In this document: positions 1 through 41,687 of the stretch, in pieces | How positions within the stretch are numbered: the first letter of the stretch is position 1 | Layout: every line of letters begins with the position of its first letter | Assembly: GCA_002798255.1 (NCBI GenBank) | Contig: NWQQ01000007.1 | Coordinates: forward strand, 1-41,687 | DNA: 41,687 bases | Direction of reading: 5' to 3' | Source of the DNA: Lysobacteraceae bacterium NML95-0200 | Lineage (GTDB): Bacteria; Pseudomonadota; Gammaproteobacteria; Xanthomonadales; Xanthomonadaceae | Made by a program: the position numbers and the translations under genes | Notes under the pieces: model-generated | The model's input: the letters and a program-made list of their open reading frames with translations, nothing else | What the model was told of the DNA's origin: nothing | Databases searched by the model: none

Positions 1-87
1 GCACGAATCCTTCACAGAACGCCTTCAACACGACCAAGCTGCATCGCATGCTTCTGACCTTCAAAGGGCTCCCAGCATGCCATTGAA

Positions 88-114
88 AAACCCCGTGCCA
101 AAAACACGGGGTTT
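88..114 (-). terminator. Intrinsic terminator downstream of the histidine kinase
   Basis: Perfect 10-bp stem (88-97 with 105-114), AACCCCGTG-type arms and a 7-nt loop. Read leftward, the stem is followed by a run of T, as expected for the end of the leftward kinase operon. Read rightward, the T-run is short. Confidence 0.6.
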
Positions 115-126
115 GTCAGCGGTCTG

Positions 127-154
127 AGAACGGCTCCCGAAAGGGAGCCGTTCT
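127..154 (+). terminator. GC-rich hairpin, probable terminator of a gene left of the window
   Basis: A 12-bp perfect stem (127-138 with 143-154) closes on a GAAA tetraloop and is followed rightward by a T-rich stretch (TGCTTTCT). Read leftward it has no T-run. It lies 20 bp past the kinase stop codon and may serve a rightward gene outside the window; I see no such gene in bases 1-87. Confidence 0.45.
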
Positions 155-173
155 TGCTTTCTGCGAAAGCGCA

Positions 174-1511
174 TTACGGTTGCGTAAAACTCAACGTGGC
201 AATCACGCCGCGTTCTGCACCGGGCACCACGCGCACATGCCAGCCATACAGGTCGCACAGGCGGCGCACGATGGAAAGGCCGATGCCGCCGCCGTGGGTG
301 TGCTCGGCATGGGCGCCGCGATAGCCGCGCTCAAACAGGCGGGCGGCTTCTTCTTCGGAAAGCCCGGGGCCGGTGTCGATGACTTGCACGGCGTTTTCAA
401 CCAGCCGCACCACCACTTCGCCGCTCGGGGTGTATTTCACGGCATTGCCGATCAGATTGCCCAGCGCCACGCTGACGGCGGCCTCAGGCGCGTCCACAAT
501 CAGGCCGGGCTCGCCTTCCAGGCGCAGTGTCAGTGATTTGCCGCGCAGTTGCGAGCGGTGTGCATCCAGCAAGTGCTCGGCCACGCGGGCAACATCGGTG
601 GCGCCATGTACGCGCTCGTTACGGGAAAGTTGCAGCAAGGCATTGGTCAGGTCGGTACCGTTTTGCTGGGCGCGCTGGATGCGCAACAGGCGCTGGCGGG
701 TTTTCTCATCCAGATTGTCCTGCGAAAGCAGCAGCTCGGTGGCGCTGCGAATCACCGCCAGCGGTGTGCGCAGCTCGTGGCTGACATCGGCATTGAATTC
801 GCGGTCACGTTGCACCACGTCGGTCAGGCGCTCGGAATAATCATCCAGCGCCTTGGCCAGCTCGCCCACTTCGTCGTCGGCAAAAAACGGCGCAAGCTGC
901 TCCGGGCTGGAGCTGCTGCCGGCGCTACGCAGACGCTTGGCAAGGTCGGTCACCGGGCTCATCACTTTCGAGGCCGACCACCAGCCCAGCAACAGTGACA
1001 GCATGCCAAACAGCACCACCGCAAACATCAGCGCCTGCTGGATGCGCTGCTCGGCGCTGACCGCCTTGGCGGTGTCATAGGCCAGAAAAAACCAGGCATC
1101 TTCGGTTTTGCGCACCGCCAGCATGTAGGGCGAGGGGTTGTCGTTTTCATCCACACCGATGATGTTGTGGATGCCATCGCCGAGCACCGCCCATTCCGGG
1201 CGGTTGTTGCGCACGCTGTTCCACATCGAAGGTGGATAGATGAAGGCTTTCATCTGCTCCACTTCCACTTCCGGGGCAATATTCGGGTCGCCGGTTTCGG
1301 CAAAGGTGCGTGCGGCGGCGGCGATGTTCTTGTTGAGCGTGTCCTCCAGCAACTGGTTTTGCACGCTGGTGCGCACCACTTCAGTGGCATAGGCAAACAG
1401 CAGGGTCAGGCCAAGACCCAGCAGGAAAAACGACCAGATGATGCGGCTGCGCAGCCGCCTGCGCCGGGTGTGTTTTTTCTTGCCCGGGTCAGTTTCGGGA
1501 TTACTGCTCAT
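174..1511 (-). CDS. Membrane sensor histidine kinase (ColS/VgrS-like)
   Basis: Inner-membrane sensor kinase of an OmpR-type two-component system, 445 aa. Two transmembrane helices (about 24-46 and 160-180) enclose a periplasmic sensor segment of roughly 110 residues. Then come a HAMP linker, the phospho-acceptor box ADVSHELRTP (His245), an N-box LGNLIGNAVKYTPSG, and the ATP-binding glycine boxes DTGPGL and HGGGIGLSIV. The ATG at 1511 is chosen because it overlaps the regulator's stop by 11 bp; an upstream in-frame non-ATG start is less likely. The pairing resembles xanthomonad ColS/VgrS, but that label is recollection. The signal sensed is unknown. Confidence 0.88.
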   Translation of the reverse strand: MSSNPETDPGKKKHTRRRRLRSRIIWSFFLLGLGLTLLFAYATEVVRTSVQNQLLEDTLNKNIAAAARTFAETGDPNIAPEVEVEQMKAFIYPPSMWNSVRNNRPEWAVLGDGIHNIIGVDENDNPSPYMLAVRKTEDAWFFLAYDTAKAVSAEQRIQQALMFAVVLFGMLSLLLGWWSASKVMSPVTDLAKRLRSAGSSSSPEQLAPFFADDEVGELAKALDDYSERLTDVVQRDREFNADVSHELRTPLAVIRSATELLLSQDNLDEKTRQRLLRIQRAQQNGTDLTNALLQLSRNERVHGATDVARVAEHLLDAHRSQLRGKSLTLRLEGEPGLIVDAPEAAVSVALGNLIGNAVKYTPSGEVVVRLVENAVQVIDTGPGLSEEEAARLFERGYRGAHAEHTHGGGIGLSIVRRLCDLYGWHVRVVPGAERGVIATLSFTQP

Positions 1512-2181
1512 CCGAGGCTGCAATGCGGTAACCAATGCCGTGACGGGTTTGAATCAGCGCGCTGCCAAAGGGCTTGTCGATGGCACTGCGCAGGCCGTGG
1601 ATATGCACGCGCAACGAGTCCGAGTCCGGCAGCTCCTCGCCCCAGACGCGATTCTCCAGCTCTTGCCGAGTGACCACCGCTGGGCTGGCCTCCATCAATG
1701 CTTGCAGGATGCGCAGCGCAGTGGGATTGAGCTGCAACAGTTTGCCTGCGCGGCGCACTTCCAGGGTATCGAGGTTGTATTCCAGGTCAGCCACTTGCAG
1801 CTCGCGGGTCTGCATGCCCTTGCCACGGCGCGCCAGTGCGGCCAGGCGCACTTCCACTTCTTGCAGGGCAAAGGGTTTGACCAAGTAATCATCGGCACCG
1901 GATTCGAACCCGGCCAGCTTGTTGTCCAGCGTATCGCGCGCGGTCAGCATCAAAATCGGGGTTTGTTTGCGCGCCTCGTTGCGCAGCTTGCGGCTGACTT
2001 CCAACCCGTCCATGCCCGGCAGGTTGAGATCCAGCACGATGGCATCGAACTCATTGACCACCGCCAGGTGCAGGCCGGTCACGCCATCGGCGGCAAAATC
2101 CACGGTATGCCCGCGGTCTTCAAGAAAATCGCCCAGATTGGCGGCGATATCCTGGTTGTCCTCGATTACGAGTATGCGCAT
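1501..2181 (-). CDS. OmpR/PhoB-family response regulator (ColR-like)
   Basis: DNA-binding response regulator of 226 aa, partner of the kinase that follows it. The receiver domain (1-115) has the acidic pair ED at 7-8, phospho-acceptor Asp51 (VLDLNLPGMDG) and Lys102 in VKPF. The C-terminal winged helix (about 130-222) ends HGIGYRI, typical of OmpR/PhoB. A clear ribosome site, AAGGAG, lies about 8 bp before the ATG. It follows rimK by 69 bp on the same strand, so a rimK-regulator-kinase transcript is possible. The receiver sequence looks like xanthomonad ColR-type regulators; target genes cannot be inferred. Confidence 0.92.
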   Translation of the reverse strand: MRILVIEDNQDIAANLGDFLEDRGHTVDFAADGVTGLHLAVVNEFDAIVLDLNLPGMDGLEVSRKLRNEARKQTPILMLTARDTLDNKLAGFESGADDYLVKPFALQEVEVRLAALARRGKGMQTRELQVADLEYNLDTLEVRRAGKLLQLNPTALRILQALMEASPAVVTRQELENRVWGEELPDSDSLRVHIHGLRSAIDKPFGSALIQTRHGIGYRIAASDEQ

Positions 2182-2250
2182 CTGCTGCTCCTTGGTGCGG
2201 CTTTCCGCAAAAATTTAAGGGGATTCTGGCACAGCCTGCCGCTGCGTGTT

Positions 2251-3168
2251 TCAGCTGCGCGCCTTCTTGGACAGCCGCGCAGCGGTTTTGTTCAGCGCCG
2301 CGCCCGCCAGTGCGTATTCAACCATCATCCCGGCAATATCAAGGCCAGTGGCCGCTTCGATGCCTTCCAGCCCCGGCGAGGTATTCACTTCCAGCACCAA
2401 GGGGCCATGCCTTGAGCGAATCAAGTCCACCCCGGCCACGCCCAGCCCCAGCGCTGCCGCGGCTGCCACCGCTGCCTTGATTTCATCCTCGTCCGCCTCG
2501 ACTGCCGTGGCATGGCCACCGCGATGCAGATTGGAGCGAAATTCGCCTTCTGCCGCCTGACGCCGGATGGCCGCCACCACCTGACCGCCAATGACCAGAC
2601 AGCGCAAATCCGCGCCACCGGCTTCTGCCACGAATTCCTGCACCAGAAACTGCGCATGCAGCCCGCGCAGGGCTTCGATCACGCTGGTGGAGGCGGCATG
2701 CTTTTCGGTCAGCATCACCCCGGCACCCTGTGCGCCCTCCTTGAGTTTGATGACATGCGGTGCCGGGCCGAGCATGGCCAGCAAGTCCGCCGTGTCGTCC
2801 GGGCTGTCGCCAAACACCGTGGCCGGTTGCGCGATGCCCTGCGCGGCCAGCATCTGATGCGCACGCAGCTTGTCCTGTGCGCACAGGATGGCATCCGACG
2901 GATTGGGGGTATTCACGCCCATCAGCTCGAACTGGCGCAGCACGGCGCTGGCGTAACGCATCACCGAAGCGCCAATGCGCGGAATCACCGCATCGTAACC
3001 GGCCAGCGGCTGGCCTTTGTAGCGCATGTCAAAGCCATCGCCCGATACCCGCAGATAGCAGCGCAGCGGGTCGAGTACGCGCACGCTATGCCCGCGCGCC
3101 CTGGCCGCCTCGACCAAACGGCGGGTGGAGTAGAGCCGGCTGTTGCGCGAGAGGATGGCAAGTTTCAT
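2251..3168 (-). CDS. rimK: RimK, ATP-grasp alpha-L-glutamate ligase acting on ribosomal protein S6
   Basis: ATP-grasp ligase that in E. coli adds glutamates to the C-terminus of ribosomal protein S6 and makes oligoglutamate. At 305 aa it matches E. coli RimK (300 aa) along its length: N-terminal [13 protein letters not shown], the DAVIPRIG segment, the ATP-grasp lid ([11 protein letters not shown]), [11 protein letters not shown], and the metal-binding end [14 protein letters not shown]. The start is the ATG at 3168, which gives the family N-terminus; no strong ribosome site is visible. Transcribed away from the imelysin gene and toward the two-component genes. Confidence 0.93.
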
Positions 3169-3208
3169 CGCGCCAGTATCCACCAGACACGACGAAATAA
3201 CACGAAAA

Positions 3209-3238
3209 TGAGAACTGTTCCCGACAAAGCCCTAAAAT
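3209..3238 (+). promoter_or_regulatory. Candidate promoter with a Fur-like operator for the imelysin operon
   Basis: A -10-like TAAAAT sits at 3233-3238, 27 bp before the imelysin ATG. Upstream, covering the expected -35 position, is TGAGAACTGTTCCC with an internal GAAC-T-GTTC inverted repeat that partly matches a Fur box (about 11 of 19 by eye). The iron-linked genes downstream make this plausible, but the match is weak. Confidence 0.3.
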
Positions 3239-3264
3239 ACCCGACCCCATTCAAGGAGAGCCTC

Positions 3265-4416
3265 ATGCGTCTTCGCCCTACCCTGATTGCCCTGTCGCTG
3301 GCATTTGCACTGCCGCAAGCCCAGGCCGAAACCGTCACTGCCGAGCGCGTGGCACAGCACTATGCTGCGCTGGTACAGGCCAGCTATGACGATACGCTGG
3401 CAGCTGCGCAGGACATGCAACGCGCGATTGAGGCCTTCAACGCTGCGCCTTCGCAAGCAACTCTGGACACTGCTCGGCAAAAATGGCGCGACGCACGCGA
3501 GTTCTACGGGCAGACCGAAGTATTCCGCTTCTACGGCGGCCCCATTGACGATGAAGGCGGCATCGAAGGCCGGCTCAATTCCTGGCCGCTGGACGAGTCC
3601 TATGTGGACTATGTGGAAGGCCGCCCCGGCAATGGTTTCATCAATGACCGGCGCTTCAAGATCAGCAAGGCCAATATCGCGCGTATGAACGAGCGCGGCG
3701 GCGAGGAAAACATCAGTGCCGGCTGGCATGCCATCGAGTTTCTGCTCTGGGGGCAGGATATGCGCGAAGACGGTGCCGGCACCCGCAGCTTTGAAGATTT
3801 CGTCGATGGCAAAGGCGCCAATGCCCAGCGTCGCCGCCAGTACCTGCAGGTGGTGACCGAGCTTTTGGTTGACGATCTGGCAAGCCTCGCCCGCGAATGG
3901 ACCGCCCAGAGCAACAATTACCGCGCCCGCTTCAGCCAGCAGGGGCAAGAGGCGGTGCGCAAGATCATCGTCGGCATGGGCTCGCTCTCACGCGGCGAGC
4001 TGGCCGGGGAGCGGCTGGAAGTCCCCATGGCCTCGCAGGATCAAGAGGACGAGCAATCCTGCTTCTCCGACAATACCCACCGCGATACCGTCAACAATGC
4101 CCTCGGCATCCGCAATGTCTGGCTGGGCGAGTATCAACGCCGCGATGGCAGCCGCCTGCAAGGCCCCGGCATCCGCGACCTGGTGGCAGCCGCCAATCCG
4201 CAGCTTGCAGAAAAAACCGGCGCGCAGATTGAGGCCTCACTCAAGGCCGCCGAAGCCATCCAGGCGCCGTTTGACCGCGAAATCACCGGCGATGAAAACG
4301 CCCCCGGCCGCCAGCGCGTACAGGCCACCATCGACAGCCTGACTGCACAAAGCAAACTGCTGATTGAGTCGGCCAGCGCCATCGGCATCCAGCAACTCAC
4401 CTTGGTTGATCCATGA
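3265..4416 (+). CDS. Imelysin-family (IrpA-type) periplasmic iron-uptake protein
   Basis: Secreted imelysin-like protein of 383 aa. A signal peptide (about 1-21, ending AQA|E) precedes the imelysin fold. The family signature GxHxxE is present in AGWHAIEFLLWG. Imelysins are linked to iron acquisition and are no longer thought to be peptidases. The ATG at 3265 has a good AAGGAG ribosome site 5 bp upstream. It overlaps the next gene by 4 bp (ATGA); the imelysin plus di-haem oxidoreductase pair recurs in proteobacterial iron-regulated operons. No second imelysin or DUF1513 gene follows here. Confidence 0.9.
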   Translation: MRLRPTLIALSLAFALPQAQAETVTAERVAQHYAALVQASYDDTLAAAQDMQRAIEAFNAAPSQATLDTARQKWRDAREFYGQTEVFRFYGGPIDDEGGIEGRLNSWPLDESYVDYVEGRPGNGFINDRRFKISKANIARMNERGGEENISAGWHAIEFLLWGQDMREDGAGTRSFEDFVDGKGANAQRRRQYLQVVTELLVDDLASLAREWTAQSNNYRARFSQQGQEAVRKIIVGMGSLSRGELAGERLEVPMASQDQEDEQSCFSDNTHRDTVNNALGIRNVWLGEYQRRDGSRLQGPGIRDLVAAANPQLAEKTGAQIEASLKAAEAIQAPFDREITGDENAPGRQRVQATIDSLTAQSKLLIESASAIGIQQLTLVDP

Positions 4417-5900
4417 GCCGGAAACACATGCTGGCCGTGTTGTCGGCTCTGGCCACCAGCATTGGCGCGGCCAGCTGGCTGCATGCTGCCGCTGGTCATG
4501 ACGACCCGCTGGGCGAGCAAACCGGCGGCAGCACCACAGTGCCTGCCACTGGCCGGAATGCATTTTCGTTTCCGTTCGCCAATCTGGACGATGCCGAGCG
4601 CACCCGTTTTGCCATCGGCAACTCGTTCTTTCGCCGCAACTGGGTGGAAGCTCCGGCCTCCACCACGGCTCGCGATGGTCTGGGGCCGCATTTCATTGCG
4701 CGCTCCTGCGGCGGCTGCCATGTGCAGGACGGACGCGGCGCACCGCCGGACTACCGCAAAACCCGTGGCCGCGATGCCGAGCCGACCGTAGCCCTGCTGA
4801 TGCGCCTGTCCATTCCCGGTGAAGCCGACCCCAAAGCCGGGGTACGCCCCGACCCGGTGTATGGCGACCAGTTCAATAATGCCGCCGTGCAAGGCGTGCG
4901 CCCCGAAGGCCAGGTGGAAATTCGCACCCGCCCGATTCATGGCCGCTTTGCCGATGGCACTCGCTATACCTTGCAGCAGCCGCTGTACCGGCTGGTGCGC
5001 CTGGGCTATGGCGCGCCCACCCGAGGCTTGATGATCAGCCCGCGCATCGCCCCGCAACTGCCGGGCGTGGGACTGATCGAAGCCATCGACGAGGCCGATA
5101 TCCTTGCCAATGCCCGCGAACAGGCCGCCCGTCCCGACCGCATCAAAGGCCAACCCAACCGGGTCTGGGATGCCGTCGCCGGTGCCGAGCGCATTGGCCG
5201 CTTTGGCTGGAAAGCCAATGTCGCCAGCATCGCCCACCAGACCGCCGGGGCATTTCTGGGCGATATGGGCATCACCAGCCCGACCTTTCCGTCCGAAACC
5301 TGCACCGCCACGCAAGCCGATTGCCTCGCCGCCCCGCATGGCGGCGGCAAGCGCCGTGGCCGCGACGGCGTACTGACCGCCGCCCAGGCACATGCCGGAC
5401 AGCCGGAAATCGACCAGAAAACCCTGAATGACGTGATTTTCTACCAGGCCACGCTCGCCCCCCCGGCGCGCCGCAATGCACGCGACGCGCAAGTTTTGCG
5501 TGGGCAAAAACTGTTCCATGATGCGCAGTGCGCCGCTTGCCACCGCCCCAGCTATACCACCGGCAACCCGCCGTTTCCGGCACTGGCCAGCGCCAAGGCC
5601 AGCGGCCAGACCATCTGGCCGTATACCGACCTGCTGCTGCACGACATGGGCGAAGCGCTGGCCGATGGCCGCCCCGACTTTGCCGCCAACGGCCGGCAAT
5701 GGAAAACCCCGCCGCTATGGGGCATCGGCCTGATTCGTGATGTCAACGGCCACCTGCGGCTGATGCACGATGGCCGCGCCGATGGCGTCATGGAAGCCAT
5801 CCTCTGGCACGGCGGCGAAGCAGAAGACTCGCGCCAGCAAGTGCTGAACATGCCCAAAAGTGACCGCGACGCACTGGTGAAATTCGTCGAATCGCTTTGA
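4413..5900 (+). CDS. Di-haem cytochrome c, thiol-oxidoreductase-like (DUF1111 family)
   Basis: Periplasmic di-haem protein of 495 aa. It has a signal sequence (about 1-28), a first haem site CGGCH in FIARSCGGCHVQDG, and a second CAACH in FHDAQCAACHRP near residue 370. It belongs to the family annotated as thiol oxidoreductase or di-haem oxidoreductase, which usually accompanies imelysins. The start codon overlaps the imelysin stop (ATGA), so the two are translationally coupled. The likely role is redox chemistry of periplasmic iron during uptake, inferred from context only. Confidence 0.88.
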   Translation: MSRKHMLAVLSALATSIGAASWLHAAAGHDDPLGEQTGGSTTVPATGRNAFSFPFANLDDAERTRFAIGNSFFRRNWVEAPASTTARDGLGPHFIARSCGGCHVQDGRGAPPDYRKTRGRDAEPTVALLMRLSIPGEADPKAGVRPDPVYGDQFNNAAVQGVRPEGQVEIRTRPIHGRFADGTRYTLQQPLYRLVRLGYGAPTRGLMISPRIAPQLPGVGLIEAIDEADILANAREQAARPDRIKGQPNRVWDAVAGAERIGRFGWKANVASIAHQTAGAFLGDMGITSPTFPSETCTATQADCLAAPHGGGKRRGRDGVLTAAQAHAGQPEIDQKTLNDVIFYQATLAPPARRNARDAQVLRGQKLFHDAQCAACHRPSYTTGNPPFPALASAKASGQTIWPYTDLLLHDMGEALADGRPDFAANGRQWKTPPLWGIGLIRDVNGHLRLMHDGRADGVMEAILWHGGEAEDSRQQVLNMPKSDRDALVKFVESL

Positions 5901-5906
5901 ACACCT

Positions 5907-5928
5907 GCCCGGTACTCAAGTACCGGGC
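5907..5928. terminator. Hairpin after the di-haem cytochrome gene
   Basis: Perfect 9-bp stem GCCCGGTAC/GTACCGGGC with a TCAA loop, 7 bp past the cytochrome stop. There is no T-run on either side, so it may be a weak or Rho-assisted terminator or an mRNA-stabilising hairpin. Confidence 0.4.
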
Positions 5929-6074
5929 ACAGCTCAGCGCGGCAAGGATGAAGCCCCCCGCAAGCGCCGCCATGTGCTGCCCCTATATCGAAGCCTCCGC
6001 CTGCTGCGCGCGGTTGTCGATGCGCCGGGAACCACTGAAAAACGTAGCGAGCGGATTGCCTGACAATGGCCGCC

Positions 6075-6146
6075 GGAGCGCAGGAGCGCAGGAGCGCAGG
6101 AGCGCAGGAGCGCAGGAGCGCAGGAGCGCAGGAGCGCAGGAGCGCA
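6075..6146. repeat. Nine perfect tandem copies of an 8-bp unit (GGAGCGCA)
   Basis: The unit GGAGCGCA is repeated nine times without a mismatch over 72 bp, in the gap between the convergent cytochrome and ABC exporter genes. Eight is not a multiple of three, so changes in copy number would shift any reading frame through it, but no credible gene crosses it. A short hairpin (TGTAC/GTACA) follows at about 6148-6163. The rest of the 315-bp gap shows nothing else. Confidence 0.95.
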
Positions 6147-6214
6147 GTGTACGTTGTAGTACATGAGCATTCCGAGCACCGCCGGCCGCCGTCAGGCGTA
6201 CGCGCAGTAGTTTT

Positions 6215-8281
6215 TCAGGCGTTCCCTTGCACTATCCTGCCGCCGTGCATCACCAACACCCGGTCGGCGCTGGCGATGGTTTCCGGGCGGTGGGCGACAA
6301 TCACCCGGGTGATGTCGAGCTGCTTCACCGCCGCGTTTACCGATTGCTCGTTGTGGATATCCAGATGGCTGGTGGCTTCATCCAGAAACAATATCTTGGG
6401 CTGGCGGTACAGCGCACGCGCCAGAATCACCCGCTGTTTTTGCCCGCCCGACAGGCTGCTGCCCATATCGCCAATCAGGCTGTGATAGCCCATCGGCATC
6501 GCCATGATTTCATCGTGGATGGCCGCCATTTGCGCGGCCTGCTCGACCCGCGCCTGCTCCACGTTAGCATCGAAAAAGCTGATGTTGTCGGCAATACTGC
6601 CGGCAAACAACTGGTCATCCTGCATCACCGCGCCCATGTAGGGGCGGAGGTTTTGTGCACCGATTTTGTGAATATCCTGCCCGCCGATGCGGATGCTGCC
6701 TTCCTGTGGTCCCAGCAACCCCAGCAATAATTTCACCAGCGTGGTTTTACCGCCGCCAGACGCACCGACAATCGCCACCGATTCGCCCGGCTCGATGCTG
6801 AAAGACAAATCCTTCAGCACCCATGGCTCGCCATCGGCATAGCGGAAGCCCAAACCTTCCACTTCGATTTTCATGTCCCGTGGCGGCGGCAGTTCCGCCT
6901 GCACCGTATTGTCTTCCGGCTCGGTCAGCACGATATCGGCCAGGCGCTCGCCATGCAGGCGCAGCATGCGGAACTCCATCGCCTTGTCAATCAGGCCGCT
7001 CATGCGCTGGGCAAACTGGTCTTTATAGGCCAGATAGGCAATCAACATGCCCACCGAAAATACGTTCTGCATCGCCAGCAGCGCGCCAATCCAGATAACG
7101 GCGATGCGCTCAATGCCAAATACCAACTGGCTGGCGCTGTTGAAGCCCAAGCCCATGCGCGCCAGCCGGATTTCATGGTTGACAGTCTCCACCATCAGAT
7201 TGTCATAGCGGCTGCGGCGCAAGCCTTCGGCACCGGCCACTTTCACGCTCTGCATGCCGCGCAACGATTCCAGCAAATGCGTTTGCTGCTTGGCGGCAGC
7301 CACCAATTGTTGCTCGGTACCATCGCGCAATGGGCGATAAGCCAACAGGCGAATGCCCAAGTAAAGCGCCACCGCCAGCAGGGTAATCAAGGCCAGCTTC
7401 CAGCTATAGAACAGCATCAGGGCGAGCGTGACCACCGCCATCAGGCCGTCAATCAGCGCCTCGACAAAACTGGTGGTCAGGGTGCGCTGAATTTCGCGCA
7501 CCGAGCCCATGCGCGAGGTGATATCGCCCAGATGGCGTTTTTCAAAAAACGACAAGGGCAGGCGCAGCGCATGGGCAAAGACATTGCCCATCCATTGCAG
7601 CCCGAGGCGCGAGGACAGATACACCACTGACCAGCCGCGCAACAGGCCAATGCTGATCTGCAGCAACAGTGCCAGCCCAAAACCCAGCCCGAGTACGGTC
7701 AACAGGTCGCGGTCGGCCGATACCAGCACCTGATCCACCACCCATTGCATAAAAAAGGGCGAGAGCACCACAAACACTTGCAGGGCGATGGAGAGCAGCA
7801 GGATTTGCGCCAAGGCACGCCATAGTCCCGTCACCCGTCCAGTCAATTGCCGTACCGAAATACTCGGCAACGCCTTGCGCGGGGCAAAGGCTTCGCCGGG
7901 GGCAAGCTCCAAGGCCACCCCGGTGAAATGCTCGGAGACTTCTGCCAAGGGCAGCACCCGCTTGCCGATGGCCGGGTCAAGAATCACCGCCTTGCGGCCA
8001 CTGACTTTTTGCAGCACCACAAAATGATTCAAATCCCAATGCAGCACACAGGGCAAGGCCAGCTTGTCCAGGTCATCCATATCCAACCGCAGCGCCCGGG
8101 TCTTGAACCCCAGCGCCTGCGCGATATGGATTAATTGATTGAGTTTCGCGCCTTTCAGCGACAGGGGAAACCGCTGACGCAGCTCCGGCAGTGAAACCTC
8201 CAGCCCATGTGCGGAAGCCACCATCGCCAAAGAGGCCAGACCACATTCAGCGGCTTCGGATTGGAGGATGGTCTGTCCCAT
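6215..8281 (-). CDS. Peptidase-containing ABC exporter (C39 peptidase, bacteriocin/double-glycine type)
   Basis: Inner-membrane ABC exporter of 688 aa that removes double-glycine leaders and exports the peptide. The N-terminal C39 cysteine peptidase has Cys13 (SEAAECGLASLAM), His86 (DLNHFVVL) and Asp102 (LDPAIG). A six-helix membrane domain (about 160-440) and an ATPase follow, with Walker A GASGGGKTT, signature LSGGQKQR and Walker B ILFLDEATSHLD. It is last in the leftward locus with an HlyD-type adaptor and a GG-leader precursor. Its GC content is closer to the chromosome than that of the AT-rich genes just upstream. An outer-membrane TolC partner is not in the window. Confidence 0.95.
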   Translation of the reverse strand: MGQTILQSEAAECGLASLAMVASAHGLEVSLPELRQRFPLSLKGAKLNQLIHIAQALGFKTRALRLDMDDLDKLALPCVLHWDLNHFVVLQKVSGRKAVILDPAIGKRVLPLAEVSEHFTGVALELAPGEAFAPRKALPSISVRQLTGRVTGLWRALAQILLLSIALQVFVVLSPFFMQWVVDQVLVSADRDLLTVLGLGFGLALLLQISIGLLRGWSVVYLSSRLGLQWMGNVFAHALRLPLSFFEKRHLGDITSRMGSVREIQRTLTTSFVEALIDGLMAVVTLALMLFYSWKLALITLLAVALYLGIRLLAYRPLRDGTEQQLVAAAKQQTHLLESLRGMQSVKVAGAEGLRRSRYDNLMVETVNHEIRLARMGLGFNSASQLVFGIERIAVIWIGALLAMQNVFSVGMLIAYLAYKDQFAQRMSGLIDKAMEFRMLRLHGERLADIVLTEPEDNTVQAELPPPRDMKIEVEGLGFRYADGEPWVLKDLSFSIEPGESVAIVGASGGGKTTLVKLLLGLLGPQEGSIRIGGQDIHKIGAQNLRPYMGAVMQDDQLFAGSIADNISFFDANVEQARVEQAAQMAAIHDEIMAMPMGYHSLIGDMGSSLSGGQKQRVILARALYRQPKILFLDEATSHLDIHNEQSVNAAVKQLDITRVIVAHRPETIASADRVLVMHGGRIVQGNA

Positions 8282-8426
8282 CAGCTACCTTAAGTTCTTG
8301 ACACTGCACGGAATCACTCAGCGCCATATGTTTTCCGACACGATAGCCTGCGACCATCATAGACAACGCCAATATCATTCCTAAAAAAACAACGAATCCC
8401 TTTATATCTGACAAAGGACGAATCAA
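8247..8426 (-). CDS. Possible small single-helix membrane protein overlapping the exporter start
   Basis: An open frame runs leftward through the otherwise empty, AT-rich 8282-8599 stretch and ends 35 bp inside the exporter gene in another frame. From a TTG at 8426 it encodes 59 aa with one clear hydrophobic segment (GFVVFLGMILALSMMVAGYR) and a polar tail. The first ATG, at 8378, would give 43 aa and cut the helix. No strong ribosome site supports either start. The overlap would couple it to the exporter. I do not recognise it. The remainder of 8427-8599 shows no gene. Confidence 0.35.
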   Translation of the reverse strand: MIRPLSDIKGFVVFLGMILALSMMVAGYRVGKHMALSDSVQCQELKVADGTDHPPIRSR

Positions 8427-8599
8427 GTCATTAAATTTTTTTAATATCTTGATTATTATAGAGCAACTAAAACTTCAGGGCGATGCACGGCGACCACAAT
8501 CAAAAAATAATGTCGAACCCGTCACCTTAAAATAACAACACACAACCGAGTCAACAAAATAAAACTCAATTTCCAAATTGGAAGCTTCCAGCATAGGCA

Positions 8600-9061
8600 T
8601 TAAAAAAAAACATGCAAGGGAGTTATTGCAAGCAACGACCAAAAAAACTTCTTTCTCACAAGAAGAGCTGCAATAGAGGCAAAGACAAAGTGCATAATAG
8701 TTGGCGGAATCCTGACCAGCAGATACTCAAAAACCCCACCCACATCGGCCATCCTCGAAAAATTTACAGCCAACTCAAAAATACTTATTCCTGAGGCAAA
8801 AAATAATGCAGACACCCAAGGATAAGCAGACCTTCTTGAGAAGTTAATTCTCTCCATATCCTCAACGCCCAAAATTACAAATGAATAAAGATACCAATAC
8901 TCCTCCACATACTTAATATCTATAAAAATATATGAGAAAAACAAAAACAACAATATTAGGAGCAAAGCCCTAACAAGTGAAATAATCAAATCAAACACCC
9001 CCGGAGACTCCGGGGATGTCAGAAAGTAAATTTCCTTCAATAGTTTCCTAAGCCACCCCAT
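8600..9061 (-). CDS. Small membrane protein, four predicted helices, function unknown
   Basis: A 153-aa protein from the ATG at 9061; a TTG at 9070 would add three residues. Hydrophobic segments lie at roughly 25-48 (LIISLVRALLLILLFLFFSYI), 58-68, 84-105 and 118-150, so it is an integral membrane protein. It is much more AT-rich than the core genes, which suggests transfer together with its neighbours. Its position between the precursor and the exporter is where bacteriocin immunity proteins are often found, so immunity is a reasonable but unproven guess. I recognise no named family. Confidence 0.7.
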   Translation of the reverse strand: MGWLRKLLKEIYFLTSPESPGVFDLIISLVRALLLILLFLFFSYIFIDIKYVEEYWYLYSFVILGVEDMERINFSRRSAYPWVSALFFASGISIFELAVNFSRMADVGGVFEYLLVRIPPTIMHFVFASIAALLVRKKFFWSLLAITPLHVFF

Positions 9062-9134
9062 TCCGCCCAACCATTTTTATAGACAGGATTACTATAATCA
9101 CCACCATCTAGCAGATTTGAGCTCCATAGCCATT

Positions 9135-9941
9135 TCATTTAATGGGCATACTCGAAGCCCTTAGAAGCATTTTTGTTTCAACTCCATGCCCACATCTTTC
9201 ACTTAAAATACCCATCATAGATGCCCCCCCCTTAAGCTTATCCATCCAGCCCGAATCAATAGAGCTCAAATACCTACCAATAATAACGCCAGATGAATAT
9301 TCATCAAAATCACCCAACTCCTTCCTCATTGACATATAAGAAAAATCATCACCCCCCCTTTTTAGGAGCCGCAAGTAAGCATAATATTCTGCGGGCCACT
9401 CAATATATACCACCCTCTCCATATATTCAAAGTAACTACTCCCCCTATAACGGAGGTAATCACCAACAAACTCACAAGCATCTACTCCAAACTCACCCCA
9501 ACCAGCTTTTCTTTGAACTAGAGAGAAAAAATCACCACCTTTAACAATAGGGCCACCACTTGAGTCCATAAGCTCCAAAGGAATTCCATTTCCAAAAAAT
9601 TGCGCAAACAGATGAAAAGCCTCATGATCGGCAACAAACTTTACCTTTTCAATATTCTCATCTCTAAGAAAAAAATCATCCCTATAAACAACAACCAGTC
9701 GACCACAAGCATCCCCAATTTTTAAGTACCTACTCTCGCCTCCTGAATAGGCATCTGACAAAACCTGATCCAACTCGGGACATCCCGTACTTACAGGTGG
9801 GCGCCGATAAAAAAACAAGACCCCGCCCTGATCTCCCGGCCAATGCGTATTCCCTGCCCATGTCCCATCATCATGAACAACAAGCCCGAAGTCCAAAATA
9901 CTGGAAAGAATCGCTACCAATATGGAAATATAACTTTTCAT
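9135..9941 (-). CDS. Secreted HExxH protein, putative zinc metallopeptidase, in the peptide-export locus
   Basis: A 268-aa protein with an N-terminal hydrophobic signal (MKSYISILVAILSSILDFG). It contains HEAFH at 106-110 (VADHEAFHLFAQ), the HExxH zinc-peptidase motif, and a possible third ligand Glu185 in WPAEYYAY. Four cysteines (54, 79, 156, 250) fit an extracytoplasmic disulphide-bonded protein. The ATG at 9941 is preferred because it starts the signal sequence; no clear ribosome site is seen, and a perfect palindrome ends 9 bp upstream. It lies between the GG-leader precursor and the putative immunity gene. I recognise no named family. Maturation, modification or self-protection are all possible roles. 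Confidence 0.7.
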   Translation of the reverse strand: MKSYISILVAILSSILDFGLVVHDDGTWAGNTHWPGDQGGVLFFYRRPPVSTGCPELDQVLSDAYSGGESRYLKIGDACGRLVVVYRDDFFLRDENIEKVKFVADHEAFHLFAQFFGNGIPLELMDSSGGPIVKGGDFFSLVQRKAGWGEFGVDACEFVGDYLRYRGSSYFEYMERVVYIEWPAEYYAYLRLLKRGGDDFSYMSMRKELGDFDEYSSGVIIGRYLSSIDSGWMDKLKGGASMMGILSERCGHGVETKMLLRASSMPIK

Positions 9942-9950
9942 GAAATTTAA

Positions 9951-9980
9951 TTGGTGGACGCAAATATTTGCGTCCACCAA
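9951..9980. terminator. Perfect 30-nt palindrome between precursor and metallopeptidase genes
   Basis: Both halves of 15 nt are exact complements around a central AT (arms TTGGTGGACGCAAAT). It begins 17 bp after the precursor stop and ends 9 bp before the next ATG. Leftward the flank is TTAAATTTC, only partly T-rich. It is best read as an attenuating terminator or a 3' stabiliser that lets the precursor be made in excess over downstream proteins. Confidence 0.6.
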
Positions 9981-9997
9981 AATGGTGACATTACATA

Positions 9998-10216
9998 TTA
10001 GCCTTGACTATCACGAAGTGCACCGCAAGTAGTTTCAATTGAAACAGTCGTTGAGTTAGTCGTGTTCGTACTGCCCATACCAACACTCCCACCTACATTA
10101 ACAGTAATTGTTACCTTTGTATTGTCAGGAAGGTTACGACACATATTGCGTGCCGCCTCAACTGCATCCGTACCACCCGAAACAAAGTCAAACTCATTGA
10201 TAGTCAGTTCACGCAT
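9998..10216 (-). CDS. Double-glycine-leader peptide precursor (bacteriocin/microcin-like)
   Basis: A 72-aa precursor with the leader MRELTINEFDFVSGG, a classic double-glycine signal cut by C39 exporters. The predicted mature peptide of 57 residues starts at TDAVEAARN, is rich in Thr, Ser, Gly and Asn (a TNTTNSTT stretch), and has exactly two cysteines (MCRN and TTCGAL) that could form one disulphide. A strong AAGGAG ribosome site precedes the ATG at 10216. Hairpins flank the gene (10235-10255 and 9951-9980). The cognate exporter is encoded in the same locus. Antibacterial activity is inferred; a signalling role is possible. Confidence 0.82.
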   Translation of the reverse strand: MRELTINEFDFVSGGTDAVEAARNMCRNLPDNTKVTITVNVGGSVGMGSTNTTNSTTVSIETTCGALRDSQG

Positions 10217-10283
10217 TACATTTCTCCTTGCGTTTGACGCATACCCCATGCGTCACGGGTTCGGGCGATATGCCCGGATTCAT
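10209..10283 (-). CDS. Possible 24-codon leader peptide overlapping the precursor start
   Basis: A short frame starts at an ATG at 10283 with GAGGG about 9 bp upstream and ends at a TGA 8 nt inside the precursor gene (peptide begins MNPGISPEPVTHG). It runs through two hairpins, CGGGC/GCCCG at 10262-10276 and TGACGCAT/ATGCGTCA at 10235-10255. It could couple or gate translation of the precursor, or be chance. Confidence 0.2.
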   Translation of the reverse strand: MNPGISPEPVTHGVCVKRKEKCNA

Positions 10284-10305
10284 CGTGTCTTCCCTCTGCT
10301 TGTCG

Positions 10306-11568
10306 CTAGCTTTGCAACTTGCCTTTCAGCGAATACAGCGGTTCAAACACCCATTCGATAAGCCTGCGCTTCTCCCCCAGAATGTCCGCCTCCAGCAGCA
10401 TGCCGGGCTTCAGCGGTTCGGGTTTTCCGTAGGCAGTAATGGTTTGTGCAGCCAGTTGTACGGTGACGCGGTACAGCGGTTCGCTTTGCAGGGCGCTACC
10501 CAGCAGGGTTTGCAATTCACTCTGGTTCAGCGCACTGCGGCTGATTTGTTTCACTTCGCCCTGTTGGTGGCCAAACTTTTGGTAAGGGAAGGCCTGATAG
10601 CGCAGCAGCACCTTGTCGCCCGGCTCGACAAAGCCGATGGCATGGCTGGGGACGAGGAGTTCTGCTTCCAGTGTGCCTGCTCCGGGCAAGACGGCCATCA
10701 GCGGCTGACCTGCCTGTACCGCTTGCCCCGGTTTGCCGAGCTGGGTGGCGACAATGCCTTGGGTGGGGGATTTGATCGCCAGGGTGCTGCGAGCTTCAGT
10801 TTCCAGGCGTTCCTGCTCCAGCAGGGCTTGGTCGCGGGAGAGGCTCGCCTGGCTTGCCAGCCGTTGGCCGGGCAGTTCTTGCCTTGCCTGTTGCAGTTGC
10901 GCGATATGGCGGCGGGTTTGCGTGGCCTGCCGCTCCAGCAGTTGTACATCGGCCTGGGCTTGCAGCCGCGCGGCCTGTTGCTGCTGCACTTGCAGTTGGC
11001 TGACGTATTTGTCTGCCGCCAGTTGCTGCATGCGTTGCAGGGTGTCGGCGGCGATTTGCGCTTGTTCGCGGCGGTTGGCGATTTCTGCTTGCAGTTGCGC
11101 CAGTTCTTGCCGAGCCGTAGCAAGTTGCGCGGCGATGCCGCTGCCCTGGGCATTCAATAATTGCTGCTGGGCTTGATGGCTTTGTTGCAGGCTGTGCTGG
11201 CGGCGGCTCAGGCGTTCATGCAGGGCAGTGGCGGCATCGCCCGCTTCGGGGGTGGCTAATGGCACGCGCACCACCGCCAGGGTTTGGTCTTGGGTGACGG
11301 CACTGCCTTCTGTGACCTGCATCTGGCTGATGATGCCGGTAGCCGGGGCAAGAATCATCGCCATGCCTTGGCTTGGCACCAGATGACCGCTGACTTGCGC
11401 ACGGCGGGTATAACTGCCGAAAAACAGGAACAGGCCAATGGCGAGCGCAGCCAGTGCGGCAAAGCCAGTCAACACCCATAGCGGCAGCGGTTGCGCCAGC
11501 GAAATACTGCCCAGCCAGCTACCACGTTTGGCTTGCAAAGCCTCTTTCCGGAAAATTGCCTGATTCAT
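10306..11568 (-). CDS. HlyD-family periplasmic adaptor of the peptide exporter
   Basis: Membrane-fusion protein of 420 aa linking the inner-membrane ABC exporter to an outer-membrane channel. One N-terminal membrane anchor (about 30-52, LWVLTGFAALAALAIGLFLFF) is followed by a biotinyl-lipoyl half-motif (ILAPATGIISQMQVTEG), a long Gln/Ala-rich alpha-hairpin coiled coil (about 120-270), the second lipoyl half (IKSPTQGIVATQLGKPGQ) and a beta-barrel. The ATG at 11568 is directly preceded by an in-frame GTG. The ribosome site is poor. It is first in the locus, so the promoter is probably between 11569 and the tRNA terminator. Confidence 0.92.
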   Translation of the reverse strand: MNQAIFRKEALQAKRGSWLGSISLAQPLPLWVLTGFAALAALAIGLFLFFGSYTRRAQVSGHLVPSQGMAMILAPATGIISQMQVTEGSAVTQDQTLAVVRVPLATPEAGDAATALHERLSRRQHSLQQSHQAQQQLLNAQGSGIAAQLATARQELAQLQAEIANRREQAQIAADTLQRMQQLAADKYVSQLQVQQQQAARLQAQADVQLLERQATQTRRHIAQLQQARQELPGQRLASQASLSRDQALLEQERLETEARSTLAIKSPTQGIVATQLGKPGQAVQAGQPLMAVLPGAGTLEAELLVPSHAIGFVEPGDKVLLRYQAFPYQKFGHQQGEVKQISRSALNQSELQTLLGSALQSEPLYRVTVQLAAQTITAYGKPEPLKPGMLLEADILGEKRRLIEWVFEPLYSLKGKLQS

Positions 11569-11629
11569 CACTGAACAATTGATGAATGAAAGTGAGGGCG
11601 CAGCATTACGTACGCCGCCGTATTTAGGG

Positions 11630-11649
11630 AAAAGTCATGAATGACTTTT
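11630..11649. promoter_or_regulatory. 20-bp palindrome upstream of the peptide-export locus, candidate operator
   Basis: Arms AAAAGTCAT and ATGACTTTT are exact 9-bp complements around a 2-bp centre, 61-81 bp upstream of the HlyD gene start. With so short a centre it suits a dimeric regulator better than an RNA terminator. I could not assign clear -35/-10 boxes. Confidence 0.4.
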
Positions 11650-11733
11650 TGTGTGATTCACTACGCAAATCTGAAAATTGACTGCCGGTTTTTACGGCTA
11701 CCCCACCCAACTCGGCTCTTTGAGTCCAAAAAC

Positions 11734-11758
11734 AAAGCCCGGCGCGTGGCCGGGCTTT
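11734..11758 (-). terminator. Intrinsic terminator of tRNA-Gly
   Basis: A 10-bp stem AAAGCCCGGC/GCCGGGCTTT with a 5-nt loop, followed leftward by TTTGTTTTT. It lies 9 bp past the tRNA 3' end on the same strand. Confidence 0.75.
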
Positions 11759-11767
11759 GGGGTGATT

Positions 11768-11841
11768 TGGAGCGGGTGAAGGGAATCGAACCCTCGTCGT
11801 AAGCTTGGGAAGCTTCTGCTCTACCATTGAGCTACACCCGC
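11768..11841 (-). tRNA. tRNA-Gly, anticodon CCC
   Basis: A 74-nt cloverleaf on the minus strand with acceptor GCGGGTG pairing to CACCCGC, discriminator T and an encoded CCA. The anticodon loop is TTCCCAA (anticodon CCC, reading GGG). The T-arm is GAGGG-TTCGATT-CCCTT. The outermost pair of the anticodon stem is a G-A mismatch. The sequence is very close to E. coli tRNA-Gly(CCC). Confidence 0.96.
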
Positions 11842-11881
11842 GAAGTGCGCAAGTCTATGCCCTGCGCACCGTTTTTGGCAA

Positions 11882-13756
11882 TCAGAACCTCTTGCCTGCG
11901 GTGAGGTAAACCGCCGCCTGGCTGCCGTTGTCATGTCCCAGGTCAAGGCTCACGCCGCCCTGAATATCCACGCCATGCAGCTGGCTGCGCAGCCCGGCAT
12001 GCAGATTGGCATAGCGGCGGTCTTGCAGCGGCGCGGGCACGGCATAGTCGCTGCCCGTTGCCAGCGTGCTCATGCGGGCGAAGGCGTGCTCCGGGCGGTC
12101 GCCGTATTCGCGCTCTGCGGTGAGGCTGACAAACGGCTGCGTGCTGCCCAAGTTCCATTCGGCCTGCCAGCCGGCAGAAACGTTCATCACATCGAGCTGT
12201 TGTTCCGGGAAGGCCAAAGCCGTAGCCAGATGCGGCTGTGATTCGGCATAGCCATCGACCTTGACCCGCTGCGCCAGAACGCGCAGCAGCGGGCCGTGAC
12301 GGAAGATTTCGCCGCCCATCTGCCAGCCTGCGCCCAATGCGACATGCAGGCGGCTGCCATCGGGGCTGCCTTCATGGCGACGTTTGCCATTGCCAAGCGC
12401 CACATCGCGGCGCACATCAAAGCCCAGGCGACTCCAGCCCAGCTGACCATCCAGCCAGAACGATTCGCCACGCCAGCCCAGATAGCCACCCAGCCCGGCT
12501 TCGCGCTCCTTGAACTCGCCACGGTCACGGCGGTATTCAATCTTTTGCCCGGCAAGCGCCAGATAGCCGCCGTACACCAGTGCGCCGCTGGCGCGGTCGT
12601 AGCCAGCCATCAGCTCCGGGCCACCACCGCCAAAGCCGTCATCGGTGGTTTCGTTCTTGCCGCGACGGGCATCCACGCGCAGCCCACCCCAGAAGCGCCC
12701 GGCAGCCTCGTCGCTGCGCGATTGCAGCTGCGCGGCCACCATCTGGCTGCGAGCACGGCCTGTGGCAATCGCCGAGCGCGGCAACAGGGCAATCTGGCGC
12801 GGCGCTTCCAGGGTCGCCACCGCGTAGTCGGCCAACATCGCATGCGCGGCGCTGGAAGGATGCACGCCATCGGCAAAGGCATAGGTCCATGGCGCATCGG
12901 CGCTGACATAGCTGGTCGGGTTGCAGGTCAGCGATTGCGCAGTGATTTGCGGCTGGCAGGCGGTGCCGGTGACATTCTTCAACCCGTAAGCGGCGGGGCT
13001 GGCGGTGATTTCGCGCAGCAGGTTGAAGGTATCGAGCGGAATCACCCGCAGACCATTGGCCGCCAACCCCTGATACAGCGCGCTGTTATAGGCCTGCGAC
13101 AAGGTCGTGCCTTGCGCGGCAACAGCACTGCCCTGCGCCAGAAAACCCGGGGTTACGCCCAGATCGGGAATGGTTGGCACCAAGATATATTCAGCGCCGG
13201 CCGCACGCAGTTTGCCGACCATCCCCACTTGTGCGCTGACCGCATCGGCAATGGTGCTAGCCACAGGCGCGCCCTGGCTAATGGTAAACAGGTCATTGGC
13301 GCCGCCCCAAACGGTGTACAGTGCGCGCGCATCGGCGCGTCCACCTGTACGGCGCAAGTATTCGTTCAATTGCGCGTTCAGCGACGGCGTATGCCCCAGC
13401 TTACCGGTTACATCGACGGCCACGCGCGCGCCGCCGACGGCGTAATTATCACCGCCATCCACGCGCGGGGCGCTGCCGGTAGCCAGCCAGGCGGTGGAAC
13501 GGTCGGCGCCGTAGTAATTGGCCAGATACTGCGACCAGACCAGACCCGGATTGGTGGTGAACTGCCCAATCACCGGCTGTGCGGTAGCGGGCAGTAGCGG
13601 GCGGAAGAATCCGGCATCGGTGAGGCTGTCGCCAAAAAACACGGTGCGGCTGAAGGCGGCATCATCATTGCGTGCCAAGGCATGCGTGGTGGTGAGTGCG
13701 GCAGCCAATGCCAGGGCGGCCACCAGTGGGCGGCGAAATACGGTGGTTTTGCTCAT
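11882..13756 (-). CDS. GDSL esterase/lipase autotransporter (EstA-like)
   Basis: Outer-membrane type V autotransporter of 624 aa with a lipolytic passenger. A signal peptide (about 1-28) is followed by the GDSL passenger: block I FFGDSLTDAG with nucleophile Ser44, block III GGANDLF, and block V DGVHPSS carrying the Asp-His pair. From about residue 345 a C-terminal autotransporter beta-barrel runs to the terminal Phe (YLTAGKRF), the usual outer-membrane sorting signal. The start is the ATG at 13756 rather than an upstream TTG. Such enzymes (Pseudomonas EstA) stay cell-bound and hydrolyse esters; the substrate is unknown here. Divergent from thiS. Confidence 0.93.
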   Translation of the reverse strand: MSKTTVFRRPLVAALALAAALTTTHALARNDDAAFSRTVFFGDSLTDAGFFRPLLPATAQPVIGQFTTNPGLVWSQYLANYYGADRSTAWLATGSAPRVDGGDNYAVGGARVAVDVTGKLGHTPSLNAQLNEYLRRTGGRADARALYTVWGGANDLFTISQGAPVASTIADAVSAQVGMVGKLRAAGAEYILVPTIPDLGVTPGFLAQGSAVAAQGTTLSQAYNSALYQGLAANGLRVIPLDTFNLLREITASPAAYGLKNVTGTACQPQITAQSLTCNPTSYVSADAPWTYAFADGVHPSSAAHAMLADYAVATLEAPRQIALLPRSAIATGRARSQMVAAQLQSRSDEAAGRFWGGLRVDARRGKNETTDDGFGGGGPELMAGYDRASGALVYGGYLALAGQKIEYRRDRGEFKEREAGLGGYLGWRGESFWLDGQLGWSRLGFDVRRDVALGNGKRRHEGSPDGSRLHVALGAGWQMGGEIFRHGPLLRVLAQRVKVDGYAESQPHLATALAFPEQQLDVMNVSAGWQAEWNLGSTQPFVSLTAEREYGDRPEHAFARMSTLATGSDYAVPAPLQDRRYANLHAGLRSQLHGVDIQGGVSLDLGHDNGSQAAVYLTAGKRF

Positions 13757-13864
13757 ATCAATCAACCTGTTTTGTCAGTCATCGCAGGGATGGTTTCATA
13801 TATTGGCCGCCGGTCAAGTGGCAGCGCAGATGAAATCCCGCCACAAAGCCGCGAAAATACCGCC

Positions 13865-14065
13865 ATGAATATCCAGCTCAATGGCGAAGCCCGCCAACTG
13901 CAAGCCCCCCTCACCCTGCATCAATTGCTGCAAGCCGAAGGCTTGGGCGAGCGCCGCGTGGCGGTAGAGGTCAATGGCGAAATCATTCCGCGCTCGCAGC
14001 ATGCCGAATATGCGCTGCAAGAAGGCGATGTGGTAGAGATTGTGCACGCGCTTGGTGGCGGCTGA
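13865..14065 (+). CDS. thiS: ThiS, sulphur-carrier protein for thiazole synthesis
   Basis: A 66-aa ubiquitin-like protein ending in GGG; the terminal Gly-Gly is adenylated by ThiF and then thiocarboxylated, donating sulphur to ThiG. The family motif NGEIIPRSQHAEYALQEGDVVEIVHALGGG-type ending is intact. The start is the ATG at 13865. ThiG usually follows directly, but here a YdcH-type gene with its own terminator sits between them. ThiF and the Cys desulphurase must be elsewhere. Confidence 0.9.
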   Translation: MNIQLNGEARQLQAPLTLHQLLQAEGLGERRVAVEVNGEIIPRSQHAEYALQEGDVVEIVHALGGG

Positions 14066-14169
14066 TTTGACCCGGCTCGATTGCAACTGGCCGCAAACAG
14101 GGTAAGGTGGCATGGCCGATGTCGAAAACCGTCATGGCCTCTCCAAACCAACCTTAAAGGAGGACTCTC

Positions 14170-14388
14170 ATGTTTGAAGACCGCTCGCAAGAAGAACTGG
14201 ACAGCCTGATGAAGAACAACGCGGAATTTCGCAAGCTCTACTACCACCATCAGGAGCTGGACAAGAAAGTGAGCGACGCCGAGCTGGGCGTGTTGCCGAT
14301 TGGCGACATGGAACTTGCACAGATGAAACGCGACAAGCTGGCCGCCAAAGAACAGCTGCTTGAGATGGTCAAAACCTTGAAGGCTTGA
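14170..14388 (+). CDS. YdcH-family (DUF465) small coiled-coil protein
   Basis: A 72-aa, highly charged, helical protein of the SlyX/YdcH type ([18 protein letters not shown], then [17 protein letters not shown]). The function of the family is unknown. It has one of the strongest ribosome sites in the window (AAAGGAGGA, 6 bp before the ATG) and its own terminator, so it is probably a separate, well-translated unit between thiS and thiG. Confidence 0.88.
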
Positions 14389-14418
14389 GCGCCTGTTCAA
14401 GGTCTCCAAGTCCTGCCC

Positions 14419-14446
14419 ACCCCGCGCTCACCGGCGCGGGGTTTTT
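14419..14446 (+). terminator. Intrinsic terminator of the YdcH-type gene
   Basis: A 9-bp stem ACCCCGCGC/GCGCGGGGT with a 6-nt loop, followed by five T. It separates the YdcH-type gene from thiG. Confidence 0.85.
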
Positions 14447-14459
14447 GCTTGCTGCAAGC

Positions 14460-14488
14460 CTGCCATGGCCGATACACCGCCATATAAT
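14460..14488 (+). promoter_or_regulatory. Sigma-70-type promoter for thiG, suggesting a leaderless mRNA
   Basis: A perfect -10 TATAAT at 14483-14488 has CTGCCA (4 of 6 matches to TTGACA) 17 bp upstream. The expected transcription start, 6-8 bp after the -10, falls on the thiG ATG at 14495, and no ribosome site lies between. Confidence 0.6.
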
Positions 14489-14494
14489 GACTGC

Positions 14495-15289
14495 ATGCAC
14501 GAGCTTACCGACCCCAAACCGCTGGTGATTGCCGGCAAAATCTATCAATCCCGTCTTCTGACCGGCACTGGCAAATTCAAGGATTTGACGCAAACCCGCG
14601 AAGCCACCGAGGCCGCCGGTGCCGAGATTGTCACGGTCGCCATCCGCCGCACCAATATTGGTCAGAACCCCGGCGAGCCGAACCTGCTGGATGTACTGCC
14701 GCCGGAGCGCTACACCATCCTGCCCAATACCGCGGGCTGCTACACCGCAGATGAGGCAGTGCGCACCTGCCGTCTGGCGCGTGAACTTTTGGACGGCCAC
14801 AAGCTGGTCAAACTGGAAGTGCTGGGCGATCAGCGCACCCTGTACCCGGATGTGGTGCAGACCCTGGCCGCTGCCGAGCAATTGGTCAAAGATGGCTTTG
14901 AGGTGATGGTCTATACCAGCGATGACCCGATTTTGTGCAAGCGGCTGGAAGAAATCGGCTGCGTGGCAGTGATGCCGCTGGCCGCGCCTATCGGCTCCGG
15001 GCTTGGCATCCAGAACCGCTACAACCTGATTGAAATCATCGAGCAGGCCAAGGTGCCGATCATCGTCGATGCCGGTGTCGGTACCGCTTCGGACGCGGCC
15101 ATTGCCATGGAGCTGGGCTGCGATGGCGTGCTGATGAACACCGCCATTGCCGGCGCCGTGGAGCCGGTGCGCATGGCGCGGGCGATGAAGCTGGCGGTCG
15201 AAGCCGGACGCGATGCGTTCTTGGCAGGACGCATCCCACGCAAGCGCTTTGCCAGTGCCTCCTCGCCAGTGGATGGGCTGATTGGATGA
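14495..15289 (+). CDS. thiG: ThiG, thiazole synthase
   Basis: Condenses 1-deoxy-D-xylulose 5-phosphate, dehydroglycine and ThiS thiocarboxylate into thiazole phosphate for thiamine synthesis. The 264-aa TIM barrel shows [18 protein letters not shown] with the start of the Schiff-base region, [40 protein letters not shown], and the phosphate-binding [18 protein letters not shown]. The ATG at 14495 matches xanthomonad ThiG length; an upstream ATG at 14465 would place the -10 box inside the gene. It overlaps trmB by 4 bp (ATGA). Confidence 0.95.
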
Positions 15290-16044
15290 GCGACCCGTTC
15301 AGCAGCACAGGCAGCAAAGCGCCGCCCAAGCCATTCACCGTGGAAGAAGGCCAGCGCCGCGTGCGCAGCTTCGTGCTGCGTCAGGGACGTTTTACCCCTG
15401 CCCAGCAACGCGCCTTTGATGCCCTCTGGCCGCGTTTTGGCATCGACTATCAGGGGCAAGTGCGTGATTTCGACACGCTGTTTGGCCGCAGCGCGCCGCG
15501 CATCGTGGAAATCGGTTTTGGCAATGGCGCGGCCTTCCGCCACTCCTGCCAGCTGGACCCGGCGCGCGACCATATCGGCATCGAAGTCCATGCCCCCGGT
15601 GTCGGCAGGCTGCTGAATGCACTCGATAGCGATGGCATCGGCAATGCCCGGCTGTATCACCACGATGCGGTGGAAGTGCTGCAAAACGAAATCGCCGATG
15701 GCAGTCTGGATGAAGTACGGATTTACTTTCCCGACCCCTGGCACAAGAAACGCCATAACAAGCGCCGCCTGGTGAACCCGGAGTTCGCCGCGCTGCTGGT
15801 GCGCAAACTCGCGCCCGATGGCCGCCTGCATCTGGCCACCGACTGGCAGGACTATGCCGAGCAGATGTGGGATGTGCTTGATGCCACCCCGGGGCTGGTT
15901 AACCGCAGCGGCGCGCGTGGTCATCTGCCGCGCCCGGCATGGCGGCCACAAACGCATTTTGAAACGCGCGGCCAAAACCTCGGCCATGGGGTCTGGGACA
16001 TGATTTACGACCGCTGCGCCCTGCCCGAATCCCCCAGCCAATAA
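15286..16044 (+). CDS. trmB: TrmB, tRNA (guanine-46-N7)-methyltransferase
   Basis: SAM-dependent enzyme that makes m7G46 in tRNA. The 252-aa protein contains the SAM-binding motif [12 protein letters not shown], the [11 protein letters not shown] segment, and the family signature [17 protein letters not shown] with its catalytic Asp, ending in the [13 protein letters not shown] region. Its ATG overlaps the thiG stop, so the two are coupled; this thiamine-tRNA pairing is also known from related xanthomonads. Confidence 0.95.
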
Positions 16045-16054
16045 ACCACCTGCC

Positions 16055-17887
16055 ATGAGCCCAGCCCTCAGCCTCACCACCGACATGACGCTCGTTCTCG
16101 GGCTGGTGGGGCTGACCATGGTGCTGTTCCTGTTCGACCGGGTACGCGCCGATGTGGTGGCGCTGGTGGTGCTGGTCTTGCTGGGGCTGACCGGCTTGGT
16201 GGCACCGGAAGACCTGTTCGCAGGCTTTGCCGGCAATGCCGTCATCAGCATCATCGCCACCATGATTCTGGGCGCCGGCCTTGAGCGCACCGGCGCACTC
16301 AACCGGCTGGCGGGCTGGCTGCTGCGCCGCGCCGATGGCAGCGAGCGCAAACTGCTGCTATTGACCACCGCCGTGGCCGGGCTGAACTCATCCATCATGC
16401 AGAACCCGGCAGTGATGGCGCTGTACATGCCGGTAGCCTCGCGCCTGTCTGCCCGTACCGGGGTGGCACTCTCACGCATGCTGCTGCCGATTGCCGCCGC
16501 CATCGTGATGGGCGGTGGCCTCACCATGGTCGGCAATTCGCCATTGATTTTGCTCAACGACCTGCTGATTTCGGCCAATGCCAACCTGCCTTCCGGCGCG
16601 GTCACCCTGAAACAGCTGGGGATGTTCGCGCCGCTGCCCATTGGCCTTGCGCTACTGACCGCATCATTGGCCTATTTCCACTGGTTTGGCCGCCGCAACT
16701 TGTCCGAGGATGACGGTGTCACTCCGGCGCGCGTGCAGAGCTATTTTGCCCAAGCCTATGGCATCGAAGGCGATGTCCATGAGCTGACCGTCAGCGCCGA
16801 CAGCCCGCTGGTCGGCATGACCCTGGGCGAGGTCGAAGCCATGCCCGGCTCACCGCTGGTTCTGGCGCTGAAATCCAGCGACGAATCGCGGCTTGCGCCT
16901 TCTGCCGATGCCCGTATCTGGGTCGGCGATGTGCTCGGCGTGATGGGGTCACGCGAGGCGATTGTGCAGTTCTCGCAAACCCACAAACTGTATCTTGCCG
17001 CGCGGCTGCGCCAGTTTGCCGACCTGTTCAACCCCAGCCGCGCCGGGATTGCCGAAGTGGTGATTCCGCCCAACTCGCCCTTTATCGGCAAAAGCGCCAG
17101 CGAGCTGCAGCTGCGCAAGCAATCCCGCCTGAGCCTTTTGGCGGTGAACCGCGACAAGGAGGTCATCCGCGAGGACGTGCGCAAGCTGCCGTTGAAGGCC
17201 GGTGACATGCTGGTACTGCACAGCATCTGGCGCGACCTTGCCAGCGCCGCGGCGAAAAAAGACTTCGTGGTGGTCACCGACTTTCCCAAGAGCGAGCAGC
17301 GCCCGCACAAGTTCAAAATCGCGATGACGATTTTTGCCATCACCATGCTGCTGGCGCTGTCATCGCGTATCCCGGTGCCGATCGCACTGATGGCGGGCGT
17401 GGCCGGGATGCTGATTGCCGGCGTCATCCAGATGGACGAAGCCTATGCCTCGATCAACTGGAAAACCGTGTTCCTGATGGCCTGCCTGATTCCACTGGGC
17501 TGGGCGATGGATTCCTCCGGCGCCGCCGCCTGGATTGCCGGGCACAGTATCGACCGCATCCCGCAGGGCACACCGCTGTGGCTGATCGAGATTGCGCTTG
17601 CCATCCTCACCGTGGCGTTCTCGCTGGTGGTCAGCCATGTCGGCGCGACCATCATGATGGTGCCGCTGGCGATCAACCTGGCGCTGGCCGCCAATGGCAA
17701 TCCGATGGTATTCGCGCTGATTGTGGCGCTCTCGGCCAGCAACAACTTCATGACCTCGACCAACCCGGTGATCTCGATGGTGATGGGGCCGGGCAATTAT
17801 GGTGCCCGCTACCTGTGGCGCACCGGCCTGCCGCTGACCTTTATCTACACCTGTGTCATCGTGCTGATGGTGAATCTGATTTGGTGA
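16055..17887 (+). CDS. SLC13-type (divalent anion:Na+ symporter family) permease with two TrkA-C domains
   Basis: Inner-membrane permease of 610 aa. Two blocks of hydrophobic helices (about 10-210 and 425-610) enclose a cytoplasmic pair of TrkA-C/RCK-C-like domains (about 235-400, with GMTLGEVEAMPGSPLVL and GKSASELQLRKQSRLSLLAV). This arrangement is typical of SLC13 family members annotated as sulphate or dicarboxylate transporters. Conserved SxxN-type hairpins are seen at LNSSIMQNPAVMALY and SASNNFMTSTNPV. The substrate cannot be told. It starts 10 bp after trmB; no strong ribosome site is visible and an internal ATG at 16085 is an alternative start. Confidence 0.88.
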   Translation: MSPALSLTTDMTLVLGLVGLTMVLFLFDRVRADVVALVVLVLLGLTGLVAPEDLFAGFAGNAVISIIATMILGAGLERTGALNRLAGWLLRRADGSERKLLLLTTAVAGLNSSIMQNPAVMALYMPVASRLSARTGVALSRMLLPIAAAIVMGGGLTMVGNSPLILLNDLLISANANLPSGAVTLKQLGMFAPLPIGLALLTASLAYFHWFGRRNLSEDDGVTPARVQSYFAQAYGIEGDVHELTVSADSPLVGMTLGEVEAMPGSPLVLALKSSDESRLAPSADARIWVGDVLGVMGSREAIVQFSQTHKLYLAARLRQFADLFNPSRAGIAEVVIPPNSPFIGKSASELQLRKQSRLSLLAVNRDKEVIREDVRKLPLKAGDMLVLHSIWRDLASAAAKKDFVVVTDFPKSEQRPHKFKIAMTIFAITMLLALSSRIPVPIALMAGVAGMLIAGVIQMDEAYASINWKTVFLMACLIPLGWAMDSSGAAAWIAGHSIDRIPQGTPLWLIEIALAILTVAFSLVVSHVGATIMMVPLAINLALAANGNPMVFALIVALSASNNFMTSTNPVISMVMGPGNYGARYLWRTGLPLTFIYTCVIVLMVNLIW

Positions 17888-17959
17888 ACGGCATCAAATT
17901 TGTCAGGACATCATCCGGACGGCTACCATGCAGCCAAACTCCAGCCACTAAAGGCCAAC

Positions 17960-18232
17960 ATGAATACCCTGTCAAAAACCGAACGCATTGACGTGCGTGC
18001 AAGTGCATCGGTCAAACAGTTGCTGCAAGAAGCTGCACGCAGCCATCACAAAAGTGTGAGCGAGTTTCTGCTCGATGCCGGTGTCACCGCCGCCACGCAT
18101 GCATTGGCTGCACGCCGTCAGTTTGCGTTGGATGAGGCGCAGTGGCAGGCATTTGCAGAAGCACTGGACAGACCCGTGCAGCACAAGCCGCGGCTGAAAA
18201 AACTGCTTGACAGCCCCGGAGTGCTGGATTGA
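17960..18232 (+). CDS. TacA-like antitoxin (DUF1778, ribbon-helix-helix)
   Basis: A 90-aa antitoxin of a TacA/TacT-type module. The N-terminal ribbon-helix-helix (ERIDVRASASVKQLLQEAARSHHKSVSEFLLDAG) would bind the module's operator, and the C-terminal tail (FALDEAQWQAFAEALDRP) resembles the toxin-wrapping segment of DUF1778 antitoxins. The stop TGA overlaps the toxin's TTG start. Start ATG at 17960; the ribosome site (AAAGG) is moderate. It stands between two core metabolic blocks, as a mobile TA insertion would. Confidence 0.9.
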   Translation: MNTLSKTERIDVRASASVKQLLQEAARSHHKSVSEFLLDAGVTAATHALAARRQFALDEAQWQAFAEALDRPVQHKPRLKKLLDSPGVLD

Positions 18233-18732
18233 ACCGAAACTATGCGCGTGTGCGCAAACTCACGGCAAGCGATGCCGTGGACAGCTTTGATTGCAGCCAT
18301 GCGGCACTCAACCAGTTCCTGCGGCGATATGCGCTGCCCAGCCAAAAAGCCAACAGCGCACAAACCTATGTCTGCTGCCAGGGTCAAAGCGTTGTCGGTT
18401 TTTACAGTCTGGCCGTTGGCAGTGTTCAGCCTGCACAAGCACCTCCCAGGGTCATGAAAGGGCTGGCACGCCACCCGGTACCCGTCATGATTTTGGCGCG
18501 GCTGGCCGTGGATATGGCGCATCAGCGCCAAGGGCTTGGACAGGCACTACTCAAAGATGCGCTGCTGCGTACAGCACAGGCCGCCGATATTGCCGGCATT
18601 CGCTGCCTGTTGGTACATGCCAAGGACGACACTGCACGCCAGTGGTATGCCTCGTGGGAGCTCGAGCCAAGCCCGAGCGACCCTTACCACCTGTTCTTGA
18701 TGCTTAAAGACCTCAAAAATTTGCTGCGCTGA
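18229..18732 (+). CDS. TacT-like GNAT toxin (acetylates charged tRNA)
   Basis: A 167-aa GNAT-fold toxin. Known TacT enzymes block translation by acetylating the amino group of aminoacyl-tRNA. The acetyl-CoA loop is present (RLAVDMAHQRQGLGQALLKDAL), as are FYSLAVGSV and the catalytic-region Tyr in ARQWYASW. The usual YxxFGF piece is replaced by WYASWELEPSPSDPYHLF, so activity may be altered. The start is TTG, overlapping the antitoxin stop by 4 bp; no in-frame ATG gives the full GNAT N-terminus. The low-efficiency start would favour antitoxin excess. Confidence 0.88.
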   Translation: MNRNYARVRKLTASDAVDSFDCSHAALNQFLRRYALPSQKANSAQTYVCCQGQSVVGFYSLAVGSVQPAQAPPRVMKGLARHPVPVMILARLAVDMAHQRQGLGQALLKDALLRTAQAADIAGIRCLLVHAKDDTARQWYASWELEPSPSDPYHLFLMLKDLKNLLR

Positions 18733-18749
18733 AATGCCAGCATCGCAAT

Positions 18750-19073
18750 TCACACCTGCCGCACTTCGCCATCACGCACTTCCACCGCCACCGCGCGCAG
18801 AGATTGCCCGCGGCAAGGCCCGCCCACGCATTCGCCGTGTGCCAATTCAAAGCTGGCGCCATGTGCGGCACACAGCAGATGCCCATCGCGGGTTTTGATG
18901 AAATGCCCCGGCGCAACATCCAGCGGCCTGCCAGCATGCGGGCAGATATTGAGCCAGGCACGGGCAGTGTCGCCATCACGATGGACAATCACCGACTCAG
19001 CTTCGCCATCCACCTGCCACTGCACCTCGGCAAAGCCGCCATCTTCAATCTGCTCCAGCCGCAAACCGGTCAT
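18750..19073 (-). CDS. Small Rieske [2Fe-2S] protein
   Basis: A 107-aa soluble Rieske-type ferredoxin with the full cluster motif: Cys-His in NICPHAGRPLD and Cys-His in LCAAHGASFELAHGEC. It resembles NirD or dioxygenase-associated Rieske proteins. The ATG at 19073 has a GAGGAG site about 10 bp upstream. The gene stands alone and points toward the GNAT gene. The electron-transfer partner is not evident from context. Confidence 0.9.
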   Translation of the reverse strand: MTGLRLEQIEDGGFAEVQWQVDGEAESVIVHRDGDTARAWLNICPHAGRPLDVAPGHFIKTRDGHLLCAAHGASFELAHGECVGGPCRGQSLRAVAVEVRDGEVRQV

Positions 19074-19158
19074 CTTTAACACTCTCCTCACACTTCTTTA
19101 CCCATCGGGCCAGATACTTGAAGCCTGTTTCATGGTTTCACCCGATGGAGGCAACAAG

Positions 19159-19440
19159 ATGTTCGCACATTGGTGGCATCACCCGCAGATTACCCGCCTG
19201 CAGGCACGTTTCACTGCCCGCCCGCGCCACCCGCTGCTACGCATCGGCGCAGCACTGCTGGGGGTGGCGCTCTTGGCCGTGCTGCTGGTCGCCGGCGTTT
19301 TTATCGGCAGTGCAATGCTGATTGGCGCGGCCTTGCTGCGCCTGCTCCGTCGCCGCAAGACGGTAGCGCATGGTCACCATGTGATTGAAGGCGAGTTCCG
19401 CCAGGCACAGCCGGATGCACTGCCGCGCCCGCAATCATGA
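19159..19440 (+). CDS. Small single-helix membrane protein, unknown
   Basis: A 93-aa protein with a basic N-terminus, one long hydrophobic stretch (about 29-62, IGAALLGVALLAVLLVAGVFIGSAM in part) and a basic, polar tail. A GGAGG ribosome site 7 bp before the ATG at 19159 decides the start over an ATG at 19132. Its stop overlaps the FAH gene start by 4 bp, so the two are coupled. I recognise no family; similar small proteins are common next to FAH genes in xanthomonads, as far as I recall. Confidence 0.75.
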   Translation: MFAHWWHHPQITRLQARFTARPRHPLLRIGAALLGVALLAVLLVAGVFIGSAMLIGAALLRLLRRRKTVAHGHHVIEGEFRQAQPDALPRPQS

Positions 19441-20177
19441 ATGACCTGTTTCCCGCAGCCCCGCCAGCACGCATTCCACTGGCCGATGGCAGCGGTCAGT
19501 TCCCGGTGCGCCGGGTATATTGCGTAGGCCGCAATTTTGCCGACCATGCCCGCGAAATGGGCGCAGCCGCCCCGGCCACTGCCCATGAGCGCGGCCAGCC
19601 GGTGTTTTTCATGAAGCCTGCCGATGCCATCACCACCGATGGCAGCCTGCCCTACCCGCCGGGCACCCGTGAATTGCATCATGAGGTCGAGCTGGTGGTG
19701 GCCTTGGGCAAGGACGCGCCACCCGGCGAGCTTGACCGTGAAACCGCCAGCGCCCTGGTGTTCGGCTTTGCCGTAGGGCTGGACTTGACCCGGCGCGACT
19801 TGCAGGCCGCCGCCAAAGCCAAAGGGCTGCCCTGGGATACCGGCAAAAGCTTCGACCATTGCGCCCCCATCGGCACGATGCGCCGCAAACAGGAGCTGCC
19901 CGCACTCGATACCCTGCAAATCTCGCTGCATGTCAACGGGCAGGCTCGCCAGCACGGCCACTTGGCCGACCTGATTTGGGATGTACCGGACATTCTGGTT
20001 GAGCTTTCCCGGCTGTATGCGCTGAAAGCCGGCGACCTGGTTTTCATGGGCACCCCTGCAGGGGTTGCCGCACTGCAACCCGGCGACCATTGGCAAGCCC
20101 ACATCCACGATGCCAACGGGCAAGTCTGGCTGCATAGCCAGGGGCATATCTGCCCGCAAGCACGGCAAGATGGCTGA
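19437..20177 (+). CDS. FAH-family hydrolase (fumarylpyruvate/acylpyruvate hydrolase-like)
   Basis: A 246-aa cytosolic metal-dependent hydrolase or decarboxylase of the fumarylacetoacetate hydrolase superfamily. Family motifs: VYCVGRNFADHAREMG, FFMKPADAI, the metal-binding LHHEVELVVALG with its glutamates, GFAVGLDLTRRDLQ with Asp, KGLPWDTGKSFD, and VFMGTPAGV. This subset includes YcgM/NagK-like acylpyruvases and oxaloacetate decarboxylases. The start codon overlaps the preceding small membrane gene (ATGA). Confidence 0.9.
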   Translation: MNDLFPAAPPARIPLADGSGQFPVRRVYCVGRNFADHAREMGAAAPATAHERGQPVFFMKPADAITTDGSLPYPPGTRELHHEVELVVALGKDAPPGELDRETASALVFGFAVGLDLTRRDLQAAAKAKGLPWDTGKSFDHCAPIGTMRRKQELPALDTLQISLHVNGQARQHGHLADLIWDVPDILVELSRLYALKAGDLVFMGTPAGVAALQPGDHWQAHIHDANGQVWLHSQGHICPQARQDG

Positions 20178-20188
20178 TATTTTGCCCC

Positions 20189-20194
20189 TATAAT
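20189..20194 (+). promoter_or_regulatory. -10 box upstream of mscL
   Basis: A perfect TATAAT lies 63 bp before the mscL ATG and 12 bp past the FAH stop. No good -35 box is found 16-18 bp upstream, so an activator or an alternative sigma factor may be needed. Confidence 0.4.
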
Positions 20195-20256
20195 CACGCC
20201 CCCAAGCAAAACCGTGACACACATCACCCTCTCCAACCCACCCAAAGGAAATCCCC

Positions 20257-20667
20257 ATGAGCATCATCAGCGAGTTCAAAGAGTTTGCAATGCGCGGCAA
20301 TGTCGTCGACCTGGCAGTCGGCGTGGTCATTGGCGCCTCATTCGGCAAGATTGTCACCGCCCTGGTCGATAACGTCATCATGCCGCCGATTGGCCTGCTG
20401 ATTGGCGGCGTGGATTTCTCCGACCTTGCCATCACCCTGAAAGAAGCCAGCGTCGATGCCGCAGGCCAGGCCATCCCCGCCGTCGAACTGGCCTATGGAC
20501 AATTCATCAATGCCGTCATCCAGTTCCTCATCGTCGCCTTTGCCATCTTCATGGTGGTCAAGGCCATCAACCGCCTGAAGAAGCCGGAACCGGAAGCCGC
20601 TCCGGCAGAACCGGCCGAAGACGTGCTGCTGCTGCGTGAAATCCGCGACGAACTCAAGCGCAAGTAA
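20257..20667 (+). CDS. mscL: MscL, large-conductance mechanosensitive channel
   Basis: Inner-membrane channel that opens under high membrane tension to release solutes on hypo-osmotic shock. The 136-aa protein matches the family length: N-terminal helix [26 protein letters not shown] in part, TM1 with the gate-lining [17 protein letters not shown], a periplasmic loop, TM2 (about 86-106) and a charged C-terminal bundle ([13 protein letters not shown]). The ribosome site AAAGGAAA is good. It has its own promoter element and a shared bidirectional terminator. Confidence 0.97.
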
Positions 20668-20686
20668 TCGCGCACTTCATTCCAAT

Positions 20687-20717
20687 AAAAACGGCGCGAT
20701 GCAATCGCGCCGTTTTT
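20687..20717. terminator. Bidirectional intrinsic terminator between mscL and fba
   Basis: A 14-bp stem (20687-20700 with 20704-20717; A-run, CGGCGCGAT, T-run) with a 3-nt loop. It carries a T-run on both strands and so can end both convergent transcripts. Confidence 0.9.
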
Positions 20718-20760
20718 GTTTGTCGCCCCGGCAAATCAGTACCGGGGCGAAAGTTTGCAA

Positions 20761-21765
20761 TCAGCCTTCCCACTGGCCGAGGGCAGCCAGGCCATTGGCC
20801 TTGGCGCGCTCGTACACGGTGGCCTGGGCAGCGGCGAAATTGCCCTGCATGTCCTGCGACCACAGCTTAAGTGCCGCCTGCTGCATGGCGCGGCCATAGG
20901 AGAACGACAGCGGCCACGGATTCGGCCCCATGCGGTTCATCGCATCCAGGTGTGCGGTAGCCGCTTCATCGGACTGGCCGCCAGAGAGGAACACGATGCC
21001 GGGCAGGATGGCCGGAACGGCGGACTTCAGGCACATCAGCGTGGCTTCGGCCACTTCTTCGACACTGGCCTGTTCCGGGCAGTCTTTACCCGGCACCACC
21101 ATCGAAGCTTTCAGGATGGTGCCTTCCAGCATCACATTGTGCTGGTACAGGGCGTCGAACAGCGCGCGCAGGGTGACTTCGGTGACTTCGTAGCAGGTTT
21201 CGATATCGTGGCTGCCATCCATCAGCACTTCCGGCTCGACCATCGGCACCAGGCCTTGTTCCTGACACAGGGCAGCGTAACGCGCCAGTGCGTGTGCATT
21301 GGCCTCGATGCAGGTGCCGGAGGGGATGTCTTCGCCAATATTGATGACCGCGCGCCACTTGGCGAAACGGGCGCCGAGCTTGTAGTACTCCTCAAGGCGG
21401 GCACGCAGGCCATCCAGACCTTCGGTGACCAACTCACCGGGGCAGCCAGCCAGCGGCACCGTGCCTTTGTCGACCTTGATGCCCGGAATCATGCCGTTAT
21501 CGGCCATGTATTTGGCAAACGGCACGCCATCGCGGGTGGACTGGCGGATGGTTTCGTCAAACAAAATCGCACCGGAGAGATATTCATTGACCTTGGGAGC
21601 GGTCAGCAGCAGCTCGCGGTAGGCGCGGCGATTTTCTTCGGTGCAGTCAATGCCCACCCCATCAAAGCGCTTCTTGCAGGTGGCAGAAGATTCGTCGATG
21701 GCGATGATGCCCTTGCCGGGGGCAACCATGGCGCGGGCGATGTCGGCAAGCTGTTCAATGCTCAT
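20761..21765 (-). CDS. Class I fructose-bisphosphate aldolase
   Basis: Schiff-base aldolase of glycolysis and gluconeogenesis, 334 aa. It matches the eukaryotic-like class I family: GKGIIAIDESSATCKKRF, NEYLSGAILFDETI, GIKVDKGTVPL, FAKWRAVINIGE, the lysine motif ILKASMVVPGKD, and LSGGQSDEAATAHLDAMN. The ATG at 21765 has an AGGA-type ribosome site. It is the last gene of the leftward nine-gene run, 52 bp after pyk, and may also have its own -10 box in that gap. Confidence 0.95.
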   Translation of the reverse strand: MSIEQLADIARAMVAPGKGIIAIDESSATCKKRFDGVGIDCTEENRRAYRELLLTAPKVNEYLSGAILFDETIRQSTRDGVPFAKYMADNGMIPGIKVDKGTVPLAGCPGELVTEGLDGLRARLEEYYKLGARFAKWRAVINIGEDIPSGTCIEANAHALARYAALCQEQGLVPMVEPEVLMDGSHDIETCYEVTEVTLRALFDALYQHNVMLEGTILKASMVVPGKDCPEQASVEEVAEATLMCLKSAVPAILPGIVFLSGGQSDEAATAHLDAMNRMGPNPWPLSFSYGRAMQQAALKLWSQDMQGNFAAAQATVYERAKANGLAALGQWEG

Positions 21766-21802
21766 TTTGTGTCCTGCAAATGGGTGTGGAAAAGAGACCG
21801 TG

Positions 21803-21808
21803 ATTATA
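21803..21808 (-). promoter_or_regulatory. -10 box upstream of the aldolase gene
   Basis: A perfect TATAAT on the minus strand, 37 bp upstream of the aldolase ATG and just past the pyk stop. No convincing -35 is visible at normal spacing, so an independent promoter is only suggested. Confidence 0.35.
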
Positions 21809-21817
21809 GCCCTGGCA

Positions 21818-23257
21818 TCAGTTTCCCGGTACTTCCAGAATCCGCAGGGTATTGGTCGCGCCCAGCTCCTCCATGCTGTCGCCGCAGGTGAACAGCACCC
21901 GGTCGGCAGGCCGCAGCAAGCCGCTATCGCGCAGGTGTGCAATCGCCGCGTGCGCCAAGTCGTGCTGATACATGCCACGGCTGTCGAAGGCGATGGGGAA
22001 CACATCGCGCATCAGACTCATCTGACGGCGTGCGCAAGGATGACGCGAGAACGCATGAATCGGCACTTGCGAGCGGAACCGGGACATAAAACGCGCAGTG
22101 CCGCCGGATTCGGTCATGGCGATGATGGCGGCCACCTGCATATGCTCGGTCAGGAACATGGTCGCCATGGCGATTGCCTGATCGACGCGCTGAAGGCCAC
22201 GCGGTGCCGCCTCGTAATCGGTATCGCGCTCGAACTGCCGCTCGGCACCCATGCAGATACGCGCCATCGCCGCCACCGAGGCTACCGGAAAGCGCCCGGC
22301 GGCGGTTTCTGCCGAAAGCATCACCGCATCGGTGCCATCAATCACCGCATTGGCCACATCCAGCACCTCGGCGCGGGTCGGCTGCGGGCTGTCCACCATC
22401 GACTGCAACATCTGCGTGGCAGTAATCACCACTTTGTTGCCTTGCAGGGTTTCGTGAATGATTTTCTTCTGCAAGCCGGGCAGCTCGGCATCGCCCACTT
22501 CCACGCCCAGGTCGCCGCGCGCGACCATCACCACATCGGCAGCGGCGATGATGTCCTGCAAGTTTTCAATCGCCTCGGCGCGCTCGATTTTGGCGACCAG
22601 CGCCGCCTGGCTGCCGTGCTCAACGGCGATTTTCCGCGCCTCATGAATATCAGCTGCATCGCGCACAAAAGAGACGGCGATGAAGTCGGCCTTGATTTCC
22701 GCGGCCAGCGCAATCAGCTCGCGGTCGCGTGCGGTCACTGCCCCCAGCGACAGCCCGCCACCCAGCTTGTTCAGCCCCTTGCGGTCGGAAAGCAGCGCAT
22801 CATTCAGCACTTGCGTCTGGATGCGCGTCCCCTCCACCGCCATCACCTGCAATTGCACCAGACCATCATCAAGCAGCAATACATCGCCTGCGGCCACATC
22901 GCCCGGCAGCCCCAGATACGCCACGCCGACGGCGTGCTCATCACCAGGCGCGGCATCGGCTTCGGCCAGCAAGTCAAAGCGCTGCCCGGCGCGCAGCCTC
23001 ACCTGCCCCTGGGCAAAACGGCCAATGCGGATTTTTGGCCCGGGCAAATCCACCAGAACGCCGATTTCCCGCCCCAGGCGCTGCGCAGCTTCGCGTACCG
23101 CTGCCGCGCGCTGGCGATGCGCATCGGCACTGCCGTGGGAGAAATTGAGCCGTACACAATCCACCCCGGCCTGAATCATGGCCTCCAATACACCTGCGGC
23201 ATCGGAGGCAGGCCCCAGGGTGGCGAGAATGCGGGTGCGACGACGGTATTCAAACAT
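21818..23257 (-). CDS. pyk: Pyruvate kinase
   Basis: Final glycolytic enzyme (PEP + ADP to pyruvate + ATP), 479 aa, the usual length. Motifs: RRRTRILATLGPAS at the N-terminus, VRLNFSHG, the active-site LVAKIERAEAIEN with the catalytic Lys, VMVARGDLGVEVG, and the MLSAETAAGRFP segment; the C-terminal allosteric domain is intact. The ATG at 23257 begins the family N-terminus. It lies 15 bp after an Abi-type defence gene on the same strand and is probably read through from it. Confidence 0.96.
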   Translation of the reverse strand: MFEYRRRTRILATLGPASDAAGVLEAMIQAGVDCVRLNFSHGSADAHRQRAAAVREAAQRLGREIGVLVDLPGPKIRIGRFAQGQVRLRAGQRFDLLAEADAAPGDEHAVGVAYLGLPGDVAAGDVLLLDDGLVQLQVMAVEGTRIQTQVLNDALLSDRKGLNKLGGGLSLGAVTARDRELIALAAEIKADFIAVSFVRDAADIHEARKIAVEHGSQAALVAKIERAEAIENLQDIIAAADVVMVARGDLGVEVGDAELPGLQKKIIHETLQGNKVVITATQMLQSMVDSPQPTRAEVLDVANAVIDGTDAVMLSAETAAGRFPVASVAAMARICMGAERQFERDTDYEAAPRGLQRVDQAIAMATMFLTEHMQVAAIIAMTESGGTARFMSRFRSQVPIHAFSRHPCARRQMSLMRDVFPIAFDSRGMYQHDLAHAAIAHLRDSGLLRPADRVLFTCGDSMEELGATNTLRILEVPGN

Positions 23258-23272
23258 GAAATATGAACTCTT

Positions 23273-24328
23273 TCAGTTGTGATTGGCAGGAGTATCAGTT
23301 AAAATCGCGCCCAACACGGCCCCTCCATCCTGCTTTGCATCGCGAAGCATCTCGGAGGGGTTCTTTTTGCCTGCCTGCCAAATCTGCTCCCAGTCATCAG
23401 GCGCCCCCATGCCATAAAGACTCAGCCCGACATTCGCCAAGTCGGGAAAGTTTTGCAGATGCTTTTTCATGCGCTGCGGCCAGCTTGATTGCGGGTTGAC
23501 CACGCCCAACAAATGCCCGGCAATCATCAAAAGCAAGAAGCAGCGCGCCCTGGCGTGTTTGTCTTGTGCAAAAGCTACAGCCCAAGGCAAAAACTGCGCC
23601 TCTGGCAGGCGTGGCTGGTCGATAATATTGCGGTTCCACAAGCGCCCATGATGAGCACAGACATTGCGCAGGTAATTGAGGCTGCGCAGCCATGAGGCAA
23701 GCACTTGGGCATTTTCCGGGACATTGGACAAGCCGTATTTTTCCGCAATGGCGCTCTGCTCTTTGCGGCGCATCCCCGCAAACAGTCGTGACAAAGCGCC
23801 AAAGCCCCAGACTTCACATGCTACCCAGATAGCCAGCGGCAAGCCGTATTTTTTGCGGTTGTGATGTACAAACGCCTCTTTGGAGCGGCTTATCAGGCGC
23901 GCATGTTTTCCGAGCCAGTCATGATGCGCCGTGGTGCCACTGTTGGCATCCAGCTTGCGGCTGAAGCTGCCGTCAAAAAGCTCTGGATTGAGGTAGGCAA
24001 AAGCATCCAGCTTGCCAAGACTATGAGAAATATCCACCCGCAATGCAATTTCGATGCGCTCCAGCGCATCCATTGCCAGCATGCGCAGTTGTTTGTCGAA
24101 TACATACAAATCCACGACATCCTGAAAGCGGGTTCCGGGGCGGAAGCTATCCTGTATCTGTCTGGCCTTGTCACGCTCACGGAAGGCATACCAGTAACCA
24201 CTCAAACGATAGTAACCAATACGCTCTAAATAGTTTTGTGCACGCACCTTGTCAGCAACCGCCATTCCCCGCTTTTCCAGCAACTCAAGCTGCTCGCCAA
24301 CACTCAGCCAGGGCTTGTTGTAGCCCAT
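23273..24328 (-). CDS. Abi-family (Abi_2, AbiD/AbiF-type) abortive-infection protein with HEPN motif
   Basis: A 351-aa protein of the Abi_2 family of phage-defence proteins. Visible hallmarks are the N-terminal NKPWLSVGEQLELLEKRGM, YLERIGYYRLSGYWYAF and LYVFDKQLRMLAMDALERIEIALRV, and the RNVCAHHGRLWNR motif, an R-x(4)-H HEPN ribonuclease-like site. Known members stop phage by killing or arresting the cell; RNA cleavage is likely but unproven here. It lies inside the glycolytic gene run (36 bp after the DUF302 gene, 15 bp before pyk). Its base composition is lower in GC than its neighbours', which suggests a late insertion. Confidence 0.88.
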   Translation of the reverse strand: MGYNKPWLSVGEQLELLEKRGMAVADKVRAQNYLERIGYYRLSGYWYAFRERDKARQIQDSFRPGTRFQDVVDLYVFDKQLRMLAMDALERIEIALRVDISHSLGKLDAFAYLNPELFDGSFSRKLDANSGTTAHHDWLGKHARLISRSKEAFVHHNRKKYGLPLAIWVACEVWGFGALSRLFAGMRRKEQSAIAEKYGLSNVPENAQVLASWLRSLNYLRNVCAHHGRLWNRNIIDQPRLPEAQFLPWAVAFAQDKHARARCFLLLMIAGHLLGVVNPQSSWPQRMKKHLQNFPDLANVGLSLYGMGAPDDWEQIWQAGKKNPSEMLRDAKQDGGAVLGAILTDTPANHN

Positions 24329-24364
24329 CTTTTCTGCCCCCCAATTATTGAGCCTGATACCCGC

Positions 24365-24841
24365 TTATTTGCCTGCAATTTCCTGCAGCAGGCCACGCAG
24401 CAGGATATCCAGTGCTTGCAGGCCTGACAGCGCATCGGCAGGCAGTCCTTGCGCAGCGGCCAGTGCTGCCGGGCTGCGCCACAGCACTTCGGTTTTGCCT
24501 GCATGGTTTTGGCGTATCAATACCCGCACCGGCAGATCCAGCGCCAAATCGGGGTGCGCCAACATCAGTGGCGTGCCGCCGCGCGGGTTGCCGAACACCA
24601 GCACCTGGGTGGGCGGCATCGACAGCCCGGCTTTTTCCGCCGCGGCGGCGTGGTCAATCAGCGCAAATACGGTGATGCCGCGCGACTCCAGTTGTGTACG
24701 CAATGCGCTCGCTGTCTGGCTTACCGAAAGTGGGCTATCGTGCCGCTGCAAAACGGAGGCCTGCACCGCTGCTGCCGGGTTTTCCCCGGCAGTGAGTGTC
24801 AGCGGCATGGTCAACAACAGGCTCAGTAACAGCCGCTTCAT
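24365..24841 (-). CDS. DUF302 periplasmic protein
   Basis: A 158-aa protein with a cleavable signal peptide (about 1-18, ending LTAG) followed by a DUF302 domain (SQTASALRTQLESRGITVFALIDHAAAAEKAGL, TQVLVFGNPRGGTPLM, LALDLPVRVLI). The function of this family is not known. Its ATG overlaps the pgk stop (ATGA), so it is translated with pgk. Confidence 0.9.
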   Translation of the reverse strand: MKRLLLSLLLTMPLTLTAGENPAAAVQASVLQRHDSPLSVSQTASALRTQLESRGITVFALIDHAAAAEKAGLSMPPTQVLVFGNPRGGTPLMLAHPDLALDLPVRVLIRQNHAGKTEVLWRSPAALAAAQGLPADALSGLQALDILLRGLLQEIAGK

Positions 24842-26013
24842 CAGCTACGCGCCTTGAGTGCGGCCACGGCCGGCAGTTCCTTGCCTTCCAGAAACTCCAG
24901 GAAAGCACCGCCGCCGGTGGAGATATACGAGACTTCCTTGGCGATGCCGTATTTGTCCACCGCGGCCAGGGTGTCGCCGCCACCGGCAATGGAAAACGCC
25001 GGCGAAGCGGCAGTGGCGCGCGCCAGCGCCTCGGTACCTTTGCCGAAGGCGTCGAACTCGAACACGCCCACCGGGCCGTTCCAGACTACGGTGCCGGCCT
25101 TGGCAATCAGCGCGGCGTATTGCGCGGCGGTTTGCGGGCCGATATCGAGAATCATGTCCTCATCGCCCACCGCATCCACCGCCTTGACCGTGGCCGGAGC
25201 ATCGGCAGCAAACGCCGGGGCGACCACCACATCCACCGGCAGCGGAATCTCCGCGCCGCGCGCCTTGGCATCGGCGGTAATTTTGCGCGCGGTATCAAGC
25301 AAATCCGCTTCCATCAGCGATTTGCCCACCGGGTAGCCGGCTGCCGCGATAAAGGTGTTGGCAATGCCGCCGCCAACAATCAATTGATCCACCTTGCCGA
25401 CCAGCGAGGACAACAGCTCCAGCTTGGTGCTGACCTTGCTGCCAGCGACAATCGCCAGCAGCGGGCGTGCCGGGTTATCCAGCGCACGCGCCAGTGCGTC
25501 CAGTTCGGCCATCAGCAGCGGCCCGCCAACAGCTTGCTTGGCGGCGCGAATCACGCCATGGGTGGAGGCCTGCGCGCGGTGTGCGGTGCCGAAGGCATCC
25601 ATCACGAAGATGTCACAAAGCGCGGCATATTTTTGGGCAAGGGCTTCATCATCGGCTTTCTCACCGATATTCATACGGCAGTTTTCCAGCAGCACGATTT
25701 GCCCCGGCGCCACTTCCACGCCATCGAGATAATCCTTGATGAGCGGCACCTCGCGCCCCAGCAGTTCCGAAAGCCGTTTGGCCACCGGCGCCAGCGAGTC
25801 AGCCTCGCTCCACTGGCCTTCCTTGGGACGCCCCAGATGCGACATCACCATCACCGCCGCACCGGCTTCAAGCGCGGCTTTGAGGGTCGGCAGCGAAGCA
25901 TTGATACGCTGGTCGGAAGTCACCCGGCCATCTTCCACAGGCACGTTCAAATCCTGGCGAATCAATACCCGCTTGCCGGACAGTTCAACATCGCTCAAAC
26001 GAAGAATGCTCAT
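24841..26013 (-). CDS. pgk: Phosphoglycerate kinase
   Basis: Glycolytic enzyme making ATP from 1,3-bisphosphoglycerate; 390 aa, normal length. Motifs: [16 protein letters not shown] at the N-terminus, [61 protein letters not shown] and [13 protein letters not shown]. Ribosome site AAGGGAAA before the ATG at 26013. It lies 29 bp after algC and 4-bp overlaps the DUF302 gene. Confidence 0.97.
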
Positions 26014-26042
26014 GTTTTTCCCTTGAAAATTCAGTAAATCAA

Positions 26043-28391
26043 TCAGAACGGAATGGAAAGACCCGGATCAAGTTGCAGCAGCGCATCGCGGAATACGCCC
26101 TGGATGCGTTGCAATGCCTCCGGCGTTTTCGCCTCGAAACGCAGCACCAGAATCGGCGTGGTATTGGAGGCGCGCACCAGCCCCCAGCCGTCGCTCCAGT
26201 CGGCGCGCACGCCGTCAATGCTGGTCAGGCGCGCTTCCGGGAACTGGCTGCCCGCCACAAAGCGTTCGATAAAGGCATGCGGGTCATCCACCGGGATTTT
26301 CAGCTCCGGGGTGCTGATGCCATCGGGGATTCCGGCAAATACCGTATCGGCATCCTCATCGCGGATAGCCAGAATTTCCAGAAGGCGCGCGGCCGAGTAA
26401 ATGCCGTCATCAAAGCCGTACCAGCGTTCCTTGAAGAAGAAGTGGCCGCTCATCTCGCCCGCCAGCTCGGCCTCGGTTTCGCGCATCTTGGCCTTGATGA
26501 AGGAATGCCCGGTCTTCCACATCAGCGGGCTGCCGCCATGGCGCAGAATCCATGGCGTCAGCGCGCCCGTGCACTTGACGTCATAGACAATCATCGCGCC
26601 AGGCTGGCGCGCCAGCACATCGGCGGCAAACAGCATCAGCAAACGGTCGGGAAAGATATTGTGCCCGGCAGGCGTGACCACACCCAGGCGGTCGCCATCG
26701 CCATCGAAGGCGATGCCGATATCCGCGCCGCGCTGCTGCACCGCCGCCATCAAATCCTGCAAGTTATGCGGGTCGCTGGGGTCGGGGTGGTGATTGGGGA
26801 AGTTGCCGTCAATCTCGCAATACAGCGGAATCACTTCGGCGCCGATAGCCTGCAACACCTTCGGTCCCAGCTCGCCTGCGGCGCCATTGCCGGCGTCGAC
26901 CACCACCTTCAGCGGGCGGGCGGTCTGGATGTCGGCGGCCACGCGCTCGACATAATCATCGACCACACTGCGCGTTTCCATTTCGCCGCGCATCTTCGCG
27001 ATGTGCAGGCGGTTGTCCCGGATGCGCCCGTATAGTGCCTTGATAGCCTCGCCAGAGAGCGTCTCACCTCCCAGCACAATCTTGAAGCCGTTGTAGTCCG
27101 GCGGGTTATGGCTGCCGGTCACCGCCACACAGGAGCCTGCGCGCAGCTGGTAGGCCGCAAAATACACCAGCGGCGTCGGCGCCAGACCAATATCAATCAC
27201 CTTGCAGCCGGCATCGCGCAGGCCGTCCATCAGGCCAGCGGCAAGCTCCGGCCCGGAAAGACGGCCATCGCGACCCACCACGATTTCCCGCAAGCCCTGC
27301 TCGTGCATCTGCGTGCCGATGGCCAGGCCAATGGCGCGCGCCACCCCGGCATCCAAATCCTTGCCAACCACGCCACGGATGTCATAGGCGCGGAAGATGC
27401 CCGGCTCCACTTGTGGCAGCGCCTTCACAGGCGTACTTGTCGCCATGGTGGCTGCGCCCAGTTCTGCGGCCGCTTCCGCTTCCATCTGCTCGTATTCCTC
27501 GTTAACCGGCACTTCGGCTACAACTTTGCCCATACCAGCCATCTCGGCGAGTGTCAGGGCTTGTGCTTCTTCTCCGGATACGGCTTTTTTGCCGCGCCAC
27601 CTGGGCAGCAGCCAAATCAGCAATGCCACCAGCAAAAGCAGCCCGCCCAGCGCCATCGCCGGAATGGGTGCCAGCCCGAATGGGCCGGTTTCTTCCTGCA
27701 CATTGATACCGGCCGCCACGCGCAGCTCACTACCGGCAAGTTTGACCGCACGCGATTCGGCATAGCCTGCCGAGGCTGCATTGCCCAGCTCGGCAATGGT
27801 GGTCTGCCCCTGGCGCAGCGCCAGATAGCCCTGGCCTGCCGAGGCTGCGGCCACTTCCTCGCGCAACGGCTGCAATGGCATAACCGCCAGCGCCACCCGG
27901 CCTTCAGTCAGCGGCACCGCCACCAGCACGCCTTTTTCAGCGCCCGTCATGCCGATACGCACAGCAGTCTTGCCTTCAATGACGGCCTCTTCCACCGCCG
28001 CCAGACGGCCATAGCCAGACTCGGGCAGTTTTTGGTAGAACGCCTGCAAATCCTGCGGATAAACCACCACGCTTTGCGCATCCGCCAATTTTTTGCCCAT
28101 TTGCGCAGCGACCGCCTGCAAATCGCCGCTGGCCAGAAGCGGCTTCAAGGCATCATCCGCAGCGGCGGCCTCTACCTGCTTGCGCATCTGCCCCAGTTGC
28201 TGGTTGAGCGTGGCCGCAAGCGCATCGCGCTCTTCCAGCAGCGAATGCTCGCCACTGCTGCCCCGCCATTGCATGGCGCCGAAAAACAGCAACCAGCCGG
28301 CCAGCACTATCAGCAACAAGGCAAGCAACGGCCTTGCCTGCTCCAGCGAGCCCAATTCGATTTTGGACAACGAAGACTTTTTCTCACTCAT
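26043..28391 (-). CDS. algC: Phosphomannomutase/phosphoglucomutase (AlgC/XanA type) with membrane-anchored N-terminal domain
   Basis: A 782-aa protein, against about 460 for standard AlgC. The C-terminal half (from about 330) is a complete alpha-D-phosphohexomutase: [11 protein letters not shown], catalytic phosphoserine loop [11 protein letters not shown], metal loop DGDGDR, sugar-ring loop GEMSGHFFF and phosphate loop RASNTTPIL. It interconverts hexose 1- and 6-phosphates for surface polysaccharides. The N-terminal half has two membrane helices (about 22-43 and 252-272) around a periplasmic domain, like a sensor module, then an acidic linker. This architecture is known in xanthomonads, and the role of the extra domain is unclear. 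Confidence 0.92.
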
Positions 28392-28403
28392 GCTTCCATC
28401 CCC

Positions 28404-28862
28404 TTAGCGCAGGCCAGTATGACCGAAGCCGCCCGCACCGCGCTGGCTTGATTCAAATGTATCCACCACTTCAAAACTCGCACGCACCACCGGCATCAGC
28501 ACCAGTTGCGCGATGCGATCGCCCGGCACGATGACATGCGCAGTGTTGCTGCGATTCCAGACCGAAATCATCAGCGGCCCCTGATAGTCGGCATCAATCA
28601 GCCCGGTGCCATTGCCGAGCACGATGCCGTGCTTATGCCCAAGCCCCGAACGCGGCAGAATCAACGCGCACAAGCTGGCGTCGGCGATATGGATGGCAAG
28701 CCCGGAAGGCACAAGCTCGGTCGCCCCGGCGGCCAGTGTCAGCGGCGCCTCAATGGCAGCGCGCAAGTCCAGCCCGGCACTACCCGCAGTGGCATAGTCC
28801 GGCAGCGGCCATTCGCCACCCAGACGCGCGTCAAGAATCTTTACTTGCAAAACATGCTGCAT
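28404..28862 (-). CDS. dut: dUTPase
   Basis: Hydrolyses dUTP to dUMP, limiting uracil in DNA; 152 aa, trimeric family. The five conserved motifs are visible: [34 protein letters not shown] (motifs 2-3, partly quoted), [12 protein letters not shown], and the C-terminal [10 protein letters not shown] arm. The ATG at 28862 begins 2 bp after the coaB stop, so it is part of the same transcript. Confidence 0.96.
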
Positions 28863-28864
28863 TT

Positions 28865-29512
28865 TCAAAGTCTGCTTTCCAGAAGGTTCAATAATTGTGC
28901 GGCGATTTCAGTCTTGGCTGCGCTGGGCAGCCGCACCGAGCCGCCCGGCCAGTACACCGTCAGCGCATTCTGGTCGGACTCGAAGCCGCTATCGGCGCGT
29001 CCCACCTGATTGGCGCAAATCATGTCCACGCCCTTGGCTGTGAGCTTGCCCAGCGCATAACGCTCAATATCTCCGGTTTCGGCAGCAAAGCCGACCACAC
29101 AGGCCGGGCGCAGGCCGGAGGCAGCCACATCGGCCAGAATATCGCGGGTACGCACCAGATTGAGCGTCATCTGCTCGCTGTCCGGCGTTTTTTTGAGCTT
29201 GGATGCAGACACCGATTGCGGGGTGAAATCCGCCACTGCCGCCGCCCCGATATAAATATCGGCAGGCAAAGCCGCCATTACCGCCGCGTGCATCTGCGCG
29301 GCACTCCTCACATCCAGCCGCTTCACGCCCGCTGGCGTTGCCAAGCTCACCGGCCCTGCCACCAGCAATACCCCGGCGCCCCGGCGCGCAGCTTCTGCGG
29401 CAATGGCAAAGCCCATCTTGCCGCTGGAGCGATTACCGAGAAAGCGCACCGGGTCAATATCCTCATAGGTGGGCCCGGCACTCACCACCATGCGCTTGCC
29501 TGCAAGACTCAC
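28865..29512 (-). CDS. coaB: CoaB, phosphopantothenoylcysteine synthetase (separate from CoaC)
   Basis: Joins phosphopantothenate and cysteine using CTP in coenzyme A synthesis. At 215 aa it equals the C-terminal half of standard fused CoaBC. The nucleotide-binding start [26 protein letters not shown] is recognisable, with AAVADFTP and SKLKK downstream. The start is a GTG overlapping the coaC stop (GTGA), placing three residues before the usual LAGKR. Either the gene is naturally split or a one-base shift separates the halves; both halves are intact and the join is a typical coupling overlap. Confidence 0.88.
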
Positions 29513-30063
29513 GCCCGCACCTCGCCGAGCATCGCATTCAATGCCGCGACAATCTCGAAAGGCTCGCTCATCCGCCCAGGTCCCTGCTCGCCACAGGCCT
29601 GCTCGCCGCAGGCAGGCCCCACCATGGCAAGACCACGGCTTTGCAGCAAGGCGATATTGGCCTGTGTAGCCGGATGCAGCCACATGCGCTGATTCATGGC
29701 CGGCGCCGCCAGTATCGGCGCGGTGCTGGCAAGGCAAAGCGTACTGACCAAGTCATCGGCCAGCCCATGCGCGAGTTTTGCCAGGGTATTGGCCGTAGCG
29801 GGCGCAATCACGATGGCATCAGGCCAGCGCGCCAGCTCGATATGCCCCATTGCGGCCTCCGCCTGCGCATCCCACAGGCTGATGCGTACCGGCTGGCCAC
29901 TCAGTGCCTGAAACGTCGCCGCGCCCACAAACTGCAAGGCCGAAGCGGTCATCGCCACCTGCACCTTGGCGCCGGCCTTGCGCAGCTGGCGGGTCAGGTC
30001 TGCGGCCTTGTAAGCCGCTACGCCACCACAGACGCACAGCAGTATTTTCTTGCCTGAAAGCAT
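29509..30063 (-). CDS. coaC: CoaC, phosphopantothenoylcysteine decarboxylase (separate from CoaB)
   Basis: FMN-dependent decarboxylase of coenzyme A synthesis, equal to the N-terminal half of CoaBC. Motifs: ILLCVCGGVAAYKAADL flavin-binding start, the active-site His region MGHIELARW, APATANTLAKLAHG, APAMNQRMW (PxMNxxMW) and the cysteine lid GEQACGEQGPGRM. 184 aa from the ATG at 30063; a GTG at 30078 would add five residues. It ends GEVRA then TGA, inside the GTG start of coaB. It is divergent from radC. Confidence 0.88.
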   Translation of the reverse strand: MLSGKKILLCVCGGVAAYKAADLTRQLRKAGAKVQVAMTASALQFVGAATFQALSGQPVRISLWDAQAEAAMGHIELARWPDAIVIAPATANTLAKLAHGLADDLVSTLCLASTAPILAAPAMNQRMWLHPATQANIALLQSRGLAMVGPACGEQACGEQGPGRMSEPFEIVAALNAMLGEVRA

Positions 30064-30203
30064 GGCGGAGGCATTCACGGGATTTAAGGGTTTTCTGGCA
30101 GCCAGCAGGGCTATCAGCTTAACCGATGCCAGCGGCTTTCCGATGCACGGCTGCCCGGCCAGGATTCAGACTGAAAGACACCCCCTTATGCCGGAGGCTT
30201 CCC

Positions 30204-30878
30204 ATGCGTATCCATGACTGGCCTGTTGAGGAGCGCCCACGCGAAAAACTGCTGGCACGCGGCGCGGCGGCGCTGTCTGATGCTGAACTGCTGGCGTTGT
30301 TCCTGGGCTCGGGGCTGCCCGGGCAAGATGCAGTCAGCACCGCCCGACTGTTGCTTCGCGAGCACGGCCCGTTACGCGCCTTGCTGGAGCGCAGCTCCAA
30401 AGACATGGCCAAACTGCCCGGCATCGGCCCTGCCCGCGCCTGCCTGCTGAGCGGCGCAATGGAGCTGTGCAGCCGCCAGCTTGCCGCCGCACTTGCCCGT
30501 GGCGAGAGCCTCAACTCGCCCGCCACTGCCGGACAGTACTTCAGTCAACGCTTGCGGCATCAAAGCCGCGAAGTGTTTGCCGCATTGTTTCTGGACAGCC
30601 GTCATCGCAGCCTGGGCTTTGAGGAAATGTTCAGCGGCACCCTTGACAGCGCCCCAGTACATCCGCGCGAGGTGGTGCGCCGCGCACTGGCGCACAACGC
30701 CGCCGCAGTCATCGTCGGCCATAACCACCCCAGCGGGGATGCCACTCCCAGCCAGGCCGACCGGGATTTGACCCGCACCCTGAAGAACGCACTGGACTTG
30801 GTGGAAATCCGCCTGCTGGACCATTTCATCATCGCTGACGGCCCACCACTGTCGATGGCCGAGCGCGGGCTGCTATGA
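30204..30878 (+). CDS. radC: RadC-family JAB1/MPN protein
   Basis: A 224-aa RadC protein. An N-terminal helix-hairpin-helix region (DMAKLPGIGPARACLL) precedes the JAMM metal motif VIVGHNHPSGDATPSQAD and the end LLDHFIIADG. Despite the name, a role in repair is doubtful; the true function is unsettled. The ATG at 30204 gives the family start MRIHDWPVEERPREKLL. Confidence 0.93.
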   Translation: MRIHDWPVEERPREKLLARGAAALSDAELLALFLGSGLPGQDAVSTARLLLREHGPLRALLERSSKDMAKLPGIGPARACLLSGAMELCSRQLAAALARGESLNSPATAGQYFSQRLRHQSREVFAALFLDSRHRSLGFEEMFSGTLDSAPVHPREVVRRALAHNAAAVIVGHNHPSGDATPSQADRDLTRTLKNALDLVEIRLLDHFIIADGPPLSMAERGLL

Positions 30879-30950
30879 GCGCCTGTTCAAAGAAACCCGT
30901 GCCAAGCTGGATTAAACTACGCGGTCGCATCATTTCCCCTCAGTCTTTTC

Positions 30951-32639
30951 GTGAAAGCCCAGCTCAAGTCTCTGGTCGAACAGGCCATTGCCACCCTTTC
31001 TGCCAACGGCACGCTGCCTGCGGATTTGTCCGCGCCGGATTTCGTCATTGAACGCCCGCGCGAAGCCAGCCACGGCGATTTCTCCACCAATGCCGCAATG
31101 CTGCTGGCCAAACCGGCACGCAGCAACCCGCGTGCCCTAGCCCAGGCATTACTGGATGCGCTGCCGCAGGATGCGCGCATTGCCAAAACGGAAATCGCAG
31201 GCCCTGGCTTCATCAATTTCCATCTTGCAGCCGATGCCTGGCATTCGGTGGTGAGCGCCATCCATGCCCAGGGCGATGCCTTCGGCTGCAATGACAGCGG
31301 CCAGGGGCAAAAAGTGGGCGTGGAATATGTCTCGGCCAACCCCACCGGCCCGCTGCATGTGGGACATGGCCGTGCGGCCGCCATTGGCGACTCCATCGCC
31401 CGCGTGCTGGCCGCCAATGGCTGGCAGGTAGTGCGCGAGTTCTATTACAACGATGCCGGCGTTCAGATTGAAAACCTGGCCAAATCGGTCAAGGCGCGCA
31501 TCGACGGCCACCAGCCCGGTGATGATGCCTGGCCTGCCGAAGCCTATAACGGCGATTACATCGCCGATGTCGCTGCGGCCTATCTGCGCGAGGAATCGGT
31601 CGAAGTGGACGGCCAAACCGTCACCGGCAGCAAAAACCCGGACGACACCGATGCCATCCGCCGCTTTGCCGTGGCCTGGCTGCGCCGCGAACAAAACGCC
31701 GACCTTGACGCCTATGCGGTGAGGTTCGACAACTATTTTCTGGAATCCTCGCTGTATGCCGATGGCAAGGTCGAGGAAACCGTGGCCGAACTCACCCGTC
31801 GCGGCCATACCTATGAAGAAGGCGGCGCACTGTGGCTGCGCAGCACCGATTTTGGCGACGACAAAGACCGGGTGATGCGCAAGTCCGACGGCAGCTATAC
31901 CTATTTTGTGCCGGACGTGGCCTACCACCGCAGCAAATGGCAGCGCGGCTGGACGCGCGCCATTACCGAGCTGGGCGCCGACCACCACGGCTCGCTGGCG
32001 CGGGTGCGCGCTGGCCTGCAGGCGCTGGATGCCGGTATCCCCAAGGGCTATCCGGACTATGTGCTGCACCAGATGGTGACGGTGATGCGCGGCGGCGAAG
32101 AGGTCAAACTCTCCAAGCGCGCCGGCAGCTATCTGACCCTGCGCGATTTGATTGAAGAAACCAGCAAGGACGCGGTGCGCTGGTTCCTGATTGCGCGCAA
32201 GCCCGATTCGCAGCTCACCTTCGATATTGACCTGGCCCGCAGCCAGTCCAATGACAACCCGGTGTTCTATGTGCAATACGCCCATGCGCGGGTGCACAGC
32301 CTGTTGCGCCAGGCGGCGGAAAAAGGCTTCAGCTTCCGGCTGGAAAACGGCCTGGAAAACCTGGGCAAGCTGCAAGACGAGGCCAGTCTGGCACTGATGA
32401 TTGAGCTCTCGCGCTACCCGGAAGTGGTCGCCGCCGCCGCACAGACGCTGGAGCCGCATATCATCGCCCAGTATCTGCGCGAGCTCGCTACCGCCTTCCA
32501 TACCGCCTACCACGCCCAGCCGGTGCTGGTGGAAAACGCCAGCGAGCGCGATGCACGCCTTGCGCTGTGCACCGCCACCGCACAAGTGCTGAAAAACGGC
32601 ATGGCGCTGCTCGGTGTGTCCGCACCTGAGAAAATGTAA
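30951..32639 (+). CDS. argS: Arginyl-tRNA synthetase
   Basis: Class I aminoacyl-tRNA synthetase, 562 aa. It has the N-terminal Arg-tRNA-synthetase domain, the HIGH box [13 protein letters not shown], the KMSKS-equivalent [12 protein letters not shown], and the C-terminal DALR anticodon-binding domain ([20 protein letters not shown]). The start is a GTG, the only start giving the family N-terminus. It lies between radC and the SPOR gene, as in xanthomonads. Confidence 0.96.
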
Positions 32640-32654
32640 CCGGAGACAAACCAT

Positions 32655-33668
32655 ATGGCCGCACGTCGCGGAAAATCACAGGCACGGCGCAGCAGCGCAC
32701 GACAAAGCAGCATGCCCGGCTGGGCATGGCTGCTGATAGGGGTTTTGCTGACCCTGGTGGTCATCTTGCTGGCGCCACGCTTTATCGGCGCCCATAAAGA
32801 GGGCAATACCGGCTTTTTCAGCCTCGGCAATGCGCCATCCAGCCCAGAGCCACTGCCGCAGCCGGACGCATCCAGCACGCCCGCCTTTGAGCCGGCGCCG
32901 GCCACCCCGCCCAAACGCCAGAGCGAGCCTGCACGCCAGGAGCCGCCCAAGTCGCGTGACTTCGACTTTTACGAAGTGCTGCCCAATGAAGAAGTCATCC
33001 TGACCGATGCGCAGCTGGCTGCCATCCAGCGCGAGGAAGCCCGCCGCCGCGAGGAAGCGCGTCGTCGCGAACAACAGGCAGCTGCCGCAGCCGCCCAGGC
33101 CAACACCCCGGCTGCAAGCAATGAATCCGCTGCCCAGGCCGCTGCCACCCAGGCTGCCGATGCCCAGGCGCGCGCCATCGCAGCCGCCAATGCGCAGCTA
33201 CCACGCCCGCTGCCTGAAGCGGCTGCACCCGCACCGGCAAGGCGCACGCCCCCGGCCACCGCAGCTGTCGCGGCACCCGCCCCCAGGCCGGCGACGACAG
33301 CCAGCACCCCAACTCCAGCGCCCGCTACCGCGCCAGCGCCTAAAGCCACGCCCCCTACAGCTACCGCCACCACACCTGCTGCGGCTTCTGCACCGGCGGC
33401 TGCGGCCAATACCGCCACGCAAGCTGCCGTGCGTAGCGCACCGTATATCGTGCAGGCCGGCGCCTTTGCGGCCAGCGGCGATGCCGAGGCGGTCAAGGCC
33501 AGAATCGCGCTACTGGGCCTGAATGCCCGCGTAGAATCCGCGCAGAATAATGGCAAGACCGTGTACCGGGTGCGCATGGGGCCTTATGGCTCCGCCGCCG
33601 AAGCCGCCGAAGCAAAACAAAAACTGGAAAGCGGCGGCTTGCAGGCAATGACCCTGCAAGTCAAATAA
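32655..33668 (+). CDS. SPOR-domain protein (FtsN-like architecture)
   Basis: A 337-aa bitopic inner-membrane protein: basic cytoplasmic tail (1-20), one membrane helix (about 22-44), a long Ala/Pro-rich periplasmic linker with a Glu/Arg-rich coiled patch (EEARRREEARRREQ), and a C-terminal SPOR domain (about 258-337, YIVQAGAFAASGDAEAVKARIALL) that binds denuded glycan at the septum. It resembles FtsN in layout. The ribosome site GGAG is 9 bp before the ATG; it follows argS by 15 bp and is likely cotranscribed. Confidence 0.9.
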   Translation: MAARRGKSQARRSSARQSSMPGWAWLLIGVLLTLVVILLAPRFIGAHKEGNTGFFSLGNAPSSPEPLPQPDASSTPAFEPAPATPPKRQSEPARQEPPKSRDFDFYEVLPNEEVILTDAQLAAIQREEARRREEARRREQQAAAAAAQANTPAASNESAAQAAATQAADAQARAIAAANAQLPRPLPEAAAPAPARRTPPATAAVAAPAPRPATTASTPTPAPATAPAPKATPPTATATTPAAASAPAAAANTATQAAVRSAPYIVQAGAFAASGDAEAVKARIALLGLNARVESAQNNGKTVYRVRMGPYGSAAEAAEAKQKLESGGLQAMTLQVK

Positions 33669-33677
33669 ATCATCACT

Positions 33678-33699
33678 CGGGCGTGCCACGGCACGCCCG
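33678..33699 (+). terminator. Probable terminator after the SPOR gene
   Basis: A 9-bp stem CGGGCGTGC/GCACGCCCG with a CACG loop, followed by GGCTTTATCTAT, a weak T-run. It lies between the convergent SPOR and rsgA genes. Confidence 0.55.
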
Positions 33700-33714
33700 G
33701 GCTTTATCTATCGT

Positions 33715-34791
33715 TCAACGGCGAAAACGCCTGCGTCCGCGTCCGCCTGCCGCATTCTCGGCCTGACGCTGCGCCAGGGTATCCGCCGCCACTGCCAGCT
33801 CATCGCGCAGCTTCAGATAATTGGCAAAACGCGCCGCTTCCAGCTCGCCACAGGCCACGGCAGCCTGCAAGGCACAGCCGGGCTCCTTGTCGTGGCGACA
33901 ATCGCGAAACCGGCAATACTCGGCCAATTCCGCAATATCGGCAAAAGCCGCCGCATCCAGTTGTTCTTCGCCAGTAGGCTTCAACTCGCGCATCCCCGGC
34001 GTATCAATCAGGCAGGCACCACCCGGCAGGGGCAGCAACGCCCGATGCGTGGTGGTATGCCGGCCACGGGCATCATGCGCGCGCACCGCCCCGGTACGCA
34101 TCCGCTGCTTGCCCAGCAGGGTATTGGTCAGGGTGGATTTGCCCGCACCCGATGAGCCGACCAGCACTACGGTACGCCCCGCGCTCAGCCACGGCGCCAG
34201 CACCGCCACGCTGGCCGCAGCGCAGGCATTGACACTACACACGGCAATATCTTGCGCGGCCAATGCCGCCAAAGCCTCACGCGCCGCCGGCGCGTCGGCT
34301 GCAATATCCTGCTTGGTGAGCACCACGACGGGCTCAACCCCACCGCCCTTGAGCAATAGCAAATAGCGCTCGATGCGGCGCGGGTTGAAATCCGCATCCA
34401 GCCCGGTCACCACAAAGGCGGTATCGACATTGGCGGCAATCAACTGCTGCTTGTAATGCTCGCCCGCCGCCGCCCGTTTGATGGTGCTCCAGCGCGGCAG
34501 CAGCGCCACGATGCGCGGCTTTTCTGCGCTGTCCTCAATCAGCACCCAGTCACCGACTGCCGCGCGGCTGGCCGGGTCGCAGCGCGGCCTGGCCCATTCC
34601 GGCAACGACTCCACGGTTTGTGCATCCGCAGCATGTTCGGCCACCACATAGCCGGAGCGGTGCTGCTCAATCACCCGCGCCGGACGCGCCGCCGGGTTCG
34701 CCGCACATAGTGCCTGCCAATCCTCAGGCAACGACAGAGGCCAGCCAATCGCCGTCAAACGGGCTTGATTGGGACAGGCCGCCTGCTTCAC
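33715..34791 (-). CDS. rsgA: RsgA, ribosome small-subunit-dependent GTPase
   Basis: Circularly permuted GTPase that helps late 30S maturation. The 358-aa protein has the OB-fold N-terminus, the G4 motif VLTKQD before the G1 motif [10 protein letters not shown], the G3 motif DTPGM, and a C-terminal zinc site ([14 protein letters not shown]). The start is a GTG overlapping the erpA stop by 4 bp (GTGA); an upstream TTG is less likely. Confidence 0.94.
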
Positions 34792-35165
34792 ACCGTAAAT
34801 GATGAGCCACAACCGCAGGTGGTCTTGGCATTGGGATTGCGGATGGAAAACTGCGCCCCGTGCAGCGACTCGGTGTAATCCACCGTAGCGCCCATCAGAT
34901 ACTGAAGGCTGAGCGGGTCAACCAGCAGCACCACGCCATCGGTCACCACCGCCAAATCATCCTCGGCCTGGTTTTCGTCAAACTCGAAGCCATACTGAAA
35001 ACCGGAACAGCCGCCACCCTGGATATAAACACGCAACTTCAGTGCCGGGTTACCTTCTTCGGCAATCAGCTCGCGCACCTTGTCCGCAGCGGCCTGGGTG
35101 AAGTTGAGTGGCGCTTCAAGCTGCTGATAGCCGGGCGCATTCTGGTCAAGGCTGTGGTTTTCCAT
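34788..35165 (-). CDS. erpA: ErpA-type A-type iron-sulphur carrier
   Basis: A 125-aa A-type carrier that passes Fe-S clusters to client enzymes. The three conserved cysteines are present ([11 protein letters not shown] and the C-terminal TTCGCGSSF). Start ATG at 35165 (MENHSLDQ). Called ErpA rather than IscA because of its sequence and because no isc genes are near, though that distinction is not certain. It is coupled to rsgA. Confidence 0.85.
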
Positions 35166-35257
35166 GCGCAAAGCATGGGGCTTGCAGGCCACAGGTTCAA
35201 GCCCGGCAGAATCCGGCTATAGTGCGCACCAATACAGCCCCGACTTGGGAGTGCCTC

Positions 35258-35881
35258 ATGGATGTATCATCTGCGCATGTTTTTGCCGCTGGCGTGCTCT
35301 TGGCCTGGCTGGCCGGGATTCGCGTTTATCTGACCGTATTCGGGGTCGGCATTGCCGGCACGATGGGCTGGGTGGAATTGCCCGAGGCGCTCACCGCCAC
35401 CCAGTCTCCATGGGTGCTGGGCGTTTCCGGCGCACTGGCGTTGATGGAATTTTTTGCCGACAAGATTCCCGGTGTGGACAGCATCTGGGATCTGCTGCAA
35501 ACCTTGGCGCGCATTCCTGCGGGCGCTTTTCTGGCCGCCGCTGCCATTTCACCCGATGGCGAACTGGGCACAGGCATGCTGGCCGCAGGCGCAGGCGTGA
35601 CACTCACCAGTCACTTTCTGAAAACCGGCACCCGCGCCATCATCAACACCTCGCCCGAGCCTGCCAGCAACTGGACAGCCTCATTCGGTGAAGACATCCT
35701 CACCACAGGCTCGCTGGCGCTTGCCATCTTCAACCCCTGGGTAGCGCTGGTTATCGTGCTCATCATCAGCCTGACCTTCAGCTTTGTGCTCTGGTGGCTG
35801 GGTCGCAAGGCTCTGCGCGGCCTGCGCTGGCTAAAGCGCCAAACCACCAGCCCATCGCCACCCAGCACGAGCCCACACTAA
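35258..35881 (+). CDS. DUF4126 membrane protein
   Basis: A 207-aa integral membrane protein with four or five helices ([22 protein letters not shown] in part, then about 105-125 and 160-185) and the DUF4126 signature [18 protein letters not shown]. The function is unknown. GGGAG precedes the ATG at 35258, and a near-perfect -10 (TATAGT, 35218-35223) lies upstream with no good -35. Its stop overlaps the convergent rppH stop by 3 bp. Confidence 0.87.
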
Positions 35882-36456
35882 CCTTCACGCCTGCCGGGCA
35901 CGATAATGCGCCGGTACTGGCCAAGCCGGGCACCGAGGCTGCGTACCTCGGCACTGGGCGGCGGAATCACCTCCTGCCCGACCACCCCGCGTGCCAGCGG
36001 TGCGAAATGCTGCAACGCACGTGAATACACATTGCGCTTGAACACCACCACATTCTCTACCGGATACCAAAAGTCCACCCAGCGCCAATGGTCAAACTCG
36101 GGCTGCTCGGTCAAATCCAGCCGCACATCGCCCTCACTGCCTTTCATCTGCAACAAGAACCACACCTGCTTCTGGCCGATGCATACCAGCCGGTCACGGC
36201 TGCGCACCGCGCGCGCTGGCAACCGGTAGCGCAACCAGCCAGGAGTCGCCCCCAAGACCTCGACATGCTCGGGCAACAGCCCGGTTTCCTCACGCAGCTC
36301 ACGGTACATCGCCTCCAACGGCGTTTCGTCAGAGTTCATCCCGCCCTGCGGGAACTGCCACCCGTCCCGGCGTATCCTGCGCGCCCAGAACACCCGGCCA
36401 TCCGGATGCATCAGCACGATGCCCACATTGGGGCGATAACCGTCCGGATCAATCAC
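35878..36456 (-). CDS. rppH: RppH, Nudix RNA pyrophosphohydrolase
   Basis: Removes pyrophosphate from the 5' end of mRNA and so triggers its decay. 192 aa with [34 protein letters not shown] and the Nudix box around [13 protein letters not shown]. The start is a GTG at 36456 with AGGAG about 10 bp upstream; there is no ATG that gives the family N-terminus. The strain's protein resembles xanthomonad RppH closely. Confidence 0.94.
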
Positions 36457-36642
36457 GACACGGACTCCTGAAAATGTTTGGGGCCAAACCCCGCTGCCCT
36501 CGAATGTGCCACGCATACGCCAACACGGCAAGTCCATCTGCGAAACTTTCCTCGGCGACGCAAAAATCTTCCCGCAGCCATTGACATCCACGCTCAAACC
36601 ATAGAAAATCCCCTGATCTCCGCCCAGTGCGGACAAATCCAC

Positions 36643-36719
36643 GGCTATGTAGCTCAGACGGTTAGAGCGCGAGACTCATAATCCCGAGGTCGGTGGTTCG
36701 ATTCCACCCATAGCCACCA
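36643..36719 (+). tRNA. tRNA-Met (elongator), anticodon CAT; island insertion site
   Basis: A 77-nt cloverleaf with encoded CCA: acceptor GGCTATG/CATAGCC (G-C first pair, hence elongator not initiator), anticodon loop CTCATAA, T-arm GGTGG-TTCGATT-CCACC. One A-C mismatch sits in the anticodon stem. The integrase gene starts 165 bp downstream, so the 3' end is the probable attachment site. Confidence 0.96.
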
Positions 36720-36725
36720 AATACA

Positions 36726-36807
36726 CGTCCCAGAACGTCCCAAGAAGGCCAGAAACCCCAATCAAATCAAGGGTTCTGGCCTTTTTCATTGGTGCATATC
36801 GTCCCAA
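36726..36807 (+). repeat. CGTCCCA repeat cluster next to tRNA-Met (candidate integrase arm sites)
   Basis: The heptamer CGTCCCA occurs at 36726, 36736 (exactly 10 bp later) and 36800. Two 14-mers here, CGTCCCAGAACGTC (36726-36739) and GCATATCGTCCCAA (36794-36807), recur inverted at 39319-39348. Confidence 0.8.
36745..36786 (+). terminator. Intrinsic terminator after tRNA-Met
   Basis: Stem AAGGCCAGAA/TTCTGGCCTT extended by CCC/GGG across a one-base bulge, 12-nt loop, followed by a run of five T. Confidence 0.8.
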
Positions 36808-36834
36808 GCCGTGCCATTGAAGCCGGTCACTTTT

Positions 36835-36883
36835 GACGGTAACTTTGACGGTAACTCCAGTTACCGCCACCCCAGTTACCGTC
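36835..36883. promoter_or_regulatory. Nested inverted repeats abutting the integrase start
   Basis: GACGGTAACT at 36835-36844 and 36847-36856 is answered by AGTTACCGCC at 36859-36868 and AGTTACCGTC at 36874-36883. The inner pair forms an 8-bp palindrome with a 2-bp centre and the outer pair has exact 10-bp arms. The last repeat touches the ATG. It suits an operator or integrase/excisionase sites and would also fold as an mRNA hairpin. Confidence 0.65.
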
Positions 36884-38122
36884 ATGCCCCTGACAGATAC
36901 CGCCATCCGCAAGGCCAAAGACCCGGGCAAGCTGGCAGATGGTGGCGGGCTGTATCTGCTGGTCAAGGCCACCGGCGGCAAGTGGTGGCGATTGGACTAC
37001 CGCCGCCCTGTGACCGGCAAGCGCAACACCCTGAGCCTTGGCACCTACCCGGAAACATCACTGGCCGAAGCGCGCGCCAAACGTGAGGATGCCAAGAGGC
37101 TGCTACAAAACGGCATCGACCCCGGACAACAGCGCAAGGCGGAAAAGCTGGCCGGGGCAGAGCGGGCGGCAAACACCTTTGAGGCGCTGGCCTTGGAGTG
37201 GCTGGAGGTGAAGCGCAGCGAGTGGATGCCAAGCCACCACGAGAAGCAAGCCGGACGCTTGCGGCAGGCGCTCCCTTGGATTGGACACAAGGCCATCGCT
37301 GATATTGGCATTGCCGACCTTCGCCCCATGCTGGAACACCTGAAGCGGCAAGGCGCGACTGACCAAACCCGGCGCATCATTCAAAACGTGGCTAGCGTGT
37401 TCGACTACGCCATCACGCTTGAGAAGACCGAACGCAACCCGGCGCGCGACTTGCTGCCTGCCGTCCCCAAGCATCACAAGAAGAACTTCCCGGCCATCAA
37501 AGACCCGGCGCGCGTAGGTGAGCTGCTGCGCGCCATAGACAGCTTTCAGGGGAGCTTCCCGGTTGCCTGCGCTTTGCAGCTTGCCCCGCTGTGGTTTTGC
37601 AGGCCGGGCGAGCTGCGGGCGGCAGAATGGGCGCATATCGACCTTGAGGGCGAACACCCGGCCTATACCGTGCCAGCGGCCAAGCGGAAGCTACGCAAAG
37701 CCCAGAAGGAGGCACAGGACACGCCGCCGCATATCGTGCCCCTGTCACGGCAGGCAGTAGCCATCCTGCAAACACTGCACCCGCTGACCGGGCGTGGCCG
37801 CTACCTGTTTCCCGGCGCGCGCGACCCCGGGCGCTGCCTGTCCGATGCCGCCCTGAATGCGGCACTGGCAAACCTTGGCTTCAAGGGCGAGATGGTGGCG
37901 CACGGCTTCCGGCATATGGCCTCTACCCTGCTGCACGAGATGGGCTTCTCATCCGATGCCATCGAAGCGCAGCTATCGCACAAGACCCCGGGCGTGCGTG
38001 GCGTGTACAACAAAGCGCAATACCTGCCGGAGCGCCGCAAGATGATGCAGGCATGGGCGGATTATCTGGACAGCCTGCGGGCAGGAGTGGGTAACGTGGT
38101 GGCGTTCAAGCGCAGCGCCTGA
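36884..38122 (+). CDS. Tyrosine-recombinase integrase (P4-type, DUF4102 N-terminus)
   Basis: Site-specific integrase of 412 aa from the ATG at 36884. A TTG at 36833 would add 17 residues of a TVT repeat that is really the inverted-repeat DNA. The DUF4102 arm-binding domain (LTDTAIRKAKDPGKLADGGGLYLLV) comes first, then the SAM-like core-binding domain, then the catalytic domain with Arg in CRPGELRAAEW, HGFRHMAST (HxxR), the LSHK histidine and the nucleophile Tyr in GVRGVYNKAQY. All catalytic residues are present, so it is probably active. Its position just past tRNA-Met fixes the island's left end. Confidence 0.95.
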   Translation: MPLTDTAIRKAKDPGKLADGGGLYLLVKATGGKWWRLDYRRPVTGKRNTLSLGTYPETSLAEARAKREDAKRLLQNGIDPGQQRKAEKLAGAERAANTFEALALEWLEVKRSEWMPSHHEKQAGRLRQALPWIGHKAIADIGIADLRPMLEHLKRQGATDQTRRIIQNVASVFDYAITLEKTERNPARDLLPAVPKHHKKNFPAIKDPARVGELLRAIDSFQGSFPVACALQLAPLWFCRPGELRAAEWAHIDLEGEHPAYTVPAAKRKLRKAQKEAQDTPPHIVPLSRQAVAILQTLHPLTGRGRYLFPGARDPGRCLSDAALNAALANLGFKGEMVAHGFRHMASTLLHEMGFSSDAIEAQLSHKTPGVRGVYNKAQYLPERRKMMQAWADYLDSLRAGVGNVVAFKRSA

Positions 38123-38168
38123 AACGTTGCACAGTTGCGCGCGTAATCCATCACCGGCATGGCCTGCC

Positions 38169-38186
38169 GTTGTCACTCATGACAAC
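38169..38186. terminator. Hairpin downstream of the integrase gene
   Basis: GTTGTCA/TGACAAC 7-bp stem with a 4-nt loop, followed by CGCAAATTTGCG (38191-38202), a second perfect palindrome with TTT after it. Apart from these the 250-bp gap 38123-38373 shows no credible gene. Confidence 0.4.
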
Positions 38187-38373
38187 AGAGCGCAAATTTG
38201 CGTTTAGCTTGGAAAACAAGGGCTTGCCGCCTGTTTTTCCGTGGCCATCGGGCGCGGGTGTCGAGAACGCCCCTTGGCTGCTACACAAAAAAATGCAGCC
38301 CTAGAAACAATGGGTTAGCGGGAACCTGCGGGCTTCTGGCTTGGCGGCGGCTATCCCGTGGCTGCTGGGGCTT

Positions 38374-38649
38374 CTATACGGCCTTGCTTAGCAATTCCGT
38401 CATGCGGGTTTGCCAGCCCTTGCCCGTGGCACGCCAGCGCTCCAGCGTGCTTTCTGGGAGGCGAATAGATACCAGCTTGCGCGGGTTTTCCGCGCGCGGC
38501 CTGCCGCCTTTGTTCACCGTGGCGCGTGCCAGCATTTCATCGGTCAATTCAGGCAGCTCTTCATATTCGGCTGCCGTGACCTGATGCGCGTCCACCCGTG
38601 CCAAGTCACTACCCAAAGAGGGGAAGGATTTTTCTTTGTTCGCGTTCAT
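38374..38649 (-). CDS. BrnA-like antitoxin without a BrnT partner
   Basis: A 91-aa protein with the BrnA pattern: ELTDEMLARATVNKGGRPRAENPRKLVSIRL and the helix-turn-helix-like end LERWRATGKGWQTRMTELL. BrnA proteins normally follow a BrnT toxin, but here the upstream gene is HigA-like and no BrnT-like frame exists nearby. It may be an orphan or act as a regulator of the island. Start ATG at 38649; the ribosome site is poor. Confidence 0.75.
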   Translation of the reverse strand: MNANKEKSFPSLGSDLARVDAHQVTAAEYEELPELTDEMLARATVNKGGRPRAENPRKLVSIRLPESTLERWRATGKGWQTRMTELLSKAV

Positions 38650-38681
38650 TGGCTTTTCTCATGCTGAATTGGCTTTCCGGC

Positions 38682-38966
38682 CTATGTCCTGACCTGCATA
38701 TCTACCTGCAAGCCTGCACGATGCAACAGGCACACCAGCTTGTCCAGACTGAACTTTTCGGCCTTGTGGTTCATCACTTCGGAGATACGCGAGCGGGGAA
38801 CGCCAAGTTCATCGGCTAGCGCCTGCTGCTTTTTGCCGCGCTTGCGCAGTGCCTTTTCCAATTCGATTAGCAAGGTCGCGCGCGCCAGCATGGCGGCTGC
38901 TTCATCGGGCGGAAAGCCCAAATCCTCAAACACGTTTCCGCAGCTGACGGTCATTTTTTCTGCCAT
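38682..38966 (-). CDS. HigA-like XRE-family antitoxin
   Basis: A 94-aa helix-turn-helix protein (XRE type; ALRKRGKKQQALADELGVPRSRISEVMNHK in part) with a C-terminal segment typical of HigA-like antitoxins. The HigB-like toxin gene precedes it, the order usual for higBA. Either ATG at 38972 (ATGA overlap with the toxin stop) or 38966 (better GGAG spacing) could start it; 38966 is used here. It probably represses its own promoter. Confidence 0.85.
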   Translation of the reverse strand: MAEKMTVSCGNVFEDLGFPPDEAAAMLARATLLIELEKALRKRGKKQQALADELGVPRSRISEVMNHKAEKFSLDKLVCLLHRAGLQVDMQVRT

Positions 38967-38968
38967 GG

Positions 38969-39283
38969 TCATTCTCCAATCTGTTTGTAGCGCCGCTGAC
39001 CTAGTGCAATGTCTGCCGCCGCTGTTTTCTGCGTCTTTTTCTGGAAGGCATGCAGCACATAAACCGCATTCCCTATCTGCGTGACATAGAAGGCGCGGAA
39101 CTCGCCGCCGGTCTTGACTCGCACCTCTCGAACGCCTGCGCCTATGGTTTTCATCGGTTTCCAATCCAGCGGGTCAAGTCCACTCTGCACGCGTAGCAAC
39201 TGCCGTCCCATAGCGCGCCGGGCATCTTCGGGGAACGCTTGTAGCCGCTCCCTGCTGTCTCCCATGAAAATCAGTGTGCGCAT
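38969..39283 (-). CDS. HigB-like toxin (RelE/Gp49 family ribonuclease)
   Basis: A 104-aa toxin of the phage-derived Gp49-like HigB group: MRTLIFMGDSRERLQAFPEDARRAMGRQL in part, WKPMKTIGAGVREVRVKTGGEFRAFYV, and VYVLHAFQKKTQKT. Such toxins cut mRNA on the ribosome. The start at ATG 39283 gives the family N-terminus; an upstream extension to 39499 is spurious. The CGTCCCA repeats lie 36-65 bp upstream. Confidence 0.88.
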   Translation of the reverse strand: MRTLIFMGDSRERLQAFPEDARRAMGRQLLRVQSGLDPLDWKPMKTIGAGVREVRVKTGGEFRAFYVTQIGNAVYVLHAFQKKTQKTAAADIALGQRRYKQIGE

Positions 39284-39318
39284 GGCGCAAATGTACAAAA
39301 TGCACGACAAGCATTCAA

Positions 39319-39348
39319 GACGTTCTGGGACGCATTGGGACGATATGC
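39319..39348 (-). repeat. Inverted copy of the tRNA-proximal repeat elements
   Basis: On the minus strand this stretch holds GCATATCGTCCCAA and CGTCCCAGAACGTC, the same two 14-mers found at 36726-36807 on the plus strand. Its two CGTCCCA copies are again exactly 10 bp apart. It lies between the higBA start and a rightward promoter. Confidence 0.8.
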
Positions 39349-39350
39349 GC

Positions 39351-39379
39351 TTGACAGCGGCGCGCGCGCATGGCCTACT
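39351..39379 (+). promoter_or_regulatory. Promoter with perfect -35 TTGACA
   Basis: TTGACA at 39351-39356, a 17-bp spacer and TACTGT (3 of 6) at 39374-39379. The only clear transcript it could serve rightward is the short leader or small RNA ending at 39461. The CGTCCCA repeat ends 2 bp upstream of the -35. Confidence 0.5.
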
Positions 39380-39385
39380 GTCCGG

Positions 39386-39461
39386 GCAGTGGTCAATCCC
39401 GCTGCCGGGTTTAGCAGCCTGAATCCCTACGGCGCACCAGAGCGCCCCACGGCGCTTTTTT
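39386..39461 (+). ncRNA. Attenuator leader or small RNA ahead of the small-gene operon
   Basis: The predicted start near 39386 is followed by a stem-loop (GGCAGTG/CGCTGCC, 39383-39404), an open stretch holding GTTTAGCAGC, and an intrinsic terminator (AGCGCC-CCAC-GGCGCT, six T, 39441-39461). GGCGC at 39431-39435 can also pair with GCGCC at 39442-39446, blocking the terminator, so terminator and antiterminator are mutually exclusive. CTGCTAAC at 39523-39530 could pair with GTTTAGCAG here or with its second copy at 39549-39558. The plan recalls phage P4 immunity RNA. Confidence 0.4.
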
Positions 39462-39599
39462 CGTGCCTGCTTTATGGCGGGCGGTGCGGGGAGCCGCAAG
39501 GCTCGCCTGTCCGTAGGCAGGTCTGCTAACCCGTACTGCTCGCCACCTGTTTAGCAGCAAGTGGCGACGGCTTCCCCTTCAACCTACGGAGCCTGTCCC

Positions 39600-39821
39600 A
39601 TGACACACGCCACCCATGAGCCGAACCCGGCACTTATCGCCAGCTACGCCCTTTCCCGCCATGTGCCTGCTATGGCGCGCGGCTTCAGCATCTGCACACA
39701 TTACGGAGAGCTTGCCATCACGGATGAAGAGGCCAAGCGCCACCCGGCCATCATCCGCACGGTAAAGCGCATCATGGAAGCCCGCCTGAAAGCCTGTGAG
39801 CGCGTAGGAGGTGCGGCATGA
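39600..39821 (+). CDS. Unknown small island protein 1
   Basis: A 73-aa protein, mostly helical by eye, with no membrane segment. GGAG is 10 bp before the ATG at 39600. Its stop overlaps the next ATG (ATGA). The 39462-39599 stretch before it is GC-rich and forms hairpins (CGCCAC/GTGGCG around 39541-39566). I recognise no family. Confidence 0.65.
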   Translation: MTHATHEPNPALIASYALSRHVPAMARGFSICTHYGELAITDEEAKRHPAIIRTVKRIMEARLKACERVGGAA

Positions 39822-40120
39822 AGTCCAAGCCCATTACTCATGCCAAGCCCGCACAGAGCGCCGAAGCGGCCTGCAAGGCGCTGTTTGGCCGCTACCCCGA
39901 GGATGTTTTGCAGTCGCTGGAAACCGCAAGCAGGACGCTTGGCTGGATTCGGGAAGTGCTGCTGACCATCGAGCAGGAGGCGCGCGCGCTGAACGCACCG
40001 GGCGCACTGCGCATTGTTTCGCTGGCCGAGGCTGCGGGCTATCTGGCCTGCGACTTCGGCAACCTTGCCGACTGCGAGCGCGAGGATATGGCAAAGCATC
40101 TGGCAGGGGGTGCAGCATGA
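39818..40120 (+). CDS. Unknown small island protein 2
   Basis: A 100-aa protein, mainly helical, with LGWIREVLLTIEQEARALNAPGAL and no signal peptide. It overlaps both neighbours by 4 bp (ATGA), so the three genes are translated as one unit. Genes of this size in this position are common in integrative elements; I recognise no named family. Confidence 0.65.
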   Translation: MKSKPITHAKPAQSAEAACKALFGRYPEDVLQSLETASRTLGWIREVLLTIEQEARALNAPGALRIVSLAEAAGYLACDFGNLADCEREDMAKHLAGGAA

Positions 40121-40431
40121 AAGCCACCGCCACCGAAGCCTTGAGCCCGCATTGTGAACCGCAATGGCCACACAACCTTGACCAAAGCGGCTGGGCTTCA
40201 CGGCTGCAAGAGGCGGCCAGCGGAGCCAGCACGCTTTTCCGGCTGATTCATGCTGACTTGAACCTTGCCGAAGCAAGGGCATGGGACGACAACCCGGAAA
40301 CACTGCCCGCGCCTTTCACGGCAGACGTTGCCTTTGGCCTGCGCATGGCCTTGCGGGTTTGTCTGGGTGAAGTTCAATCCATCGCGGATGCGCTGGGAGA
40401 GATGGAAATCACGAAAAAGCAGGAGGCGTGA
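40117..40431 (+). CDS. Unknown small island protein 3
   Basis: A 104-aa protein with an amphipathic helical centre (RLQEAASGASTLFRLIHADLNLAEARAW in part) and an acidic end. It is the last of the three coupled genes and is followed within 30 bp by the structured RNA ahead of the 308-aa gene. I recognise no family. Confidence 0.65.
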   Translation: MKATATEALSPHCEPQWPHNLDQSGWASRLQEAASGASTLFRLIHADLNLAEARAWDDNPETLPAPFTADVAFGLRMALRVCLGEVQSIADALGEMEITKKQEA

Positions 40432-40457
40432 TTCAGGCGCGCGCGGTAAGCTAACAG

Positions 40458-40524
40458 CCCGCATCTAGCCCGACGGGGCGAACGCGCCGAAACCCTGCGG
40501 CGCTGATGCGGGAACCTTTCAGGG
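40458..40524 (+). ncRNA. Compact pseudoknotted three-way-junction RNA upstream of the 308-aa gene
   Basis: P1 CCCGCATC/GATGCGGG (40458-40465, 40505-40512), P2 GCCC/GGGC (40468-40479) and P3 GCGCCG/CGGCGC (40484-40503) are all perfect, with junction strands of 2, 4 and 1 nt. The P3 loop CCCTG (40493-40497) can pair with CAGGG at 40520-40524. The ribosome site AAAGGG lies in a further hairpin, AGCAT/ATGCT, at 40526-40544. It is probably a cis-regulatory element; I know no matching class. Confidence 0.4.
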
Positions 40525-40545
40525 AAGCATTAAAGGGTGATGCTG

Positions 40546-41472
40546 ATGGAAGCAAGGGAATTTATCGAACAGGCAATAGCCGAAGTTTGCGCGCTTCCTG
40601 ATATGGAAGCGAGGGGTGGATGGAAAAAGCTAGATGAAGCGTTACTTTCTCGCTCATTTGCACTTGCCACAAGAGCAACCGGAGAACTTCACTTTTTTTC
40701 AGTTGCCGAAGACCCGTATCAGGTGGGGGAGTTTTGCCTGACACCAAAGAAGCCAATACCACTAGAAGCAAGTGTGCTTGCGCGGAATTTTTGGATGGCT
40801 ATTGAGGGAGATGCCGACCCTGATAGGGCGCGCGCAATTATTGCGGTGGCCTGCTTGGAGTTTGCGCGCTCGCAGGTTTATCACGCTCTTTTTGGCATTG
40901 CTTTTTCTGGCGCTGAAGATGTTGCTCAATGGGTTAGAGAAAGGGGGAAACGTATTCCAGAGATGATGCTAGGTCGGCCTTGGAGGGATGCGGATGCAAT
41001 TGCAAGAAGCCCGGAGTCATCTGATTGGTTTAGTCAAACAGCGGCGCTTGAATTTTGTGATTGGGTTCAAGGAATCGATAAAGAGACGTATGCAAAGCGT
41101 GGGCTTCCTACTATCACGCCGGAGCCGAACGGCTATCAGCTAGGTAAAGCCATTGCCCTTGTTTGGCTGGATGAAGCCCTGCAAAGCCCGGACAAAACGT
41201 TGCGCCTGCTGCCATTAGTCGCAGAGTGCAGCACCAATGCTTCGTGTGATTCGGCGTGGCTTTGGCTAGAGAAATATAGCAAAGAAGGAGCCCGCTCATT
41301 CGCTCAAGCGGGCGCACGGGCGCGCCATGCGAAGAATCGTGCAAAGCGGGAAGAAGTCTTGAGGCAATATCGGGAAGGCAATTGGCGCTCAAAAGACAGC
41401 GCCGCCGAATTGCTTGCCCAACGTCACGGCGTAGCATTCCGAACGGCACGGGAATGGCTTAAAGGCGCTTAA
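40546..41472 (+). CDS. Unknown 308-aa island protein with a C-terminal helix-turn-helix-like end
   Basis: A 308-aa soluble protein of uncertain function. The ribosome site AAAGGG is 9 bp before the ATG at 40546; nearby GTG 40537 and ATG 40540 are too close to it. Its last 60 residues (about 250-308, AKREEVLRQYREGNWRSKDSAAELLAQRHGV in part, then FRTAREWLKGA) look like a DNA-binding helix-turn-helix of the kind found in phage and IS proteins. The middle has no recognisable motif. Base composition is nearer 50% GC than the surrounding genes, which suggests separate origin. Confidence 0.7.
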   Translation: MEAREFIEQAIAEVCALPDMEARGGWKKLDEALLSRSFALATRATGELHFFSVAEDPYQVGEFCLTPKKPIPLEASVLARNFWMAIEGDADPDRARAIIAVACLEFARSQVYHALFGIAFSGAEDVAQWVRERGKRIPEMMLGRPWRDADAIARSPESSDWFSQTAALEFCDWVQGIDKETYAKRGLPTITPEPNGYQLGKAIALVWLDEALQSPDKTLRLLPLVAECSTNASCDSAWLWLEKYSKEGARSFAQAGARARHAKNRAKREEVLRQYREGNWRSKDSAAELLAQRHGVAFRTAREWLKGA

Positions 41473-41479
41473 TACCTGC

Positions 41480-41576
41480 GCTATGCCGGTAGAGTGCACA
41501 GCATGCCGGCAAACCGCACGCTCTGCGGGCATAGCGGCTTCCGTCCGCTGCCTATATGCGAAGGGGCTTAGGAAGC
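41480..41576. other. Two consecutive long stem-loops after the last gene
   Basis: GCTATGCC (41480-41487) pairs perfectly with GGCATAGC (41528-41535) around an inner stem AGAGTG/CGCTCT (one wobble); GCTTCC (41537-41542) pairs with GGAAGC (41571-41576). No T-run follows, so terminator, RNA element or recombination site are all possible. The tail 41577-41687 is AT-rich and shows no gene. Confidence 0.35.
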
Positions 41577-41687
41577 AAACATGTGTTGACCACATGCTAA
41601 CTTCTTGAAATGCCAAGCAAAAATAGATATTACCGTCACTCAAAAATCAGTAAGGCCAAGTTTCGACGTCTTTTGCGTCTGTTTGCC

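Follow-up and report, generated by a model that had tools for sequence, protein, structure and literature searches.

A putative zinc-protease-like protein from a previously unnamed family is encoded directly downstream of a GG-leader precursor gene in a microcin-type export operon of Lysobacteraceae bacterium NML95-0200. The operon lies in a window of 41,687 nucleotides, i.e., the whole stretch of DNA analysed here (contig NWQQ01000007.1). The analysis showed the order of the genes, their recurrence, catalytic-type residues that are invariant, exchange of the cassette, and predicted hairpins. From these sequence features we infer, with slightly less than even confidence, that the HExxH protein is a dedicated zinc peptidase giving proteolytic self-protection in an operon with a swappable cassette.

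Five genes follow one another on the minus strand, as described in the initial annotation. They encode an HlyD-type membrane-fusion protein of a type I export system (10306..11568; Pfam HlyD_3, E 1.4e-16), the 72-aa precursor (9998..10216), the 268-aa HExxH protein (9135..9941), a 153-aa membrane protein as candidate second immunity protein (8600..9061) and a 688-aa C39-peptidase ABC exporter (PCAT; 6215..8281; Peptidase_C39 1.1e-35, ABC_membrane 4.6e-37, ABC_tran 1e-33). The middle of the operon had also been described as AT-rich, and the G+C content of 1-kb intervals was indeed 39–47% from 8.0 to 10.5 kb, as compared to 52–68% in all others. The AT-rich exchangeable cassette spans 8264..10236 (41% G+C), and its three genes showed G+C fractions of 0.44, 0.42 and 0.38, as compared to 0.61 and 0.59 for the HlyD and ABC genes. 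The exporter retains the AECG, HWDLNHF and LDP stretches as well as the Walker and LSGGQ motifs. Thus, judged by motif, a C39 peptidase ABC transporter with catalytic-type residues is accompanied by a membrane-fusion protein, as in class II microcin systems. The equivalog cut-offs of the NHLP export system (TIGR03796 and TIGR03794) were not reached (519 vs. 853 bits and 68 vs. 156 bits). No Pfam family was found above cut-off for the precursor, the HExxH protein or the membrane protein of the window. Five proteins gave no match in PADLOC, and five searched in PHROGs gave a single match (E 0.038) that was taken as chance.

A close congener has this operon at the corresponding site, with 93% DNA identity on both sides of the AT-rich middle; the HlyD gene of the window lies in a stretch that shares 93% DNA identity with congener L111. 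In congener G211, a glycine-rich GG precursor resembling class II bacteriocins (mature part with 26% Gly and a hydropathy peak of 2.3) takes the place of positions 8264–10236 of the window, together with a hairpin and a membrane protein of 119 aa. Therefore, within a swappable microcin cassette, the HExxH gene stands where the immunity gene would be expected. The comparison of window and congener supports a swapped AT-rich segment. The proposed bacteriocin type is supported by the allelic replacement in a sister genome, where a glycine-rich GG peptide is accompanied by a small membrane protein.

The leader of the window precursor is MRELTINEFDFVSGG (codons 10172–10216), and the predicted mature part comprises 57 aa with two conserved Cys. 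A GG leader, as in class II microcin precursors, was present in ten aligned precursors (alignment A6). Their mature part is conserved, Thr/Val/Ser-rich and contains two Cys; cross-species conservation of the mature peptide is less usual for bacteriocins. Some precursors, e.g., that of L024, have a long stretch beyond GG in this alignment. With 11% Gly and a hydropathy peak of 0.5, the mature peptide of the window is no hydrophobic pore former rich in Gly. No NCBIfam model matched the window precursor above cut-off, and its similarity to the CTB family bacteriocins (NF038167) was below the curated cut-off (15.3 bits vs. 32, E 0.017). In the spacer between precursor and HExxH gene, an RNA hairpin without a U-tract was predicted on the minus strand (9951..9980; −22.5 kcal/mol, z −6.5), and none of 200 shuffles was as stable. 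Hairpins were also found in five other precursor-HExxH spacers and in the congener cassette. No unusual folding was seen after the GG peptide of L017 (z −0.35) or after the precursor of L098 (z −0.8), where the sequence folded shares bases with the following GG reading frame and forms no clean spacer; in L014 and L094, no spacer separates the last precursor from the HExxH gene.

The HExxH protein carries an HEAFH motif (residues 106–110; 9612..9626) and an EWPAE motif (residues 181–185; 9387..9401), both encoded on the minus strand. H106, E107, H110 and E181 (window numbering) were invariant in all ten intact homologues. Glu185, proposed as metal ligand in the initial annotation, is replaced by Asp in one relative. 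The distal acid that does not vary is E181, which is the likely third metal ligand. The model of the window protein was of moderate quality (pLDDT 73), with HEAFH in a predicted helix. In the confident model of a relative (pLDDT 87), HExxH lies in helix 92–111 and E184 in helix 171–195, so that a helical HExxH motif and a conserved Glu further along are predicted, as in gluzincin-type peptidases. A Foldseek search gave no significant match for either model and no solved zincin for the confident relative model (best E 1.3). The Bacteroides zinc peptidase 4l7a, matched by the window model at E 0.22 and probability 0.12, was dropped because it was absent among the 50 matches listed for the better model. 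The PDB sequence search gave two matches (E 0.19 and 0.42), which were taken as chance. The window HExxH protein belongs to no family of Pfam, NCBIfam, PADLOC or PHROGs, and NCBIfam matched none of the four HExxH members scanned. Neither the 268-aa protein nor the membrane protein in its 155-aa form matched the CPBP/Rce1-like peptidases (PF02517) at E 10.

Secretion, as had been claimed for the HExxH protein, is likely for the window copy in view of its hydrophobic N-terminus, which shows no clear cleavage site by eye. When the ten intact copies were viewed, six showed an N-terminal hydrophobic segment or a lipobox, that of the window being the weakest. A Sec signal was clearly absent in the L013 and L015 copies and doubtful in those of L011 and L012, where the hydrophobic stretch is as strong as that of L016 and lacks positive residues or a cleavage site by eye.

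Nine of the ten intact HExxH homologues were found in the family of the window and one in a betaproteobacterium. A related two-cysteine GG precursor was encoded directly upstream on the same strand in eight of them (window and seven loci). Thus, precursor and HExxH gene recur together across two proteobacterial classes. Four of these eight (window, L014, L094 and the betaproteobacterial L024, whose contig ends inside the ABC gene) show the order HlyD-precursor-HExxH-(X)-C39, with two precursors ahead of the HExxH gene in L014 and L094. Among 395 genomes, seven contained precursors, nine HExxH genes and six both (hypergeometric 1e-10, a value that ignores kinship). The nine include a truncated copy without HExxH (G136), which was left out of the ten intact copies. 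In one of the 395-genome searches, 6 of 16 matches with E 2e-4 to 0.009 were left out (short, in long frames), and in the other 10 of 22 with E 9e-4 to 0.0096. Also left out before counting were the G520 match (E 8e-4) and L008 and L009 (E 0.007; neighbours pilin-like by eye). Precursor and HExxH distances correlated over eight loci (r 0.73–0.75, permutation p 0.010–0.013), a result that linkage alone would equally yield.

The pairing is not obligatory, since G113 has a precursor and an exporter with no HExxH match in its genome, and the exporter operon of G087 has two precursors with no HExxH gene beside them. Conversely, the intact HExxH copies of L016 and L017 have no precursor match, one of them in a genome without a C39 exporter found; this is the pattern expected of orphan immunity genes. 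Rce1-like (CPBP) peptidases, a type known from immunity, occur in two loci: in L013 their gene comes immediately behind that of the HExxH protein and could be the immunity gene there, and in L023 it precedes the pair and follows a further GG peptide. The window HExxH protein had no match in plasmids or in the first scan of genome contigs, relative L021 had none in plasmids or phages, and profile A7 had none in viral contigs. Profile A7 matched once among 143 genomes of the class (the window's own) and once among 150 of the AAP99 family (AAP99 itself). Because the second contig scan relied on a single peptide pattern, the reported spread of the HExxH protein is a lower bound.

A place of the 153-aa membrane protein in a conserved system, as had been assumed, is not supported: it was found in 1 of 199 genomes (the window's own, in the 155-aa form), with no match in the nine loci scanned. 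It had been described as a four-helix membrane protein, and a 19-residue hydropathy scan gave two segments over threshold. A weak blastp match to the Rce1-like protein of L023 (E 0.022 in a 5-sequence set) was not used. It may act as an additional immunity factor particular to this locus. Of the earlier interpretation, the peptide-export locus, the recurrent HExxH partner and the swapped AT-rich segment are supported; the conserved 153-aa gene and the Glu185 ligand are not.

In the proposed mechanism, the microcin-type (class II, type I secreted) operon would serve as a platform, with constant HlyD and C39-ABC genes flanking the swappable cassette. The C39 domain would cut the 72-aa precursor after Gly-Gly, and the 57-aa two-cysteine peptide, probably beta-rich and presumably with a disulfide, would be exported via HlyD and a TolC-like pore. 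The strong hairpin after the precursor may favour precursor mRNA over downstream mRNA. The zinc-peptidase-like protein, most likely at the periplasmic face, would degrade peptide leaking into or returning to the producer, which would amount to proteolytic self-immunity to a putatively antibacterial peptide. The copies with a missing (L013, L015) or doubtful (L011, L012) Sec signal fit a uniform periplasmic peptidase poorly. Further points against this reading are the non-obligatory pairing, a mature peptide that is conserved between species and neither Gly-rich nor strongly hydrophobic, the size and mainly soluble nature of the HExxH protein as compared to confirmed microcin immunity proteins, and the lack of a solved zincin in the Foldseek search with the confident model. 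It is possible, if somewhat doubtful, that this represents a new class of self-immunity, in which a soluble zinc peptidase of an undescribed family, exported in most copies and carried with its own peptide family in a mobile two-gene cassette, destroys the exported two-cysteine miniprotein of the producer.

The tight adjacency to the precursor gene and the invariant active-site residues would also suit an enzyme of maturation that cleaves the peptide again or trims it once C39 has cut, activating the exported product, as would the long stretch beyond GG in precursors such as that of L024. Such a role appears unlikely, since leader removal is already expected from the C39 exporter, the genome of G113 combines precursor and exporter with no match for HExxH, and L016 and L017 have HExxH proteins without a precursor match. 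Similarly improbable is that the peptide is no weapon but a small secreted protein with a structural, biofilm or signalling function, comparable to EbfG of Synechococcus, with the peptidase controlling its turnover. The conserved Thr/Val/Ser-rich mature part with two Cys and the sub-threshold similarity to the CTB family would fit this. GG-motif small proteins are reported to take part in Synechococcus biofilms (PMC4997328) and EbfG1-3 to form amyloid (PMC9981879). EbfG proteins share with the window peptide, as predicted for the latter, a beta structure, and are GG small proteins of one exporter. They differ in their biofilm role and are not known to have an HExxH partner. Against a non-weapon role, the congener has at this exporter site a Gly-rich peptide of the typical bacteriocin-like kind, accompanied by a small membrane protein, and exchange of cassettes among close relatives is typical of bacteriocins.

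That the membrane protein provides immunity, with the HExxH protein as co-effector or in an unrelated role, appears quite unlikely. The 153-aa gene is the membrane gene of the window cassette, as the 119-aa gene is in the congener, and in L013 the HExxH gene is succeeded by one for an Rce1-like membrane protein. However, the HExxH protein recurs, no relative of the 153-aa protein was found in the genomes and loci scanned, and in L024, L014 and L094 no gene other than that of the HExxH protein separates the last precursor from the ABC gene or next GG peptide. Very improbable is a cytosolic alpha-ketoglutarate HEXXH-type enzyme that modifies the peptide (RiPP tailoring) instead of cleaving it. 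The copies with missing or doubtful Sec signals would agree with it, and tailoring and cutting of RiPP precursors is reported for the HEXXH enzymes PflC and PosC (PMC12636437). Six copies with an N-terminal hydrophobic segment or lipobox and the lack of any NCBIfam family in the four members scanned argue against it.

The proposed self-protection by the HExxH protein can be compared to known systems. The locus shares with class II microcins the GG precursor, HlyD and C39 ABC genes in one operon, a partner gene adjoining the precursor and cassette diversity. It differs in its mature peptide, a conserved two-Cys miniprotein of putative antibacterial role that is not Gly-rich and hydrophobic, and in its partner, a 268-aa mainly soluble zinc-peptidase-like protein. 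Proteolytic immunity to a Vibrio cholerae microcin was reportedly described by Kim et al. in 2024 (Cell Host Microbe; cited in PMC13174018); judged by its title, it has in common with the reading proposed here the idea that a protease confers immunity to a class II microcin. CPBP/Abi intramembrane metallopeptidases are said to confer bacteriocin self-immunity (Kjos et al., 2010, cited in PMC8692603). They share the position of a metallopeptidase beside GG bacteriocins, and Rce1-like genes occur in the L023 and L013 loci; CPBP proteins are membrane-embedded, whereas the window HExxH protein is mainly soluble and has no Pfam match. In the titles and abstract openings searched, with most subscription literature outside, a GG peptide with an HExxH partner was not found described.

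In microcin loci, no component is harder to recognise than the immunity gene. Confirmed microcin immunity proteins are reported to have 51–216 aa and tend to be located in the inner membrane, and the cinful pipeline screens neighbouring proteins of up to 250 aa (PMC9746304). The gene after the window precursor encodes a mainly soluble protein of 268 aa, followed by the 153-aa membrane protein, and such a peptidase would escape this 250-aa screen. If protective, it would provide proteolytic immunity outside the membrane and a ready peptide/peptidase pair for tests. The congener pair, with near-identical exporters and different cassettes, is a natural experiment on a platform swapping weapon and antidote. 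A small exported peptide with a zinc-protease-like protein in the immunity slot suggests that bacteria may cut up their own weapon for protection.

The five consecutive minus-strand genes described in the initial annotation were present as given: an HlyD adaptor (10306-11568), a 72-aa GG-leader precursor (9998-10216), a 268-aa HExxH protein (putative zinc peptidase; 9135-9941), a 153-aa membrane protein (8600-9061) and a C39 ABC exporter (6215-8281). Pfam recognised the exporter and the adaptor, and no Pfam family matched the three inner genes above cut-off. The precursor scored 15.3 bits against the CTB bacteriocin family of NCBIfam, below the cut-off of 32; the HExxH protein had no NCBIfam match. 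The AT-rich part, also claimed earlier, was recovered as a clear G+C drop at 8.0-10.5 kb, and per-gene G+C values limited it to the three inner genes. Two small minus-strand frames were also seen. One, of 59 aa (8247-8426), contains a single hydrophobic segment and overlaps the start of the ABC gene. The other, of 33 aa, MKWLWSSNLLDGG... (9037-9138), overlaps the HExxH stop codon (ATGA) and has GG at residues 12-13; it might be a very small exported peptide or have arisen by chance. A tandem repeat of the 8-base unit CGCAGGAG (9.6 copies, 6071-6147) lies just downstream of the exporter. The same genome carries a second C39 ABC gene (L050, G000:C12; 93.7% DNA identity across 2 kb); the 11.5 kb examined there contained no HlyD match.

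Comparison with congeners showed that the inner genes are exchanged as a unit. The flanks shared 93-97% DNA identity with G211 (locus L111), aligning at 2148-6023, 6227-8263 (ABC) and 10237-15681 (HlyD and beyond). The 1973 bases at 8264-10236 were absent from G211, which has 655 bases instead, of similarly low G+C (39% vs 41% in the window). These encode MIQEMTDEQVNEVSGG with a glycine-rich hydrophobic core after it; they also hold a hairpin (-24.5 kcal/mol) and a gene for a membrane protein of 118-119 aa. By its sequence, the segment has the anatomy of a putative class II bacteriocin with its immunity gene; it resembles class II bacteriocins in the Gly-rich peptide and the adjacent small membrane protein. 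In G182 (L113), everything corresponding to window 3187-11733 was missing, with the flanks 96 bases apart beside tRNA-Gly; in the window, tRNA-Gly(CCC) (11768-11841, minus strand) is directly upstream of the operon. Another congener, G166 (L017), has the HlyD and ABC genes. HlyD is preceded there by an unrelated GG peptide whose core is Gly-rich, and an HExxH gene lies after the ABC gene on the opposite strand.

With the window HExxH protein as query, 9 of the 395 genomes of the family were matched, two of which were discarded as chance. The HExxH profile (A4) matched 15 of the 395, and nine were accepted as real (E below 1e-20): G000, G166, G086, G087, G136, G155, G203, G227 and G239. Carriers include Pseudoxanthomonas and Silanimonas; G155 carries the gene twice, and the homologue in G136 is a truncated one with no HExxH. 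Together with a homologue in betaproteobacterium AAP99 (L024), ten intact copies were obtained. The His, Glu and His of HExxH (HEAFH, 106-110) and the Glu, Trp, Pro and Ala of EWPAE (181-185) were invariant in all ten. Glu185, previously put forward as a metal ligand, is Asp in L016, whereas Glu181 is invariant and thus the better candidate for third ligand.

A related precursor lay directly upstream, on the same strand, of eight of the ten intact copies (window, L011, L012, L013, L014, L015, L024 and L094); L016 and L017 had none at this position. Upstream of the orphan HExxH gene of L017, a short minus-strand frame at about 8617-8706 of that locus, MRQISVGELFGCPVYRD..., is leader-like without GG and is perhaps a precursor remnant. 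Common to the ten aligned precursors (A6) are a GG leader, a first Cys, (L/F/M)P(D/N) and, at the C-terminus, TCG.LR, which contains the second Cys (NCG.FR in L094). No curated model matched the scanned members of either family above cut-off. The precursor profile gave real matches (E below 1e-9) in seven of the 395 genomes, six of which also carry HExxH; the hypergeometric value of 1e-10 ignores kinship, five of these six belonging to one genus. In the seventh, G113, HlyD and ABC accompany a precursor whose leader is unusual and hydrophobic, and no HExxH match was found. Pairwise distances of precursor and HExxH protein were correlated over the eight loci, which linkage alone could produce.

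The window, L014 and L094 have one order in common: HlyD, one or more precursors, HExxH, any additional genes and C39 ABC. L024 shows it too, up to the point within the ABC gene where its contig stops. HExxH is the sole gene between the precursor and the ABC gene or next GG peptide in L024, L014 and L094; in the latter two it is followed by another GG peptide with a partner. A second partner family (L098, 7950-9165; L014, 7145-7651), of about 150-170 aa with Sec-like starts and a D[DE]..CE motif, also belongs to these exporter operons, where its genes come after GG peptides that are short and acidic. In G087 the exporter operon (L053) comprises HlyD, ABC and a pair of precursors; HExxH is missing from it and is located elsewhere in the genome with a third precursor. 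Four copies from the genus Pseudoxanthomonas (L011, L012, L013, L015) form two-gene cassettes at a distance from the exporter. Three of these loci also contain additional GG peptides and membrane proteins; two of the three have Rce1-like (CPBP) peptidases, the other a sub-threshold match. The Rce1-like gene of L013 comes immediately after HExxH. Small hydrophobic frames ending in ECE or ECED were noted in L012 and L013. A C39 domain was present in eight of nine genomes examined, the exception being G086, which also had no precursor match.

All six existing precursor-HExxH spacers (window, L011, L012, L013, L015, L024) contained a strong hairpin (z between -2.8 and -6.5; its stability was reached by no more than 1 in 200 shuffles), and two other stretches tested showed no unusually stable fold. 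Since the hairpin sequences differ, structure rather than letters seems to be kept. Lacking a U-tract, the hairpin would more likely hinder transcription in part or protect an mRNA end than terminate transcription fully.

The predicted structure of the window HExxH protein was moderate (pLDDT 73, pTM 0.79), that of its relative L021, from ten sequences, good (pLDDT 87, pTM 0.88). The latter places strands before the HExxH helix (92-111) and a helix (171-195) holding the invariant Glu. Foldseek found no match at E 0.001 in the PDB and a viral library. The modelled element order would be zincin-like, with no recognised fold neighbour, and is compatible both with a metal site and with the lack of one. 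By eye and simple hydropathy scan, N-termini were lipobox-like in L014 and L017, Sec-like in L024, L094 and L016, and hydrophobic without a clear cleavage site in the window. No signal was seen in L013 and L015, and that of L011 and L012 is doubtful (12-residue hydrophobic peaks of 1.97 and 2.28, L016 1.78; no preceding positive residues). These four copies without a convincing signal are the remote two-gene cassettes, a pattern that argues more than any other finding against a uniform periplasmic role.

As judged from gene content, the swap shows the HExxH and membrane genes together in place of the predicted immunity gene. Because of this position, the sole-gene placement in L024, L014 and L094, the precursor-less copies and precedents, the HExxH protein is tentatively read, at a little under even confidence, as a factor that may protect the producer by proteolysis. 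It might instead mature the peptide, although immunity accounts better for the copies that have no precursor. The membrane protein that shares the swapped position might be the sole immunity factor, the HExxH protein might introduce a RiPP-type modification, or the pair might serve a role other than as a weapon. Proteolytic immunity has reportedly been described for a Vibrio cholerae microcin. For proteolytic self-protection, CPBP proteins are a further precedent, cited in a passage of PMC8692603.

The operon type is already known, and among the papers listed by literature searches none described a GG precursor with an HExxH protein. What would be new relative to this type is the pairing of a precursor family with an HExxH family, both outside curated models in the members scanned.
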